The notes under the pieces were generated by a model. The model worked only from the letters and a program-made list of their open reading frames with translations. It was not told the DNA's origin and did not search any database. 64,000 bases of DNA, taken from positions 62,001 through 126,000 of the forward strand of contig NZ_WVIE01000005.1 of NCBI RefSeq assembly GCF_010091945.1, given 5' to 3'. The position numbers were made by a program, and so were the translations under genes. Position 1 is the stretch's first letter; every line of letters begins with the position of its first letter. Below are positions 1-64,000 of this stretch, in pieces. Source of the stretch: Myxacorys almedinensis A. GTDB taxonomy: Bacteria > Cyanobacteriota > Cyanobacteriia > Leptolyngbyales > Leptolyngbyaceae.

Positions 1-124
1 TCACGCCTGCCAGCAAATATCCTAGCAGCACGGGTTGCTTCAGCAATGCTGCCAGCAGTCCACCCCCCGCTGCCGCCGCCAGCACCAAGACGAGATCAAC
101 AATCAGCCTGAAGTCTTCTTGCAC
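1..124 (-). CDS. Monovalent cation:proton antiporter (CPA2 family), N-terminal fragment
   Basis: Only the first 41 residues lie in the window; the gene runs off the left edge. Read leftward from a GTG at 122-124 it begins VQEDFRLIVDLVLVLAAAAG and continues with a hydrophobic stretch ending LLKQPVLLGYLLAGV. That first transmembrane helix and QPVLLGY turn are typical of KefB/CPA2-type Na+ or K+/H+ antiporters in cyanobacteria, which sit in a cell membrane and exchange cations for protons. The frame stays open upstream to an ATG at 217, but the extra residues are polar and unlike the family, so the GTG is preferred. The rest of the protein, including the ion-binding residues, is not visible. Confidence 0.65.
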   Translation of the reverse strand, partial: MQEDFRLIVDLVLVLAAAAGGGLLAALLKQPVLLGYLLAGV

Positions 125-464
125 AGCTTTATTAGAAAAATTGTTACAGTCTATAAACTTTAGAATACTCAGTTTTCTTGGCGATCGGGTAACTCTTGGC
201 GGCAAGTTTGGCGGCATCTGGGAAGCCAGCCGTAAATTATGGTCTAAATGAGTTGTATTTTTCTAAACGGGTGACGACAACGCAGGTTATATATGTTACA
301 AGTTCTGACTCAGGGGGTTTCTGCGAATCGCTTACTCTAAATGGCTTCGCAAAATTTCACTTTGAACGAGATTTAACCGAACGTGTTGTCTGGCACTAAA
401 ACTAGGGCAAAATGATTCGGGGGTTATCTGTACAAACTGCTGCTTTAGAGGTTAGGGAAGCGCT
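125..464. other. Intergenic region, no gene supported
   Basis: This gap separates the leftward antiporter gene from the rightward ComFB-like gene and must hold both promoters. A 67-codon open frame at 196-399 (+) has no Shine-Dalgarno sequence and an unconvincing composition, so it is not called. I see no RNA gene or repeat. Confidence 0.5.
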
Positions 465-1007
465 ATGAGCATTGAAAAAATTGTTGAACAAGCGTTACAG
501 GATGGCTATTTGACACCAGCAATGGAAGCGGAGGTTGGGCGGATCTGTGATACTGCCTCAGAACTGTCGATCGAAGAATATATGGCGCTGGATCGCCTCA
601 TGGGAGCGCTGTTGACTGGCGAAGTTGTCGCTGTTCCTCGCAAGCAATTTATTAATGTAATGGAAGAGTTGGTGCTCACCGAAGCGATCTCACGGGTTGC
701 CGAGATTGAGGCCACGAGCGATCGCACCTTAGATCTGGGCGATATTGCTGCCTATGCCCTAAACCGGCTCTTACCGCTCTATGCCACCACAGAAGAAGGG
801 GCAACCTATCAACGGCAGCGAGCCAAGGAAGAATTGCAAGGTCTTATTGCTCAACAAGTCGGAGAAGCGATCGCCCGCAACTTGGATCGTCCTGACTTTT
901 TCCCCGAACGACAAGCGCTCGGTAAAAGTTCTAAAGATGAAATCCTCACACAAGTTAATGCTTTGCTGCAAGCCTACGCTCCTACCTTTGAGCCAGAGCC
1001 AAGATAG
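465..1007 (+). CDS. ComFB-family protein (late competence development ComFB domain)
   Basis: The 180-aa product matches cyanobacterial ComFB-domain proteins. The conserved core runs roughly from residue 40 to 135 and includes LDRLMGALLTGEV, VPRKQFINVMEELV and DIAAYALNRLLPLYATT, followed by a charged helix (YQRQRAKEEL) and a poorly conserved tail. ComFB domains are small soluble proteins. In cyanobacteria, members have been described as cyclic-dinucleotide receptors affecting competence or cell size; whether this copy binds a nucleotide cannot be read from sequence. The start is supported by a purine-rich AGGGAAG just upstream of the ATG. The gene stands alone and ends in a strong hairpin shared with the convergent transpeptidase gene. 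Confidence 0.8.
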   Translation: MSIEKIVEQALQDGYLTPAMEAEVGRICDTASELSIEEYMALDRLMGALLTGEVVAVPRKQFINVMEELVLTEAISRVAEIEATSDRTLDLGDIAAYALNRLLPLYATTEEGATYQRQRAKEELQGLIAQQVGEAIARNLDRPDFFPERQALGKSSKDEILTQVNALLQAYAPTFEPEPR

Positions 1008-1037
1008 ACAATTGATTGCCGGATCTAATGTCCGCAG

Positions 1038-1068
1038 GTAACCCGCGATCGTGAGCGATCGCGGGTTA
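1038..1068. terminator. Bidirectional hairpin terminator
   Basis: A perfect 14-bp stem (GTAACCCGCGATCG and its complement) with a 3-nt loop lies between the convergent ComFB-like and L,D-transpeptidase genes. It contains HIP1-like sequence. T-runs are weak on both sides, so termination is inferred from position and stem strength. Confidence 0.6.
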
Positions 1069-1070
1069 CT

Positions 1071-1634
1071 TTATGGTCGGACAATCACCAGAGTTCCTAG
1101 CTCAATGTGCTGTGCCAAGGTTTCAATGTCGGCGTTTCGCATACGAAGACAACCATGGGAAACGGCTTCTCCAAGCAGCGATTCGTGAGGTGTACCGTGA
1201 AAGCCGATCAGCAGGTTGCTGTGATTGTGGAAGCCAAGCCACCATTTACCGAGCGGGTTGCGATCGCCCGGCGGAATTACTTCTCCCGTAATCGGATGTT
1301 GCCAAACAGGGTTTTCATATTTCTGAAAAACTTTGAACGATCCCGTTGGCGTTTCCCAGCCTTCTTGACCAATCGCCACAGGATAGCTTTTCTTTAATAT
1401 TTCATTTTTATAAAAATAGACCTTGCGATCGCTTAAATCTACTACCAGTTTAGAATCGGACGTTGGGATGGGCGAGGCGATCGGCTGTGATCGAGTCGAG
1501 GTGAACACTGACGGCAAAGTCAGCTTTGGGAAGGTTAGTTTGTGTCGTTGAGCGCCAAGCAGCATCAGTCCTGTACTGATACACATCAGCATCAGATACC
1601 GCACGAGAGGAGACGTTTGAACCTTAGTAGCCAT
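1071..1634 (-). CDS. L,D-transpeptidase (YkuD domain)
   Basis: The 187-aa protein has an N-terminal hydrophobic segment (about residues 10-28) that should anchor it in the membrane or act as an uncleaved signal, a Ser/Pro-rich linker, and a YkuD catalytic domain from about residue 62. The active-site signature is complete: HGTP at 146-149 and SHGCLRM at 159-165, with Cys162 as the expected nucleophile. Enzymes of this family form or remodel peptidoglycan cross-links in the periplasm and are beta-lactam tolerant except to carbapenems. The gene is monocistronic, transcribed leftward, and ends almost inside the shared hairpin at 1038-1068. No peptidoglycan-binding or LysM domain is present. Confidence 0.88.
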   Translation of the reverse strand: MATKVQTSPLVRYLMLMCISTGLMLLGAQRHKLTFPKLTLPSVFTSTRSQPIASPIPTSDSKLVVDLSDRKVYFYKNEILKKSYPVAIGQEGWETPTGSFKVFQKYENPVWQHPITGEVIPPGDRNPLGKWWLGFHNHSNLLIGFHGTPHESLLGEAVSHGCLRMRNADIETLAQHIELGTLVIVRP

Positions 1635-1974
1635 GGTGCTCTCACAAAACGTTTCTCAGCAAATCACGCAATGATTTCACTGTGACGGTTCACAGAAACT
1701 AAACAGTTTTAGAGCAAAATATCCGGTTTTTCCCGGAACCAATTGTGTTGAAGCGGAATCATCATAGGAAAACAGTCAGTTGAACGCTTTAACGTAGCCT
1801 TGACTTAAAGAACCCAATCAGTCCCAGTCAGGGCAGGTCATTTTAGATCTATTTGCTACACTCCTCTGTGAAGAATCAGTAGAGTAGGGTTCAAAGATTG
1901 AGGCTGAAACTACAATGCTGTCGAGTAGTGTGATTAATTTTTGATGTATTGCTGATGTGTGAGGAGTTACCGCT
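1635..1974. other. Intergenic region between divergent genes
   Basis: The region between the leftward transpeptidase gene and the rightward small secreted-protein gene is moderately AT-rich and should carry two divergent promoters. I found no convincing ORF, RNA gene or repeat. Confidence 0.4.
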
Positions 1975-2154
1975 ATGCCTGAAAAGTTGCTACTAGCGAT
2001 CGTCGTCACCTTTTGTTTTAGTTGCCTCCAACAACTCTCAACTCCAACCGCTAAAATTTTGCCTCAGATCGAGCAAACCCGCTATCGGCTTGCGAGTTTG
2101 CTTACCCCTCCAACCCATCAGCCTAGCAACGCCGCGCCGTCTGCCCACCCATAA
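1975..2154 (+). CDS. Small hypothetical protein with signal-like N-terminus
   Basis: This is a 59-codon frame preceded by a clear GAGGAG Shine-Dalgarno sequence (1961-1966), 8 nt before the ATG. The product starts MPEKLLLAIVVTFCFSCLQQ, a short hydrophobic core resembling a signal peptide or membrane anchor, followed by a polar tail with several prolines. I do not recognise a family. The good ribosome binding site and coherent signal-like start argue that it is real. It lies 150 nt upstream of sigG and could share regulation with it, which is inference only. A possible lipobox (SCLQ is not canonical) is not convincing. Confidence 0.5.
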   Translation: MPEKLLLAIVVTFCFSCLQQLSTPTAKILPQIEQTRYRLASLLTPPTHQPSNAAPSAHP

Positions 2155-2304
2155 CTTTTTATCTCTGTCTGTAGAAGCATCTTTTGGGTCTAGAGCAAGA
2201 TATGCTTGTAACACAACCGAATAGGATGACAGCAACTTAGGGAACTTTTCTCAATTTAGAAGGGTCAAGGGGTTTGGAAACTAGAACACTTTGAGCTTCC
2301 GCCC

Positions 2305-2964
2305 ATGAGTCAGTCTCTTCCTGTATCCTGGTCTTCGGTTGAGGTAGCGGTTCCTCAAACGCCAGTGCAAGCAGAAAAACTCTCTAATTACGATTTAGTA
2401 CTCCAGTGTCAAGTTGGGCATCGTCCAGAAAAAGCGGTGTTTGCTGAACTCATGCGGCGATATCAATCGCACGTAGATAAAGTTCTCTATCATCTCGCGC
2501 CCGATTGGCAAGACCGCGCTGATCTGGCACAAGAAGTCTGGATTCGGGTCTATCGCAATATTCCTCGCCTTAACGAGCCTGTAAAGTTTAGAGGTTGGTT
2601 GAGCCGAATTGCCACCAATTTGTTTTACGACGAGTTACGCAAACGCAAGCGTAATTCGAGTCCGCTCTCGTTGGATGCTCCACTCTCCCTCGAAGATGGC
2701 GAACTCGATTGGGAAATTGCAGCAGAAACGCCCGGACCGGATGAAGACTTAAGCACTCGCGAATTTTATGATCAGTTAAATGACGCGATCGCAGACCTGC
2801 CCGAAGTCTTCCGTACTACTATTGTGCTTCGCGAAATCGAGGGCATGGCGTACGAAGAAATTGCGGAAATTACAGGCGTTTCTCTTGGAACCGTAAAGTC
2901 TAGAATTGCAAGAGCGCGATCGCGGTTGCAGGCTCAATTACAGCAGTACCTCGACGGCAAGTAA
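2305..2964 (+). CDS. sigG: ECF-like RNA polymerase sigma factor, SigG type
   Basis: The 219-aa protein has sigma region 2 at about residues 45-115, with the core-binding helix DRADLAQEVWIRVYRNIPRL, a linker rich in acidic residues, and sigma region 4 at about 155-215 with the helix-turn-helix YEEIAEITGVSLGTVKSRIARAR. It lacks regions 1 and 3, as expected for group 3/4 (ECF) factors. Length, linker and the gene directly downstream match cyanobacterial SigG, which is linked to envelope stress and held by a membrane anti-sigma factor. The gene for that partner follows after 155 nt. The N-terminal 25 residues are poorly conserved, so the exact start is less certain than the rest. Confidence 0.85.
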   Translation: MSQSLPVSWSSVEVAVPQTPVQAEKLSNYDLVLQCQVGHRPEKAVFAELMRRYQSHVDKVLYHLAPDWQDRADLAQEVWIRVYRNIPRLNEPVKFRGWLSRIATNLFYDELRKRKRNSSPLSLDAPLSLEDGELDWEIAAETPGPDEDLSTREFYDQLNDAIADLPEVFRTTIVLREIEGMAYEEIAEITGVSLGTVKSRIARARSRLQAQLQQYLDGK

Positions 2965-3119
2965 AAGTTAAACTCTCCACATATTTGCGTGAATTTGCGA
3001 TTTGGTTTTGATAGTATTCTCCCAAGTAGAGACTCTAGATTGCTAGAGTGGCTAGTGAGGAGCCAAAGAGCAGCAAGCTCTCAGAATGAGTGGGTATTCT
3101 CTAACGAAAATGATCCCCA

Positions 3120-3746
3120 ATGAATCCCAGATTTGATCCGCGTGATAAGCCCGTGCCATCTTTGTCCCATTTTCCTCAGGAGCCTATGAGTTCTCAGGGT
3201 CATTCTGAATCCAATTCCCATGGAGATTCACTCCATGAAACCTCGAAAGACCGCTTTGAATTGCTGAGCGCTTACCTCGACGGTGAAGTAACAGCGACGG
3301 AGCGCCGCCAAGTAGAAGAGTGGTTAGCCAACGATCCGACCGTTCAGCAGCTTCATGCTCGGTTGCTGAAATTGCGCCAAGCGTTTCGCTCTATCCCTGC
3401 TCCTGCGCCGAGTCAGCCTGTTGAAGCGACCATTGATCAGGTGTTTGCCAACATTGAGCGGCGTCCTAGCCTAAGTGTAGTCAGAGGCGGCAATACCCGG
3501 AGATTTGCACTACCGATGGGAATCGCCGCGATGTTTGTGGGCGCAATATCCGTGTTTAGTCTCAATCGTTTATACTCTCCTAGCGCTCCCCAACCTGTTG
3601 CAGTACAGCAGGTCGAGCCTGTGGAGACTGGAGGGCTAATGGTTGCCCTTGACCAGCCTGTGGTTGCGATGCCCCAAGCTGATTCCTCTGAACCTGGGGT
3701 TCCGGCAAACAAGCCTTTTGAGCGTGACGATCGCGATGCTCAATAA
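3120..3746 (+). CDS. Membrane anti-sigma factor, partner of SigG
   Basis: The 208-aa protein has a polar N-terminus, an anti-sigma domain at about residues 45-105 (FELLSAYLDGEVTATERRQVEEWL, then a helix with LHARLLKLRQAF), and one transmembrane helix at about 129-148 followed by a Pro/Val-rich periplasmic tail. The LSAYLDGE motif is the zinc-less form of the anti-sigma fold; no HxxxCxxC zinc motif is visible. By position and architecture it should tether SigG at the membrane and release it on an envelope signal. An in-frame ATG at 3186 is an alternative start that would drop 22 low-complexity residues. The separate upstream gap (2965-3119) may hold its own promoter. Confidence 0.75.
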   Translation: MNPRFDPRDKPVPSLSHFPQEPMSSQGHSESNSHGDSLHETSKDRFELLSAYLDGEVTATERRQVEEWLANDPTVQQLHARLLKLRQAFRSIPAPAPSQPVEATIDQVFANIERRPSLSVVRGGNTRRFALPMGIAAMFVGAISVFSLNRLYSPSAPQPVAVQQVEPVETGGLMVALDQPVVAMPQADSSEPGVPANKPFERDDRDAQ

Positions 3747-4029
3747 GCGGATGCTCGATAAGCGGCTGACTTCGCCAAGCTTAACTAGCGTCTTCGGAGG
3801 TTTGCTTTAACCTCATCACACTTTATCAAGTTTCTATAATCCGTGGTTCAGCCTCTAGAACTGCGGATTATTTTGCTGAGGACTTTGGTTGAGCACTTTA
3901 CCTACCGTTAAGAATTAAGTTGTCTTGAACCTGCTTTAAAGCTTTCGTAGGGGTTGTCGGGAGACGGTTGGCTATAGACTGTAGCTACTCAACTAGAATT
4001 AAGTGTTGGTATCCGTAGGAGTCGCGATC

Positions 4030-6615
4030 GTGGAGTCCCGTTACAATCCCGCAAACATTGAGGCACAGTGGCAGCACACTTGGGCAGCACACCAGCTTTA
4101 TAAAACCCCTGAAGAGAGCAGCAAGCCAAAGTTTTATGCGCTATCGATGTTTCCCTATCCGTCGGGAAATCTGCATATGGGGCATGTGCGGGTGTATACG
4201 ATTGTGGATGTGATGGCACGGCTCAAGCGCATGCAAGGCTATCGTGTTCTCAATCCGATGGGGTGGGATGCCTTTGGGCTGCCAGCAGAAAATGCCGCGA
4301 TCGAGCGAAATACCCAACCTGCAAAGTGGACGTATCAAAACATCGATCAGATGCGGGATCAGTTGAAACAGTTGGGCATTTCGTTTGATTGGGATCGAGA
4401 AATTGCCACCTGCTCACCGGAATATTACCGATGGACTCAATGGATTTTCTTAGAGTTCTTTAAGGCAGGCTTAGCCTATCAAAAAGAAGCCACGGTTAAT
4501 TGGGACCCGATTGATCAAACCGTTTTGGCAAATGAACAGGTTGATGCTGAGGGAAAATCTTGGCGATCGGGCGCGATCGTTGAGCGGAAATTATTGCGTC
4601 AGTGGTTTCTAAAGATCACCGATTACGCAGATCAATTATTAGATGATTTAAACAAACTGACTGGCTGGCCTGAGCGCGTCAAATTGATGCAGGCAAACTG
4701 GATTGGCAAGTCGGTTGGGGCGTATTTAGAATTCCCGATCGTCGGAATGGATGAAAAAGTTGGTGTGTTCACCACTCGTCCTGATACGGTGTATGGCGTC
4801 AGTTATCTAGTGTTGGCTCCTGAGCATCCGTTAACTCAGAAGGTAACAACGAGCGATCCTTCGGAGCCTGATGGAGCCAGTCGCATCTCTGCTGTAGAAG
4901 CGTTTGTCCAGGAGGTTTCGACTCAAACTGAATTGGAGCGCACAGCAGAAGACAAACCGAAGCGCGGCATACCCACGGGCGGAACGGCGATAAACCCCTT
5001 TACTGGGGAAGAAATTCCAATTTGGATTGCAGATTATGTGCTGTACGAATATGGAACAGGCGCGGTTATGGGCGTTCCTGCTCATGATGTGAGAGATTTC
5101 CAATTTGCCAAACAGCAAAATTTGCCGATCAAGGTAGTGATCATGCCACCCGATCAGCCGACGGTCTCTGACCTGCAAGCCGCGTATACCGATGTCGGAA
5201 CGATCGTGAATTCGGGTGAGTTTGACGGCATGGTTTCGACCGAGGCAAAGGGCGCGATCGTCGCTTATGCCGAGAAACAAGGGTGGGGCAAAGCCAGAAT
5301 TCAGTATCGCCTGCGCGATTGGTTGATTTCTCGGCAGCGTTACTGGGGCGCACCGATTCCGATCATTCACTGTCCAAACTGCGGGGCGGTTCCGGTTCCC
5401 GAATCTGATTTGCCTGTCAGACTGCCAGAAGATGTTGAATTATCGGGTCGCGGTGGTTCTCCGCTCGGCAAACTAGAGTCTTGGCTGAATGTGCCCTGCC
5501 CGTCGTGCGGAACGCCTGCAAAACGAGAAACCGACACGATGGATACGTTTATCGATTCGTCGTGGTATTTCTTGCGCTATCCCGATGCCAACAACGATCA
5601 AGCGATCTTCGATCGCGGCAAAACCAACAATTGGATGCCTGTCGATCAATACGTTGGCGGCATTGAACACGCGATTTTGCATTTGTTGTATTCGCGGTTT
5701 TTCACAAAAGTGTTGCGAGACTGCAACTTACTGGCGTTCGATGAACCCTTTAAGCGGTTGTTGACTCAAGGCATGGTTCAAGGCAGAACCTATAAAAATC
5801 CAACGACCGGAAAATATGTTTTGCCGACGCAGATTAAAGATCCCGCGAATCCGATCGATCCGGATACTGGCGAAACGCTAGAAGTCGTCTTTGAGAAAAT
5901 GTCGAAGTCAAAACATAACGGGGTTGCACCGGGAGATGTGATTGATAAATACGGCGCAGACACGGCTCGGATGTTTATCTTATTTAAAGCGCCCCCCGAA
6001 AAAGATTTGGAGTGGGAAGATGCGGACGTGGAGGGGCAATTCCGATTTTTGAACCGCGTGTGGCGATTGGTGACAGAATCAGCGGCATTTCTCAAGACCA
6101 CAGAATCGCAAGATCTGACGAAATCGGAAAAAGAACTGCGTCGAGTCATTCACACAGCGATTAAAGAAGTCACCGAAGATTTGCAGGGCGACTATCAGTT
6201 CAACACGGCAGTTTCAGAATTGATGAAGCTGAGTAATGCGTTGGGAGATTTTGCGGAGAAATCTTCTCCGGTGTTTGCAGAAGGACTCAACACCTTGCTG
6301 CTGCTGTTGGCTCCGTTTTCGCCTCACATCACTGAGGAATTGTGGCGCACAATTGGGCAATCAGAATCAATTCATACCCAAGCCTTCCCGACGGTCGATC
6401 CGACGGCATTGGTCGCCGATGAGAAAACGATCGTGATTCAGATTATGGGCAAAACGAGAGGCACGATTGAAGCGGCAACTGCGATCGCAGATGACAAAAC
6501 GGCTCTAGAGAAGTTTGCTACCGAATCGGAGGTTGCTCGTCGCTACATCAACGGCAAGGAGATCAGAAAAATTATTGTTGTTCCAGGCAAGCTGGTAAAT
6601 TTTGTCACTGCATAA
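4030..6615 (+). CDS. leuS: Leucyl-tRNA synthetase
   Basis: This class I aminoacyl-tRNA synthetase charges tRNA-Leu in the cytoplasm. The 861-aa product begins [18 protein letters not shown], typical of the family. The HIGH-type motif is [12 protein letters not shown] at about residues 42-53, the CP1 editing domain follows ([20 protein letters not shown] and the [10 protein letters not shown] region), then a zinc-like knuckle ([17 protein letters not shown]) and the KMSKS loop (KMSKSKHNG) near residue 622. The anticodon-binding domain and C-terminal UNE-L-like domain are intact. A GTG at 4030 is chosen over the GTG at 4003 because AGGAG lies at 4017-4021, 8 nt upstream of it, and the family starts there. 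Confidence 0.95.
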
Positions 6616-6658
6616 TTTTCATAGCGTCATTCGTTCTGCACAACCGGCTTTCAGAATC

Positions 6659-6692
6659 AGCGGGAAGCAATGGGTTTCCCGCTTCAGTTTTT
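6659..6692. terminator. Hairpin terminator between leuS and the convergent synthase gene
   Basis: AGCGGGAA pairs with TTTCCCGCT around a 7-8 nt loop, followed on the plus strand by a T-run. It should terminate leuS, and may serve the convergent gene too. Confidence 0.65.
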
Positions 6693-6699
6693 ATGGCGT

Positions 6700-7521
6700 C
6701 TAACCCGCATTCGTAGCCTGCTGAACCAAATCAATCACCTGAGCACGACTCAGCTTTTCAGAGCCGTGCTGCATCGCCTCTAACGTTGCATGAGCCAGCG
6801 TTAGAATAATTTGGCAAAAATCAAACGCTGGACTCCCCGCAGGCAGCGACGCAAGGTAAGCAGCGGCAAGCTGAAGCTGACGACGCGAATAAGCCTGCAT
6901 GTCATCATTCGTCCAGCCGTGGGGATAGAAATCCACGCGACGAGTCAAATCTTCGCTGTGGTTGCGAAGAATATTGACCGATTGCAAGCCGCGCCCAAAC
7001 CCGATCGCTTCTGTGCGATCGGTCTGTGTACCGTCATGCCATGCCCAGAGATCCGACAGCAACAGCCCAACTGAACCCGCCACGCTAAACGTATAGCGAT
7101 CGAGATCCGTTTCAGTTTGAATCGTCCAGTTCTGTTCTGCCCAGTGTGCCATCCGATCTGCCATGGCTGCTGTCGCTTCCCAGATTCGAGGGGCAATATT
7201 GGTAGGGGGGTAGGTTGCCCATTCTCCGAGCCGTAAAGACACTTCTGGTAGCGCTGCTGCATGTTCAGCAAAGGCAGACTCAAAATCCTGATCTCCAAAC
7301 CCATCAACGCCAGATTGAAGAATCAAACTTACTTCTCGAAGAATTTTAGCTTTAACGGCGTTGTCTAAGTGGGGGTCGTCTTCAATTTCGTCGATGGCTC
7401 TCATGCAGAGATAAGCAGATGCCACCGCTTGTTGCAAGCCCTGCGGCAGCCGACTAATGGGGATAAAAAACGTCCGACTCGTATCTTTCAAAACCTCAAG
7501 GGCGTCTTTGCGTAAGTTCAT
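6700..7521 (-). CDS. Squalene/phytoene synthase family protein (probable squalene synthase)
   Basis: The 273-aa protein belongs to the head-to-head prenyl transferase family: RTFFIPISRLP near the N-terminus, then the first aspartate-rich motif in CMRAIDEIED. The second motif reads QSVNILRNHSEDLTRRVDFYP, where most squalene and phytoene synthases have NILRD. The Asp-to-Asn change touches a Mg2+/diphosphate ligand region, although the following SED acidic pair remains. In cyanobacteria a protein of this size, separate from crtB, is usually assigned to squalene formation for hopanoids. I infer that role but cannot exclude a diverged or non-catalytic paralogue. It is monocistronic and convergent with leuS. 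Confidence 0.7.
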   Translation of the reverse strand: MNLRKDALEVLKDTSRTFFIPISRLPQGLQQAVASAYLCMRAIDEIEDDPHLDNAVKAKILREVSLILQSGVDGFGDQDFESAFAEHAAALPEVSLRLGEWATYPPTNIAPRIWEATAAMADRMAHWAEQNWTIQTETDLDRYTFSVAGSVGLLLSDLWAWHDGTQTDRTEAIGFGRGLQSVNILRNHSEDLTRRVDFYPHGWTNDDMQAYSRRQLQLAAAYLASLPAGSPAFDFCQIILTLAHATLEAMQHGSEKLSRAQVIDLVQQATNAG

Positions 7522-7777
7522 GGTGTATTCACTCCTCTCTCGAAACTTTATAACAGGTTGTGATTTGAAAAAGGTGTTTCTTTCACGAAAGCACCGACTT
7601 TCTGTGGAGTAGTTGGGTGATCACGATGTTAAAGCACGACGTTAAAAGAGAAATGAGAAGCCCCTTTGGCAGTTCAGGATTCACAACGGTTGAGTGAAGT
7701 TTAAGGGGTTCAATTCAAGGTGCAGTACTCCTTGTGGAATAGACTGATAGACGGTCTTATCAGTTTTACTCATCGTT

Positions 7778-8299
7778 ATGAACTACTGGTTGCTCAAATC
7801 TGAGCCAGAGGTTTATGGAATTGTGGATTTGAAGCGCGATCGCACCACGATTTGGGACGGGGTTCGCAATTATCAAGCTCGAAATTTTTTGCGATCGATG
7901 CTCCCTGGCGATCTGGCGTTTTTCTATCATTCCAACACCATACCTCCAGGAATTGCCGGGTTGATGAAAATCGTTGAATCTAACCTCGCTGATCCGACTC
8001 AGTTTGATCCGAGCAGTGACTACTACGATCCAAAATCGCCGCCGGATGCTCCCCGATGGCAAACTGTGCGTGTAGAATTTGTCGAAGAATGGGCTGAAAT
8101 TGTTTCCCTCGATCAGTTAAGAGACCACTTTCCGCCCGATGATTTGGTCATTGTTCGTCGGGGAAATCGGCTCTCTGTTACCCCCGTAGACCCATCCGCC
8201 GCTGAAAAAATTTTAGACCTGGCAACCCTTAAGCTGCGACCATCAACTGTCATGCCTGCCTTACCAGATTTAGGGAGCAATCCCCAAGATCTTAGGTAA
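7778..8299 (+). CDS. EVE domain-containing protein
   Basis: The 173-aa product starts MNYWLLKSEPEVYGIVDLKR and contains IWDGVRNYQARNFLRSMLPGDLAFFYHSN, the signature of the EVE domain (PUA-like fold). In eukaryotes the relative is thymocyte nuclear protein 1. EVE domains bind modified bases in DNA or RNA, and in bacteria occur both alone and fused to restriction or defence modules. This one is a stand-alone version of ordinary length, so a housekeeping role in RNA or nucleotide-modification sensing is more likely than defence. The C-terminal 20 residues are variable. It lies between two core genes with no sign of a defence island. Confidence 0.85.
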   Translation: MNYWLLKSEPEVYGIVDLKRDRTTIWDGVRNYQARNFLRSMLPGDLAFFYHSNTIPPGIAGLMKIVESNLADPTQFDPSSDYYDPKSPPDAPRWQTVRVEFVEEWAEIVSLDQLRDHFPPDDLVIVRRGNRLSVTPVDPSAAEKILDLATLKLRPSTVMPALPDLGSNPQDLR

Positions 8300-8383
8300 A
8301 AATCCCTAATCTTTGCCCTCATTTTTAGCGATCGCTAAGTTAGAATTGTAAAGGCTTCTTTACCATCCCTAGCTGGACTTTTT

Positions 8384-10180
8384 ATGACCCTCCCCATTCG
8401 CAACGTTGCTATTATTGCCCACGTTGACCACGGCAAGACAACTCTTGTCGATGCATTGCTAAAACAATCTGGTACGTTTCGAGAGGGAGAAGACGTTCCA
8501 GATTGTGTGATGGACTCCAACGACCTAGAGCGTGAGCGGGGCATCACGATTTTGTCGAAAAATACGGCGGTTCACTACGGAGACACGCTGATCAACATCG
8601 TAGACACTCCCGGACACGCAGACTTCGGCGGTGAGGTTGAGCGGGTTCTGGGCATGGTTGATGGCTGTCTGCTGATCGTCGATGCAAACGAAGGTCCGAT
8701 GCCTCAGACGCGCTTTGTGCTGAAGAAAGCCTTGGAAAAAGGGTTGCGTCCGATCGTATTTGTCAATAAGATTGATCGTCCTCGCGCTAATCCTCACATC
8801 GCGGTGGATAAAGTACTCGATCTGTTTCTCGAACTGGGCGCAGACGATGATCAGTGCGAGTTTCCCTATCTGTTTGGTTCTGGGTTGTCTGGCTTTGCCA
8901 AAGACACGCTAGAAGAAGAATCGAGCGATATGAAGCCCCTGTTTGAAGCCGTTTTGCGTCACGTTCCACCGCCTGTGGGTGATGCTGAAAAGCCACTTCA
9001 GCTTCAAGTTACGACTTTGGACTATTCGGATTACTTGGGTCGGATTGTAATCGGCAAGATTCACAACGGCACCATTCGCATGGGTCAACAGGCTGCGATC
9101 GTCACCGAAACGGGCGACGTGGTGAAAGGCAAGATCACCAAGCTGATGGGCTTTGATGGACTCAAGCGCATCGAAATTCCCGAAGCAACGGCGGGTAATC
9201 TCGTGGCTGTGGCTGGATTTGCGAATGCCAACATTGGCGAAACCATCACCGACCCGAATGATCCCCAAGCATTGCCTCTGATTAAAGTCGATGAGCCAAC
9301 CTTGCAGATGACTTTTTCGGTAAATGATTCCCCTTTTGCTGGGTTAGAAGGTGATTTTGTCACATCGCGGCAGATGCGCGATCGCTTGTACCGCGAACTT
9401 GAAACGAACGTGGCACTCCGCATTGAAGACACAGACTCTCCTGATAAGCTGGCGGTTTCGGGTCGGGGCGAATTGCACTTAGGTATTCTGATCGAAACGA
9501 TGCGTCGGGAAGGCTACGAGTTCCAGGTGTCTCAGCCTCAAGTGATCTACCGCGAAATGAACGGGCAACCCTGTGAGCCGTTTGAAACGTTGGTGCTAGA
9601 TGTGCCTGAAGAAGCGGTGGGTGGCTGTATTGAGCGCTTGGGTCAGCGTCGCGGTGAAATGCAGGATATGCAGGTCGGCTCTAATGGTCGCACAAACCTC
9701 GAATTCGTTATCCCAGCACGGGGTCTGATTGGCTTCCGAGGGGAGTTTATGCGGATCACACGGGGTGAGGGCATCATGAACCACAGTTTCTTAGAGTATC
9801 GCCCGATGAGCGGTGACATCGATGCTCGCCGCAATGGGGTGCTGATCTCGTTTGAAGAAGGCGTTGCAACCTTCTACTCAATGCAGAACGCGGAAGATCG
9901 CGGCGTGTTCTTCATCAGACCTGGAACGAAGGTTTACAAAGGCATGATCGTCGGGGAACACAATCGCCCTCAAGACCTCGAACTCAACGTCTGCAAAGCG
10001 AAGCAACTGACAAACCATCGCGCCTCTGGCGGTGAAGAACTGGTGCAGTTAAAAGAACCGATCGACATGAGCTTAGAGCGGGCACTAGAGTACATCGGAC
10101 CTGATGAACTTTTAGAGGTCACACCTGAGTCGATTCGTCTGCGGAAAGTTGCGAAAGCGAAGAAGCTGGCGAAGAAATAA
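8384..10180 (+). CDS. typA: Translational GTPase TypA/BipA
   Basis: The 598-aa ribosome-associated GTPase carries all G motifs in order: G1 [15 protein letters not shown] (from about residue 11), the switch region [12 protein letters not shown]3 [11 protein letters not shown], and G4 NKIDRPRA. Domains II and III, and the C-terminal domain with [11 protein letters not shown] and [16 protein letters not shown], follow in the standard BipA order. TypA binds the 70S ribosome and supports growth under stress and low temperature, acting in large-subunit assembly. The length is normal. It appears monocistronic, and a hairpin follows at 10210-10247. Confidence 0.95.
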
Positions 10181-10209
10181 ACGCAGGCTCGTATTACTCA
10201 TTAACGCAA

Positions 10210-10247
10210 TAATGCCAGTTGCCTAATTATTCGGTGGCTGGCATCAT
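10210..10247 (+). terminator. Probable terminator of typA
   Basis: ATGCCAG and CTGGCAT pair across a loop of about 20 nt and are followed by CATTTT. The stem is short, so this is a moderate-confidence call based on position 30 nt after the typA stop. Confidence 0.4.
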
Positions 10248-10370
10248 TTTGTGGTTTGTATAGATTTGAATACTACAGCTTTCTGTTTGAAGTCGGAGAA
10301 ATAATTGTTGAAATCGCAGATCTTTGCTCCGAATTAATTGATTCAATGAACCATCCGATATGATTTGGGT

Positions 10371-10647
10371 ATGGAGTTTGAGTGGGATGAGCCAAAAGCA
10401 GCCTCAAATCTGAAGAAGCACAGTGTTAGCTTTAAGGAAGCCAAAACTGTCTAGTCATCCTCTAGCAGTCATCTTTGACGATAGAGCGCATTCTGTAGAT
10501 GAACAACGAGAAATCATTATTGGTCACGCTCAACAAAATCGGTTGCTGTTGATTTCCTTTACTGAACGTTCCAATGCCATCCGTATCATCAGTGCCCGTC
10601 TAGCGACTCGAAGGGAATGTGAAGATTATGAGCGAAACGCCTTTTGA
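10371..10647 (+). pseudogene. BrnT-family toxin gene, frameshifted
   Basis: The frame opens at an ATG at 10371 with MEFEWDEPKAASNLKKHSVS and FKEAKTV, then hits TAG at 10452-10454. The rest of a BrnT toxin (HPLAVIFDDRAHSVDEQRE, LLLISFTERSNAIRIISARL, ATRRECEDYE) continues without interruption in the +1 frame to 10647. In intact BrnT proteins these halves are contiguous with one or two residues between AKTV and the LAVIFDD strand, so about 2 nt have been lost, or 1 gained, near 10451. BrnT is an RNase-like toxin with a RelE-type fold. As it stands the full toxin cannot be made without ribosomal frameshifting or a sequencing error. Confidence 0.75.
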
Positions 10648-10846
10648 AGACTTGCAATATTCTGATGACGATCTTTTAGCTGAGTATCACTTTGATTATC
10701 AGGAAGCAAAACCCAACCGCTTTGCTGGCTCCAGCGGAACAAAAAGCTTAAAAGTAGTGATTCTAGATGAAGATGTGGCTCAGGTTTTTACAACACCAGA
10801 ATCGGTCAACAAGGTGCTAAGGGTGTTGATTGAGTCGATGCCGTAA
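10628..10846 (+). CDS. Antitoxin of the BrnT system (BrnA-like position)
   Basis: This 72-aa acidic protein starts MSETPFEDLQYSDDDLLAEY and contains KSLKVVILDEDVAQVFTTPE followed by VNKVLRVLIES. It overlaps the end of the BrnT reading frame by 20 nt, the usual coupling in toxin-antitoxin pairs. An ATG at 10619 would add three residues. The sequence is not the ribbon-helix-helix BrnA of Brucella, but similar short proteins follow brnT in cyanobacteria, with a KxLKVVxLDxDVAxVF motif and a hydrophobic helix at the end. The antitoxin frame is intact although the toxin is broken, consistent with relaxed selection on the toxin first. Confidence 0.6.
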   Translation: MSETPFEDLQYSDDDLLAEYHFDYQEAKPNRFAGSSGTKSLKVVILDEDVAQVFTTPESVNKVLRVLIESMP

Positions 10847-10875
10847 GTAAATGATCGACGAAATAACCTGATGCT

Positions 10876-11442
10876 CTAAGGCTCTACCTCGCTCCATAGC
10901 CGTTCAAGCTGTCGTTGCCAAGCAGATATCGTTTCTTCGCGCGATCGCTTCCCCATTTCTAAATCTCCCAGCAAACCTTCTTGGTAGAAACGATCGAGGG
11001 TTTGCATGGTTGTCTCTAAAGACTGCCCTTGGCGTTTCGACGCTTGAATAATCTGACGAATTTGTTTTTCTGCCAAGTTACTGAACGTGTCATCTAATCC
11101 CTGTTCTTTGATCATCAACATTCGCTCGATCGCAGTGCCAAGATCATCAGCAGTCAAACTTGCCATGGAATGCTGAAACACTGACCACAACACGTTTTGA
11201 TGAACGGCATAGCGCGTTTCTTGCGTCAGGTCAAAATTGGCTTCTAACAATTCTTCTAAAAAGGGTTGCGCGTCTTGGGCAGGGGAGATCGGTAACAACA
11301 CTCTTAACCAAGATTCGTCATCCGATAGCAATACTAAAAGCCGATATTGGGGCGTTTCAATTTGAAAAGAACCCGGTGCTAGTGTTTGTACCGTCGAATC
11401 AAACAATTGATTTAGGGTAGCGGTCAGTTCTTCTAAGGTCAT
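10876..11442 (-). CDS. Conserved cyanobacterial protein with CesT/YbjN-like N-terminal domain
   Basis: The 188-aa soluble protein has an N-terminal alpha/beta part (about residues 1-115) whose pattern resembles type III secretion chaperone-like (CesT/YbjN) folds: an amphipathic first helix LEELTATLNQLF, strands YRLLVLLSDDES and WLRVLLPISP, and a helix FLEELLEANFDLTQETRYAV with VLWSVFQH. The C-terminal third is helical and charged. The fold assignment is from pattern memory and is tentative. No secretion system is nearby. It lies downstream of the DUF4912 gene on the same strand, separated by a terminator, so it is probably transcribed separately. Confidence 0.6.
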   Translation of the reverse strand: MTLEELTATLNQLFDSTVQTLAPGSFQIETPQYRLLVLLSDDESWLRVLLPISPAQDAQPFLEELLEANFDLTQETRYAVHQNVLWSVFQHSMASLTADDLGTAIERMLMIKEQGLDDTFSNLAEKQIRQIIQASKRQGQSLETTMQTLDRFYQEGLLGDLEMGKRSREETISAWQRQLERLWSEVEP

Positions 11443-11537
11443 GGGATTTGAAATAGAACACGTACAACTTAGTCAGAACCGTCTCAATAACAAACGGTCT
11501 GCTTACTTCTTTTCACTGTAATCGCCATTCTGAAAAC

Positions 11538-11566
11538 AAAAAAACCCCAATCGGAAGATTGAGGCA
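11538..11566 (-). terminator. Rho-independent terminator of the DUF4912 gene
   Basis: Read leftward, CCTCAATC and GATTGGGG form a hairpin with a 4-nt loop, followed immediately by a T7 run. This is a textbook intrinsic terminator 45 nt after the stop of the DUF4912 gene. Confidence 0.8.
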
Positions 11567-11609
11567 CTTAGGAAGGGAAAAAGCAGAAGATTCTCCGTAG
11601 AAGAGGCAA

Positions 11610-12878
11610 TTAGGAATTAACTAGCCATTCTTCAACCGCTTCTTCTTTTGTATTTGTCCGTCGGCTGGGGGTTTCCCGCTCGAATTTCATGTGAATCTCG
11701 CGGTTTTGTTCGCCATCTGCCGCCACTGCCATGATCGGGAAGTCGATGAGTCCATCTTGGAAGGACATTTGGAAGCGGAAAGTGCCATCGGTATTGAGTT
11801 TGATGGGGCGTCCACCGATCGTAACGGTTGCATCTGGCTCAGTCGCACCGTAAACAATCAGTTCTGCATCGGCAACGAGCCAAAACTTGCGGGGACGAAC
11901 CGGGGGAGCCGATGCCGAGAAGCCTGCTCCTGACATCGTGAGACCAGAAACGGTCGGCAGTGCCCACATGCCCATACCGGATGGGAAGACATAGGAACTG
12001 ATGCTCTCCATATGCATAGGCTGGGCGCTTTGCTGCATCGAGCCGTAGAGCGATCCTGCCACGCGCTGAGCTTCGACGCTTTGCACCATGCCGAAGATTT
12101 CGTCGTAAATGGGGTTGCCCATCGTGTCTAAGCCGCCTGCGATCGCGCCTGCCATGCGCTGGCTCGGCGGAACCAATTCCATCACAGTGTTGCCGCGCAG
12201 ATCATCGTCCCAATCCAACGTGACGAAGTGATCTTCGATCCAATCAGACGGATAGACAGGTGGAACACGGACTTCGGCAGAGCGAGCCAAAACGAGCCAA
12301 CGCCCATCGGCGCATCGATAGCCGATCTCGATCATGTAGTTGCGATCGCTCACAGGAATCGGTAAATACCATTCGCGCGCCATTTCGTCACAGGGATATT
12401 CCTGCACATTGTGAGGCGACTGAAACTCTAGGTTAATATCGGTCACGTCGTAGAGGCGCACCGCCAGCATTTGCCCCCCTTGCCGCCGAAAATCTTCTTT
12501 ATGCTCGTTGGGGATATCCCAATAGGTATATGCCCACTGGGGATCGCGGGGCATCAGCACGATGCGGCTTTCTCCATAGCCAGACGGTAGCTCAGCCAGA
12601 TCGCTATCTACGCCTGCGAGAGACACCACGCTTGGCTCGGTCTCAAGCTGAGAATTATCTTGTCCAACATCGAACTTTGCCGCTTCCACAGTTTCTTGTG
12701 CCTCTAGACTACGGGTGGTGGGGATGGGAGATGAAAAACGAGTGCGCTGGATGTCTTCGATCGAGGCTAAGAGTTGGTCTTTACGCATCCGGCTATAGCG
12801 CGAGACTCCATACTCACTAGCAACGCGCCGCAGTTGGCGTAGCGTCATCTCGGTTAGGGGAGGTCTTTCGGTACTCAT
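11610..12878 (-). CDS. DUF4912 protein with Rho N-terminal-like domain
   Basis: The 422-aa protein begins MSTERPPLTEMTLRQLRRVA; residues 8-45 form a Rho N-terminal/SAP-like helical domain (RRVASEYGVSRYSRMRKDQL). A DUF4912 domain follows in the centre: RIVLMPRDPQWAYTYWDIPN, ending near AEVRVPP. The C-terminal part has a Gly/Met-rich linker and a beta-rich segment (DAELIVYGATEPDATVTIGG) like a bacterial Ig fold. DUF4912 proteins are common in cyanobacteria and of unknown function; the first domain suggests nucleic-acid binding. The start at 12878 is preferred over 12974 because GGAGA lies about 12 nt upstream and the upstream extension is not conserved-looking. Confidence 0.75.
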   Translation of the reverse strand: MSTERPPLTEMTLRQLRRVASEYGVSRYSRMRKDQLLASIEDIQRTRFSSPIPTTRSLEAQETVEAAKFDVGQDNSQLETEPSVVSLAGVDSDLAELPSGYGESRIVLMPRDPQWAYTYWDIPNEHKEDFRRQGGQMLAVRLYDVTDINLEFQSPHNVQEYPCDEMAREWYLPIPVSDRNYMIEIGYRCADGRWLVLARSAEVRVPPVYPSDWIEDHFVTLDWDDDLRGNTVMELVPPSQRMAGAIAGGLDTMGNPIYDEIFGMVQSVEAQRVAGSLYGSMQQSAQPMHMESISSYVFPSGMGMWALPTVSGLTMSGAGFSASAPPVRPRKFWLVADAELIVYGATEPDATVTIGGRPIKLNTDGTFRFQMSFQDGLIDFPIMAVAADGEQNREIHMKFERETPSRRTNTKEEAVEEWLVNS

Positions 12879-13275
12879 ATAGCATTCTCCATAACAGTTA
12901 TTAACAGCGTTGGCTCCATCTAAATCGACTGCTGGGGAGCAGCAGCGCGGTCTTGATATCGCCTTTCTTAACAATGGGGATCGCTAGCTGAGTTCTATAG
13001 TGCAGCAAAGCCCAGGTGGGATCAAGGGGGCAGACCGTTCAATTTTGAGGAATTGACGGAGTTTCAAGGCAAACTGGGATCATAATGTCACAGATTCATG
13101 ACATTCTATTCAGGTGGGGATCATGATGTCAGGATAAGTAGATTTTGCCGATCCCAAAATTTTAATAAACCCCAAAAATTTAACAAACCCGTAGGGCGTG
13201 CTCAGTTTTGCTTCTCGCCCTTGTTTCACCGCTTTCTAGTAGACTGCTGTAAGTCGCCTCTGAAGTCATGATTTT
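12879..13275. other. Intergenic region with repeated TGACAT half-sites
   Basis: The gap between the divergent DUF4912 and DUF2993 genes contains GGGATCATAATGTCA (13076-13090), an inverted TGACATT (13099-13105), and GGGGATCATGATGTCA (13116-13131). AATGTCA and TGACATT form a perfect 7-bp inverted repeat with an 8-nt spacer. This looks like a regulator binding region for one or both flanking genes; the regulator is unknown. Confidence 0.4.
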
Positions 13276-14097
13276 ATGAAGTCTGATTCTGATCCTGTTG
13301 ATGTTGAGCAAGACGCCGCTGAAACCGAGAAGTTTTTAGCCGATCAGACGGAAACCGCATCTAAAGGAGGTCGAATCATTAGCAAGGTGCTGGCTCCGGC
13401 GGTGCGGCTGTGGTTGCGATCGCAAGTCGAAGACATTCAAGACTTGCAGGTTGACATTGAAGCGGGCGATCGCGAACTGTTGTCAGGTCAAATTCAACGG
13501 ATCAGGCTATCTGCTCGAAAGGCGGTGTATCGAGGGCTGCATCTTACTCGTGTTGATCTGATGGGGCAAACGATTCGGGTCAATTTAGGACAAATTTTGC
13601 GAGGGAAGCCCCTGCGATTGTTAGCACCGATTCCGATCGAAGGTACGCTTTTGCTGCAAGAAGATGACCTGAGTGCTTCTGCCAATGCGCCATTGCTCAA
13701 GGCGGGAGTGGCTGAATTTTTGGCAACGTTGCTTCGATCAAGCGGTTCTGAAACAGAGAAAACAGCGCTCAATCTGCAAAACCTGAAGATTCGCTTAGAA
13801 GAAAATTACGTCGTGGTGGCGGCGTCATTAGTTTCAGTTCGTGGCACTGACAATGCGATTCCTACGGAGTTGCGCCCTGCGCCAATCGCAATTCGGACGG
13901 GGTTTGAGATGGGCACGCCAAACGTGCTTAAACTGGTGAAACCGCAATGGCTGCCCCATGCCAATGCCAAACGCGGACTTGAGATCGCCGATCTTGACGG
14001 CTACGAATTTAACCTGGGCAAGGATACCGAAATTCAAGATTTGAAACTGGAGCAAGGACAGATGACCTGTCGAGCCAAATTGTGGGTGCGATCGTAA
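13276..14097 (+). CDS. DUF2993 (LmeA-family) domain protein
   Basis: The 273-aa protein has an acidic N-terminus and then a DUF2993 domain: SKVLAPAVRLWLRSQVEDIQ, DIEAGDRELLSGQIQRIRLS, AVYRGLHLTRVDLMGQTIRV and the ILRGKPLRLLAPIPIEG stretch. DUF2993 proteins are lipid-binding-like beta proteins related to mycobacterial LmeA, and in cyanobacteria are mostly soluble or peripheral. No signal peptide is visible. There is no operon partner: the neighbouring cdsA gene is convergent, and the shared gap of only about 60 nt leaves little room for terminators. Confidence 0.75.
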   Translation: MKSDSDPVDVEQDAAETEKFLADQTETASKGGRIISKVLAPAVRLWLRSQVEDIQDLQVDIEAGDRELLSGQIQRIRLSARKAVYRGLHLTRVDLMGQTIRVNLGQILRGKPLRLLAPIPIEGTLLLQEDDLSASANAPLLKAGVAEFLATLLRSSGSETEKTALNLQNLKIRLEENYVVVAASLVSVRGTDNAIPTELRPAPIAIRTGFEMGTPNVLKLVKPQWLPHANAKRGLEIADLDGYEFNLGKDTEIQDLKLEQGQMTCRAKLWVRS

Positions 14098-14155
14098 GCA
14101 AAGCACCATGCTTGAAGCGAAGGCTGGAAGCGAAGCAGGCAAAGTTGCTGCCCCA

Positions 14156-15028
14156 TCACGGATTTGGCAATAGCGGCAAGAGCAACGTCACAAAATAATA
14201 GACCAACGGCGCGGTAAACACGTAGCTATCCGCGCGATCGAGAATGCCACCATGACCGGGAATCAGTTGCCCAGAGTCTTTTACGCCAGCGTCGCGCTTC
14301 ATCATCGATTCGGTGAGGTCGCCGAGTAAACTTGCAACTCCGATGAGCAAGCCCAACAACACGCCGGTGATGGGCCAGCCCGACCAATCGAGATACCACG
14401 AACCGACAACGCCCACGGCAACACTCGCAGAAACGCCAAACACCGCACCTTCGACTGTTTTTTTGGGGCTAATATCGGAAAGGCGAGTGCGCCCGATCCA
14501 TTTGCCGATAAAGTATGCACCGATGTCTGCTGCCCAAATGCAGAGAAAGGCTAGAAACGTGTTGGTCAGCCCTTGAGGTAAGGCGTCTACCCCGTGCCAA
14601 GCGGTGATCCAGAAGCCATCGAGTGGAATGTTGCTCAAGTCGGCTTGACCGAGCGATCGCAGCCTGACCCAATAGCTCGGCAGATAGCCGCAGTAAAACA
14701 AGCCCATGATCGAGGTGGAAATGTCTGCGATCGTGGCAAACTTGGGCTGAAACAGCAGATAGAAACAAATAAACGTTCCGGCAACAGGGAAGATGGCATC
14801 TGCCAGCGAGGGATTTAAGTTTGAGACGACCAGCAAAATCTGGCTGACGACCAGCGTTGTTTTGGCAGCGGGGGCGATGCCTTTAGCGCGGGCAAGCTGA
14901 AAATATTCTAGTTGCCCAAGATAAATAATGATGCCAAAACAAATCGTGAAATACCATCCGCCCATGAGGATCATGGCTAAAGCAAGCACGATCGCGACAA
15001 TTCCACTGAGGATTCGAGACCAAGGCAT
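14156..15028 (-). CDS. cdsA: Phosphatidate cytidylyltransferase
   Basis: The 290-aa integral membrane enzyme makes CDP-diacylglycerol from phosphatidate and CTP, the branch point to phosphatidylglycerol, which photosystems need. It has about eight hydrophobic segments. The family signature lies near the C-terminus: SLLGDLTESMMKRDAGVKDS, then GQLIPGHGGILDRADSYVF, with the conserved Asp residues that bind metal. The central WAADIGAYFIGKWIGRTRLS and SPKKTVEGAVFG are also characteristic. Length and start are normal. A 323-nt gap separates it from cbiT upstream on the same strand, so it likely has its own promoter. Confidence 0.92.
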   Translation of the reverse strand: MPWSRILSGIVAIVLALAMILMGGWYFTICFGIIIYLGQLEYFQLARAKGIAPAAKTTLVVSQILLVVSNLNPSLADAIFPVAGTFICFYLLFQPKFATIADISTSIMGLFYCGYLPSYWVRLRSLGQADLSNIPLDGFWITAWHGVDALPQGLTNTFLAFLCIWAADIGAYFIGKWIGRTRLSDISPKKTVEGAVFGVSASVAVGVVGSWYLDWSGWPITGVLLGLLIGVASLLGDLTESMMKRDAGVKDSGQLIPGHGGILDRADSYVFTAPLVYYFVTLLLPLLPNP

Positions 15029-15351
15029 ATAAACTAACCGTGCGTGAAGGGAACTTGGTCTAACTGTCTCAACTTTATCAACGGTGGCATTACTCCTTCA
15101 GGACTCTAAACGTTAATAGCAGGTTAAGCAGATTAAGAGTCACTTTGGAACACTTTATCAATGATTTGTGAGCAATAGCGAAGAGTGAATAATTATTTTA
15201 GGGATGAAGCGCCGAGCAACGTTAGGAATGGCTGTCGTTTGCGATCGCGTGGGATGTGCCAGACTTTCACCTAGTTTTAAACAGCCAGTTTCAAAAAGTC
15301 AGGGGTCTGAGCGGTGCGGTGTTTGTTTCCCGATGCCACAATGCCTAGTGT
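15029..15351. other. Intergenic region upstream of cdsA
   Basis: No gene, tRNA or riboswitch is apparent. The only short frames lack ribosome binding sites. The cdsA promoter should lie here; I cannot place it confidently. Confidence 0.4.
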
Positions 15352-15954
15352 TCAATCCACCTTTTCCCCACTGAGGACAAAGATCGGATCGACGGCAGCA
15401 AAGGTTTGGTTTGTGCCGCGAGTTTCGAGGCGGTTGATAGCCGACTGCACCACTTCGATATTGCGGGCATGGAGTTCGGCAAAACTTTCTGAAATTTTGT
15501 AGAGGCTCTCTAAATTGGCAGCCGTGGCAACGACGCGCCCATGGGGGTTGAGATGGTGCCACACTTCGGTGAGGATATCTTTGATCGATCGTCCGCCCTC
15601 GATGCAGACGCGATCGGGGGGCATGGGTAAAGATTTTAGACAGTCGGGTGCGTTGCCTTCGATGATGGTGACATTGTGAACTCCAAAGCGATCGCAGTTG
15701 CGGCGAATCAGCCTGGCAACCTCTTCATCACGCTCTACGGCAATCATTTGCCCTGCCGGACATAGCAAACCTGCCTCGACGGGAATCGTTCCGGTTCCTG
15801 CGCCAATATCCCACAACACGGATGTAGATTTGAGCCGCAGTTGGCACAGCATCAATAGGCGAATTTCTCGCTGACTCATAGGAATGCCGGGCAAGTTCTC
15901 GAACAACTCGTCGGGAATGCCGGGGGTGACGTAAGACCAAAGCGGAGAAGCCAT
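15352..15954 (-). CDS. cbiT: Precorrin-6B C15-methyltransferase (decarboxylating), CbiT
   Basis: The 200-aa S-adenosylmethionine-dependent methyltransferase starts with the CbiT-specific region GIPDELFENLPGIPMSQREI, and carries the SAM-binding motif VLWDIGAGTGTIPVEAGLL and the acidic loop VERDEEVARLIRRN. It acts in cobalamin biosynthesis, methylating C15 and decarboxylating the C12 acetate of precorrin-6B or its cobalt form. The CbiE half is not fused and not in the window, which is common. No cobalamin riboswitch is seen upstream. It stands alone in leftward orientation, about 125 nt downstream of the decarboxylase stop. Confidence 0.88.
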   Translation of the reverse strand: MASPLWSYVTPGIPDELFENLPGIPMSQREIRLLMLCQLRLKSTSVLWDIGAGTGTIPVEAGLLCPAGQMIAVERDEEVARLIRRNCDRFGVHNVTIIEGNAPDCLKSLPMPPDRVCIEGGRSIKDILTEVWHHLNPHGRVVATAANLESLYKISESFAELHARNIEVVQSAINRLETRGTNQTFAAVDPIFVLSGEKVD

Positions 15955-16079
15955 AGGATTTTAAATAGAGCTTAATTAATTTGGAAACGATGTCAGGAGT
16001 CTCGTTTGAAGTCCTTTTATCGTAGTTGGGCGATAGCAAAACGCAACAGTCCAAATGGAGACAGATTTATTGGACAACT

Positions 16080-17531
16080 TTATTGGATAACGCGCCATGT
16101 TTTTAGAGTGGAATCGGTGCAGCCTGTGATGAATCCGCCGAGTTTAAGGACGTGTTGAAGGTAGTTGAGGGCGTCTTGAGTGATGCGTTCTCCGGGCATC
16201 AGAACGGGAATGCCGGGGGGGTAAGGGCAAACGAGTTCGGCAGAGACGCGATCGCACGCCTGAGCCATTCCAACCGTCTCACTTCGAGCAAAAAACGCCT
16301 CACGGGGAGAACGTGCCTGCTTCACATCCAATGGCTCCCATCCGCTCACAGACTCATTCGCTTCACCGGCTTCCCCACTCGCGGCTAACGTCTCCCACGC
16401 TTCTACCAACCGCTCAACATCCGCCTCTGTGTTTCCCAAACTGAAAATAAACGTGACATGGCGCAAAGAGGGCAACTCAGCCGTTACGCCCAACTGCTGA
16501 TGGAGAAGTTTATCTGCCGCAAATCCATCGATTTTAAGCTGAGAAACTGTCACCGTTAATCGAGTCCGATCGAGGGTATAAAAGCCTGATGTGGTTGCCT
16601 GTTTGGGAGTTAAGGTCGCTAATTTTGGAATCGTTTGCAGCCGCGATCGCGCCTCATCTGCTAAGCGTAACGTCCGCTCCATTAATTCCTGTCCTTGCGT
16701 TGCCATCTGCTCTCGCGCCGCATCCAACGACGCCAGCAACAGATAACTTGGACTTGTAGATTGAACGAACTGCAACGATTGGGACACACGATCGCGATCA
16801 ATGCGATCGCCCTGAACATGCAGCATCGAAGCCTGCGTCAGTGCCGCTAGCGTTTTGTGGGTCGATTGCACACTTAGATCGGCTCCGGCGTCTAGGGCAG
16901 AGATCGGTAAATTAGGATGAAAGGCAAAGTGCGCTCCGTGAGCCTCATCGACGAGTAATGGAATGTTGTATCGATGGGTGAGATCGGCGATCGCTCGAAT
17001 ATCCCCGCCCACTCCAAAATAAGTCGGATACACCATCAGCACGGCTTTTACATCAGGATGCTGGTCTAGCGTTGCAGCGACCGTTTCAGGCGTAATGCTG
17101 TGAGCGAGGTCTAAGAGCAGATCGTATTCGGGTTGAATGAAAACGGGGATGGCGCCAGAGAGGATCAGAGCCGCGATCGCAGATTGATGCACATTGCGCG
17201 GCAGAATAATTTTGTCTCCCGGTTCACAGGTTGCCAAAATCGCGGCGACAATGCCGCAGGTTGAGCCGTTCACTAAAAACCAGGTGCGCTCTGCTCCAAA
17301 GGTCTGCGCGGCTAGGGCTTGGGCGGCTTCAATCACCCCCTGCGGTGCACATAGATTATCCAGTTCCGGCAATTCGGGAAGATCGGCTCGTAGCGCTTGC
17401 GATCCAATCAGCGCTTGAAGCGCAGTCGGGCTGCCCACGCCGCGTTTGTGTCCGGGCGTGTAGAAGGGGGCATGCGATCGCATCACACACGCACTCAGAG
17501 CATCCACTAACGGCAGTCGAGAATTGAGCAT
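16080..17531 (-). CDS. Orn/Lys/Arg decarboxylase family PLP enzyme
   Basis: The 483-aa product is a fold-type I PLP enzyme of the group III decarboxylase family, short form without the wing domain. It shows the entry signature SHAPFYTPGHKRGVGSP, the PLP phosphate region FLVNGSTCGIVAAILA, the cofactor Asp in IPLLVDEAHGAHFAFHP, and the Schiff-base lysine in SVQSTHKTLAALTQAS. The C-terminal domain with PYPPGIPVLMPGE is intact. Substrate (arginine, lysine or ornithine) cannot be told from sequence; in cyanobacteria such genes are often annotated arginine decarboxylase for polyamine synthesis. The ATG at 17531 (MLNSRLPL) is preferred; one at 17546 would add five residues. Confidence 0.85.
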   Translation of the reverse strand: MLNSRLPLVDALSACVMRSHAPFYTPGHKRGVGSPTALQALIGSQALRADLPELPELDNLCAPQGVIEAAQALAAQTFGAERTWFLVNGSTCGIVAAILATCEPGDKIILPRNVHQSAIAALILSGAIPVFIQPEYDLLLDLAHSITPETVAATLDQHPDVKAVLMVYPTYFGVGGDIRAIADLTHRYNIPLLVDEAHGAHFAFHPNLPISALDAGADLSVQSTHKTLAALTQASMLHVQGDRIDRDRVSQSLQFVQSTSPSYLLLASLDAAREQMATQGQELMERTLRLADEARSRLQTIPKLATLTPKQATTSGFYTLDRTRLTVTVSQLKIDGFAADKLLHQQLGVTAELPSLRHVTFIFSLGNTEADVERLVEAWETLAASGEAGEANESVSGWEPLDVKQARSPREAFFARSETVGMAQACDRVSAELVCPYPPGIPVLMPGERITQDALNYLQHVLKLGGFITGCTDSTLKTWRVIQ

Positions 17532-17655
17532 AGTCACACAGGACAAACTTCACGGATATTACTGGAAAACCTGCCCCCTCATCTCCCCAGACAGATGATT
17601 TGTCGCCAACTTCCTTTCTACGTTAGGAACGTCAAATTATTCGTTAGGATGTTCT

Positions 17656-17880
17656 ATGGTCAACCCAACCACGATTCCCGATCCAACGATTCCTGATCCG
17701 GCTCCTCGCCCGACTCCCGAACCGTTCCCCAACCCAGAACCGATTCCATCTCCTACGCCGGAACCGTTTCCATCTCCCGTACCAGAACCCATTCCGGCTC
17801 CAGTTCCGGAGCCAGTCCCGTCTCCTGTACCAGAGCCTGTTCCGGCTCCTATTCCCCAAACCGTACCGGGACCTGTCTAA
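17656..17880 (+). CDS. Proline-rich repetitive mini-protein
   Basis: This 74-aa frame encodes almost nothing but a PxPEP-type repeat: PNPEP, PSPTPEP, PSPVPEP, PAPVPEP, PSPVPEP and so on. About half the residues are proline, and Glu recurs every six residues. There is no signal peptide, membrane segment or cysteine. The opposite strand is also open and would give an Arg/Trp-rich protein, which is a composition artefact. The plus frame has an ATG in a plausible position and ends 24 nt before the ychF start, so it may be co-transcribed with ychF. Function is unknown; it would be extended (polyproline II) if made. Confidence 0.5.
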   Translation: MVNPTTIPDPTIPDPAPRPTPEPFPNPEPIPSPTPEPFPSPVPEPIPAPVPEPVPSPVPEPVPAPIPQTVPGPV

Positions 17881-17904
17881 CCGTTTGTCGTTAACTTACC
17901 TACT

Positions 17905-18996
17905 ATGCTAAGAGCCGGGATTGTTGGACTGCCCAACGTTGGAAAATCGACTTTGTTTAATGCGGTGGTTGCCAATGCCAAAGCCCAAGCCGCCAACTAT
18001 CCCTTCTGCACCATTGAGCCAAACGTTGGCATGGTGGCTGTGCCAGACGATCGGCTTAAAGTCCTCGCTGAGATTTCTGGCTCAGCCGAAATTTTGGCAG
18101 CGCGGGTCGAGTTTGTAGACATCGCCGGGCTAGTCAAAGGCGCGAGCCAGGGCGAAGGCTTGGGCAACCAATTTCTTGCCAATATCCGAGAAGTCGATGC
18201 GATCGTGCATGTGGTGCGCTGCTTTGAAGATGACGATGTGATTCACGTTTCCGGCTCGGTCGATCCGGTGCGAGATATTGAGGTGATCAATATAGAACTG
18301 GGATTGGCAGATTTAGATCAAGTAGAACGGCGAGTGGAACGTGCCCGGAAGCAAGCCCGCACCAGTAAGGAAGCTCAGATCGAAACCGCCGCCCTCGAAA
18401 AGCTGATTCCGGTGCTCAACGAAGGTAAACCCGCCCGCCAAGTCAGCCTAACTGACGAAGAAGAAGCACTGATCAAGCCACTGGGACTGTTGACCCGCAA
18501 GCCCATCATCTATGCCACCAACGTGTCAGAAGATGACCTCGCCGCCGGAAATGCCTGGGTTGAGCAAGTGAGAACGCTTGCCGCCGAGGAAAAGGCTCAA
18601 GTTGTGGTGGTGTCGGCGCAGGTAGAATCAGAACTGGTGGAATTGCCGGAGAGCGATCGCACCGATTTTCTAGAATCGCTAGGGGTCGAGGAAGGCGGCT
18701 TAAAATCGCTCATTCGCGCCACCTACGAGTTATTGGGACTGCGAACCTACTTCACCACCGGTCCAAAAGAAACCCGCGCTTGGACAATTCACGCTGGCAT
18801 GGTGGCTCCCCAAGCCGCAGGCGTAATTCATACCGATTTTGAGCGGGGCTTTATTCGAGCCGAAACCGTCGCCTACACTGATTTGGTCACCACAGGCTCA
18901 ATGGCTGGAGCCAAAGAAAAAGGCTTGGTTCGCAGTGAAGGTAAAGAATACGTTGTTCAAGAAGGCGATGTGTTGCTGTTCCGTTTCAATGTGTAA
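17905..18996 (+). CDS. ychF: Redox-regulated ATPase YchF (OBG family)
   Basis: The 363-aa protein of the Obg/YchF family begins [20 protein letters not shown], with the G1 loop GLPNVGKST. The family's G3 is [20 protein letters not shown], and the atypical G4 region reads IYATNVSED in place of NKxD, the reason YchF prefers ATP. The helical domain and C-terminal TGS domain ([20 protein letters not shown] to [11 protein letters not shown]) are complete. YchF associates with ribosomes and is linked to stress responses. A strong terminator lies at 19138-19165. Confidence 0.94.
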
Positions 18997-19137
18997 AATA
19001 CTGAAGCTGTACCAGTGTAAAGATTGGCATGGCTTTCAGCAAAACTACGGAAGAGACTGTATAATTACAGATAGAAGGTTTCGCGGAAGCCTAGGGTTTA
19101 ATTTCTACGCCTAATCCAACAGTTTGGATTTCATAGA

Positions 19138-19165
19138 GCCTCGATCGCAGCGATCGAGGCCTTTT
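19138..19165 (+). terminator. Rho-independent terminator after ychF
   Basis: GCCTCGATCG and CGATCGAGGC form a 10-bp stem with a 3-nt loop followed by CTTTT. It lies about 140 nt after the ychF stop and before the ArsA-like gene. Confidence 0.65.
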
Positions 19166-19251
19166 AATGTCTACCTTCATCCCTCATCCTGGTTCATATG
19201 TGACAATAGAGTTAACGAATGTAAACATTTCTCAGACAGGACTCGATCACC

Positions 19252-20451
19252 ATGCGTGTAATCCTCATGACGGGCAAAGGCGGCGTCGGTAAAACCTCGG
19301 TAGCTGCCGCAACGGGTCTTCGCTGCGCTGAATTAGGATATCGAACCCTTGTTCTGAGTACTGATCCGGCTCACTCTCTAGCCGATAGCTTTGATCTCGA
19401 ACTAGGACACGAACCCAAAGAAGTGCGTCCCAATCTTTGGGGAGCCGAACTCGATGCCCTGATGGAGCTTGAAGGCAATTGGGGAGCCGTAAAGCGATAC
19501 ATTACCCAAGTTTTGCAGGCTCGCGGGCTTGAAGGTGTACAGGCAGAAGAACTCGCCATCCTTCCGGGCATGGATGAGATTTTTGGGCTGGTGCGAATGA
19601 AGCGCCACTACGACGAAGGCGAGTTTGATGTGCTGATCATCGATTCTGCCCCTACCGGAACGGCGCTGCGGCTCCTTAGCTTGCCGGAAGTGGGCGGTTG
19701 GTATATGCGGAAGTTCTACAAGCCGTTCCAGGGAATTTCGGTGGCGTTGCGCCCGTTGGTTGAGCCAATTTTTCGCCCGATCGCAGGGTTCTCATTACCC
19801 GACAAAGAGGTGATGGATGCGCCCTACGAGTTTTACGAACAAATCGAAGCGCTAGAAAAGGTTCTCACTGATCCCACTAAAACCACCGTGCGACTGGTGA
19901 TGAACCCCGAAAAAATGGTGATCAAAGAATCGCTGCGTGCCCATGCTTATCTGAGCCTTTACAACGTGGCAACTGATTTGGTTGTTGCCAATCGGATTAT
20001 TCCTGAGTCGGTTTCTGACCCGTTTTTCCAGGGGTGGAAGGCACAGCAGCAGGGCTATCGCCAAGAAATTCACGATAATTTTCTGCCGTTGCCAGTCAAA
20101 GAAGTGCCGCTTTATTCCCAAGAAATGTGTGGCTTAGAGTCTCTCGATCGCTTGAAAGAAACGCTCTATCCTAACAACGAAGATCCGACACAAATCTACT
20201 ACAAAGAAACAACGCTGCGAGTCGTGCAGAAGCAAAATCAGTACAGCCTGGAACTTTACCTACCAGGGATTGCTAAAAACCAGGTTGAACTGAGCAAAAC
20301 AGGTGATGAGTTAAACATCCGAATTGGCAACCATCGTCGTAACTTGGTGTTGCCGCAAGCATTGGCAGCGCTGCAACCATCGGGAGCCACGATGGAAGAT
20401 GATTACCTCAAAATTCGCTTCTCTGATCCCTCATTTTTCACTTCAGCTTGA
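19252..20451 (+). CDS. ArsA/Get3-family ATPase with C-terminal HSP20-like domain
   Basis: The 399-aa protein starts [20 protein letters not shown], the deviant Walker A (GKGGVGKT) of the ArsA/Get3 (TRC40) group. Switch I is [13 protein letters not shown] and switch [22 protein letters not shown]. The last 85 residues ([20 protein letters not shown] onward) form an alpha-crystallin/HSP20-like beta domain characteristic of cyanobacterial and chloroplast ArsA-type proteins. No arsenite cysteine set or arsenic operon is present, so a role in membrane-protein targeting or a chaperone-like role is more likely than arsenite export. It is a single gene. The remnant of an integrated element begins 45 nt after its stop. 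Confidence 0.85.
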
Positions 20452-20496
20452 TGTTTATTGGTTGAATAAAAATCAAGGGCACAGTTCCGGCTTCAG

Positions 20497-20787
20497 GACG
20501 TGCAGCTTCCACCAATCAAGCTCAATCGCCCCAACATCGATGTGGGGCATTCAGCCACACGCTACTTTCGGGGATTCGGTCTGCCCTTCCACCTCTACGA
20601 TTTGCGCCATGCTTACGCCATTCGTGCCACGTTGACCTACGGCATGGATTACAAGCTCGTGGCAAAGATGATGGGGCACAGCTACGGGGTGCATGAGAGC
20701 ATCTATCACCGATGGCTGAACTTGGATGTGGTTCAGGCTGTCTATGATGCGGCGATCAACCGGCGCGATCGCGTGCCACCTCTATAG
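20497..20787 (+). pseudogene. Truncated integrase 3' end left by an earlier related element
   Basis: This 291-nt block aligns without gaps to the last 96 codons of the intact integrase at 35071-35361, with 8 mismatches by my count (about 97% identity). It keeps the second catalytic Arg region (LYDLRHAYAIR), the GH motif and the Tyr region (ESIYHRWLN), and the same stop codon. It has no N-terminal half, no first catalytic Arg and no start. Because it lies outside the left attachment repeat of the present element, the simplest explanation is an older integration of a close relative at the same tRNA, later deleted down to this stub. Confidence 0.85.
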
Positions 20788-20832
20788 AGAAAAGCTAGGA
20801 ACGGGAGCTACTCTCGTTCCTAGCTTTTTCTC
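20787..20832. terminator. Integrase-remnant terminator hairpin (inverted copy)
   Basis: A long stem (GAGAAAAGCTAGGAACG pairing with CGTTCCTAGCTTTTTCTC) encloses a short inner segment. It is the counterpart of the hairpin at 36265-36310. The inner GGGAGCTACTCTC here is the reverse complement of the GAGAGTAGCTCCC there, so the hairpin top has flipped between copies. Confidence 0.7.
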
Positions 20833-20839
20833 ACCACAA

Positions 20840-20861
20840 TACCCCCAGGGGAATTCGAATC
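20840..20861 (-). repeat. Left attachment site: 22-nt copy of the tRNA-Glu 3' end
   Basis: These 22 nt are identical to the 3' terminal part of tRNA-Glu at 36318-36339 (acceptor strand and T-arm, TACCCCCAGGGGAATTCGAATC on the plus strand split at that length). Identity stops at 20862, where the intact tRNA continues with CCCGTCG. With the integrase next to the intact tRNA, this is the distal attachment site of the element. The crossover must lie within the 22 nt. Confidence 0.85.
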
Positions 20862-20880
20862 AACGATACCGACCTTGGGC

Positions 20881-21195
20881 TTATGAGTCATGCGTACTAC
20901 CTGCGATCGCGCTGTGTTGATTCAGGTAGCGAATAAATCCAACTTGCTTCGGCTTCGATGCTCGTTCTCGCTCATCAACAAACACTACAGCCCACTCCTC
21001 AGTCTGACTGACAAGGGCATCTACATAACGCTTCATCACTTTTTCGTCTCTTTGCATGTATGGATGAAGTGCCTGACGAATAAACTGCTCTCTCCATTCC
21101 GTTGGCGTTTTGTTTGTGTGCTTTCCAAGCTCTTCGGTTGCCAACACAAATGATGCACAGTATGCCCATACATCAAACTCTTTATTGTTACTCAT
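20881..21195 (-). CDS. Hypothetical protein of the element
   Basis: The 104-aa soluble protein (MSNNKEFDVWAYCASFVLAT, then ELGKHTNKTPTEWREQFIRQ) is mostly helical and charged. I do not recognise it. It is the only leftward gene at the left end, starts next to a divergent region with the late-block promoter, and ends 20 nt from the attachment site. Its position, as first gene inside the distal attachment site, is where satellites and phages often carry accessory genes. Confidence 0.55.
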   Translation of the reverse strand: MSNNKEFDVWAYCASFVLATEELGKHTNKTPTEWREQFIRQALHPYMQRDEKVMKRYVDALVSQTEEWAVVFVDERERASKPKQVGFIRYLNQHSAIAGSTHDS

Positions 21196-21219
21196 GGCAC
21201 AATGGTAAAAAGATTAGTA

Positions 21220-21253
21220 AGCACCTCCTAGCCTATCTAGGAGGTGCTTTTTT
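21220..21253 (+). terminator. Hairpin with T-run ahead of the late block
   Basis: AGCACCTCCTAG and CTAGGAGGTGCT form a 12-bp stem with a 5-nt loop followed by a T6 run. It lies between the divergent gene at 20881-21195 and the first late gene at 21310, oriented to stop rightward transcription arriving from the chromosome. It could insulate the element, or act as an antitermination point. Confidence 0.65.
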
Positions 21254-21309
21254 CATCATTCCCGTGTAAGTAAGGCATCATATCGATGTTGATTTAAATC
21301 ACATATTCT

Positions 21310-21615
21310 ATGGTTGCTTTCGCCCCTTCCGATGTTCCGTCTTCCGTCAATTCCGTTGAAAAGTTGATCGTGTGGGCAAACAGTTTGATGGATGAGTTGC
21401 ATCCATCCGTGACCGCGATCGAAGCGTCAGGCGTTGCTGAGCGAGTTTGCGCCTCAGGCTTGTTCAAAATCACCGCCACCGACCCGGTGACATGGAGAGC
21501 GATTAGCCGCACCTCTATTCCCATCGGCTCATCGTGGCGACGGGGCAACGCCAAAATCTGGACATTTGCTCAAGACATCAGCAGTCAGGCGATTCCCACG
21601 GAATACAAGAGCTAA
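21310..21615 (+). CDS. Hypothetical protein, first gene of the late block
   Basis: The 101-aa product (MVAFAPSDVPSSVNSVEKLI, followed by WANSLMDELHPSVTAIEASG) has no recognised domain. It is Ser/Thr/Ala-rich with a likely mixed fold, including VCASGLFKITATDPVTWRAI, and no membrane segment. Its stop codon TAA directly abuts the ATG of the 978-aa protein, so translation is coupled. Position at the head of the block would suit a small structural or scaffolding protein, but that is speculation. Confidence 0.6.
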   Translation: MVAFAPSDVPSSVNSVEKLIVWANSLMDELHPSVTAIEASGVAERVCASGLFKITATDPVTWRAISRTSIPIGSSWRRGNAKIWTFAQDISSQAIPTEYKS

Positions 21616-24552
21616 ATGGCACGGGGAACGATCAATCCAGTTGATTTTTCTGGGGCACCTGGCGGCGGCGGCGGCTCGTTCGGTGGTGGAGCAGCGCGCC
21701 CTGGCGGCTTACCTGGCGGGTTGCCCCGTGGCTTTCCTACCAGTGGCTTGCCGCGCGGGGTTCCAGGAAACAACATCGTGCCGTTCCGCCCCCCTCCCGC
21801 CGCCACGCCCGGCGGGGGACGTGCCCCACTCCCACCCCCGACCGCGCCCATAACACCGCCTCAACCCGCCACCCCCCCAAGCAGTTTTAGACCGCCAGTT
21901 TTAGACGTGCCCAAACCGTTCACCCCGCCACTAGTTCCGCCACCGCCCGATCCGAACAAGCCGCGCCCCGCGCCACCGACCCCAGCAGAGCCGTTCGGAG
22001 TTCCCGCCGTCATCTATCACGTCACCGTAAACTGGACGGTGACGCGACCCGGTTTCTTTGGGGGAATGTTTCCAACGAACTACTCTCAAGTATTCGCTGT
22101 GGAAGCGCCCATTTATGGGTTGAACTTCATCAAGGCCAAATCCGCATCTGATTACGACAAACTTTTTCTAGATGCAGGCAATCAAAGCATTGGTGTATGG
22201 CCGGGGGCAGTTCCCCCTGATCCGAACGCCAAAGTCACGAATTACTACATCCCCAAAATTCAGAAGTTGGGCGACCCTCCGATCGACCTGACAGCGCCCA
22301 CACTCACCCCCCCGCCTGTCCTCGTTCCCGATCGCATTCCTCAGCAATTGCCTCCCGGCATTCCCGATCCGGTTGAACCGATCATCGTTCCCGATGTCAT
22401 TCCTCAGCAATTGCCGAAAGGCGTTCCCGATCGCGAGTATCCGGAACCCAATCAAGAACCTCAACCTCAACCCGAAGAACCGGAACAACCAAACCCCGAA
22501 CCCGAAACCCCCCCAGAAGACAACCCAAAAAAACCACCCGTTCCCCTCCCCACTCCCACCCCGCAGCCCCCTCCAGCGCCGGAACCACCGCCAGAGCCAA
22601 AACCACCAGAGCCAAAACCCGCAGACCCAGAGCGAGAACCCGAAACTCCCCCACTCATTTTCCCGCCGCCTACACCCAGACCTGATCCGCGTCCTACTCC
22701 GTTGCCCACCCCAGCGCCGGAGCCGCCGCCATTTCCAAACCCAAACCCCATCCCGCAGCAGGTTCCAAACCCATTTTCAAATCCGTTTTCAAACCCAAAC
22801 CTCATCCCGCAGCAGGTTCCAAACCCATTTTCAAATCCATTTCCATCCTCCCCTCCTACCCCAAATCCAAACCCTGTCCCATCACCCGGTCCGCAAACTC
22901 ATCCTCAACCGGAGCGCCCGGCACAAACTCCATCCCAACCGCAACCGCAAACTCCATCCCAACCAGAGCGGCCGGGGCAGGTTCCATCAGCAGTCCCCTC
23001 AGCGCCGGGGGCACCCTCACCGCAAGCCCCTCCCCTCGCTAACCCCAACCCCATCCCAACCCCTAACCCATCCCCTAACTCACCGCCGCTTAATCTTCCT
23101 CAGCCTACACCTCCCCCCGTTCCTGAACCTGATTGTCCTTGTGCTCCCGCCATGAGTTGCAGATTCCAACCTGAACCCCAAACAACCGTTAGCGTTCGTG
23201 TCTTTAAAGAATGCGTTCTAGGATTTCCCGTATTTGACACCATGTCGATTAAAACCTATACCGCAGAGGCAGCTAAAACCGTGCTGATGTTTGATCGCAT
23301 GGCAAATATTGAGGCCCAAAACTGTATTCCACCCGATCTTCTTCCTGATGAGGGCAGCCCAGCCCCCACAACGGCGATCGCGGTAAAAACCTTCAAGTCC
23401 TGCACAAAAGTAGGTAGTGATGGCACTGTGGTAGAGGAAATTGATTTTGAAGAGCAAGTGTTGCAAGTGCCTCAAGCCGAAGCCGCCTTATATCAATCGT
23501 TGTTTGATCGGCTTTTTGATCTTGCGACCGCGCAATGCGATCGCATTGACAACAATCAATCCCTAAAACGCATCTACAACATTCTTGGTGGGAACACCTG
23601 GTTTGGTTCGCCCCGACCAGAAGGGCTTGACCCAGACACGCCTCACTACAATCGTGACCTAGCGACCGACTTACTCAGCCTGAGTAACCTGCTGTACGAC
23701 AATGGCGAGCCAACCGCATCAACATCTTGGAATTTGATTGATTTGGTCCGTAACAGCCTAACGCCCATCTTCTACCATGCTGGCTTGCATCAATTTCCCG
23801 CCACCGTCCCCCAGTCGTTACTGACCTACTCAGATGGTCAGACTACATCGATCAACAACGTGACCGACCTTCTAGGTTGGCTCGTTAAGCAACTAGACGC
23901 ACTGATGGGACAGTTTCCCATCGAGATTGAAATAGAAGACGCCGATCCACTCCAGGAAGGCAATCAGACCAAGAAAATAGAATTGCCTAACCTCTCCGAA
24001 GCGATTGCAGAACTCTATGGACTGGCAATCACTAGCAGCACCAATTCTGATGTCGCGATTAACATGCTCATGCGATTGGTTGCTGAGGTGATTGGAACAA
24101 AGAATGCAACTCTGATCACTCAGGACTATGCGAAAGCGAATGCATCGTATTTGGGATATAAAGGCAATCCAAAACGTCGTGAAGTTGACTACTCATTCGA
24201 CCCAACCAAGTTAGACACACTCGACCAACTGCTAAAAGAGTCGAAAGGATACATTCAGGGATGGGAAGAAGACGATAAAAACTCCGTTGCTGAGTACCTG
24301 CAAAAACTCATGTTTGCATCAGGCGTGATTAAGGCGGCGTTCTTCCGAGACAGCAAGCTGATAGACAACCTGAAGAAAGAAGTTGAGGATTTAGCAACCG
24401 GATCGAAGGATGCGGATGATGGGGCGTGGGAACGCTTTAAGCAAGATCTCAACGATCCACTCTCTCCCTACAACGTCGGCACGGATAACCCTCAGCCACG
24501 CATTCGAGAGACTCCCTTTAGCCCTGAAGGTGACAATGGCTCTAGTTCTTGA
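21616..24552 (+). CDS. Large proline-rich multidomain protein of the element
   Basis: The 978-aa protein is the largest in the element. Residues 1-60 are Gly/Pro-rich, and 60-135 Pro-rich. About 135-235 forms a globular domain (PAVIYHVTVNWTVTRPGFFG). Residues 236-510 are an extreme Pro/Glu/Gln/Asn linker with PQQLP and PQQVPNPF repeats. Then a short Cys cluster (DCPCAPAMSC) leads to two related about 50-residue repeats, each beginning V-x-x-F-K-x-C and ending A-Q-(N)C. The last 330 residues look globular and helical. No signal peptide or membrane helix is seen. Architecture suggests an extended virion or surface fibre or spike-like protein, comparable in style to phage adsorption proteins with Pro-rich linkers. 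No family is recognised. Confidence 0.7.
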   Translation: MARGTINPVDFSGAPGGGGGSFGGGAARPGGLPGGLPRGFPTSGLPRGVPGNNIVPFRPPPAATPGGGRAPLPPPTAPITPPQPATPPSSFRPPVLDVPKPFTPPLVPPPPDPNKPRPAPPTPAEPFGVPAVIYHVTVNWTVTRPGFFGGMFPTNYSQVFAVEAPIYGLNFIKAKSASDYDKLFLDAGNQSIGVWPGAVPPDPNAKVTNYYIPKIQKLGDPPIDLTAPTLTPPPVLVPDRIPQQLPPGIPDPVEPIIVPDVIPQQLPKGVPDREYPEPNQEPQPQPEEPEQPNPEPETPPEDNPKKPPVPLPTPTPQPPPAPEPPPEPKPPEPKPADPEREPETPPLIFPPPTPRPDPRPTPLPTPAPEPPPFPNPNPIPQQVPNPFSNPFSNPNLIPQQVPNPFSNPFPSSPPTPNPNPVPSPGPQTHPQPERPAQTPSQPQPQTPSQPERPGQVPSAVPSAPGAPSPQAPPLANPNPIPTPNPSPNSPPLNLPQPTPPPVPEPDCPCAPAMSCRFQPEPQTTVSVRVFKECVLGFPVFDTMSIKTYTAEAAKTVLMFDRMANIEAQNCIPPDLLPDEGSPAPTTAIAVKTFKSCTKVGSDGTVVEEIDFEEQVLQVPQAEAALYQSLFDRLFDLATAQCDRIDNNQSLKRIYNILGGNTWFGSPRPEGLDPDTPHYNRDLATDLLSLSNLLYDNGEPTASTSWNLIDLVRNSLTPIFYHAGLHQFPATVPQSLLTYSDGQTTSINNVTDLLGWLVKQLDALMGQFPIEIEIEDADPLQEGNQTKKIELPNLSEAIAELYGLAITSSTNSDVAINMLMRLVAEVIGTKNATLITQDYAKANASYLGYKGNPKRREVDYSFDPTKLDTLDQLLKESKGYIQGWEEDDKNSVAEYLQKLMFASGVIKAAFFRDSKLIDNLKKEVEDLATGSKDADDGAWERFKQDLNDPLSPYNVGTDNPQPRIRETPFSPEGDNGSSS
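22741..22842 (+). repeat. Tandem 48-nt repeat in the proline-rich linker
   Basis: Two copies of a 48-nt unit (22741-22788 and 22795-22842, period 54 nt) differ at two positions. They encode NP(I/L)IPQQVPNPFSNPF. This is a recent in-frame duplication, showing that linker length can vary by slippage or recombination. Confidence 0.8.
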
Positions 24553-26101
24553 AACCGCCCAACTGCTTAGCCGGACTATTCGGATCAACGCCTCAAATGG
24601 GGTTACCGGATCAGCGCTGCTCTCATCGAATAGTGGCTCGGTGTTGAAACCGCGCAAAATTGCCAACCTGTTTAAGCTGAAAGGGGAACAGGAGGAAGGC
24701 GGCATTCTCCAAAATATTTGGAACGCTGCCGCCACCCTAGTAGGTTGGATTGGCGGTCTGGTGAAAGGCATCACCTTCAGTGCTACGGCGGTGTTTCAGT
24801 GGGTTATCGGTCGGATCGAGCAGCTAAAGTCCTTTGATTGGAACGCCTCTGACGATGCATACAAACAATTGATGGAGTCGCAAAATACTCGAATTGCTTC
24901 AATTTGGGGCGGCGTTGTGGGCAAGGGGCTGGGATGGCTCGCTGGAATTGCGATCGGTGCTGGCGTCGGCTATCTCTGCCCGGTACTAGGGGGAGCAACG
25001 CTGGCGAAGACGATATCTACGGCGGTCGGGGTGGAAGCGCTAGAAGAGTTTCTCCCCGCGTTCCGCAATGCCCTCGTTCAAACGGCGGGGGAGTTCGCCA
25101 ATCGCGGATTGCTCGTGGGATATATGAACTATCGAAACCTCCTCAAACGTGCCCCCCGCCCCCTGCTAGAGGCGATTTACGGAGCAGAGCAGGCAGACTT
25201 TATTCAAAACACATGGGGCAATAAAGGCGGCCCCAACATGTCGTTCAACTCTCAGATGGATGAATTGGTCGAATCCATCCAGAACGATGCCCTGCAAGCG
25301 TTTGTAGAAGAACTGCTAGATGAATCGTGGGACAGCTTTACGGAAGCTGGATTCGTAATCGCCCACGAACTCGACACAGCCTTGCAGCAGTACAGAGCCG
25401 GAAAACAGAACGAGAATGGCACTCCCAGGACGGCGTACCTCAAGCCCGACAAAGAGGCTGATGAGGTGCTGACGTTCACCTCGGTTCCTCAGAAGCTCCT
25501 GCAAACCTCGGTGCAGGAGACTTTGAACTCTCACCGACTGATTCACAACCGCGATGTAGGGGCGATCGTTGGTCAGCCAGCGAGCAACTTAGGGCGAGCG
25601 CTGCCGCAGCTTCGGCAACTCGTGGTCGTCTTCCGAGACCGTCCTCGTCCACCGTGGCGGCACACCAACGGCGATCGCTGCCGGGAAGCGTCCTACACCA
25701 TCCCTGACGTGAAATTAGGGTTGACTTGGCGGGATATCAAAGAGGTGTCTGAAGCTTACATGTGGGGCAAGTATCGAGCGACTGCTCACCTCGACAATCG
25801 GCGTCAGATGGCAGTGTATGGAGCAACGCCAGAGGACGCCAAACTAAAACTCAGGGCATTGCTGAGACTATCCACCTCAGAGGTGCTATCGCTGTCGATC
25901 ACCGAGGAAGAGGATAGACCCCAAAAGCTGAAAAAAACTCCCACCAAAATGTATCCCGTCTACTTCACACTGCTGGCCCGACGGAACACAATCGATGGGC
26001 AGGGACGAACCACGCTCGACAACACCACCCTTGATGAAACGGTGCGGCGGATCGAAATGTGGGGAGAAAATCCCCCGGCAGGGATGCAACCGCTGCTCTG
26101 A
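24536..26101 (+). CDS. Membrane-associated protein of the element, function unknown
   Basis: The 521-aa protein starts MALVLETAQLLSRTIRINAS at an ATG overlapping the end of the proline-rich gene by 17 nt. Two hydrophobic stretches are visible: about residues 55-95 (LVGWIGGLVKGITFSATAVF) and about 121-165, glycine-rich with small-residue spacing (VVGKGLGWLAGIAIGAGVGY). The remainder is soluble, with a C-terminal beta-rich part after residue 360 (LVVVFRDRPRPPW, then AMWGKYRATAHL-like strands). The glycine-zipper-like helices would suit a membrane-penetrating or pore-type protein. The C-terminus has a row of basic residues. No family is recognised. Translational coupling with the 978-aa gene suggests the products work together. 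Confidence 0.65.
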   Translation: MALVLETAQLLSRTIRINASNGVTGSALLSSNSGSVLKPRKIANLFKLKGEQEEGGILQNIWNAAATLVGWIGGLVKGITFSATAVFQWVIGRIEQLKSFDWNASDDAYKQLMESQNTRIASIWGGVVGKGLGWLAGIAIGAGVGYLCPVLGGATLAKTISTAVGVEALEEFLPAFRNALVQTAGEFANRGLLVGYMNYRNLLKRAPRPLLEAIYGAEQADFIQNTWGNKGGPNMSFNSQMDELVESIQNDALQAFVEELLDESWDSFTEAGFVIAHELDTALQQYRAGKQNENGTPRTAYLKPDKEADEVLTFTSVPQKLLQTSVQETLNSHRLIHNRDVGAIVGQPASNLGRALPQLRQLVVVFRDRPRPPWRHTNGDRCREASYTIPDVKLGLTWRDIKEVSEAYMWGKYRATAHLDNRRQMAVYGATPEDAKLKLRALLRLSTSEVLSLSITEEEDRPQKLKKTPTKMYPVYFTLLARRNTIDGQGRTTLDNTTLDETVRRIEMWGENPPAGMQPLL

Positions 26102-26279
26102 AATCGTGTATTCACGGACATAAGAATTTTGACGAAACCCTACGGGTTCCTGTGTTTTTTGCATACACTTTGCTCTCACAGAAACATCCAAAATATTCGA
26201 TAGATCCACTGAACTTTTGAAGATGTCTAGGGAATAGAGTGCAGCCATACCAACCTTTCAACAATTTGGATCTCTTTCT

Positions 26280-26822
26280 ATGGCACGTCGCTTTTCACAA
26301 ATTAAACGTGGGGCTGAATATAACAAGGGGCTAGACAACTACGTCCAGTACTTGCGTGATTCGGAGACTCGCCCAACGAAACGACTACAGGGCGGCGTGC
26401 GCGGGACGCGGCGCGTGTTGCTGATTCGGGCAGTAACTCCGTTTGGTATGACGCTTTCGGCTGGCGAGGTTTATCAGGTTCGGGCATCTCAAGACTCCAT
26501 TACAGGCATTGGATCGGCTGTTGGGACGACTCGTTTAATTACGCCTGCCCCTACGGCAGATCTCAACATCAACAAAAAGTTTAAGCCTGCCCGTGTTTCT
26601 GCCTTTAGAGGGTCAGGCACGGCAAGCTACGTCCAGTCCAAGGTAACCAAGCTTTTTTACCTGAAGTACGAAGGAGACTCGTTCTCACTGCCATTTGGGG
26701 CACTTAACGAGACCGAGGAAGAGGCAGACGGGGCAAGAGCGGTAAGAGTGGCAGTTTTGAGTGTGTTTGGATCAGCCGACATCAAGCGTGTCTCGTTCTC
26801 ACCAGAGCGTGTGCCCGTCTAA
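26280..26822 (+). CDS. Basic hypothetical protein of the late block
   Basis: The 180-aa protein starts MARRFSQIKRGAEYNKGLDN and is Arg/Lys-rich in its first third, then beta-rich (VLLIRAVTPFGMTLSAGEVY; KLFYLKYEGDSFSLPFGALN). There is no membrane segment and no known motif. The size, basic N-terminal arm and beta-rich body are what one might see in a small capsid or nucleic-acid-associated structural protein, so it is one candidate coat protein of the element; this is inference only. Its TAA stop overlaps the next ATG (TAATG), giving coupling. A 178-nt gap upstream holds a possible internal promoter. Confidence 0.6.
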   Translation: MARRFSQIKRGAEYNKGLDNYVQYLRDSETRPTKRLQGGVRGTRRVLLIRAVTPFGMTLSAGEVYQVRASQDSITGIGSAVGTTRLITPAPTADLNINKKFKPARVSAFRGSGTASYVQSKVTKLFYLKYEGDSFSLPFGALNETEEEADGARAVRVAVLSVFGSADIKRVSFSPERVPV

Positions 26823-27073
26823 TGGACGCTCTAAAGCTGCTTGACACACCTCTCATTGTTCTGCCGGGGATGACTGACGCAGACATTGACACCCAGTGGG
26901 ACTTGCACGTCCTGCGGGTGCAAATGACCGACGGCTTTCTTCAGGGCACGATTGATCCAGAAACCTATTTTGACTTCATGGCTCAGCAGGGCTATGAGCC
27001 AGAACAGCTAATGGATGATGCAGAAGAGAATCTTCAGTTTGCGATTCAAAAGGGGCTAAAAATCGAGAAGTGA
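26822..27073 (+). CDS. Small acidic hypothetical protein of the late block
   Basis: The 83-aa acidic protein (MDALKLLDTPLIVLPGMTDA, with an Asp/Glu-rich helical C-terminus) overlaps the previous stop by one base and the next start by four (GTGA). It has no recognised domain. A DFMAQQGYEPEQLMDDAEEN segment is a plausible helix-loop-helix. Its size and coupling to the basic 180-aa protein would suit a chaperone or scaffolding partner, but I have no direct evidence. Confidence 0.6.
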   Translation: MDALKLLDTPLIVLPGMTDADIDTQWDLHVLRVQMTDGFLQGTIDPETYFDFMAQQGYEPEQLMDDAEENLQFAIQKGLKIEK

Positions 27074-27546
27074 GTCATCCCATTCTGCAATTGGGCAATG
27101 TCCAGAATTGGACGTTGCTCTACAGTGAGACCTTGAACGCAGAAGAGACGTTTGCAGGGAGAGGATTTAGACCCATCCCTGCACGGCTCATTCCCTTGCA
27201 GATTGAGCATCGAATTTTAATCGTGGGAACAGCGAGCAATAAGGGGATTCGCTCGACCTGGAATACCGGCGGGTGGATCACACCCCTAATCGCGTGGGGT
27301 GGGAACAACAACACAATGGACGCGGATTTAGGCTCGTGGCGCATCCCGTTGAACAAACAGCGTCTCATACTGTTGCCTGACATCGCCCCGAATTACAAAC
27401 TTCGATTCTCGACTCCCTCCTGGATGCAACAAATGTCAGTCACGATTTACCAGTATTCAGGCCCCGAAGACGACAGCACCGAACTCCTCATTGGGCAGTT
27501 GCAAACACAACTGGATCGAATTGAGGGTCAAATCTCGCCTAACTAA
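27070..27546 (+). CDS. Hypothetical protein of the late block
   Basis: The 158-aa protein starts at a GTG that overlaps the previous TGA (GTGA, 4-nt coupling). It appears beta-rich (LIPLQIEHRILIVGTASNKG; WRIPLNKQRLILLPDIAPNY), with a C-terminal coiled segment (ELLIGQLQTQLDRIEGQISP) typical of phage structural proteins that trimerise. No family is recognised. Confidence 0.6.
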   Translation: MSHPILQLGNVQNWTLLYSETLNAEETFAGRGFRPIPARLIPLQIEHRILIVGTASNKGIRSTWNTGGWITPLIAWGGNNNTMDADLGSWRIPLNKQRLILLPDIAPNYKLRFSTPSWMQQMSVTIYQYSGPEDDSTELLIGQLQTQLDRIEGQISPN

Positions 27547-27564
27547 TGTTCTCCTTTAAGCACC

Positions 27565-27882
27565 ATGCCACTGTTTGATCTTGAGGGATCTTCTACCTCC
27601 CAAAACCGCAAAACCTCTGTCACTAGGGTTAGCAAGTCCGCATCTACTTTACCGGTCGCATTGCTGTCAGCAAACGAAAATCGGGTTGGCGCTACGATTT
27701 TTAATCGCAGTAGCTCAATTCTCTATCTTGATTTTGCTGAGCAATTGTCCCCTGAAGATTTTGCAGTAGAGGTTCCACCTGGTGGCTACTTTGAAACGCC
27801 GTTTTCGCCTGTAACGGGAATGTGGGGGCGCTGGCGATCGTCAAACGGCAAGGCGTTGATTCGAGATTTTGTAGAGGTATAA
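27565..27882 (+). CDS. Phage decoration/structural-like protein, copy 1
   Basis: The 105-aa protein shares its fold with the next gene product. The common pattern is R-x-GAT-(I/L)-FN-x-S followed by LY, an acidic or polar strand, then PxGY(F/Y)E-(T/V)-PF, and a final G-x-A-L-I-x-(D/E)-F. I recall this small beta-domain from tailed-phage late regions, where it is taken to be a capsid decoration or fibre-associated protein; the assignment is tentative. It has a polar, Ser-rich N-terminal arm. Confidence 0.6.
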   Translation: MPLFDLEGSSTSQNRKTSVTRVSKSASTLPVALLSANENRVGATIFNRSSSILYLDFAEQLSPEDFAVEVPPGGYFETPFSPVTGMWGRWRSSNGKALIRDFVEV

Positions 27883-27886
27883 AAGC

Positions 27887-28198
27887 ATGGGACTTTACAA
27901 CCCGCCCCCCGTGGCGCTGGAACAGCCGAAAGCGAACACAGCTTCACACTACGCGATCAACGCAGCAACGACTTCCACCGCGCTACTAGCGGTCAATCTT
28001 GACCGTCTTGGGGCAACACTGTTTAACAACAGCACCGCTCGCCTGTATGTGAAATTGGGTGCAACAGCGACTACAACTGACTTCACGTTCCCCCTAGAGC
28101 CAAACGGTTACTATGAGGTGCCGTTTGGCTATACCGGCTCAATTGCGGGGGTGTGGGCGGCGGTTAATGGCAATGCGTTAATCTCTGAATTTCTGTAA
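27887..28198 (+). CDS. Phage decoration/structural-like protein, copy 2
   Basis: The 103-aa paralogue of the preceding gene product contains NLDRLGATLFNNSTARLYVK, LEPNGYYEVPFGYTGSIAGV and a NGNALISEF ending. The two genes are 4 nt apart, so they arose by tandem duplication and have diverged strongly (about 35-40% identity by eye over the shared domain). The N-terminus (MGLYNPPPVALEQPK) resembles that of the next gene product (MALHNPPIVDWSKPG). Its TAA stop overlaps the next ATG. Confidence 0.65.
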   Translation: MGLYNPPPVALEQPKANTASHYAINAATTSTALLAVNLDRLGATLFNNSTARLYVKLGATATTTDFTFPLEPNGYYEVPFGYTGSIAGVWAAVNGNALISEFL

Positions 28199-28899
28199 TG
28201 GCACTGCATAACCCGCCCATTGTCGATTGGTCAAAGCCGGGTGCGATCGGTGCGATCGCGCCAGCGCCAGCAACGTTCACCACGCTCGCAACGACGGCGG
28301 CTCCCTATTCCTCAGGGCAAAGTTTCCTCTTTGTTCGGGGTAGCACTGGGGGGCTGACACTCGCTCCCCTCACCTTTGATGGAACGGCGTTTCGTCCTCT
28401 CACCAGCAATGGCGGGGTCGGGTCGCTGACGATCGTTGCCAATCGCCAGTTTGAAGCGGGGCTATCCCTGATTAATAGCCATGTCAACGGTCGGGGACTA
28501 CGGATTGACCTTCCAGGGGTTACGGCAAATCAGCCCGTCATCTATGGATCAGGCGACAATTACACCAAAAATTGGTCGTTTTGGTTCAACCCTTCCATGT
28601 CGCTGCTGACGCTTGACAGCGTGAAATTTGGCGTTCTCAATACAACCGCATCTACCGCTCCAAATAACGGGGCGCTGACTGTCAACGGCGGCATGGGTGT
28701 GGGCGGCGCACTCAATGCAGGCGGCACGATATCGGGAACGATGATCAGACCTGGTTCGTACACTGTTGCAACCGTGCCAACCGCCAGCGCCAATGCCGGG
28801 GCAATGATTTACGTCTCCAATGAAATTGGAGGGGGCACCATCGCCTTTAGTGATGGCACGACCTGGCGACGGGTTCACGACCGAGAAGTTATCTCTTAA
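28198..28899 (+). CDS. Phage tail-fibre-like protein
   Basis: The 233-aa protein has an N-terminal arm like the upstream gene, a repetitive Thr/Ala/Gly-rich beta region (FTTLATTAAPYSSGQSFLFV; NNGALTVNGGMGVGGALNAG) and a C-terminal tip AMIYVSNEIGGGTIAFSDGT followed by TWRRVHDREVIS. That tip, with YVSNE...FSDGT-x-WRRV, is a recurring end of phage tail fibres and receptor-binding or neck-appendage proteins. It is therefore the clearest structural-phage signature in the element and the likely host-contact protein. Confidence 0.75.
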   Translation: MALHNPPIVDWSKPGAIGAIAPAPATFTTLATTAAPYSSGQSFLFVRGSTGGLTLAPLTFDGTAFRPLTSNGGVGSLTIVANRQFEAGLSLINSHVNGRGLRIDLPGVTANQPVIYGSGDNYTKNWSFWFNPSMSLLTLDSVKFGVLNTTASTAPNNGALTVNGGMGVGGALNAGGTISGTMIRPGSYTVATVPTASANAGAMIYVSNEIGGGTIAFSDGTTWRRVHDREVIS

Positions 28900-28903
28900 C
28901 GTT

Positions 28904-29188
28904 ATGCAGCAAACCAGAACGACACAACTTGTCCCTTACGAACTGTTGGCGCGATGGGACGATGCTGGCAATTTCAAGGGGGCACATATTCAATTTCTAG
29001 GGAAGGTTTTAGACGACGACGGCAATGCGATCGCATCTCAACTGATGCCGCCACAAGCAATCTCAGTTGGGGAGCAGGCAGGATTTCCGCTCTCCGAAAT
29101 CTTGGATCAACTGCACATCGATGCGCTCAAACGCATTGAGGCGCTAGAGCTTCAAATCGAATCACTCAATCAAGCTAGTAACCCATGA
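28904..29188 (+). CDS. Fibre-associated hypothetical protein
   Basis: The 94-aa protein starts MQQTRTTQLVPYELLARWDD, with a beta-rich body (GAHIQFLGKVLDDDGNAIAS) and a C-terminal helix with heptad-like spacing (LKRIEALELQIESLNQA). Similar small genes lie next to fibre genes in phages. An ATG at 28904, immediately after the fibre gene stop, is preferred to any longer frame overlapping the fibre gene. Confidence 0.6.
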   Translation: MQQTRTTQLVPYELLARWDDAGNFKGAHIQFLGKVLDDDGNAIASQLMPPQAISVGEQAGFPLSEILDQLHIDALKRIEALELQIESLNQASNP

Positions 29189-29334
29189 AAATCACTCGTC
29201 AACTCAAACAGAGAATCGCCTTCATCGCCTTTCAAATTGCCATTGGGCAACTCAACACGCGGGAAGCGATCGCAGACACCCTGCGAGCCTTCTTAAGCGA
29301 ATTGGAGCCGCAAATCGATGCAAATCAGAACTGA
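29185..29334 (+). CDS. Short hypothetical protein (49 aa)
   Basis: This 49-codon gene starts at an ATG that overlaps the previous TGA (ATGA), so it is translationally coupled. The product (MKITRQLKQRIAFIAFQIAI, then GQLNTREAIADTLRAFLSEL) is a basic then acidic helical peptide. It is too short for family assignment, but coding is supported by the coupling and by overlap with the next start. Confidence 0.55.
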   Translation: MKITRQLKQRIAFIAFQIAIGQLNTREAIADTLRAFLSELEPQIDANQN

Positions 29335-29617
29335 AGCAGTCATCTTTGCCATCAGCTTTCTCTCCTTCTGTTCGATGATCACCATGAGCGTCTGGAAGTC
29401 TGCGGCGTCCGTGAGCCGCATACAGCACAACCTGGAGAAGAAAGATATTTTGCTGGAAAGTTTACAAGATAAGCTGACCCTGCACTTTAATGGGTTGAAG
29501 GAACGATTCGAGCATTTTGCCCAGCGATCGCGCGGAGAAGTGCAGGCGTTAGAGAAGCGGGTGCAACAGATGGAACGATTCCTGCAAAAGTCAACCAACT
29601 TTGATCCGAGGGACTAA
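29318..29617 (+). CDS. Small membrane protein with coiled coil
   Basis: The 99-aa protein has one N-terminal transmembrane helix (AVIFAISFLSFCSMITMSVW, about residues 7-26) followed by a long charged helix predicted to coil (IQHNLEKKDILLESLQDKLT; RGEVQALEKRVQQMERFLQK). This layout is seen in phage spanin-like or holin-accessory proteins and in small morphogenesis proteins. It overlaps the preceding gene by 17 nt. No lysin gene is recognised nearby, so a lysis role is only a guess. Confidence 0.6.
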   Translation: MQIRTEAVIFAISFLSFCSMITMSVWKSAASVSRIQHNLEKKDILLESLQDKLTLHFNGLKERFEHFAQRSRGEVQALEKRVQQMERFLQKSTNFDPRD

Positions 29618-29621
29618 GACG

Positions 29622-29855
29622 ATGAGCATGGATGATGAAATCCGAATCGCGGTGGGCATAGTGCGGCTGTGGTTGCTGCAAGAGGGACTGATGGATAAGC
29701 ATTCAACGGCGATCGCACTCCAACAACTAACCCTGGAAATTCAGCGCAACATTGCAATCGTGGGGGATGGCGGTCGGGGGAGAGCCGAAAATTCCCCGAA
29801 GGATGTTATTTCCTCTGACGGCTTAAATTTGGTGAATATTAGCTCCACACTCTAG
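29622..29855 (+). CDS. Last gene of the late block, hypothetical
   Basis: The 77-aa protein (MSMDDEIRIAVGIVRLWLLQ, helical, then a polar tail) follows the membrane/coiled-coil gene by 4 nt. There is no known domain. The short amphipathic helix pair is consistent with a small accessory or regulatory protein. After it the strand of coding reverses. Confidence 0.5.
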   Translation: MSMDDEIRIAVGIVRLWLLQEGLMDKHSTAIALQQLTLEIQRNIAIVGDGGRGRAENSPKDVISSDGLNLVNISSTL

Positions 29856-29986
29856 GTGGACTAGATTTGGACTATATTACCGTTCGGTTATAGTCTGAAA
29901 CCCTCAGTTTCTCGTGGGATGACACACCTTCCAGGAACGAGAGAGTGGGGGTTTTCCTAGGGTCTTCTGCGGTGTGGGGCAGAAGG

Positions 29987-30178
29987 TCAGGAGGGTACAA
30001 GCTCGCGACTTTTGATGAAATGCCCGATCGATGAGCGAATTAACCGCTTCTTTGAGGAGTCAAGATTTTCGTACCAAACGAACGACTCGTTAACCTTAAC
30101 GACTTGATAATGATGATGGATTCCAAATTCGTTGGGCTTGTCCGTCCAGACTTGGTTCGTGACAACTAGTTGTGTCAT
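29987..30178 (-). CDS. Small hypothetical protein
   Basis: The 63-aa soluble protein (MTQLVVTNQVWTDKPNEFGI, then HHHYQVVKVNESFVWYENLD) is the last gene of the leftward block. It is beta-rich with several aromatic residues. No family is recognised. Confidence 0.45.
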   Translation of the reverse strand: MTQLVVTNQVWTDKPNEFGIHHHYQVVKVNESFVWYENLDSSKKRLIRSSIGHFIKSRELVPS

Positions 30179-30209
30179 AAGGGTTAGTTGGGTTTGTGGC
30201 AGAAGGTCA

Positions 30210-30527
30210 TTACTCTAACCCAAGGCGATCGCTGATCACTTGCCAGATGCGACGATTCTCGGTTTGCAGTCCTCTCACTTCTGATTGCATTTCATCAATG
30301 CGATTTAGAACCTGGTCAAACCGGTCATCTATCCGCGCCATTCGCACTTCATTGCGCTCCATGTATTGCAATTGTGCTTCTGCAAGTCGTTCAACGGCAT
30401 TGGTGGTGATGGCATTGTTTTGATAAAAGGCGTCGATCAATCGGTTGAGTGAGATTTTGACATCGGTCATGTCAACTTCGAGACGTTCCACCCGATCGGG
30501 CAGGTTGTTTGAGGATTGGTCAGTCAT
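30210..30527 (-). CDS. Coiled-coil protein of the element
   Basis: The 105-aa protein consists almost entirely of heptad-like helix (RVERLEVDMTDVKISLNRLI; RMARIDDRFDQVLNRIDEMQ). It has no membrane helix. It is a member of the small helical proteins common in cyanobacterial phage and plasmid early regions; no specific function is known. A hairpin lies just upstream. Confidence 0.55.
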   Translation of the reverse strand: MTDQSSNNLPDRVERLEVDMTDVKISLNRLIDAFYQNNAITTNAVERLAEAQLQYMERNEVRMARIDDRFDQVLNRIDEMQSEVRGLQTENRRIWQVISDRLGLE

Positions 30528-30557
30528 AATTGAAGTGCTAATAAGTATTCATATTTT

Positions 30558-30596
30558 AAGCCCTCCCAGATTGGAACTGGAAGGGCTTTTTTGCGC
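30558..30596 (+). terminator. Hairpin with T-run (rightward)
   Basis: AGCCCTCCCAG and CTGGAAGGGCT form an interrupted stem followed by T6 on the plus strand. It lies upstream of a leftward gene. It would block transcripts coming from the late block, which fits a boundary between opposing modules. Confidence 0.55.
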
Positions 30597-30617
30597 TCTC
30601 AAACTGTTAGCTAATCG

Positions 30618-30836
30618 CTACTCCACTGCAGACAGTTTATGTTCCTCATGCCATTCTTCACCACTGTCATCGGTAGGTTGCGCTCCTTCGACAACGCAGT
30701 AGCTCCAGGCGTACTTGTCTCGCTTTAGCCCAATGATGTGACCAATATCCCCATCTGCCTGAACTTTCTGACCGAGATGGAATTTGGGCATCATGAATGG
30801 AATTACAGAGTGATCAATTCGGATTTGTTCAACCAT
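30618..30836 (-). CDS. Small hypothetical protein (SH3-like pattern)
   Basis: The 72-aa protein starts MVEQIRIDHSVIPFMMPKFH and continues LGQKVQADGDIGHIIGLKRD, a pattern of short strands (KFHLGQKVQ...GHIIGL...WSYCVVE) like small SH3/KOW-type beta barrels of phage proteins. The frame is open further upstream through a palindrome, but the ATG at 30836 is the sensible start. Function unknown. Confidence 0.55.
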   Translation of the reverse strand: MVEQIRIDHSVIPFMMPKFHLGQKVQADGDIGHIIGLKRDKYAWSYCVVEGAQPTDDSGEEWHEEHKLSAVE

Positions 30837-30850
30837 TATTAGCCTACCTT

Positions 30851-30904
30851 TGATACGTTTAAGCCCCTCACGACAATATTGCTGTGAGGGGCTTAAACGT
30901 ATCA
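30851..30904. repeat. Perfect 21-bp inverted repeat (cruciform-capable)
   Basis: Two 21-nt arms (30851-30871 and 30884-30904) are exact reverse complements around a 12-nt loop containing CAATATTG. It lies between two leftward small genes. The T-runs that would make it a clear terminator are missing on both strands. It could be a terminator, an RNA processing site, or a protein-binding or cruciform site. Confidence 0.7.
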
Positions 30905-30968
30905 TTCCCAAGCTGTTGGTTGATCAGCAGATCGCGGTGAGTGGAAACGCCGCGATCGCACCTCAGAA

Positions 30969-31085
30969 TTATGCCGACTTGGGCTTGGCAGACTGTTTAT
31001 GGCTTAAATGCTCTAACCGAGCCTTCACAGCAGCAGGACTCTTAAGTTTCATGGCGTTAAGCATTTGCTCAATCTCTGTTTTCAT
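30969..31085 (-). CDS. Short basic protein (38 aa)
   Basis: This 38-codon frame starts MKTEIEQMLNAMKLKSPAAV at an ATG overlapping the TGA of the upstream gene (ATGA), a strong sign of coupling. The product is helical and Lys-rich. No family. Confidence 0.5.
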   Translation of the reverse strand: MKTEIEQMLNAMKLKSPAAVKARLEHLSHKQSAKPKSA

Positions 31086-31366
31086 GACTCTTCCTCATCC
31101 CAATTAACATACAACTCTTGAAGATCTTTTTCGGTCTGAGCTTCATAGTATTCATCCTGTTCTAGGCGTTGATTGCATTCATCGTGCCAAGATTGCGGAT
31201 AGTCCATATTGTAACAACCTCCGGTGGGCTTTCCGTCATCATCAAGACTACTCGTAAAAGCATCGCCGCCTTGCAGCATTGCTCTTGCCTGCTCTCCTCC
31301 TCGCTGCATTACATCTTCATCGGTCATATCATCTTCACCATCGTAGCCACGCCATGACTTTGGCAT
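31082..31366 (-). CDS. Acidic hypothetical protein of the element
   Basis: The 94-aa protein (MPKSWRGYDGEDDMTDEDVM; many Asp/Glu/Gln) has no recognised domain. A YPQSWHDECNQRLEQDEYYE region is helical. High acidity and small size resemble phage or satellite early proteins that target host enzymes, such as DNA mimics and inhibitors, but no specific match is claimed. It is followed by a coupled 38-aa gene. Confidence 0.5.
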   Translation of the reverse strand: MPKSWRGYDGEDDMTDEDVMQRGGEQARAMLQGGDAFTSSLDDDGKPTGGCYNMDYPQSWHDECNQRLEQDEYYEAQTEKDLQELYVNWDEEES

Positions 31367-31585
31367 AATTGAATTACCTCGATTGTTTGGGGTGAACCAG
31401 GGTGGGAGGTTCCAATTTCACGCCCTGGTTTCAGAATTTGATGTTTAATTGAAGTCTCTGTAGCGGGATAAACAGCCTACGGAGCGCCGCCAAGGGAAGT
31501 TCGCGCTTCCGCTTGGCTCTGAATGCTAGATCATTGTGCTTACTCTCCTAATTACAAAATTCGAGTCAACGCTGAAGTATGTGGG

Positions 31586-31822
31586 TCATGCTTCAGCGTT
31601 TTTGTTTGGACCAAAATAGGCGGGGAGTTCGTGAATAGAACAGTCCAGAAGCAGGCAGAGAGCCTGAACCTGCTTGATCGTCAGGCGAGGCTCGCGGTTA
31701 CCCGACGTCCAGTAATAAACTGCCCTTGGCGATACACCAAGCGCTTTTGCTACGTCTTCTGGAGTTTTGCTCTTGTCCTGTAAAAGGCTCATGAACTGCG
31801 AATCGTGTCTATTTTTGCTCAT
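31586..31822 (-). CDS. XRE-family transcriptional regulator of the element
   Basis: The protein (78 aa from the ATG at 31822) is a helix-turn-helix of the Cro/C1 type: KTPEDVAKALGVSPRAVYYW is the recognition motif, and TSGNREPRLTIKQVQALCLL the following helices. It lacks the peptidase or oligomerisation domain of larger CI repressors. Alternative ATGs at 31843 and 31792 cannot be excluded; no clear Shine-Dalgarno precedes any of them. A 44-bp palindrome overlaps its start, consistent with autorepression. It divides leftward from rightward genes and is the likely lysogeny or copy-number control of the element. Confidence 0.75.
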   Translation of the reverse strand: MSKNRHDSQFMSLLQDKSKTPEDVAKALGVSPRAVYYWTSGNREPRLTIKQVQALCLLLDCSIHELPAYFGPNKNAEA

Positions 31823-31864
31823 TCTAACTGAACTCTTGTTCATGAACAAGTGTTCAGTTAGAAT
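31821..31864. promoter_or_regulatory. 44-bp operator palindrome at the regulator start
   Basis: Two 21-nt arms, 31821-31841 and 31844-31864, are inverted with one mismatch around a central AT. The core is GAACAAGtGTTCAGTTAGAAT. A third half-site, ACTGAACACTTGTTC, lies at 31872-31886. The leftward strand offers TTGTTC and TAGAAT spaced 17 nt, a plausible promoter, overlapping the palindrome. The site is where the XRE regulator would be expected to bind. Confidence 0.7.
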
Positions 31865-31946
31865 ATTCAGGACTGAACACTTGTTCGGTTGACGTAGCGG
31901 TGTAGGGCTAGATTTGCCGTCCTTCCCTGCACTGCTCCTCAAAAAT

Positions 31947-31983
31947 CATCCCCCACTACCTCTCTAAGAGATAGCGGGGGATG
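31947..31983. terminator. Hairpin between regulator region and rightward genes
   Basis: ATCCCCC and GGGGGAT close a stem continued by interrupted pairing (CTACCTCT with AGAGATAG) around CTA. There is no T-run. It may be a terminator, or part of a leader RNA of the rightward block. Confidence 0.45.
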
Positions 31984-32046
31984 CCAGTATGCGATCGCTT
32001 GCCGCGATTCGCCCGTTAGATAAACACTTGAACCTAAGGATAGACC

Positions 32047-32307
32047 ATGCAGACTCAACACCGCTCAAACAGCGCCATCCTCGAACTGATAGCCGACGAA
32101 TGGGGGTCACACCTAGAGCGCTTCTCCTACGCCCAAAAAACAGAAGCCCTCGTCATCCTCAGCCACCTGCTGCATACCCACTCCCTTGCAGATGTTCAGA
32201 GCCACCTCCTGCCCAGAAACTTTCTGCTCCTGCTTAACCAACTCACCGTTAAGGGGCTGCTGGGATTAGTGACAGCGATCGCCCATCAGCTACGCGACGA
32301 CAAATAA
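32047..32307 (+). CDS. Hypothetical protein, first gene of the rightward early block
   Basis: The 86-aa helical protein (MQTQHRSNSAILELIADEWG, HLERFSYAQKTEALVILSHL) has no recognised domain. It is the first gene divergent from the XRE regulator, the position of cro, cII or alpA-type genes, but no clear helix-turn-helix is seen. HIP1-like sequences flank it. Confidence 0.55.
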   Translation: MQTQHRSNSAILELIADEWGSHLERFSYAQKTEALVILSHLLHTHSLADVQSHLLPRNFLLLLNQLTVKGLLGLVTAIAHQLRDDK

Positions 32308-32357
32308 AAACGCGATCGCTACGCAAGCTCCGAAGGATCGCATCAACCAGGAAAGAC

Positions 32358-32537
32358 ATGTTTGCAGACGTTTACATCTCTACGGCTGAGCTTAAGCCGC
32401 TTCTAGTTCAGGCAATCTCTCTGAAGCTCAAACACCCCATCTCAGAAGATGACATCACCCAAATTAACTCCTCTGCCGATGACGACGGAGACCTAACCGC
32501 AATCTCCGTGACGTTTGAACTTCGCGACGACGAATAA
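32358..32537 (+). CDS. Short acidic hypothetical protein (59 aa)
   Basis: The 59-aa frame starts MFADVYISTAELKPLLVQAI and ends with a DDDGDLTAISVTFELRDDE-like acidic tail. A GAAAGA purine stretch precedes the ATG. No family is recognised. The end (RDDE) recalls that of the previous gene (RDDK) but the two are otherwise different. A strong terminator follows. Confidence 0.5.
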   Translation: MFADVYISTAELKPLLVQAISLKLKHPISEDDITQINSSADDDGDLTAISVTFELRDDE

Positions 32538-32543
32538 AAACGC

Positions 32544-32590
32544 AAAAAGGGGGAAAGAGTGTCATCAGCACCCTTCCCCCCCTTTTTTTT
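32544..32590 (+). terminator. Strong intrinsic terminator before the ATPase gene
   Basis: AAAAAGGGGGAA pairs with TTCCCCCCCTTTTT across an inner loop, ending in T8. It separates the short early genes from the RepA-like gene, which must therefore use its own promoter, or antitermination. Confidence 0.7.
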
Positions 32591-32672
32591 GGATTCCGCA
32601 ATCCGTATACACCCTTCCACGTTGTGACGAATAAAACAACGTGAGATACACGCTTACAAAACACTCAAACCA

Positions 32673-34553
32673 ATGCTATCAACCTTTTCCAAGCATACTT
32701 CCAAATCAGATGCTCTTGCTGACCTGGAGGCAACCGCCCGCGTCCGCTTTGAGGACAGGGTTCTAGAGTCTACCGCTCTCAACCTCACCAGTCCAGAGCT
32801 TGCCAGAAAAGAACTTGCTCAACTTGGCAGAAGCTATGACATTCCGCTAGAAGTCATGGAGCAGGTCGCTGAGGTCTTAATGAAAGACCGCCTAGGCGTA
32901 GACCTGGAAGAGCGAGAATTCACTCGCATGGTAGAAAGCATCCGTGACATCGAAGCGATCGTAGATGCCGGGCTGCGGGAATTCAAACTTGCCAAGCTCG
33001 CCAAGCGCCTCAAAATCCCGCAATCGTCCATGATGAACGCCTACCACAAGGCGCTGATCAACCAAGCCCCATTCGTTGCATACGACATGGATCAACTCGA
33101 TGATCTTTGTGTCCAGGTCAAGGAGTGGATCGTTAACGGATGGATTCCGAAAGGCATTGTTCTCCTACTCCACGCCCTCGGTGGCACCGGCAAGTCTCTG
33201 CTGATTTACGAACTCATCGAGTGCATCGTCAAGGGGCAGCCGTGGAATGGCTACCCTGTGGCTCAAGGAAGAGTCCTCATTCTGCAATCCGATGAACCCG
33301 TTATCGTCACTCGTGAACGCCTCAAAATTCGAGATCTTGAGAAATCTCACCCCGTGCAGTTGGTACCCGGCTGGCAAGTTGAGAACATGCCAAGACTGGA
33401 AGCCTACCTGAAGCAGTACCAGGATGCAGGAGACCCGGTGCGATTCTGCATGATTGACTCGGTGACAGCGATCAACCGGAACACGTTGATCAGCGAGAAC
33501 GACACCGAATACGCTCGTTTCATGCTCCAACTCAACGACCTTGGCGATCGCTACGGGTGCACCTTTGCCGTCGTGCACCATTCCAACTCTGAGGGGCAAT
33601 CACGCGGCACTAAAGCCCTCTACAACTCTGCTTCAGAAGTATGGGGCATGGGGGTAACCGATGAGCAGAGCGGGGAACGAGTCATCCGGGTGCAGAAAAC
33701 TCGTATGGGACGCCCCCCAGGGCGCTATAAGTTCCAATTCGATGAAGAGACCTTTACCTTTGCCTACGTCGGTCAGGAAGGGGAAGAGACCGAGGAAACT
33801 GCCCACACCGAGAAGCGGATCGAATTGTGGCTGAATGAAGATGCCAATCTTGGGGTCGGGTTTGAGGCAGAAGAAATTGCTCACCATCTGCAATTGAATC
33901 GAAACACCGTCCGCAAAGTTTTGAAGGAGATGTGGGCAAAGGGTTTAGCACTGAGGTATCCAAAAGGACACAACAGAACCATGCTTTACCACTGCGGGAC
34001 AAGGTTGATCGAGGGGGAAGGTCGATCAACCCGCGATCAACCCGCGATCAAAGGCTCCAACGGAGACCAAATGGACGTTTCAAGCTCTATTGATCGGTTG
34101 ATCGACCAAAACGCGGATTTTTCACTGTTGAAAAACGCGAATTTAGGCGATCAACCGATCAATAGCCCGATCCAAGAGGCGACCAACGGAATAGATAAAA
34201 GGGTTGTAGCCTTTGATCGCCAAGTTGATCGACCGGTTGATCGCGGGTTGATCGACCCCCCTGCTATTGACAACAACTTAACAGAAGTTAACGTTGGCGA
34301 TCTGGTCATTGCCAGTGCTAAAGCTACGTGGTTTAGGTATAAAAGTGACAAACTTCCTTACCGTGAAATCAAGGACAAGAGTTTCGTTGAAATCAACGCC
34401 TTGAGTGAGCCACTGTTCTTTGAATTAATCGAACCCAGTAAGGTATTGGAGGTCAACGGCGATCGCGTCAGGGTCAGAAACCAGCGAACCGCTAAAACCA
34501 GCGTCTTCTACCTCAAAGATGTGAGCCGATTGGAGAAAGCCCATCATGATTAG
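32673..34553 (+). CDS. RepA/AAA_25-like ATPase with HTH, probable replication protein
   Basis: The 626-aa protein has a helical N-terminus, then a RecA-fold ATPase: Walker A GGTGKSLLIYEL near residue 170, a second strand RVLILQSDEP, and Walker B FCMIDSVTAI near 258, with a VVHHSNSEGQ sensor region typical of RepA-like hexameric helicases and AAA_25 proteins. A winged-helix/HTH follows at about 400-425 (IAHHLQLNRNTVRKVLKEMW), then a low-complexity Asp/Arg/Gln/Ile linker encoded by the iteron-like repeats, and an SH3/KOW-like end (VGDLVIASAKATWFRYKSDK). No primase motif is obvious. It most likely unwinds DNA or loads a helicase for replication of the excised element. It overlaps the integrase start by 8 nt. 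Confidence 0.75.
   Translation: MLSTFSKHTSKSDALADLEATARVRFEDRVLESTALNLTSPELARKELAQLGRSYDIPLEVMEQVAEVLMKDRLGVDLEEREFTRMVESIRDIEAIVDAGLREFKLAKLAKRLKIPQSSMMNAYHKALINQAPFVAYDMDQLDDLCVQVKEWIVNGWIPKGIVLLLHALGGTGKSLLIYELIECIVKGQPWNGYPVAQGRVLILQSDEPVIVTRERLKIRDLEKSHPVQLVPGWQVENMPRLEAYLKQYQDAGDPVRFCMIDSVTAINRNTLISENDTEYARFMLQLNDLGDRYGCTFAVVHHSNSEGQSRGTKALYNSASEVWGMGVTDEQSGERVIRVQKTRMGRPPGRYKFQFDEETFTFAYVGQEGEETEETAHTEKRIELWLNEDANLGVGFEAEEIAHHLQLNRNTVRKVLKEMWAKGLALRYPKGHNRTMLYHCGTRLIEGEGRSTRDQPAIKGSNGDQMDVSSSIDRLIDQNADFSLLKNANLGDQPINSPIQEATNGIDKRVVAFDRQVDRPVDRGLIDPPAIDNNLTEVNVGDLVIASAKATWFRYKSDKLPYREIKDKSFVEINALSEPLFFELIEPSKVLEVNGDRVRVRNQRTAKTSVFYLKDVSRLEKAHHD
34003..34257. repeat. Iteron-like repeats GGTTGATCG inside the ATPase gene (candidate origin)
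   Basis: Eight copies of (A/G)GTTGATCG occur in 255 nt: direct at 34003, 34096, 34223, 34235 and 34246, and inverted (CGATCAACC/T) at 34023, 34034 and 34148; at least four degenerate copies lie between them. The fullest form, GGTTGATCGACC, is itself nearly palindromic (GGTYGATCRACC). They lie in the poorly conserved linker of a replication-type protein, as origin iterons do in phage lambda O and in several plasmid and satellite replicons. The GATCG core overlaps HIP1, which inflates apparent similarity. Confidence 0.6.
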
Positions 34554-35361
34554 CTGCCAAGACTGGATCGATAGATTCCGTGAGGACTATCTACAGCGCG
34601 GTAGCAGTGAGACAACCTGGAAGACCGACTATCAGAAGATTCTCAACCGTTTGCCTCAGCAAGCGCCGTTGACGGCAGCGCTACTGCATCAAACCGTGCT
34701 TGATACTCCGGTCAATACCAAAACTCGCAAGCGCTGCTGCATGGTGGTAGGTGCGATCGCACGGTTTGCAGGCATCGAATACGACCCCTCACCCTATGCT
34801 GGCAAGTACTCGCCTAAAGCCGTGCAGCCGCGTGACCTGCCCTCCGATGGTGCGATCGCAGAAACCTACGATCGTTTGACAAATTTAGGGTGGAAGTGGG
34901 TCTACGGCGTGATTGCTACCTATGGCTTACGTCCTCACGAGGTCTTTCGTCTCAATCTAGAGGAAATTCAAAAAGGGAATCCCGTCATTTTTGTGGGAGA
35001 CAACACCAAAACGGGTTCTCGCCCGGTCTGGGCCTTCCACCCCGAATGGGTTAATCGGTTCCAAGTCTCAGACGTGCAGCTTCCACCAATCAAGCTCAAT
35101 CGCCCCAACATCGATGTAGGGCATTCAGCCACACGTTACTTTCACGGATTCGGTCTGCCCTTCCACCTCTACGATTTGCGCCATGCTTACGCCATTCGTG
35201 CCACCTTGACCTACGGCATGGATTACAAGCTCGTGGCGAAGATGATGGGGCACAGCTACGGGGTGCATGAGAGCATCTATCACCGATGGCTGAACTTGGA
35301 TGTGGTTCAGGCTGCCTATGATGCGGCGATCAACCGGCGTGATCGCGTGCCACCTCTATAG
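34546..35361 (+). CDS. int: Tyrosine recombinase (integrase) of the element
   Basis: The 271-aa site-specific recombinase has an N-terminal SAM-like core-binding part and a catalytic domain with Arg129 (TYGLRPHEVFRL), Arg212 in LYDLRHAYAIR, His236 in MMGHSYGVH and the nucleophile Tyr245 in ESIYHRWL. The usual His three residues before the second Arg is Tyr209 here. The short length matches integrases of small tRNA-targeting elements. It starts 8 nt inside the end of the ATPase gene. Its stop codon is TAG, of which the last G comes from the adjacent IS element, so the frame survived insertion. It should carry out integration and excision at the tRNA-Glu site. Confidence 0.9.
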   Translation: MISCQDWIDRFREDYLQRGSSETTWKTDYQKILNRLPQQAPLTAALLHQTVLDTPVNTKTRKRCCMVVGAIARFAGIEYDPSPYAGKYSPKAVQPRDLPSDGAIAETYDRLTNLGWKWVYGVIATYGLRPHEVFRLNLEEIQKGNPVIFVGDNTKTGSRPVWAFHPEWVNRFQVSDVQLPPIKLNRPNIDVGHSATRYFHGFGLPFHLYDLRHAYAIRATLTYGMDYKLVAKMMGHSYGVHESIYHRWLNLDVVQAAYDAAINRRDRVPPL

Positions 35362-36260
35362 AACCCATTTGGGATCTCGGATGGGGTGAGCTAAGATCAG
35401 CAATAAATGTCGTACTCCAGCAGTTTAACGGACAGAGAGTGGGAAATCATCGAGCCATTACTGCCGCAAAAGAAGAAAACCAGACCACCTCGTTGGACAA
35501 AGCGACAAATCTTGGATGGCATCTTCTACCAACTGAAGAATGGCTGCAACTGGTGTGATCTGCCCAAAGACTTGCCGCCCTACTCGACCGTATTCTGGCA
35601 CTACAAGCAGTGGCGCTCTGATGGAGTGCTAGAGCAGATCATGTCTGCCTTGCATGCTCAAGTGCGGGAACACGTCAAAAAAAACCAAAGTGGACCCGCT
35701 TGCTGCTCATCGACTCGCAAGCGGTGAAAAATACGTGTAATGCCAGTATTGAGTCCAAAGGGTTCTGTCATTACAAATGCACCAATGGCATCAAACGCCA
35801 TCTCGCCGTCGATACTCTGGGATTACCGTTCTTTACTCAGTGCACCAAAGCGAGCGTGTCCGATGACCAAGGCTTAATTGAACTGTTGAGCCACAACCTG
35901 GATTACTTTCGCGCCAAACCCGTCAATATTCCAAAGATCACCATTTTGCTCGACCACGGGTACCACCCGGACAAGATCACAGCAGCCCTGCAAACCGTCT
36001 ATCCCCAGATTCTGACCAAGATTCGGTTTGAACTCGCGCCCAAGCCCACCCAAGCCGAAAAAGCGGCACAAGGTAAAGCTGGATTTGTGCCCGTGGCAAC
36101 TCGATGGGTCATTGAACGCTCGAATGCTTGGATGGAGCGCTGTAAGAGTTTGGTCAAAAACTTTGAGAGGACTTTGAACCACGCCACAGCTAAACTCAAT
36201 CTGTGCTTCATCCGACTGATGCTGAAACGGCTAGCAAATGAATAGATCCCAAATGGGTTC
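35361..36260. mobile_element. IS5-family insertion sequence, 900 bp
   Basis: The element has 17-bp perfect terminal inverted repeats GAACCCATTTGGGATCT and a 4-bp target duplication TATA (35357-35360 and 36261-36264); reading the duplication as the palindrome CTATAG is equally consistent with the flanks. The uninterrupted target is preserved at 20782-20790 in the older copy. It encodes a single transposase by -1 frameshifting. It resembles the IS427-type subgroup of IS5. The IS lies between the integrase stop and its terminator. Confidence 0.85.
35407..36245 (+). CDS. IS5-family transposase, two frames joined by -1 frameshift
   Basis: The first frame (35407-35727, start MSYSSSLTDREWEIIEPLLP) carries the N-terminal DNA-binding domain. 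The second, read from the A8 run at 35677-35684 after a -1 slip, gives the DDE catalytic domain: first Asp in LLLIDSQAVKN, second in ILLDHGYHPDK, Glu in WVIERSNAWMERC. The fused product is about 279 aa. The slippery A8 and the position of the shift match programmed frameshifting in IS427-type elements, so it is intact rather than broken. The transposase is oriented with the integrase. Confidence 0.85.
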
Positions 36261-36264
36261 TATA

Positions 36265-36310
36265 GAGAAAAGCTAGGAACGAGAGTAGCTCCCGTTCCTA
36301 GCTTTTTCTC
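36265..36310. terminator. Bidirectional terminator between the element and tRNA-Glu
   Basis: GAGAAAAGCTAGGAACG pairs with CGTTCCTAGCTTTTTCTC in a long hairpin. It originally terminated the integrase (now separated by the IS) and serves the convergent tRNA-Glu gene. The inner loop is flipped compared with 20787-20832. Confidence 0.75.
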
Positions 36311-36317
36311 ACCACAA

Positions 36318-36390
36318 TACCCCCAGGGGAATTCGAATCCCCGTCGCCTCCGTGAAAGGGAGGTGTCCTAGGCCTCTAGACGATGGGGGC
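36318..36390 (-). tRNA. trnE: tRNA-Glu (anticodon UUC)
   Basis: The 73-nt gene folds into a cloverleaf: acceptor GCCCCCA with TGGGGGT (first pair G-U, as in chloroplast tRNA-Glu) and discriminator A; anticodon arm CCTCC-CTTTCAC-GGAGG with anticodon TTC; and T-arm GGGGATTCGAATTCCCC. In cyanobacteria this tRNA also supplies glutamate for 5-aminolevulinate and hence chlorophyll synthesis. Its last 22 nt are the core of the right attachment site. CCA is not encoded. Confidence 0.95.
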
Positions 36391-36666
36391 ATAATAACCA
36401 GCACCGTGCGCCTGATTGACATTTATCAATGTAGCTGATGAAACTGTGACTGTCAACAATCTTCTATCAAGCTCATATTAAACAGACCAGAAGCAATAGA
36501 TCCTCCTAAAGGAAGAGGCTACACGCAATAGCCAGCCTTGGAAGTGTCCCTGAGTAGAGGCGCAATATGTCGAAACCCGGTACGGTATGACAAACAGGGT
36601 ACATTTCGCCCGCCATACGAAGCTCTTTAGTTGTTTCTTATTGCGACCATGCTCTTGCTCGACTTC

Positions 36667-37455
36667 ATGATTTCGCCGAATTCCCCTAACCGCGATCGTA
36701 TTGAGACCAGCCCCCAACCTTCTCAGATCTGTTCAAAAACCATTTCTCAATCTGCGTCTTCTTCTCAAAGTCGGTCTGAAGTGAAGTCCGTGAGATCAAC
36801 CTGCTCTCCTTGGCTTGCAGCATTGGCATATCCGATCGCACGTTACGTTTTGCTGCCTCTCTACTTTCAGCAGATTGAAGTGTCGGGTCGAGAAAACTTT
36901 CCACAGACAGGTCCTGTGATTTTGGCCCCAACCCATCGGTCGCGGTGGGATGCGTTTATGGTTCCTTACGCAGTGGGGCAAGATGTGACTGGGCGGATGC
37001 TGCGGTTTATGGTGACGGCAGATGAAGTTAAAGGTTTACAGGGGTGGTTTATTCAACGATTGGGCGGGTTCGCGATCGATACGCGGCATCCTGCGATCGC
37101 AACGCTTCGTCATAGTGTCGAACTGCTTCAGCAGGGAGAAGCACTGGTCATTTTTCCAGAAGGAAATGTGTTTCGCGAGTGCAGACCGCTCAAACCCGGT
37201 CTTGCTCGGTTAGCGCTGCAAGCAGAAGCGAGTCAACCTGATCTCGGCATTCAAATTGTGCCAATTACCATTCAGTACAGTAAGCCTCTAGTGCCCTGGC
37301 GGTGCGCCGTTAAAATTCGCGTTCATCCACCAATGGCAGTGACAGAGTATGGGTTGGACAACTCAAAACAAAAGGCAAAACGGCTGACACGAGATCTAGA
37401 GCGAGTCTTTAGGTCGGCGTGTGGCTTTTTACGACAAAAAATTGACAAACCATGA
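36667..37455 (+). CDS. 1-acyl-sn-glycerol-3-phosphate acyltransferase (PlsC-like)
   Basis: The product (262 aa from the ATG at 36667; an ATG at 36649 would add six residues) has a variable polar N-terminus and a PlsC domain: the HX4D motif in APTHRSRWDAF, a glycine block GWFIQRLGGFAIDT, and the FPEGN motif in EALVIFPEGNVFRE. The enzyme transfers an acyl chain to lysophosphatidate or a related acceptor at the membrane. A hydrophobic stretch (AYPIARYVLLPLYF) precedes the catalytic motif. It is monocistronic. Cyanobacteria have several paralogues, so the exact acceptor is open. Confidence 0.82.
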   Translation: MISPNSPNRDRIETSPQPSQICSKTISQSASSSQSRSEVKSVRSTCSPWLAALAYPIARYVLLPLYFQQIEVSGRENFPQTGPVILAPTHRSRWDAFMVPYAVGQDVTGRMLRFMVTADEVKGLQGWFIQRLGGFAIDTRHPAIATLRHSVELLQQGEALVIFPEGNVFRECRPLKPGLARLALQAEASQPDLGIQIVPITIQYSKPLVPWRCAVKIRVHPPMAVTEYGLDNSKQKAKRLTRDLERVFRSACGFLRQKIDKP

Positions 37456-37531
37456 TTTAAGTAAAAAACGTGGACAAATGGAGTGCCCACGTTCTTTATT
37501 TATGATTTCTAACTGAGGGTATACCTTGGAT

Positions 37532-38944
37532 TTACCGACCAATACCCATGCACCGGAAGCCCGCCGCTTCTAAAGCAGCTTGATCAAGGAAATTACGACC
37601 ATCGATCAGGATGGGGGTGTGCATCAGCTTCGCCATTTTGGCGTAGTCCAAAGTTTGGAATTGCTGCCACTCGGTCACCAAAACCAAAGCATCGCACCCA
37701 TCGGCAAGACGTTCTGCATCTGTTTCAACTAGGACATCTGACAACCCATGCCGCATTCCGCTTTGAGAAATGATGGGATCGTAGGCTTTAATTTTTGCGC
37801 CCAAGCGGGACAAATTCTCGATCACATTTAAGGCAGGAGCATCACGGAGGTCATCGGTATCGGGTTTGAAAGTCAATCCCAAAAGCCCAATGGTTTTTCC
37901 CTTTAAAATCTTTAACACTTGCTGGAGCTTTTCAACTACGATCAGACGCTGACGCTCGTTGACGCTGACAGCCGCTTTGAGCAGTTGGCTTTCGTAACCG
38001 TAGTCATCGGCAGTATGAATTAAGGCAGACACATCTTTCGGGAAGCAAGACCCACCCCAACCCAGCCCGGGCTGCAAAAATTTGCTGCCAATGCGGGAGT
38101 CTAAACCGATGCCTTTGGCAACCTGCATCACATCTGCCCCAACGCGATCGCAGATATTTGCCACTTCATTGATAAAACTAATCTTGGTCGCTAAAAACGC
38201 ATTTGCCGCGTATTTGATCATCTCCGCCGAACTAATATCTGTCACCACAACCGGCACGGCAGGGGCAGACGCATGTTCGGCAAATTGACGCTCAACAATG
38301 GGTGCATAGAGGTCTTGCATGAGGGCGATCGCGCGATCGCTGCTGCTGCCCAACACAATCCGATCTGGATTGAAAGTATCGTAAACAGCCGATCCTTCTC
38401 GCAAAAACTCAGGGTTGCTGACCACATCAAAATCATATTCCCCGACAACAGCAGTCGTGGTGATATCGGCGTCGCCTCCTCCAACGCTGGCTAAAACTGG
38501 CTGAGCTTCCGATTTTTGACGCTCGGCAATCCCATCGAGAACAATCATTCTGACCCAATCTCCTGACCCGATCGGGACAGTCGATTTGTTGACAATCACT
38601 TTGTAGCCACCGTTGAGGTTTGAGCCAATGCTACGGGCTACAGCTTCGACATAGCGCGTGTCGCTCTCGCCATTAAGCAAGGCAGGCGTACCCACGGCGA
38701 TGAATAAAACCTGTCCGTGCTCAACCCCTGCGGCCGTGTCGGTTGTAAATTCCAAGCGTTTGGATTGAATAGCCGCTTGCATAATGTCGGACAGCCCCGG
38801 TTCAAAAATAGGAGTCTGCCCCGACTGCATCAACTTCACTTTTGCTTCGTTGTTATCGACGCAAATCACATGATGCCCTGCGTGAGCCAAGCACGCTCCG
38901 GTGACCAAGCCAACGTATCCTGTACCAATGACACAAACACGCAT
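37532..38944 (-). CDS. ugd: UDP-glucose 6-dehydrogenase
   Basis: The 470-aa protein begins MRVCVIGTGYVGLVTGACLA with the NAD-binding Rossmann motif GTGYVG. The catalytic cysteine lies in GWGGSCFPKDVSAL, with the substrate loop FLREGSAVYD and the C-terminal UDP-binding domain GLTFKPDTDDLRDAPALNVI. It oxidises UDP-glucose to UDP-glucuronate. The uxs gene lies 140 nt upstream on the same strand, so the pair makes UDP-glucuronate then UDP-xylose for exopolysaccharide or glycan synthesis. Confidence 0.93.
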   Translation of the reverse strand: MRVCVIGTGYVGLVTGACLAHAGHHVICVDNNEAKVKLMQSGQTPIFEPGLSDIMQAAIQSKRLEFTTDTAAGVEHGQVLFIAVGTPALLNGESDTRYVEAVARSIGSNLNGGYKVIVNKSTVPIGSGDWVRMIVLDGIAERQKSEAQPVLASVGGGDADITTTAVVGEYDFDVVSNPEFLREGSAVYDTFNPDRIVLGSSSDRAIALMQDLYAPIVERQFAEHASAPAVPVVVTDISSAEMIKYAANAFLATKISFINEVANICDRVGADVMQVAKGIGLDSRIGSKFLQPGLGWGGSCFPKDVSALIHTADDYGYESQLLKAAVSVNERQRLIVVEKLQQVLKILKGKTIGLLGLTFKPDTDDLRDAPALNVIENLSRLGAKIKAYDPIISQSGMRHGLSDVLVETDAERLADGCDALVLVTEWQQFQTLDYAKMAKLMHTPILIDGRNFLDQAALEAAGFRCMGIGR

Positions 38945-39084
38945 GAGAACTCCTTAGAAATAGGGTAATGGGACTGGAGAATCAGCTAGAGAAAATAATC
39001 CAGTTTATTCTCGATTAGACATAAATGGGAAAGAACCCTCAAGATCTAGCAGTCAAGGTTCTTTCATTCGTCGCAACGGGGCAA

Positions 39085-40047
39085 CTAGAAACTGGCGACC
39101 GATTCAGGTTGCGAGGTGGGAGGGGTGACGCGATCGCGGAAATCAGCGATCGTCCGCTCCAATCCTTCGTCAAGAGAAATCGTTGGTTCCCAGCCTAAAT
39201 GGGTCTTGGCACGAGTGATATCCGGTTTGCGGCGGCGGGGATCGTCTTGGGGCAAGGGTTCAAATTTGACGGACGTACCCGGATTGACCATCTGTTGAAT
39301 CGTTTGAGCCAGTTGCAAAATCGTGTATTCGCCCGGATTGCCCAAATTCACCGGACCGATATAATTGCCGTTCATCAAGCGCATGAGTCCTTCTACCAGA
39401 TCTGAGACGTAGCAAAAGCTGCGCGTCTGAGAGCCATCTCCATAAACCGTGAGCGCATCTCCTCGCAGAGCTTGCACCACCAAATTGCTCACGACCCGTC
39501 CATCGTTTTCCAGCATTCGAGGACCGTAGGTATTGAAAATTCTGGCAACACGAATGTCTACGTCGTTTTGGCGGTGGTAGTCAAAAGCTAAGGTTTCAGC
39601 AACACGCTTTCCTTCGTCGTAGCAACTGCGGATGCCGATAGGGTTGACACTGCCCCGGTATTCTTCGGGCTGGGGATGCACTTCTGGGTCACCGTATACC
39701 TCTGACGTAGACGCCAGCAAAAATCGAGCCTTAACGCGCTTTGCCAGCCCCAACATGTTGAGCGTCCCCATCACGTTGGTTTTGATGGTTTTAACTGGGT
39801 TGTACTGGTAATGCACCGGCGAAGCGGGGCATGCCAAGTGATAGACCTGATCGACTTCTAGCCGAATGGGTTCTGTGATGTCATGGCGAATTAGTTCAAA
39901 ATTGTGATGCCCCATCCAGGGCTGGAGGTTCCGTTTGTGCCCAGTGTAGAAGTTGTCGAGGCAAACAACATCGTGCCCCTGCTGCATGAGTCGGTCAATT
40001 AGATGGGAGCCAATAAACCCCGCACCACCAGTGACAAGAATTCGCAT
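39085..40047 (-). CDS. uxs: UDP-glucuronate decarboxylase (UDP-xylose synthase)
   Basis: The 320-aa SDR-family protein starts [20 protein letters not shown], with the NAD motif GGAGFIG. A catalytic YxxxK is present in [15 protein letters not shown], and the UXS-specific features [20 protein letters not shown] and [17 protein letters not shown] are clear. It converts UDP-glucuronate to UDP-xylose. The ATG at 40047 is preferred over 40086, since the family starts at [10 protein letters not shown]. It is followed by ugd (140 nt), forming a short nucleotide-sugar operon. Confidence 0.92.
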
Positions 40048-40476
40048 AAGTCTAAAAAATCCGCAGTTAGAGTTGCAAACGAGCAAGGGAAAGGAGAGAG
40101 CCGATCAGAAGGTTGGTTGATCATGCCTTGCTTGCCAAAAGTGTACCCACTCGGCAAAGCTGCATCACGAAACATAGCAGTGAAACTACGTCCAGCCTAT
40201 GGAAAAGTACGCTACTGGTAAATTCCACTTTTTTAGTAGAACCTTAGCAAAAACTCTGAGAGCCGACTCGTAACAGATAAAGATTTCACTAAAACTTTAA
40301 GCCGTCTGTGCAGTATTACGTATTTTTATAGGTATGCGCCGTTTCTATAAAAAATCCCTTTCCTAGTCGGGAATCTAAGCCAGGAAAGGGCATAGAGATA
40401 AGTTAGGTTTTGCAAAATCATTGGATAGGAGCTTGTAGTGAACTAACTACACTGAAGCCATCTTTGAGGAGCAGTC

Positions 40477-41457
40477 ATGAAAGCGATTGTATGCACGGAG
40501 TACGGATCACCTGAGGTTATGCAGCTAAAAGAGGTAGAAAAACCTACTCCTAGGGAAAATGAGGTACTGATAAGAATATATGCGACAACAGTAACGTCAG
40601 CGGACTTACGCATACGAAAGGCTGACCCATTCCCCGTAAGATTTTTCTATGGTTTCATACGACCCAAAAAAAACGCGATACTAGGGTCTGAGCTAGCCGG
40701 AGAAATTGAAGCAGTAGGCAAAAATGTAAAACTCTTCAAAGAAGGTGACCAGGTATTTGCTGGAGCAGGAATTAGTCTTGGCGCTAATGCCCAGTACATA
40801 TGCCTGCCTGAAGAAGGAGCGATCGCGATAAAGCCTACCAATATGACCTATGAAGAAGCGGCTGCTGTTCCGTTTGGGGCAACAGCCTCATTGATTTTCC
40901 TTAGAAATAAGGGAAATATTCAAAGGGGACAAAACGTTCTGATCTATGGGGCTTCTGGAGCGTTAGGTACGGCTGCTGTGCAGCTTGCCCAGCACTTTGG
41001 TGCAGAAGTGACGGGGGTATGTAGTACAGCGAATTTGGAATTGGTGAAATCTCTGGGAGCCGACAAGGTTATTGATTATACCAAAGAGGACTTTACCAAA
41101 AGTGGTAAGACCTACGATATTGTTTTTGACACGGTAGGCAAAAGTCCGTTTTCAGGTTCTCTAAGATCACTGAAGCAAAGCGGAATCTATCTCAGGGCAC
41201 TCCACATAGATCTGTCTTCGATAGTGCGAGGGCTATGGGCTTCAATGACGAGCAGTAAGAAAGTAATCGGTGGGATCGCGATCGAGCGTAAAGAAGATCT
41301 CATTTTTCTCAAAGAGCTAATTGAGGCAGGGAAGATGAAATCGGTCATAGATAGGCGCTATCCGTTGGAACAGACTGCCGAGGCTCACAGGTATGTCGAA
41401 CAAGGACACAAGAAGGGAAGTGTAGTCATCACGGTGGAGCATAACAACAAAACCTAA
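40477..41457 (+). CDS. NAD(P)-dependent quinone oxidoreductase-like MDR protein, probably transferred
   Basis: The 326-aa medium-chain reductase has an N-terminal GroES-like domain ([20 protein letters not shown]) and a Rossmann domain with [20 protein letters not shown] as cofactor loop. The Zn-binding cysteines of alcohol dehydrogenases are absent, so it is of the quinone oxidoreductase type; substrate unknown. Codon use differs from its neighbours, with many AGA/AGG/ATA codons and lower GC, and protein features ([20 protein letters not shown]) look like those of Firmicutes or Bacteroidetes, which suggests horizontal transfer. A 15-bp inverted repeat follows. AGGAGCAGTC precedes the ATG. 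Confidence 0.8.
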
Positions 41458-41460
41458 CAG

Positions 41461-41531
41461 TCGCGCTGCGCCGGAACGTTCCAATATGGTCGGTTGATTT
41501 GCAAGACTTGTCTGCGTCCGGCGCAGCGCGA
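41461..41531. repeat. 15-bp perfect inverted repeat after the oxidoreductase gene
   Basis: TCGCGCTGCGCCGGA (41461-41475) and its exact complement (41517-41531) bracket 41 nt. There is no T-run. It may be a weak terminator or a palindromic insertion relic linked to the incoming gene. Confidence 0.6.
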
Positions 41532-41632
41532 TCGCTATTCGCCCTCTGTTCAACAAAGAAGCGGGACACTGCCCTCGACCTTTCTGCTACAGAAGAACCT
41601 CAATCCTTCTCCCACAGAAGCTTTACGCTGAT

Positions 41633-43450
41633 TTAACCTTGCTCATTTGACAACCGCAAGACTGCCATAAACGCTTCTTGAGGAACATCAACGGTTCCGA
41701 TCGCTTTCATGCGCTTCTTGCCTTTTGCCTGTTTTTGCAGTAGTTTCTTCTTCCGAGAAATGTCGCCGCCGTAGCATTTTGCCAGCACGTCTTTCCGGAT
41801 TGCAGAAATATGCTCGCTGGCGATGACCTTACTGCCGATCGCGGCTTGGATGGGAATCTTAAACTGGTGCCGTGGGATCAGTTCTTTAAGCTTTTCGGTG
41901 AGGGCGCGTCCGACGCCGTAGGCTTTGTCGCGGTGAACAATCGTGGCTAATGGATCGACCGGATCGCCGTTAATCAGGATATCAAGCCGAACTAAGGCAT
42001 TCTCGCGATCGCCGATGAGTTGATACTCCATGCTGGCATACCCGCGCGATCGCGACTTCATCTGATCAAAAAAGTCCGTCACGACCTCAGCCAAGGGCAT
42101 CTCATAAATCAGCGTTGTCCGTCCGGGCGTTAGATACTTCATGTCTTTGAAGATACCGCGCCGCGTCTGACACAACTCCATCAAGGTTCCGACGTAGGTT
42201 TCAGGCGTGATGATATCAAGCTTGACGTAAGGTTCTTCGATTTTCTCGCGCTCTTGAGGAGACGGCAGCTTGCTGGGATTATCAATGTAAACGACTTCGC
42301 CTTTGATTGTGGTCACTCGGTAGACAACCGAGGGAGCCGTGATAATCAAATCGAGATTATATTCCCGCTCTAGACGCTCCTGAACAATTTCCATGTGCAG
42401 CAATCCCAAAAAGCCGCACCGGAAGCCGAAGCCCATGGCACTGGAGGTTTCTGGCTCATAGTTCAGAGACGCATCATTGAGCTTCAGCTTTTCTAGGGCA
42501 TCTCGCAGATCTGCAAACTGATCCGCATCGGTAGGAAACATGCCGCAAAACACCATCGGCTTTGCCTCAACATATCCCGGCAGTGCCTCTGTTGCAGGCT
42601 TTTGAGAGAGCGTAATGGTGTCGCCAACCCGGGCATCTTCCACCGCTTTGATGGAGGCAGCGAGGTAGCCCACTTCCCCAGCATGAAGATCGTTGACTTG
42701 CACTTGAGTTGGCGACAAAACGCCAAGTTCATCAATGTCGTACTCTTTTCGAGACGCCATCAGACGAATGCGATCGCCTTTTTTTAGCCGACCATCCATC
42801 ACCCGAAAGTAGACGATCACTCCGCGATACGCATCATAGTAACTGTCAAAAATGAGGGCGCGGAGGGGCTGATCTATCGTGTCTGGTGGGGGCGGCACCA
42901 GGTGAACAATTTCTTCTAAAATTTCTGGAACGCCGATCCCTTCTTTCGCGGATGCCAAAATTGCCTGACTGCAATCGAGTCCGACAATTTCTTCAATTTC
43001 TTGCTTGACGCGATCCGGTTCGGCTCCGGGCAGGTCGATCTTGTTGAGCACCGGAATCACTTCTAAATCGTGTTCCATTGCCAGATAGACGTTTGCCAAC
43101 GTTTGGGCTTCTACCCCTTGGGACGCATCGACGACCAGCAGCGCCCCTTCACAAGCCGCTAGCGATCGCGACACTTCATAGGAAAAGTCCACATGTCCTG
43201 GCGTGTCGATCAGGTTTAAAACATACTCCTCACCGTCTTTAGCGGTGTACGCCATGCGGGCAGCTTGCAGCTTGATGGTAATACCACGCTCTCGCTCTAG
43301 CTCCATGTTGTCAAGGAACTGTTCTTTCATATCCCGTGCGGTGACCGTCCCTGTTTCTTGTAACAAACGGTCTGCCAAGGTAGATTTGCCGTGGTCGATG
43401 TGAGCAATGATCGAAAAGTTGCGGATTCGGTGGACGGGTACGTCGGTCAT
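41633..43450 (-). CDS. lepA: Elongation factor 4 (LepA), ribosome back-translocase
   Basis: The 605-aa translational GTPase shows G1 [16 protein letters not shown], switch [14 protein letters not shown]3 [16 protein letters not shown] and G4 NKIDLPGA. The LepA-specific C-terminal domain ([20 protein letters not shown], then [19 protein letters not shown]) is complete. LepA acts on stalled or mistranslocated ribosomes and influences initiation. It is monocistronic and leftward; no gene overlaps. Confidence 0.95.
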
Positions 43451-44259
43451 AAAAGGAGGGTTGAGGTAGCAGCGATGTTAAGAATTAAAGGGGACGATAG
43501 CTACCCTAAATTAAGTGGGCATCTCTCGTTCCGTAGAATTGCTAGAGCGGGGGAGCAAATTAGCCGATGTTTAAGATATTTTAATGCTTTCTTTGATAAA
43601 GTACGGAACTCTACGCCGCTCCAGAAACCCATCCTCTTCTCTGTTCTACTTGACTCTGCCAACTTCGAGGGTGATTACAGATGCCCCTCGCCACGGTACT
43701 GGGTCATTCTAACCGAGAACTGACCTTGGCATATTGGCGATTTTGACTGCTGAGCAGCCCTCAATAATTTATGAGAAGACGTTTGAAACTTTATTGAAGG
43801 CTCTGTAAAAACAAGTACCGACGCATCGTTAGAGTGCAATCTTCCATCAAACCATCGAGAAGAGGTAAAGAATAGTTGAACCTTAGGATCTAGGCGTTAG
43901 ATCGCCTGACAATTAATATTAAGTGAGGTTGGACTGAGAAAGTTACCTTTTTCGATTTTTAGTCCATTTTTTAAGGCTGATTTTTAAGGCTGCTGCGATC
44001 GCACACAGCCCTCACCCCTCATCTTTTAACCCCATCCTGGGGGCTAAGATGCCTCAAACGCTAAGGAGTGAACTCGTGATTATGACTCATAACTATGACC
44101 CATGACTATGACGGTGTAGAGACCAGAGGGGGAGGGTTTCTAAAAATCGCGCCAGCCTTACCCTTACTTGCTTAAATTCAGGTCTAATTCCATTCCCTCA
44201 ACGTGGGGTGTCTATCCACGTTTGGGCAATCCCTATCCCAGCACCTTAAGCTTGACTTC
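43451..44259. other. Intergenic region of about 800 nt, no gene supported
   Basis: This region between lepA and the small CopG-like gene holds only short frames without good starts or protein-like composition (such as 43391-43723 on the plus strand, which mostly mirrors lepA upstream sequence). Repeated TTTTTAAGGCTG occurs near 43967-43990. No tRNA or recognised RNA is seen. Confidence 0.4.
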
Positions 44260-44490
44260 ATGAACGACTCTACTTACCCCTCTCCTGCTTCCCACGAGAA
44301 AGTCGAGGTCTCACTCCGGCTTGATCCGGATATACTGGAGCAGCTTCAGCACCTCACGAATGATCCAAGTAAGGTTGTTGAAGTCGCACTTCGGCAATGG
44401 TTACGCAACGAATCTCGACGGGATGAAGAATTCTCCCGGAGTTTGCCCCGTAATCCGCCTGTGCCTCCCCGAGGAGAGTGGAACGATTAG
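44260..44490 (+). CDS. Small ribbon-helix-helix-like protein
   Basis: The 76-aa product (MNDSTYPSPASHEKVEVSLR, then LDPDILEQLQHLTNDPSKVV) has a beta-strand VEVSLRL followed by two helices (ILEQLQHLTN; SKVVEVALRQWLRNES), the pattern of MetJ/Arc/CopG ribbon-helix-helix proteins. A Pro-rich tail follows. It lies 68 nt upstream of the histidine kinase gene and may be expressed with it. No toxin partner is adjacent. The start is chosen by composition; no clear Shine-Dalgarno is visible. Confidence 0.55.
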   Translation: MNDSTYPSPASHEKVEVSLRLDPDILEQLQHLTNDPSKVVEVALRQWLRNESRRDEEFSRSLPRNPPVPPRGEWND

Positions 44491-44558
44491 CAAAGGGTGT
44501 CGCCATTTTTTGCTGAGTCAGGTTCTATGGCTCTCTGCCTGCGCTTTCTGGCTGTCCA

Positions 44559-46346
44559 ATGGTCATGTCTGTGAACGCCTCAAACTCCGTCTCAAACAAT
44601 TCTGCTGCATTTGCTCAAGCTGTTTTGCCGTTGAATCATGCGATCCCCAGACTGGTAGGTGCAGAACTGATGATGATTCACGACGCTGCTGCAACGGTAG
44701 TGTCGTTTTATTGGCATGCCCATGAGGACGTGGTGGCACAGGAGATGAGTCCGGTTGCGATCGCGCAGTACATCAGCCAGATTCAGCACGTCCTTACCCA
44801 CCAGACCCCGCATCAGTTTCGCTGGTTGTTTCAGTGGGGTGAACAGACGCTGTTGTTTGATCTGGTGATGAGTCCGGTTCTGTTTCCGATCGGCTCTGCC
44901 ACACTGGTTGTGGTGACCGGAGAGCAGGTGCAATCGTTTGCAGGGTTGCAGGCTTCCTCCGTTTCCGATGGGCAGGACGTGCCGTTGGTGCAAAGCGATA
45001 TTTTATCCTCGAATCGATATCACCGGCTGCTCACCAAAATTGCCTGGAATGTCCGTCGGACGTTAGATTTATCAACGATCTGGCAGCAAACCGTGACGGG
45101 ACTCGGCAGCGCTCTTGGGGTCAGCCGCTGTATCTTGTGTCCTTACGAGGCACCCAGCCAAACGGTGCAGGTAGTGGCTGAGTATTGTCAGGAAAACCTG
45201 GAATCGTTACTAAATACGAAATTTTTGCTGAAGGATGAGCCGGATCTGAGCCAAGCCCTCGCTCGATTGCAGCCCATCCGTACCCTAGCCCCTACGCTAG
45301 ACGACTGTGCCCAGCCAGAGTGTGAAGAAGTTCTTCAGACGCGGTTAGCGGTTGCAACGCACTATTTAGAGCAGCCAAACGGTCTGATTATTGTGTATCA
45401 GTGCGATCGCGAGCGGCGATGGACCCAAGACGAAATTGAGTTTATGCAGGAATTGGCGGATCAGGTCGGCACTGCGATCGCCCATGCCACCTTGTTCACC
45501 GAAAGCCAAGCCCTCGCAACCGAGTTGCAGCGTGTTAACGCCGACTTACGCCAAAAACACCGCGAACTCGAAGAAGCCCGCCATCAAGCTGAAGCGGCTT
45601 CTCACCTCAAGAGCGAGTTTCTGGCAAACACCTCTCATGAACTGCGAACGCCGCTGAATGGCATGATTGGCTTTCTCAAGCTGATTCTAGACGGCATGGC
45701 AGAAGATCCTGAAGAGCAGCGAGAATTTCTCGAAGAAGCCCATCGATCGGCAATGCATCTGCTAGATGTGATCAGCGATGTGCTGGATATTGCCAAAATC
45801 GAAGCTGGCAAAATGCAGATCGAACTGAGTCCCGTTACCCTTGATGAAGTGCTGACTCAGCTAGAAAATATGACCCAAACTCAAATCCGTCAAAAATTTT
45901 TGAGTCTAGAAATTCAGCAACCCCCAACTCATGATGAAATTATTCTGTACGGTAACTATCAGCGTCTTCTGCAAGTCTTGCTAAACTTGGTCGGAAATGC
46001 CATCAAGTTCACCCACGAAGGGGGGATCACTATCAGTGCAGAGGTGATTAAAAAACGGGTAGTCGTCCAAAATCAGGATCTTCCGGGCTTGGTGAAAATT
46101 CGAGTTGCCGATACCGGAATCGGGGTTTCTCTCGACAAGCAAGACAAATTATTTCAGTCATTTAGCCAGGTAGACGGCTCCATGACCCGGCAGTATGGCG
46201 GCACCGGACTTGGTCTTGCGATTTCTCAAAAGCTAGTCGAAGCGATGGGCGGCGTCGTCAACTTCTATAGCATGGGCGAAGGGTTAGGTTCGACGGTCAC
46301 CTTTACAATTCCGCTCTACCAAGAACCCGTCATGATTACGACCTAA
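44559..46346 (+). CDS. GAF-domain sensor histidine kinase
   Basis: The 595-aa cytoplasmic kinase has an N-terminal sensory part resembling DICT-type domains (LMMIHDAAATVVSFYWHAHE; VALAQYISQIQH-like), a GAF domain at about residues 160-310, a HisKA dimerisation domain with the phospho-acceptor His360 in NTSHELRTPLNGMIGFLKL, and a HATPase domain (N box NLVGNAIKFTHEGG, G1 ADTGIGV, G2 YGGTGLGLAISQKLVEAMGG). No transmembrane segment is present. The GAF domain lacks the bilin-binding cysteine motif of phytochromes. No response regulator is adjacent, so its partner and signal are unknown. Confidence 0.88.
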   Translation: MVMSVNASNSVSNNSAAFAQAVLPLNHAIPRLVGAELMMIHDAAATVVSFYWHAHEDVVAQEMSPVAIAQYISQIQHVLTHQTPHQFRWLFQWGEQTLLFDLVMSPVLFPIGSATLVVVTGEQVQSFAGLQASSVSDGQDVPLVQSDILSSNRYHRLLTKIAWNVRRTLDLSTIWQQTVTGLGSALGVSRCILCPYEAPSQTVQVVAEYCQENLESLLNTKFLLKDEPDLSQALARLQPIRTLAPTLDDCAQPECEEVLQTRLAVATHYLEQPNGLIIVYQCDRERRWTQDEIEFMQELADQVGTAIAHATLFTESQALATELQRVNADLRQKHRELEEARHQAEAASHLKSEFLANTSHELRTPLNGMIGFLKLILDGMAEDPEEQREFLEEAHRSAMHLLDVISDVLDIAKIEAGKMQIELSPVTLDEVLTQLENMTQTQIRQKFLSLEIQQPPTHDEIILYGNYQRLLQVLLNLVGNAIKFTHEGGITISAEVIKKRVVVQNQDLPGLVKIRVADTGIGVSLDKQDKLFQSFSQVDGSMTRQYGGTGLGLAISQKLVEAMGGVVNFYSMGEGLGSTVTFTIPLYQEPVMITT

Positions 46347-46399
46347 ACGATTTGTCGCGAAACTCTTTAAACTAGGAGAGTAGACCAAGGAGAGATCCT

Positions 46400-47056
46400 A
46401 TGACTGAAAAAGACGCTCGTGACCTATTTCGTGCTGCTTACGAAAACCGCTACACCTGGGACAGCAATTTTCCGGGCTATAGCGCTGATGTTACCTATCA
46501 AAATGGGGATCAGACCTATACGGCAACGGCTCGCATTCATGCTGACTGCACGTTTGAGGTGAGCGGCATTGACGATGAAGACGCCAAGAAAGCGATCGAG
46601 GGGCAAGTTTGGGAAACGGCGATTCACCGCGTCCGGCGATCGTTTGAGGAAACCCACGGCAAAAATATCTTTACCTTGGGCGACACCGACGAAAACGGAG
46701 CCGTTGAGGTGTTTGTGAAAGGCAAGTCGATGGGCGATCGCTACAAAGTTCGTAATAACGAAGTCAGCTTGGTGCATCGCCATATTCGTAATGTTGTGGT
46801 CACCATCCACACCTATAGCAGCCACGATACGGGCAGCGGATATTTGTCCCATCGCTATGATTCGGTGTATAGCGATCCTGAAACGGGCGAACTTAAAGGC
46901 GGCAAGAGCGACTTTGAAGACACCTACGAGAAAATTGGCGACTACTATGTTCTCACCAACCGCGTCATTCAGACCGAAGACAACGGCAAGATCAGCACTC
47001 AAACCTTTGGTTTTTCAAATATTGCCATGCTCAAACCTGAGACGGTTCCTGCCTAA
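46400..47056 (+). CDS. DUF3386 domain protein
   Basis: The 218-aa protein matches a cyanobacterial/plant DUF3386 family: MTEKDARDLFRAAYENRYTW, NFPGYSADVTYQNGDQTYTA, and VRNNEVSLVHRHIRNVVVTI with TYSSHDTGSGYLSHRYDSVY. The family is soluble and of unknown function. It is 50 nt downstream of the kinase and preceded by AGGAGAG and AGGAGAGATC, good ribosome binding sites. Any functional link to the kinase is inference. Confidence 0.8.
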   Translation: MTEKDARDLFRAAYENRYTWDSNFPGYSADVTYQNGDQTYTATARIHADCTFEVSGIDDEDAKKAIEGQVWETAIHRVRRSFEETHGKNIFTLGDTDENGAVEVFVKGKSMGDRYKVRNNEVSLVHRHIRNVVVTIHTYSSHDTGSGYLSHRYDSVYSDPETGELKGGKSDFEDTYEKIGDYYVLTNRVIQTEDNGKISTQTFGFSNIAMLKPETVPA

Positions 47057-47144
47057 CCCTAATTGTCGCGCACCCAAGGCTGTTCTTCATAACTAGCCTA
47101 ATCTCAAGCTAGGATCAAACTAACTCCACCTCGTAAGGTAAATT

Positions 47145-47387
47145 ATGTCTCAAGCATTGGCACTGACGACCGAAAACGTCGAAACCGTTCTTGACGAAAT
47201 GCGCCCTTATCTAATGGCAGATGGCGGCAATGTCGAACTCGTTGAGCTAGATGGACCGATCGTAAAGTTACGGCTTCAAGGGGCGTGTGGCGCTTGCCCA
47301 AGCTCTACCATGACCCTCAGAATGGGGCTTGAGCGCCGCTTGCGCGAAATGATTCCCGAAATTGCTGAAGTTGAGCAGGTGATGTAG
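47145..47387 (+). CDS. NifU-family iron-sulfur scaffold protein
   Basis: The 80-aa protein is a stand-alone NifU C-terminal domain: [40 protein letters not shown] and the [10 protein letters not shown] motif with the CxxC that holds a Fe-S cluster between two subunits. It is the cyanobacterial/plastid NFU type used for assembling Fe-S clusters, including those of photosystem I. Length and sequence are standard. Confidence 0.92.
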
Positions 47388-47512
47388 GGAAGGATACGGT
47401 GTAGGGTATGGGGGGATAAGTGTAGAGGAAACGGTACGCTCAGCAAAGACACCTGTTTCCCTACAAGCACAGCTTAAGTGCGAATCCCCTACCCCCTACC
47501 CCATTTCCATCT

Positions 47513-49747
47513 ATGGCTCATCCTCTCTACGTCGCCTTTATCTGGCATCAGCATCAGCCGCTTTACAAGAGCCGGAGCAACTCTTCTGCCCCAGGCGGAC
47601 AATATCGCTTGCCTTGGGTTCGGCTGCACGGCACGAAAGATTATTTGGATTTGGTGCTGCTGTTAGAGCGCTATCCAAATCTGCATCAGACGGTAAATTT
47701 AGTGCCATCGCTGATCCTACAGATTGAGGATTATGTCGCGGGGACGGCGCTAGATCCCTATTTGACTGCAACCTTGACTCCGGTAGAACAACTGAGTCTG
47801 GGGCAAAAAGAATTTATTGCAGAGCATTTCTTTGACGCGAATCATCACACATTAATCGATCCTCATCCGCGCTATGCAGACCTGTATCGACAGCAGCAGG
47901 AGCATGGGCGGACGTGGTGCATCGAAAACTGGAGCTTGCAAGATTATAGCGATCTGTTGGCGTGGCATAACTTAGCGTGGATCGATCCCTTATTTTGGGA
48001 TGACCCAGAAATTGCTACTTGGCTAGACCAAGGAAAAGGATTTACGTTGAGCGATCGCCAGCGCATTATTGCCAAACATCGCGAGATTCTCAGTCGGATC
48101 ATTCCCCAACATCGCAAAATGCAGGAAGCGGGACAACTTGAGGTGACGACCACGCCCTACACCCATCCCATCTTGCCGTTGTTGGCTGACACCAATGCTG
48201 GGCGCGTTGCCGTGCCCCAGATGGCGCTACCACAGCAGCGATTCCAGTATGCCGAAGACATCAGCCGCCACCTTGAGAAAGCGTGGGGCATGTATAAAGA
48301 TCGGTTTGGCTGCGCGCCCCGTGGGTTATGGCCTTCGGAGCAGTCGGTGAGTCCAGAAATTTTACCGGAGGTTGCAAAGCAAGGGTTTCGGTGGCTCTGT
48401 TCGGATGAAGCGGTGTTGGGCTGGACGCTAAAGCATTTCTTTAACCGAGATGAGCGCGGTACGGTTTACGATCCGCAGAAGCTTTACCGCCCGTATCGCC
48501 TAGAGACGCCTGCGGGGAATTTGTCGATCGTCTTTCGAGATCACCGTTTGTCGGACTTGATTGGCTTTACCTATAGCGCCATGGAGCCAAAGCGAGCGGC
48601 GACCGATTTGATCGGGCAGCTAGAAGCGATCGCACGGTCTCTAAAATCTGGGAGCAGCAGCTTAGACAAACCGTGGCTAGTCACGATCGCCTTAGATGGC
48701 GAAAATTGCTGGGAGTTTTATCCCCAAGACGGCAAGCCCTTTTTAGAGACGCTCTATCAAACCCTCAACGACGATCCAGATATCAAACTGGTCACAGTTT
48801 CAGAATTTGTCGAGCAGTTTCCACCCACCGAAACGCTGCCTGCTCAACAGCTTCATAGCGGCTCTTGGGTCGATGGCAGTTTCACAACTTGGATTGGCGA
48901 CCCGGCTAAAAATCGCGCGTGGGATTTGCTCACGGCGGCGCGGCAAACCTTGGCAAACCATCCCGAAGCGACCGAAGACACGAACCCGGAAGCGTGGGAA
49001 GCCCTCTATGCCGCAGAAGGCTCGGATTGGTTTTGGTGGTTTGGTGAGGGGCATTCGTCTAACCAAGACGCGATGTTTGATCAACTTTTCCGAGAACATT
49101 TAGCAGCGCTGTATCAAGCCCTAAATGAGCCAATTCCAGACGAGGTTCGTCGCCCGGTAGAGATTCATACGTCGCGGGGCGACCATCCGCCAGAAGGCTT
49201 TATTCATCCCGTGATCAATGGGCAGGGAGATGAGCAAGATTGGGATAAAGCCGGACGCATCGAAATTGGCGGCGCACGGGGCACAATGCACCGCAGCAGC
49301 CCAATTCAACGTCTGTGGTATGGCGTCGATCACCTGAATTTCTACCTCCGGCTAGACTTTCAAACCGGAGCACAGCCCGGAAAAGAAATTCCACCAGAAC
49401 TGAATCTGCTGTGGTTCTATGCAGATAAAACCATGCACAATAGCGCTATTCCTCTGATCGATTTGCCCAATGAAGCGCCGTTAAACTATCAGTTTCATCA
49501 TCACCTTGGCGTCAATTTGTTAACGCAAACGATCTGGCTGCAAGAAGCTGGAGAGCACTTTGGCTGGCAGTCTCGTGCGACTCGCGCTCAGGTAGGGGTG
49601 GGTAGCTGTGTCGAAATCAGTGTGCCATGGGCAGATCTGCAAATTCCGCCTGATTCTTCGCTGAGAATTACGGTGGTGCTTTCTGAGGGGGGACGCTACC
49701 GAGAATATCTGCCGGAGAATGCGCTCGTGCCGATTTCGGTTCCTTAA
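47513..49747 (+). CDS. Glycoside hydrolase family 57 protein
   Basis: The 744-aa protein has an N-terminal GH57 catalytic region beginning MAHPLYVAFIWHQHQPLYKS, with the LHGTKDYLDLVLLLERYPNL and VNLVPSLILQIEDY motifs, then the APRGLWPSEQSVSPEILPEV motif (near residue 270, GH57 nucleophile region) and TIALDGENCWEFYPQDGKPF. The C-terminal third is beta-rich (FYLRLDFQTGAQPGK). GH57 enzymes act on alpha-1,4 or 1,6 glucans; in cyanobacteria they belong to glycogen metabolism, but the exact activity cannot be assigned. Confidence 0.88.
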   Translation: MAHPLYVAFIWHQHQPLYKSRSNSSAPGGQYRLPWVRLHGTKDYLDLVLLLERYPNLHQTVNLVPSLILQIEDYVAGTALDPYLTATLTPVEQLSLGQKEFIAEHFFDANHHTLIDPHPRYADLYRQQQEHGRTWCIENWSLQDYSDLLAWHNLAWIDPLFWDDPEIATWLDQGKGFTLSDRQRIIAKHREILSRIIPQHRKMQEAGQLEVTTTPYTHPILPLLADTNAGRVAVPQMALPQQRFQYAEDISRHLEKAWGMYKDRFGCAPRGLWPSEQSVSPEILPEVAKQGFRWLCSDEAVLGWTLKHFFNRDERGTVYDPQKLYRPYRLETPAGNLSIVFRDHRLSDLIGFTYSAMEPKRAATDLIGQLEAIARSLKSGSSSLDKPWLVTIALDGENCWEFYPQDGKPFLETLYQTLNDDPDIKLVTVSEFVEQFPPTETLPAQQLHSGSWVDGSFTTWIGDPAKNRAWDLLTAARQTLANHPEATEDTNPEAWEALYAAEGSDWFWWFGEGHSSNQDAMFDQLFREHLAALYQALNEPIPDEVRRPVEIHTSRGDHPPEGFIHPVINGQGDEQDWDKAGRIEIGGARGTMHRSSPIQRLWYGVDHLNFYLRLDFQTGAQPGKEIPPELNLLWFYADKTMHNSAIPLIDLPNEAPLNYQFHHHLGVNLLTQTIWLQEAGEHFGWQSRATRAQVGVGSCVEISVPWADLQIPPDSSLRITVVLSEGGRYREYLPENALVPISVP

Positions 49748-49901
49748 GAGATGTTGAGAGATGCAATGGGGCTTGGTAGGGCTACGAAAATGTCCTAGCT
49801 TTGCTAAGCCTGCGCCCAACTTCAGCTTTTATTTTCGGCTCACACGCTATCCTGATTTATGGGTAAATTGCCTGACGCTGTTTAATCTTGGGATACCTCT
49901 C

Positions 49902-51179
49902 GTGCTTGACCTAAAGCTGATCCGCGAAAATCCAGACCTTGTTCAAGAAAAACTTAACCATCGGGGTGATGGGTATGACATAGGCGCGATCGCGGCTCTT
50001 GACCAACAACGGCGTGAGCTAGAAGCAGCGCGATCGCACCTGCAAGCCCGGAGCAACGAGATCGGAAAACTGGTAGGGCAACGGATCAAAGAAAGGGCTG
50101 ATCCAAACGGCGTAGAGGTGCAGGCACTGCGAGATGAAGGCACACAGCTTAAAGCCAAGTTGACTGAGTTAGAACCGGCTGAAAAAGAGCTTGATGCTCA
50201 GATCAAGGCGCTGTTGCTAACCCTGCCCAATTTGCCGAGCGATTCTACGCCGGTTGGCAAAGACGAAACCGAAAATGTCGAGGTGCGGCGATGGGGCGAT
50301 GAGTATAAGAGCGCGATCGCACCCTTGCCCCACTATGAAATTGCCGAAAAGCTGGGAATTTTGAGCAGCGATCGCGCTACGAAGATCGCCCAAACCCGGT
50401 TTGTCGTGCTGATGGGGGCAGGAGCGGCGCTAGAGCGGGCGTTGATTCAGTTTATGCTCGATCGGCAAATCGCGGCAGGGTATCTAGAAGTGCTGCCTCC
50501 GTTGTTAGTCAACACGCGATCGCTCACCGCAACAGGTCAGCTTCCCAAATTTGCAGAAGAAAGCTTCAAATGTGCTGAAGATGATTTGTGGCTCACCCCA
50601 ACCGCAGAAGTTCCGGTGACCAATCTCTACCGCGATGAAATTATTCCAGCCGACCTGCTGCCGATTCACCACTGTTCCTACACTCCGTGTTTTCGGCGAG
50701 AAGCTGGAAGCTATGGGCGAGACACTCGCGGTTTAATCCGGTTGCACCAGTTTAATAAAGTGGAATTAGTCAAACTGGTTGCTCCAGAAACCTCAAAACA
50801 GGAGCATGAATTGCTGGTTCTGAATGCAGAGGCGATTTTGCAAGCCTTGAAGCTTCCTTATCGCACGATCGAACTGTGCACCGGAGATTTAGGGTTTGGG
50901 GCAGCGAAGTGCTACGACCTCGAAGTGTGGTTGCCATCTGCGGGAACCTATCGCGAGATTTCAAGCTGCTCAAATTTTATGGATTTTCAAGCGCGGCGTG
51001 GCAACATTCGGTTTAAGGCAGCAGGGCAAAAAGGAACGCAATTTGTCCATACGCTCAACGGATCAGGATTAGCAGTGGGTCGAACCATGGCAGCCGTCTT
51101 GGAGAATTATCAGCAAGCAGATGGAACAGTGCAGATTCCAGAAGTCCTGCGATCGTACCTCGGACGCGATATTCTCTGA
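49902..51179 (+). CDS. serS: Seryl-tRNA synthetase
   Basis: The 425-aa class II synthetase begins at GTG with [20 protein letters not shown] and an N-terminal coiled coil (EARRSHLQ-like helices, about residues 25-105) that contacts tRNA-Ser. The catalytic motifs follow: motif 2 [20 protein letters not shown] and motif 3 [20 protein letters not shown]. The GTG at 49902 is chosen because family members start with LDLKLIRE; the upstream frame (from 49761) lacks conservation. Confidence 0.93.
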
Positions 51180-51385
51180 CTAAACCGCTCCAGATCCACA
51201 CACCGCTAGAAAAATTAGCTCTATCGCAGAAGGGGTTGAACTAACTGATCAAATTTTGGCATCATAGGGCGTTTTCGTGAAGTGCGAAAAGCGCGCGTTA
51301 CCTGACAAACCCATTGATAGATTGGAACTGAGCTTCCGATCAAAGGTCAGGTAGAGTGATTCAATTGTGCAATAGAGGTTAGTCT

Positions 51386-52969
51386 ATGACTCGTAAAAAA
51401 ACTTCGATTAGCTTGGCTTTACCACTTGATTCTAAACCAGCATTAAACAGCAACATTGTTTTCGCAAACTTACTAACTTTGGCATTTCTTTTGCTAGGGT
51501 TAGTCGGCATTCTAAATCACGAAATGTGGCGAGATGAGCTACAAGCCTGGATGATTTCTAGGGATAGCGCCTCTATCATCAATCTATTCAAAAATTTGCA
51601 ATATGAAGGGCATCCTGGATTATGGCATTTGTGCTTATATTTTCTTGCCAAATTAACTCCTGATCCAGTTGTTATGCAGCTTTTTAGCATAACTCTCGCA
51701 ACCATCTCTACCTACCTTTTTGCCAGATTTTCGCCTTTTACTCGCTTACAGAAAACATTATTTATATTCAGTTACTTCGCTTTCTATGAATACGCAATTA
51801 TTAGCAGAAGTTATGGACTCGGAGTGCTCCTTACGTTTAGTTTTTGCGCTCTTTTTACAAGCCGTTATAGAAAAAATATATTACTCTTATCGATAATTAT
51901 TGCATTGTTAGCAAATACCAGTCTTTATGGGTTAGCGATCGCAGCCTCGCTTCAACTGTTTCTTTTACTTGAAAAATCTTCAGATGATAATGTTACTTCT
52001 CTACCTAATAACAAACTAAAACTAATTAGCTTGTTGATTGTTAGTTTAGGCATTGGGCTGGCTCTTTTTCAGGCTTTCCCTCCTCAAGATAGTACTATTC
52101 CACAAGATTTTGTGGGCAATAAACGGTCTGAAATTGGGAAGTTGGCAGCCGCTATATCAACTGTATGGAGAAGCTACATTCCGCTACCAAATATTTTTAT
52201 CTACGAGTTTTGGAACACTAATATTATAGATTTATCAGGTCATCTAGTAAAAGTATCTATTATTTTTTCTATCGGTTTATTGGTATTCTCAATCAAAATT
52301 GTTGCTCAAAAAATATCTATTCTTGCGCCTTACCTTTTCGGTGTCGCTGGAATTCTTACATTAAATTATCTCAATTTCAACCTTGCGATTAGGCATTTTG
52401 GTCATCTGTTCATTTTGTTTATTGCCTATCTATGGCTGTCATACTTTCATAGGCAATCGGCTTTAAGCACTCGACCAAATGAAGCACAATCTCATCAAAT
52501 CAATCGCTTGAGAGAAACGGTTTATTCATCAATTTTTACGCTGATTTTAGCGGTGCATTGCATTAGCGGTATCTACTCATTTGGTAGAGATCTGATGCAT
52601 CCATTTTCCTCAGGTGAAGAAGCTTCAAATTTTATCAGGCACCATCAAATGACTGACATAGCGATGGTTGGTAGCCAAGACTATGTGGCATCTACTCTAT
52701 CTGGATTGCTTAATAGAGAGATTTACTATCTAGAAAGTGGCGAGTTTGGTAGCTTTATCAAGTGGAACGCCTACAGAACAAACGTAAAAAGTGAAACAAT
52801 TTTTGAGAGAGCCAATACATTACTAATGCAAAGTAATATGACAGAGGTTTTGCTGATCTCAAGCCAATTACTTAGTGATTACAAGCCAAGTCTAAAGGTT
52901 AAGCATTTAGCAAGTTTTGATAGGAGTATATCCAAGGAAAACTTTTATCTGTACTTGCTACAAAAATAG
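51386..52969 (+). CDS. Polytopic membrane protein, glycosyltransferase 39-like
   Basis: The 527-aa protein has about ten hydrophobic helices and an early lumen-side motif HEMWRDELQAWMISRDS, then YEGHPGLWHLCLYFLAKLTP. The D/E pair in the first loop after TM1 is typical of GT-C/ArnT/GT39-type glycosyltransferases using polyprenyl-phosphate sugars. The C-terminal part is soluble (SGEEASNFIRHHQMTDIAMV). Composition is AT-rich with many ATA/AGA codons, unlike its neighbours, suggesting transfer or a rarely expressed gene. Its acceptor is unknown. Confidence 0.65.
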   Translation: MTRKKTSISLALPLDSKPALNSNIVFANLLTLAFLLLGLVGILNHEMWRDELQAWMISRDSASIINLFKNLQYEGHPGLWHLCLYFLAKLTPDPVVMQLFSITLATISTYLFARFSPFTRLQKTLFIFSYFAFYEYAIISRSYGLGVLLTFSFCALFTSRYRKNILLLSIIIALLANTSLYGLAIAASLQLFLLLEKSSDDNVTSLPNNKLKLISLLIVSLGIGLALFQAFPPQDSTIPQDFVGNKRSEIGKLAAAISTVWRSYIPLPNIFIYEFWNTNIIDLSGHLVKVSIIFSIGLLVFSIKIVAQKISILAPYLFGVAGILTLNYLNFNLAIRHFGHLFILFIAYLWLSYFHRQSALSTRPNEAQSHQINRLRETVYSSIFTLILAVHCISGIYSFGRDLMHPFSSGEEASNFIRHHQMTDIAMVGSQDYVASTLSGLLNREIYYLESGEFGSFIKWNAYRTNVKSETIFERANTLLMQSNMTEVLLISSQLLSDYKPSLKVKHLASFDRSISKENFYLYLLQK

Positions 52970-53264
52970 GAGCGGTGTAAAAGCAGTCTTGTTTCTCAAT
53001 ATTCTCAATATTTTTATGAGTGGAGATTCTTATGAGTGCGGTAATAGAGCCAAACCTCTACTTAACTCGACTTAAATTCCATGATGAGAGCCGCTAGAAA
53101 TTGGCTAAGTAGTGCTCTGCAAATCGAAATTTGTTTCGCAACCTTCTGTAGCAATCGCCGCTGTGAGCCAATGATGTGGTCAAATGAAAATTGCAATTGC
53201 TTTTAGACAGCGCGATCGCATCAACCTGCTGTGAGGCGTCTTGCAGTTAACAGGAGACCGAACC

Positions 53265-53840
53265 TTGCAGAAACTACTTCGTCTCTCTAGAGCGATCGAT
53301 CAGATCACCGAAAAAATTGGGCAGTTTGCGTTGTGGCTCGTCCTTTTGATGGTTGGGGTAGGCGTTTGGAACGTAGTCGGTCGGTATATCGGCAAAGCGA
53401 TCGGGCAAAACCTGACATCCAACGCGCTGATCGAAGGGCAGTGGTATATCTTCGATCTGGTGTTTTTGCTGGGGGCAGCCTATGCCCTCAAACACGATGA
53501 ACATGTGCGGGTCGATGTTTTTTACGGTCGGTGGAATCGTAAATGGAAAGCGATCGCGAATCTGATCGGCACGATTTTCTTTCTGATTCCGTTTAGTTTG
53601 CTGGTGATTTATGTCTCGTGGGATGCGATCGCGCAGTCGTGGATCACCCGCGAAGTGTCCCCCGATCCCGGTGGTCTGGCGCGTTACCCGATCAAAACCA
53701 TGATTATCGTAAGCTTTGCGCTTTTGATCATCCAAGGAATTTCTGAAATTATCAAAAACTGGGCGATTTACACAGATCGAATGCCGTTCAAAAGCGATCT
53801 TTCGGTTGGCAGCGCCGATCACCACGAACTAGAAGGATAG
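53265..53840 (+). CDS. dctQ: TRAP transporter small permease (DctQ)
   Basis: The 191-aa protein has four transmembrane helices (first about QFALWLVLLMVGVGVWNVVG) and the DctQ family motif DLVFLLGAAYALKHDEHVRV with DVFYGRWNRKWK. It is the small membrane subunit of a TRAP secondary uptake system. The TTG at 53265 is preferred because AGGAG lies at 53252-53256, 8 nt upstream; a TTG at 53241 is an alternative. It is followed after 10 nt by the large permease gene. Confidence 0.9.
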   Translation: MQKLLRLSRAIDQITEKIGQFALWLVLLMVGVGVWNVVGRYIGKAIGQNLTSNALIEGQWYIFDLVFLLGAAYALKHDEHVRVDVFYGRWNRKWKAIANLIGTIFFLIPFSLLVIYVSWDAIAQSWITREVSPDPGGLARYPIKTMIIVSFALLIIQGISEIIKNWAIYTDRMPFKSDLSVGSADHHELEG

Positions 53841-53850
53841 GAAGGTCGGC

Positions 53851-55221
53851 ATGGATGTTTGGAATCAGTACGAAATTGTGTTTGATGCAGAGTGGCTCGG
53901 TCCACTCATGTTTTTAGGGGCATTAGTCCTCTTGTCCATCGGGTACCCAGTTGCATTTGCGTTGGGGGGCACAGCGATCTTATTTTCCATCATTGGTGTG
54001 GTGCTCGGCGTGTTCGATCCGATCTTTCTGACAGCGATGCCTCAGCGCATTTTTGGCACCATGTCAAATTACACGCTATTGGCGATTCCTTATTTCATCT
54101 TTATGGGTTCCATGCTGGAGAAGTCAGGCATTGCAGAACGCCTCTTAGAAATGGTTGGGATTCTGTTTGGCAAGGTGCGGGGCGGGTTGGCATTAGCGGT
54201 TGTGCTGGTCGGTACATTACTAGCAGCGACAACGGGCGTCGTCGCGGCAACCGTTGTGACAATGGGGTTGATATCGCTACCGATCATGCTGCGCTATGGC
54301 TATAACAAACAGTTGGCAACAGGCGCGATCGCAGCATCAGGAACGCTCGGACAAATTATTCCGCCTAGCGTGGTGTTGGTTGTGCTGGGCGATCAGTTGG
54401 GCGTGTCGGTGGGCGATTTGTTCATCGGCTCGGTGATTCCAGGGCTAATGATGGCAGGAGCTTTTGCGCTGCATGTGCTGATTGCCGCTTGGCTTCGTCC
54501 AGATATTGCCCCGGCGTTGCCCAAATCGGTGCGATCGCAGCTTGGGGTTGGCAAGGCATTCGGCAAGCAGGTCTTTCTGGCGATCGTGCCGCCCCTAGTT
54601 TTAATTCTGCTGGTCTTGGGGAGTATTTTCTTCGGTTACGCAACGCCGACCGAAGCAGGTGCCGTGGGCTGTTTAGGCGCGATCGTCTTAGCTGCGCTAA
54701 ACCGGAAAGTGAGTGTCAGATCTCTGCGTGAAGTCTGTGATCAAACCTTGCGAACCACGAGCATGGTTGTATTTATTTTGTTCGGTTCGACGGCGTTTAG
54801 CTTGGTATTTCGCGGTGTTGAAGGCGATCGCTTTGTGTTTGATGCCCTAACAAACTTGCCGGGTGGAACCGTTGGATTCCTATTCGTCAGCATGTTAGCA
54901 GTCTTTTTGCTGGGATTTTTTATCGACTTTTTTGAGATCTGCTTTATTGTTGTGCCCCTTTTTGTTCCGGTTGCACAGCAGTTGGGATTAGATATGGTGT
55001 GGTATGGCGTGGTGCTGGGCGCAAACCTGCAAATGTCGTTTCTAACGCCTCCCTTTGGGTTCGCCTTATTTTATTTACGCGGCGTTGCGCCTCCAGAAGT
55101 CACAACCTCTGATATCTATCGTGGGGTGATTCCGTTTATTTTGCTGCAAATGTTGGTGTTGGTGTTGATTATTATATTTCCGGGAATTGTTAGCTTTTTA
55201 CCGGCGATCGCGAAGACTTAA
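53851..55221 (+). CDS. dctM: TRAP transporter large permease (DctM)
   Basis: The 456-aa protein with about 12 transmembrane helices belongs to the DctM family. Characteristic parts are the early FMGSMLEKSGIAERLLEMVG, GTLLAATTGVVAATVVTMGL, and IIPPSVVLVVLGDQLGVSVG loops, and the late ILLVLGSIFFGYATPTEAGA. It is the conducting subunit, and uses the Na+ or H+ gradient. Gene order dctQ-dctM with a convergent dctP matches the layout of the Anabaena PCC 7120 pyruvate/2-oxoacid TRAP system (alr3026-alr3027-all3028), so monocarboxylate 2-oxoacids are a reasonable substrate guess. Confidence 0.92.
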   Translation: MDVWNQYEIVFDAEWLGPLMFLGALVLLSIGYPVAFALGGTAILFSIIGVVLGVFDPIFLTAMPQRIFGTMSNYTLLAIPYFIFMGSMLEKSGIAERLLEMVGILFGKVRGGLALAVVLVGTLLAATTGVVAATVVTMGLISLPIMLRYGYNKQLATGAIAASGTLGQIIPPSVVLVVLGDQLGVSVGDLFIGSVIPGLMMAGAFALHVLIAAWLRPDIAPALPKSVRSQLGVGKAFGKQVFLAIVPPLVLILLVLGSIFFGYATPTEAGAVGCLGAIVLAALNRKVSVRSLREVCDQTLRTTSMVVFILFGSTAFSLVFRGVEGDRFVFDALTNLPGGTVGFLFVSMLAVFLLGFFIDFFEICFIVVPLFVPVAQQLGLDMVWYGVVLGANLQMSFLTPPFGFALFYLRGVAPPEVTTSDIYRGVIPFILLQMLVLVLIIIFPGIVSFLPAIAKT

Positions 55222-55308
55222 TGCCCAACCTTTAAACAGATATACTCCAAACAGATAGATATACTCCAAACAGATAGACAAGGTTTGAGCTACATTTTGC
55301 ACCGCTCG

Positions 55309-56415
55309 CTAGCTTTTAGAGCCAAGCGCAAAATCTGAAAAGCTCAGTTCGTTAATTTTGTTCCACTGGTAAAGCTGTCCGCGAAACTGATTCCATTGCT
55401 CATAGACTTGCTTAAACGTAGCGTTCTTAGCCGCGTTTTCTTCATATAAGTCAAAAGAGGCTGTTTGTGCTGCTTGCATAATTTCTTGGCTGTAGGGCGT
55501 CAGTTGCGTTCCAGAGGCGGTTAAGCGTGCGATCGCTTCTCGGTTTAGGGCGTCGTATTGCGCCAGCATCGTAATATTCGCTTCATAGGCTGCCGCCTTG
55601 AAAACTTCCTGATACTCCTTGGGCAACTTTCTCCAGTTTCCCAGATTCACCTGAACTTCCAACGTAGGACCCGGTTCCCACCAGCCAGGGTAATAGTAAA
55701 ATTTTGCAGCTTTATGAAGACCCAACTTTTCGTCATCGTAAGGACCTACCCATTCTGCGGCATCGATCGCACCTCGATCCAACGCCAAATAAATCTCTCC
55801 TCCTGGCAAGACCTGCACATTCACGCCCAAGCGAGACATGACTTCTCCGCCCAGCCCCGGAATCCGCATCTTTAATCCCTTGAGATCAGCCAACGATTTC
55901 ACAGATTGCTTAAACCAACCGCCCATCTGAACCCCAGTATTGCCTGCTGGGAAATTAATCACGCCAAAATCCGAATACAGTTTGTGCATCGTTTCTAGCC
56001 CGTTTCCGTGATAGAGCCACGCATTTTGTTGTTGAGCATTTAACCCAAATGGAACCGCGCACCCAAAGGCAAGCGCAGGATTTTTGCCCACATAGTAATA
56101 GCTAGCCGTGTGTCCGCATTCAACGGTTCCATTTTGCACCGCATCTAAGACCTGTAACCCTGGAACAATCTCACCTGCGGCAAACGGTTGGATCTTAAAT
56201 CGTCCGTCGGTCATCTCTGCCACCCGTTGGCAAACCGTTGCTGCCCCACCAAAAATGGTCTCCAATGATTTGGGCCAACTTGTTGCCATTCGCCAGGTTA
56301 CCGTTGGCAGTGCTGCCCCCGCGATCGCGGCTCCCCGCTTCCGAATGGTGCAAGCCGTGAGGCTACTTCCCGTTGCGATCGCGGCAGTACTTACAAAAGC
56401 TCGACGCTTCATCAT
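55309..56415 (-). CDS. dctP: TRAP transporter substrate-binding protein (DctP)
   Basis: The protein (368 aa from ATG at 56415) begins [19 protein letters not shown] with a twin Arg (RR) and a possible lipobox LTAC (Cys22), so it is exported by Tat and/or lipid-anchored. The body is a DctP domain: [20 protein letters not shown], then [20 protein letters not shown] and [20 protein letters not shown], in which the conserved Arg and Trp contact carboxylate ligands. It lies convergent to dctQM rather than in one operon, with 87 nt between ends. The frame extends upstream to 56496 but MMKRR is the better start. Confidence 0.88.
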
Positions 56416-56577
56416 TTTTGGCTCTTTCAACGCAGTAACGACGGCTAGACCCCAAATCTTACAGGGGAACGTTCCAGCGATCGTCAAATGTTTCAAAACC
56501 TAAATCTCTGCGGCGTCTTTACGCAAAAAGTGTGATCTAGAAAATGTGTGCTTTGAATAACGGGTGACCAGAAAACC

Positions 56578-57132
56578 CTAGGGATTGCGATCGCCAAACC
56601 GCAGTTTTGCCAAACGCTGTTGAGCCGCCGGATCGATAGAATGCATCAAAAAGCGACCCGTTGGCTTTTTTGAAGGCTTGATTTGGCGATGAACGCGGCG
56701 CGCCACAAACTCTACATCATTGGCGAGCCGCTCTGCCGACATCCACTCAGCACCAAACCCAATTACAGTAAGCTTTTGCGCCTGATCAGAAGTGGCAACA
56801 ATGAGCCGTTGCTTAAATTTTCGGACATCCTGGCGAAAGATCGCACAGGTTCGTTCAATAAACGAATCGGCGGTCTGTCCAAAGTCGGTGTAGCATACCG
56901 AAACATGATCTGTGATCACTTCTCGATGGTTGGGCAAATCTCGGTACTGGGCATCAAACACAATCTGTGTATCAAACCCTTGGTAAGAGCTATAGCCCAT
57001 CAAGGTTTCCACTAGCTGGTGTCGAGCTTCTTCTAACCCTCGTTTGTCACGCACTCGTTTCAATTCGTGCCATGCCCCAACCATGTTATAGCCGTCTACC
57101 AACAAAATTGCCTCTGGGGTGGCGCGTGGCAT
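56578..57132 (-). CDS. NYN domain protein (YacP/Rae1-like RNase family)
   Basis: The 184-aa protein contains the NYN/PIN-like motifs AILLVDGYNMVGAWHELKRV, VFDAQYRDLPNHREVITDHV, FIERTCAIF and VATSDQAQKL with conserved Asp residues that bind a metal. YacP homologues (Rae1 in Bacillus) are RNases that cleave translated mRNA. The protein is the short single-domain form, with a charged C-terminal tail. It is a single leftward gene. Confidence 0.85.
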   Translation of the reverse strand: MPRATPEAILLVDGYNMVGAWHELKRVRDKRGLEEARHQLVETLMGYSSYQGFDTQIVFDAQYRDLPNHREVITDHVSVCYTDFGQTADSFIERTCAIFRQDVRKFKQRLIVATSDQAQKLTVIGFGAEWMSAERLANDVEFVARRVHRQIKPSKKPTGRFLMHSIDPAAQQRLAKLRFGDRNP

Positions 57133-57312
57133 CGCTCAAGATCCAAAAATAAGGTTTACAAATCGCATTCTTTATATTCTTAATATGGCATCTCCGTTCA
57201 CTATCTGTACACAAAAATCTTCATCCGTATCTGCGGTTACCGATGAACGACAGAAATTGTTTTTTATAAGATCCGCACTCAGGTTCCATGGCAGCCAATG
57301 GCAGGCTCGCTC

Positions 57313-58008
57313 TCACTCTTGAGTCAGGCTAGATTCCTCGCTTTGCATCAGTCTTTGCTTCAAGCGCTGGGGATTGCCTCGGTCTACCACTTGCCCCTGT
57401 TCTAAAAGAAACGCTCCATCGCAATACTCTAATTCTTCCAAACGATGGGTCACCCAAAGCGCAGTGATGCCGCGATGTTTGACCAACGCTTGGACTTGAG
57501 CAACGAGATCTAGCTGGCTGTCTGGGTCAAGCAGGGCAGTCGGCTCATCTAACAGGAGAACTTCGCAATGACGCGCGATCGCACCTGCGATCGCGACTCG
57601 CTGCTTTTGCCCCCCACTCAACGCATAAATCGGGCGGCGCTGAAACGATTCTAAATTCACGGCTGAGAGCGCTTCTTCCACTCGCAGGCGCAGCATTAGT
57701 GTTGGCAAGGCTTCTTCTACTAAGCCAAAGGCAATATCTGCCCCAACCGTCGGCATCACCAACTGATGATCTGGGTTCTGAAACACAAATCCCACGGGAG
57801 AATGGAGCGCAACAGTGCCAGAAGTAGGTTTCAGCAGCCCAGCCAATAGCCTGAGTAACGTTGACTTACCACTACCATTTGTGCCTAAAAGCATCCAAAA
57901 TTCTCCTTTGGGAACTTCTAGAGTGCAAGCGTTGAGAATCGGTTTGTTCTCTGTCCAGCTAAAACAAAGATCCTTGGCTTGAATGGCAGTAGCGTCGTTC
58001 AACGTCAT
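57313..58008 (-). CDS. ABC/ECF transporter ATPase subunit
   Basis: The 231-aa ATP-binding protein has Walker A GTNGSGKST, Q-loop VFQNPDHQLV, signature LSGGQKQRVAIA, Walker B VLLLDEPTALLD and H-loop WVTHR. The FQNPDHQL form of the Q-loop is typical of energy-coupling factor (CbiO/EcfA) ATPases that drive vitamin or metal uptake. No ECF T or S subunit is in the window, so its partners lie elsewhere. It is 11 nt downstream of the UPF0367 gene and probably co-transcribed. Confidence 0.85.
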   Translation of the reverse strand: MTLNDATAIQAKDLCFSWTENKPILNACTLEVPKGEFWMLLGTNGSGKSTLLRLLAGLLKPTSGTVALHSPVGFVFQNPDHQLVMPTVGADIAFGLVEEALPTLMLRLRVEEALSAVNLESFQRRPIYALSGGQKQRVAIAGAIARHCEVLLLDEPTALLDPDSQLDLVAQVQALVKHRGITALWVTHRLEELEYCDGAFLLEQGQVVDRGNPQRLKQRLMQSEESSLTQE

Positions 58009-58019
58009 AGGGCTAAGGG

Positions 58020-58289
58020 TTAGGACTCAGCCATTGAGAAAAAACCAGGAGTTCTGCCCGAAGAACTGGCGCTAGATTTTTCGTACATCTGCACGGCAGC
58101 AAGATTGTCGGCAAAAATTGCCAATTTTTTCTCCGACTGGCGATCGCAGGTCAACTCTAAAAGCTGATTGCCACCTGCTTTCATGGCATCGACAACCGCC
58201 TGATACGTCGTCTGAGCCTCCTCTTCAGACTTGCGCTGCACTGAAAGAGGAATAGGATTGGTCTTGAGAGTCAATTCAATAATGAACAT
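58020..58289 (-). CDS. UPF0367 family protein
   Basis: The 89-aa protein matches the cyanobacterial UPF0367 family: FIIELTLKTNPIPLSVQRKS, a helix YQAVVDAMKAGGNQLLELTC, and a strand then VQMYEKS near the end. The family is small, soluble, universal in cyanobacteria and of unknown function. It lies upstream of the ATPase gene by 11 nt and divergently from psbD. Confidence 0.75.
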   Translation of the reverse strand: MFIIELTLKTNPIPLSVQRKSEEEAQTTYQAVVDAMKAGGNQLLELTCDRQSEKKLAIFADNLAAVQMYEKSSASSSGRTPGFFSMAES

Positions 58290-58423
58290 ATGAAGCGTGT
58301 GAAACAGCCAGATTCTAGTATTACAAATATCTGAAATAACGGCTCACAAAGTACCAGAGCATGTTTTCGTAGAGGCTCAGTTCGCTCAATCTTACCTCCA
58401 GATTTCCGGCGAGACTAGAAATT

Positions 58424-58571
58424 TTGAAAACCTGTTCCTATAATGAGGACATATAGTAAAGAAAAGTAAACTCTCTCATAACTTTTCACTAACGTTTCTC
58501 ATTTTCATTTTTGAACGTTACTGAATCTGAGAGATCTCTCTTTACCTGCAATATATTCAGGAGATAACCCC
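58424..58571 (+). promoter_or_regulatory. psbD promoter and leader
   Basis: TATAAT at 58439-58444 is a good -10 box, but no canonical -35 lies at the right distance. This is common for light-regulated psb promoters. A leader of about 120 nt follows, with AGGAGA just before the psbD ATG (58560-58565). Confidence 0.45.
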
Positions 58572-59630
58572 ATGACCATAGCAGTAGGGCGGGCACCGGC
58601 TCGCCAAGAATGGTTCGACACCCTAGACGACTGGCTGAAGCGTGACCGATTTGTGTTTGTCGGCTGGTCTGGCATCTTACTGTTCCCCTGCGCCTTTCTA
58701 GCGCTGGGAGGGTGGATGACCGGCACCACCTTTGTGTCCTCGTGGTACACCCACGGACTGGCATCCTCGTACCTCGAAGGTGCCAACTTCCTCACCGTCG
58801 CCGTCTCCACCCCCGCCGACAGCCTTGGGCACTCCTTGCTGTTGCTGTGGGGTCCGGAAGCCCAAGGCGACTTCACCCGCTGGTGTCAGTTGGGTGGGTT
58901 GTGGACGTTTGTTGCCCTGCACGGAGCGTTTGGGCTGATCGGCTTTTGCCTGCGGCAACTGGAGATTGCGCGCTTAGTTGGCATCCGACCCTACAACGCC
59001 ATCGCCTTTACCGGACCGATCGCCGTGTTCACCAGCGTCTTCTTGATGTACCCGTTGGGACAGTCGTCGTGGTTCTTTGCGCCGAGCTTTGGCGTCGCCG
59101 CCATCTTCCGGTTCATCCTGTTTGTGCAAGGCTTCCACAACTTCACCCTCAACCCGTTCCACATGATGGGCGTGGCTGGCATCCTCGGCGGTGCCTTGCT
59201 GTGTGCGATTCACGGGGCAACCGTGGAGAACACCCTGTTTGAAGATGGCGATGGGTCGAACACCTTCCGCGCCTTCAACCCGACCCAAGCCGAAGAAACC
59301 TATTCGATGGTGACGGCCAACCGATTCTGGTCACAGATCTTCGGGATTGCCTTCAGCAACAAGCGGTGGCTGCATTTCTTCATGCTGTTTGTGCCGGTGA
59401 CGGGCTTATGGATGGCGTCGGTGGGCATCATCGGGATCGCGCTCAACCTGCGGGCGTATGATTTTGTCTCTCAGGAACTGCGAGCGGCAGAAGACCCTGA
59501 GTTTGAAACCTTCTACACCAAGAACATTCTGTTGAATGAAGGTATCCGGGCCTGGATGGCCTCCCAAGACCAACCCCATGAGCATTTTGTATTCCCTGAA
59601 GAAGTATTGCCTCGCGGTAATGCTCTCTAA
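58572..59630 (+). CDS. psbD: Photosystem II reaction-centre D2 protein
   Basis: The 352-aa protein is full-length D2 with five transmembrane helices. Functional residues are at canonical positions: Tyr160 (redox-active YD), His197 (P680 ligand), and His214 and His268 (non-haem iron). D2 binds chlorophylls, pheophytin and the plastoquinone QA in thylakoid membranes. Most cyanobacteria have psbD overlapping psbC; here no psbC follows, and a terminator lies about 20 nt after the stop, so this is the monocistronic second copy type (psbDII), often high-light-induced. Its GC and codon use are strongly biased, as for a highly expressed gene. Confidence 0.97.
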
Positions 59631-59648
59631 TAGTAGATAGCTTGAGCG

Positions 59649-59683
59649 ATCGCGCCTGTTGGCTCTGGTAGGCGCGATTTTTT
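59649..59683 (+). terminator. psbD terminator
   Basis: ATCGCGCCT and AGGCGCGAT pair around a 12-nt loop, followed by T6. It lies 19 nt after the psbD stop, so the transcript is monocistronic. Confidence 0.75.
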
Positions 59684-59794
59684 GATCCTGGTTTTTAACG
59701 GCTTGTGCTACATTATTTGAAGGGTACTAGATACCCATTGCACAGGTTCTAAACCATCCACATTAGACCGTTTAGGCAATAGGAGGTGATGCCC

Positions 59795-59866
59795 ATGACA
59801 GATAGTAGTAAATACATGGGTCGTCAGGTTGAATTGAATCGGCTGCGCGCCGGGGCTGTTCTCTAG
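59795..59866 (+). CDS. Possible 23-aa peptide with a strong Shine-Dalgarno
   Basis: A 24-codon frame (MTDSSKYMGRQVELNRLRAG, then AVL) starts 4 nt after AGGAGGTGAT, a ten-base complement to the 16S 3' end, far better than at most genes here. No homologue is recognised. It may be a real micro-protein, a regulatory leader peptide, or the remnant of a longer gene; the strong ribosome site is the only evidence. Confidence 0.3.
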   Translation: MTDSSKYMGRQVELNRLRAGAVL

Positions 59867-60375
59867 AGGCAAATTCTGTTTTCTTGATGAAGACAGTTCT
59901 TTGTTAAAGTCTAGGCTGAGTCGAAGTTCCTTCCGGCAGTCTGATTCTTACCTGAAGACCCGCTACACCGCTCCTATCACTAAGAATTCTGGTTACGACC
60001 AGGTTTTTTTGGTAGGAGCGGATAGTTCTTTAAAGGTAGCCTGATGACCTACCACCTCACGAAAACTATTCCTTTTGATAGACGTAGGTTGAGATAAGGA
60101 TTTTGGAGAATTACGTCTAACTCTAGAAAAAAGGCAGAAAAAAGGCGATGTTTGGTGCTTCTCAAACGGCTACATCGCTTAGTTTTAGGAGCTTTATGTG
60201 TTCGTCACCATTGAAATCTTTTAAAGAGCGCAATAATTTTTGCTGAATTTGATCAATAACCTTGTTTCTGCGGTTAAACTTGTGTGTGTTACTTTCGGGT
60301 AACCATGTTGACTAAAGGTTCTAGTTGCCGGAGATTCTAATAGTCATTTGATACAGGTGTGAGGAGAACTAAACA
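59867..60375. other. Intergenic region with RNA-like stem, candidate small RNA
   Basis: About 500 nt without a supported gene. CCGCTCCTA (59968-59976) pairs with TAGGAGCGG (60013-60021), and between them CTGGT-TACG-ACCAG plus a T7 run forms a tetraloop hairpin that could terminate an upstream small RNA. A smaller GGTAG/CTACC pair follows near 60036-60054. The porin promoter should lie in the right half. Confidence 0.35.
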
Positions 60376-62328
60376 ATGCGTAAGGTTTTATTGAACTCTT
60401 TGTTCGTCAGTCCTGCTGTTCTAGGCGCAGCACTCATGATGAGTTCTGCTGCGATCGCAGCAGAAAAGCAGGTAAACCAGGCTTCTTTGCTGTCTACTTC
60501 TGCTATTGAAGTCACTGGTCAGAGTCTTGATGCATCTGTCCTGAAAGCAGACACTCAACTTTCCTTTGAAAAGCCGTCTGCATCTGTTGTTGAGCCTACC
60601 AAGACACTGGACAAGCTTGCTGCCAACAATATTGACGAAGTGGCACAAGCCCCTTCTGGCAATGCTGAAGCGGCGCAAATTCCTTCTAAGGAAGTGAAAG
60701 TTGCCCAAGTTGCTCCAGAGGTTGAAGCCGCTCCTGCTTCTTCAGCACCCAGCGTTGATTCTTTAGATCAGATCAATCGCTACAGCCGAGAAGGGAAGTC
60801 TGCTGGTGCTTCGGCAGGTCAAGTTACTTCGGTTTCTCAGCTTTCAGACGTCCGCCCTACCGATTGGGCATTTCAGGCTCTTCAATCGTTGGTTGAGCGC
60901 TACGGCTGTATCGCAGGTTATCCTGACCGCACCTATCGCGGAAACCGTGCTTTGACCCGCTATGAGTTTGCGGCTGGTTTAAATGCTTGTCTTGATCGAG
61001 TTAACGAGTTGATTGCAGCATCAACGGCAGATCTCGTTAAGAAAGAAGATTTAGCGACGCTTCAGAAGTTGCAAGAAGAGTTTGCGGCTGAGCTAGCCAC
61101 TCTACGTGGGCGGGTAGATGCTCTAGAAGCGCGCACTACCACTCTTGAAAGACAGCAGTTCTCTACAACCACCAAGCTTGCCGGTGAAGCCGTTTTTGCA
61201 GTCACGGATGAGTTTGGGGTAGACGGAACGGGTGGAAACAACACCGTATTCCAAAACCGGGTTCGCCTTTCCCTCAATACGAGCTTTACGGGTCAAGACT
61301 TGCTGGTTACTCGTCTTGCGGCTGGAAACGCTCAAACCTTCGCTCTCTCTGGTGCTGGTACCCCTGGTGGAACTGCTGCTGAAGGCTTTCAAACCTTTAA
61401 CTTTGGTAATACTGGTGGTAACCAAACTTTCATTGATTGGGTTGCCTATTACTTCCCGCTCAACGATCGGGTGAAGTTCTACATTCCTGCCTTTGCTGGT
61501 TTGCACTACGATTATGTTCCTACGGCTAACCCCGCCTTTGACTCAGGCGATAGCGGAAGCACAACCCTGTCTTACTTTGGTCAGCGCAATCCTATCTACG
61601 CGATCGGTGGGGGTTCGGGTATTGGTGTCAACTTCAGACTCAGCGATGCTTTTCAAATTAGCGCTGGTTACTTAGCTGATAACTCAACGGATACTGCTGC
61701 TCTGGGTGGTGCCAGCAATCCTGCATCTAAGGCAGGTCTGTTCAATGGTAGCTACAGCGCCTTGGGTCAGCTAACTTTTAATGCGGGTGAAGCTTTACAG
61801 GTTGGCTTGACGTATGTAAATGCCTACAGAAGAGGCGCAATTTTTGATGGCGGCGGTGGCTCCCCTGTTGTGGGAACATTGCTGGCTAACCGCTCAACTA
61901 CTGCATTGGGTGCTAACGCTTCTTCTCAGGTAAGCGCCTACGGTGCTGAAGTTGCTTTCAGACTGAGTCCTGGTCTGGTTCTTAATGGTTTTGCATCGCT
62001 TATCAACGCTAATTTTGTTGATGATGGTGTGGGTCAGAGAGACATCTGGACTTATGGAGTGGGTCTTGCTCTGCCTGACTTTGGCAAGAGAGGAAACTTG
62101 CTCGGCTTTATTGCTGGCGCAGAGCCTTACTTGGGTAACCCGTCTGGTGCTCAGCGGGCAGCAGGTGTGCGAAACGATATTCCTCTGCACTTTGAGGGTT
62201 TCTACAAGTATCAGTTGAACGATAACATCTCTATCACTCCGGGTGTGATTTGGATTGTGAATCCTGGTCAAAATGATAATAACGATGATGTTGTTATCGG
62301 TACATTAAGAACAACATTCACGTTCTAA
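60376..62328 (+). CDS. SLH-domain porin (iron-uptake/OprB type)
   Basis: The 650-aa outer-membrane protein has a signal peptide (MRKVLLNSLFVSPAVLGAAL, cleaved after about ALMMSSAAIAA), a long Ala/Pro-rich spacer, an SLH domain at about residues 155-215 (VRPTDWAFQALQSLVERYGC; AGYPDRTYRGNRALTRYEFA), a coiled coil (LQEEFAAELATLRGRVDALE) and an OprB-like beta-barrel to the C-terminal FTF. Cyanobacterial porins of this design anchor to peptidoglycan through SLH and pass ions; several are needed for iron or inorganic-ion uptake. AGGAGAAC lies just before the ATG. It is monocistronic with its own terminator. Confidence 0.9.
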   Translation: MRKVLLNSLFVSPAVLGAALMMSSAAIAAEKQVNQASLLSTSAIEVTGQSLDASVLKADTQLSFEKPSASVVEPTKTLDKLAANNIDEVAQAPSGNAEAAQIPSKEVKVAQVAPEVEAAPASSAPSVDSLDQINRYSREGKSAGASAGQVTSVSQLSDVRPTDWAFQALQSLVERYGCIAGYPDRTYRGNRALTRYEFAAGLNACLDRVNELIAASTADLVKKEDLATLQKLQEEFAAELATLRGRVDALEARTTTLERQQFSTTTKLAGEAVFAVTDEFGVDGTGGNNTVFQNRVRLSLNTSFTGQDLLVTRLAAGNAQTFALSGAGTPGGTAAEGFQTFNFGNTGGNQTFIDWVAYYFPLNDRVKFYIPAFAGLHYDYVPTANPAFDSGDSGSTTLSYFGQRNPIYAIGGGSGIGVNFRLSDAFQISAGYLADNSTDTAALGGASNPASKAGLFNGSYSALGQLTFNAGEALQVGLTYVNAYRRGAIFDGGGGSPVVGTLLANRSTTALGANASSQVSAYGAEVAFRLSPGLVLNGFASLINANFVDDGVGQRDIWTYGVGLALPDFGKRGNLLGFIAGAEPYLGNPSGAQRAAGVRNDIPLHFEGFYKYQLNDNISITPGVIWIVNPGQNDNNDDVVIGTLRTTFTF

Positions 62329-63113
62329 CATCTGTTTCAGTTCGTTGATCTTGTGAATTAATGAAATCAGCCCTACTGCGAATGTAGGGCTTTTTTAGTT
62401 AAATTTTAGTTAAATTCTGGTTGTTTCAAGATAGGCATTTGCCTATGATTTGTGAAATTTAATTGCAGTTGGAGCAAGCGCTATGGCTAGAATACAGTCT
62501 ACTGAAGCATAGAAACCCTCTGAAAAGGACATTGACCCTTAAGTTGAGAGACCTAGGGAATAGACGCGATCGCGCAGGATATACAGGGTATAGTCTGTTA
62601 GAACACTGAATGGCGTATATCTTTTGAGCCACTTTTGATTTCTTGAAAGCTATCTTGAATTAAACGTGCCTTTTTGCTGAAAAGATAGAGGCGCGATCGC
62701 TCAAAAATTTCAGCTTTATTTGTATATACATACGCAGATTTTTCATGCGATCGCTGAGACAAAGCTAAGTTATTTCAATACAAGTCATTATTTTTTCTCA
62801 TCTTTTCTTATTATATTCAAACTTAATTCATCGGTTATCAAGAATTGTATTCCTAAATACGATTAATGGTCTTTAAGCTGATTTAGAATCGCAATGTCTA
62901 GATCTAGCTCCTATTAAATAAGTATAGAGTTGAGGCTGATTTCAGTTTCTTTCTATGGGTAGAAGCTTTCAATTTAAGTTAGGTGTTACGGTCTTACAAA
63001 CATTTGAGTCTTCGATTGCCTCATCGTGACTCATTAGTACGATTCATTTATTTTAGGCAAACAAATCATCAATCGTCTAAGTCGCGTTGTTTAGTAATTA
63101 GGTAGTTAATGTT
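62329..63113. other. AT-rich intergenic region
   Basis: After the porin terminator at 62369-62396, about 700 nt are AT-rich, with HIP1-like sites at 62566-62575 and 62693-62701. I see no gene, tRNA or repeat. The STAS gene promoter should lie at its right end. Confidence 0.4.
62369..62396 (+). terminator. Terminator of the porin gene
   Basis: GCCCTAC and GTAGGGC form a 7-bp stem, extended by flanking A-T, with a 7-nt loop, followed by T6. It lies 40 nt after the porin stop. Confidence 0.75.
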
Positions 63114-63449
63114 ATGGAATTTTCAGTGAAAACTATAGAGTTTCCCGATTCGCTTGACTACAATTCAGTCGATCAATTTTATCAGCAAGCGAACGCTGCG
63201 ATCGCAGTTAATGCCGATGTCATTTTGGTTGACTTTCAGGCTGTTGAATTTATGAGCAGTCCTGGTTTAATGGCGCTGGTGGTTGTTTTCAAGCGGGTTC
63301 GTGAAGCAAGAAAAAAGCTATTCATTTGCTCAATTAATGAGCAAGTTAAAATGTTGTTGGAACTAACAGGGATGGATCGAGTCTTTGAAGTCGTTGAGCG
63401 CTCAACCGAAGCACCAACATTAGCGAATTTACCGGTTACAGCATCCTAA
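63114..63449 (+). CDS. STAS-domain anti-sigma factor antagonist
   Basis: The 111-aa protein is a single STAS domain: VILVDFQAVEFMSSPGLMAL holds the phosphorylatable serine (Ser48 or Ser49), and FKRVREARKKLFICSINEQV the partner helix. It belongs to the anti-sigma antagonist/partner-switching group, controlled by a serine kinase that is not in the window. No sigma gene is adjacent, so the target is unknown. Confidence 0.85.
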   Translation: MEFSVKTIEFPDSLDYNSVDQFYQQANAAIAVNADVILVDFQAVEFMSSPGLMALVVVFKRVREARKKLFICSINEQVKMLLELTGMDRVFEVVERSTEAPTLANLPVTAS

Positions 63450-63529
63450 CTGAGCGCTGCTAAAAATCTAAATGGTGACAGCTAGATGGAAAGCATTCAC
63501 CATCTTTACTTCTGTTTTACCAGCTAGAT

Positions 63530-64000
63530 TTAAGTAGCAATTTTTTCAGACTTAGCTGTTAGAAAATGGCGAATATATTGATTAACCAACTCTGGTTGTT
63601 CCTGTTGAACCCAGTGGCTGCAATTTGGAATATATTGGATCTGAAAATCGTGAACATAGGTCTCGACGCCATCGGTCAATTCTTTGTCTAACGCAATATC
63701 TTCCTCTCCCCAAATCATCAAGGTTGGCACATATAGCGTTTGCCAATTACGCTCAGTCAAAGTTTGCTGGAGCGCGTTACGGTAGTAGTTTAAGGATGCT
63801 GTTAAAGCGCCCCGCTTTGCAAAAGCATCTTTGTAAAAATCAAGGTCTTCTTTGGTAAATGCGCTTTTTCTAACTGCCATTCCTAAGAATGCCATTTCTA
63901 ACGCTTTGAAGTCTCCCAATTGAATCAAAAATTCGGGTAGAAATGGTACCTGAAAAAACAACATATACCAACTCCTCAGCCATTGCCCAGAAGTAAAAAG
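63530..64000 (-). CDS. Alpha/beta hydrolase (epoxide hydrolase-like), C-terminal part
   Basis: The frame is open to the right edge, so only the last 157 residues are seen. It reads LRSWYMLFFQVPFLPEFLIQ, a cap-domain feature of epoxide hydrolase-type enzymes, then VPTLMIWGEEDIAL (acid Asp region) and CSHWVQQEQPELVNQYIRHF, which holds the catalytic His. The nucleophile and oxyanion motif lie beyond the window. It is leftward, and 80 nt separate it from the STAS gene. Confidence 0.85.
   Translation of the reverse strand, partial: LFTSGQWLRSWYMLFFQVPFLPEFLIQLGDFKALEMAFLGMAVRKSAFTKEDLDFYKDAFAKRGALTASLNYYRNALQQTLTERNWQTLYVPTLMIWGEEDIALDKELTDGVETYVHDFQIQYIPNCSHWVQQEQPELVNQYIRHFLTAKSEKIAT

Follow-up and report, generated by a model that had tools for sequence, protein, structure and literature searches.

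The question raised by this locus of Myxacorys almedinensis A is whether a densely packed run of genes in the analysed window (the whole stretch of 64,000 nucleotides) is a phage late operon and, if so, to what kind of element an operon without a recognised capsid gene could belong. A same-strand block was confirmed on the plus strand at positions 21310–29855 (about 8.5 kb), with many of its genes overlapping (Table 1). The initial annotation had counted fourteen genes, whereas the open reading frames and junctions read from the sequence give 13. Its description of the block as a coupled chain holds for most genes, which abut or overlap through ATGA, GTGA and TAATG junctions, but gaps of 178 nt between C and D and of 18 nt between F and G break the chain. 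Genes A and B abut (TAA/ATG at 21615/21616), and B and C overlap by 17 nt with the start of C at ATG 24536, which was chosen instead of 24410 since homologues begin there. The D/E and H/I junctions are TAATG, the E/F junction is GTGA and the J/J2 junction is ATGA; I and J are spaced by 4 nt, J2 and K overlap, and K and L touch or overlap according to which start of L is taken. The same gene order in dozens of cyanobacterial loci together with purifying selection (dN/dS of 0.03–0.10 for C, D and E, and of 0.20 for B) indicates that the block is not a product of chance. For its ten main proteins, Pfam gave no acceptable match and PHROGs gave weak matches alone.

Table 1. Features of the block and its surroundings, with positions in the window.
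Feature	Position	Strand	Description
Integrase 3′ remnant	20500–20787	+	97% identity over 292 bp to the intact right-end integrase
Left attachment repeat	20781–20861		81 bp, terminates in tRNA-Glu 3′ sequence; 94% identical to 36259–36339
A	21310–21615	+	101 aa, small, 5′ of B; homologues at the same place in 11 loci
B	21616–24552	+	978 aa; characterized by alignment; present in 59 of 63 fetched stretches
C	24536–26101	+	521 aa; predicted fold; profile matches in 58 of 390 genomes
D	26280–26822	+	180 aa, pI 10.2
E	26822–27073	+	83 aa, pI 4.1; partner of D
F	27070–27546	+	158 aa; conserved family adjoining E
G	27565–27882	+	105 aa; paralogue of H
H	27887–28198	+	103 aa; virion-surface/fibre-type domain; podovirus homologue, E 1e-13
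I	28198–28899	+	233 aa; fibre-like by sequence alone; without family match
J	28904–29188	+	about 94 aa; open reading frame and junctions
J2	29185–29334	+	49 aa; ATGA junction
K	29318–29617	+	99 aa; one transmembrane helix and coiled coil; holin-like by layout
L	29601–29855	+	84 aa; alternative start ATG 29622; homologue after K in L027
CI/Cro-type HTH repressor	31586–31942	-	PF01381, E 8e-7
RepA-like AAA_25 helicase	32673–34553	+	626 aa; PF13481, E 2e-23
Tyrosine integrase	34546–35361	+	271 aa; PF00589, E 3e-4; 39–54% identity to relatives' integrases
IS	35364–36262	+	directly 3′ of integrase gene; two-frame transposase; terminal inverted repeats read
Right attachment repeat	36259–36339		overlaps tRNA-Glu 36317–36391 (-)

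The true unit is larger than the block: it is an integrated element of about 15.5 kb (positions 20848–36339), whose ends are formed by a repeat that includes the tRNA-Glu 3′ end. A site-specific integrase adjoins its own attachment site here, as seen from the integrase gene, the tRNA-Glu gene and the 81-bp repeat, and the 14-bp core of this repeat occurs just twice in the 64-kb window. By family assignment, the element also encodes a RepA-like helicase and a repressor of the CI type. The integrase remnant to the left is probably the trace of an earlier tandem copy; that such arrays form is seen in a relative: genome G191 carries two identical tandem copies of its element with a period of 15,374 bp. 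The congeneric genome G001 has this site occupied as well: one contig carries an ArsA-type gene and a similar integrase remnant, and another the integrase, tRNA-Glu and the right-hand neighbour gene. The helicase-integrase part of G001 shows 83% DNA identity to that of the window, but the C proteins are just 30–33% identical, so that an exchange of modules has taken place.

Relatives were detected with the C profile in about 15% of the sampled cyanobacterial genomes (58/390), and all 24 loci found by a GTDB-wide scan were cyanobacterial. Among 63 fetched stretches, which include a few overlapping pieces of single loci, profiles recovered C (62 stretches), B (59), D of one type or the other (54) and E (51), and the B-C-D-E core is kept in most of them. 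The integrases of relatives lie near tRNA-Met, -Thr, -Leu and -Glu genes, and the replication genes differ among them (AAA_25, VapE-type, DUF3854 and others). The arrangement of the late module also varies: in L066, L067, L070, L107 and other loci it is divergent, with E-D-f6 on one strand and a gene for a 270-aa protein, B and C on the other, and in several Nostocales loci (L108, L109, L110, L136–L143) C is present as two open reading frames or as an N-terminal match only. Additionally, a small gene (family f5) of about 70 aa with a median pI of 11 closely follows C, on the other strand, in 31 loci, for example at L115:14547–14792 (-); no copy was found in the window. The interpretation of f5 as a spurious open reading frame opposite C was dropped, as it is a separate convergent gene in many relatives. 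One relative (L023, G040:C10) carries at 211–2376 a CBASS pair of a DncV-like CD-NTase and an HNH-SAVED effector, by which such elements can bring anti-phage defence.

Several genomes show that the family is mobile. Genome G309 contains an integrated copy on contig C7 (approximately 3,373,008–3,391,345) flanked by a 50-bp att repeat with tRNA-like sequence, and its separate contig C5 (L115) of 18,288 bp, which is 100% identical to this copy and circularly permuted, looks like the excised circle of it; the comparison of C5 with C7 thus reveals an excised circular form in a relative. Furthermore, Tolypothrix sp. PCC 7601 has the module on a circular plasmid of 20,757 bp (unnamed14), whose annotation lists the module's genes as hypothetical proteins. 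The circle and integrated copy in G309, the tandem copies in G191 and the Tolypothrix plasmid establish that the element family moves. No family member was found in IMG/VR, where the scans reach close relatives only, and INPHARED phages gave no match for D, C, the C-terminus of B, the 270-aa family or the f3-type D described below. Likewise, no description of the element family was found in the open literature, to which the search was confined, subscription papers lying outside it.

The proline-rich 978-aa protein noted initially is indeed present as B. Its alignment revealed a variable N-terminus, which is proline-rich here and collagen-like or repetitive in relatives, and a C-terminal domain of some 290 aa that is conserved, and B is suggested to be a fibre or spike. 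In C, initially designated a membrane protein, one marginal hydrophobic segment was found; the model of C (pLDDT 78) shows long helical hairpins followed by a well-predicted alpha/beta C-terminal domain. The structural neighbours of this model were generic long helices, such as those of BAR domains and pore formers. Their Z values of up to 8.3 lie within the chance range for helical models, and C is therefore not called a toxin or pore. Tape-measure families of PHROGs were matched weakly by both B and C, but this similarity was put down to helices or low complexity and disregarded. C may have a role at the membrane or in entry.

The fibre- and decoration-like character ascribed to the last third of the block could be upheld in part, namely for G and H through a podovirus homologue and, in relatives, through positional counterparts that match PHROG tail families. 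The H-type domain has a 45%-identical homologue in Manatee Spring podovirus genomes, where H matches unannotated DNA 3′ of the coat gene; in the deposited podovirus genome MW202524.1 (L144), this unannotated H-type domain is encoded at approximately 8083–8337. The fibre-like protein of G309 at the same position matches PHROG minor-tail and fibre families at up to 1e-11. In one group of relatives, a gene for an FHA-domain protein follows the fibre genes (L115:505–1116). The operon in L080 terminates in an M15 endolysin gene (phrog_894, 5e-22), and phrog_894 endolysins are also encoded in L079, L081, L092 and L101, in three of the five loci directly behind the K-type protein; no endolysin was found in the element of the window. 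These fibre and endolysin features are as expected of a phage late operon with a lysis function, but do not suit an ordinary cellular system. If the block were instead a non-viral system for surface functions or competition, carried by an integrative plasmid, its particle-like proteins would act without packaging DNA. This would agree with the existence of plasmid forms and with the lack of a recognised packaging gene, but such a system is very unlikely in view of the endolysin, the holin-like genes, the CI-type repressors and the fibre proteins beside the core. Moreover, relaxase or conjugation genes were present neither in the element of the window nor among the matches listed for four elements. 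Neither ordinary enzymes, adhesins nor a cellular surface system, the outcomes named at the outset as speaking against a structural operon, appeared in the block: it travels with an integrase, a repressor and a replication gene, a relative is excised and the endolysin occurs in five loci.

D, initially put forward as one candidate coat protein, is basic as first described (pI 10.2), and across the loci D is always basic (8.7–10.5) and E always acidic (4.1–4.9). The two genes are nearly always adjacent on one strand, often with a one-base overlap, and form cassettes of two types, f18-f20 (that of the window) and f3-f4, which have no sequence relationship to each other. Wherever both genes were found (45 loci), the types were matched (6 f18-f20, 39 f3-f4, none mixed), for which the chance under random assortment of 6 + 39 is about 1 in 8 million when phylogeny is ignored. 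This strict matching makes it very probable that D and E act together. A grouping of the window's D with f3 in one family was tried and given up, as the profile comparison yielded a probability of about 1%, and both were kept separate. The f3 protein is an internal duplication (98.9% probability in the comparison of its halves), and this f3-type D, the positional counterpart of the window's D in 39 loci, was modelled with confidence (pLDDT 92, pTM 0.85) as four beta-beta-alpha units, a secondary structure that is neither that of a jelly roll, of HK97 nor of a helical bundle. Comparison of this model with PDB and BFVD gave no match (best E 0.3 and 0.13; best Z 2.7 in a second look), although an absent structural match of a model does not prove a new fold. 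D is regarded as a candidate DNA-contacting core or coat protein, and E as its putative partner or chaperone.

No terminase, portal, known coat protein or conserved packaging ATPase was recognised in the element or its relatives. A large terminase was found neither in the element of the window using Pfam and PHROGs, nor among the matches listed for four elements, nor near the element in 28 carrier genomes; the matches listed for 66 proteins of four elements comprise integrases, regulators, helicases, primases, nucleases, an endolysin and a fibre protein. The initial statement that no packaging ATPase is visible holds for the block, and the sole P-loop protein of the window's element is the RepA-like helicase; an FtsK/HerA-type packaging ATPase is lacking there, and no match to the Zot/pI-type morphogenesis ATPase that serves as inovirus criterion was obtained. 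Sequence searches for an HK97-fold coat or portal gave no match, nor did the structural comparison, which covered the f3-type D model, and profile searches against PDB returned nothing useful for B, C, f3-type D, F and the small proteins and no jelly-roll match. Overall, the view of the block as a phage-like late operon without a recognisable capsid or packaging gene was supported. Descent from a known tailless group (DJR or single-jelly-roll membrane, filamentous or pleomorphic viruses), with coat and ATPase drifted beyond recognition, would fit the genome size and lysogeny as well as F and the 270-aa proteins of some relatives, which appear strand-rich by eye, and the extra P-loop proteins of a few relatives, one of which is a clear FtsK/SpoIIIE member. 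These extra ATPases are, however, not conserved family-wide, and with PDB profiles of no use for the proteins named above we judge such a descent to be quite improbable.

The terminases of the carriers bear on a further explanation, that of a phage satellite with adhesion, entry and lysis proteins of its own, which borrows head and packaging motor from a tailed helper. Of the 28 carrier genomes, 8 have Terminase_6N, 10 have strong phrog_2 matches and none has PF03354; the phrog_2 matches of 1e-4 to 1e-7 that turned up in almost every genome were attributed to cross-matching by other P-loop proteins. The size of 15–20 kb, the integrase, the VapE- or primase-type replication genes of relatives, the presence of fibre and lysis genes in the absence of head and terminase genes and the terminases of some carriers are all in line with a satellite. 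On the other hand, 18 of the 28 carriers, among them the genome of the window and G309, gave no clear terminase match, so that no tailed helper is resident in them. To our knowledge, satellites of the P4 and PICI types bring no whole late operon with lysis genes. On these grounds a satellite is rather unlikely, although a helper might also come in from outside.

We propose a temperate virus-like element, integrated in the host genome and known here from its genes alone, whose late genes make up the block, and assign to this reading a probability of about 0.6. The insertion is at a tRNA gene's 3′ end, beside the tyrosine integrase, and for a relative both an integrated copy and a DNA circle were found. 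Apart from the integrase, tRNA-Glu and att repeats, the proposal draws on the G309 circle, the G191 tandems, the Tolypothrix plasmid and the tRNA-adjoining integrases of relatives, on the conserved B-C-D-E core with its purifying selection and matched D-E cassettes, on the PHROG fibre matches, the M15 endolysin at the operon 3′ end and the podovirus H-type domain, and on the 18 carriers, out of 28, that lack a clear terminase. The repressor would hold the late operon off in the lysogen, and the replicon would be copied once excised. The late operon would then yield a particle in which basic D with acidic E contacts or coats the DNA, C might work at the membrane in entry or assembly, B might serve as a long fibre or spike anchored via its conserved C-terminus, and F to J might form the host-recognition part, whereas K, joined by the endolysin in some relatives, would open the cell. 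Counted against a virus-like element are the lack of a recognised coat, portal or packaging motor, which leaves its autonomy unproven, and the lack of an endolysin in the window's own element. For an abundant free virus, the absence of the family from both IMG/VR and INPHARED, as far as these were searched, would be surprising, although collections based on hallmark genes would miss such elements. More tentatively, and with somewhat less than even odds, the family may represent a widespread new group of cyanobacterial temperate viruses with particle proteins unrelated to known coats, a D/E nucleoprotein or shell and no terminase-type motor, which would have been overlooked since virus finders look for known hallmark genes.

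Elements that occur in 58 of 390 cyanobacteria, are excisable and CBASS-capable and are missing from virus collections as searched would be either a virus lineage with an unrecognised shell or a type of satellite equipped with genes of its own for entry and lysis; either alternative, if true, would alter the way in which cyanobacterial prophages are counted, and the carrier strains make the question directly testable. Tycheposons are cyanobacterial elements that target tRNA genes and possess a tyrosine recombinase, and in these general traits, including the host, the element resembles them; we know of no late operon common to both. The satellite phage-plasmids of group G8 from glacial viromes, which are circular, smaller than 16 kb and have an integrase, a primase and few recognisable structural genes, are similar by description only, in precisely these features (PMC4490671). 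Small tailless temperate phages, such as those of Vibrio, likewise have small integrated genomes missed by standard prophage finders, but they are known by tailless or filamentous hallmark proteins, none of which was recognised in the element (PMC11630473). With P4, PICI and cf-PICI satellites the element shares its size, the integrase, a VapE/RepA-type primase/helicase and the incomplete morphogenesis set; it differs from them in its own large late operon, in the lysis genes of some members and in that most of its carrier genomes are devoid of a terminase. Finally, in comparison with Caudoviricetes the element lacks a recognised terminase, portal and HK97 coat and reaches just 15–20 kb, but it has in common with their temperate prophages the tRNA-targeting integrase, the CI-type repressor and a late operon in which fibres precede lysis, and with their podoviruses the H-type domain.
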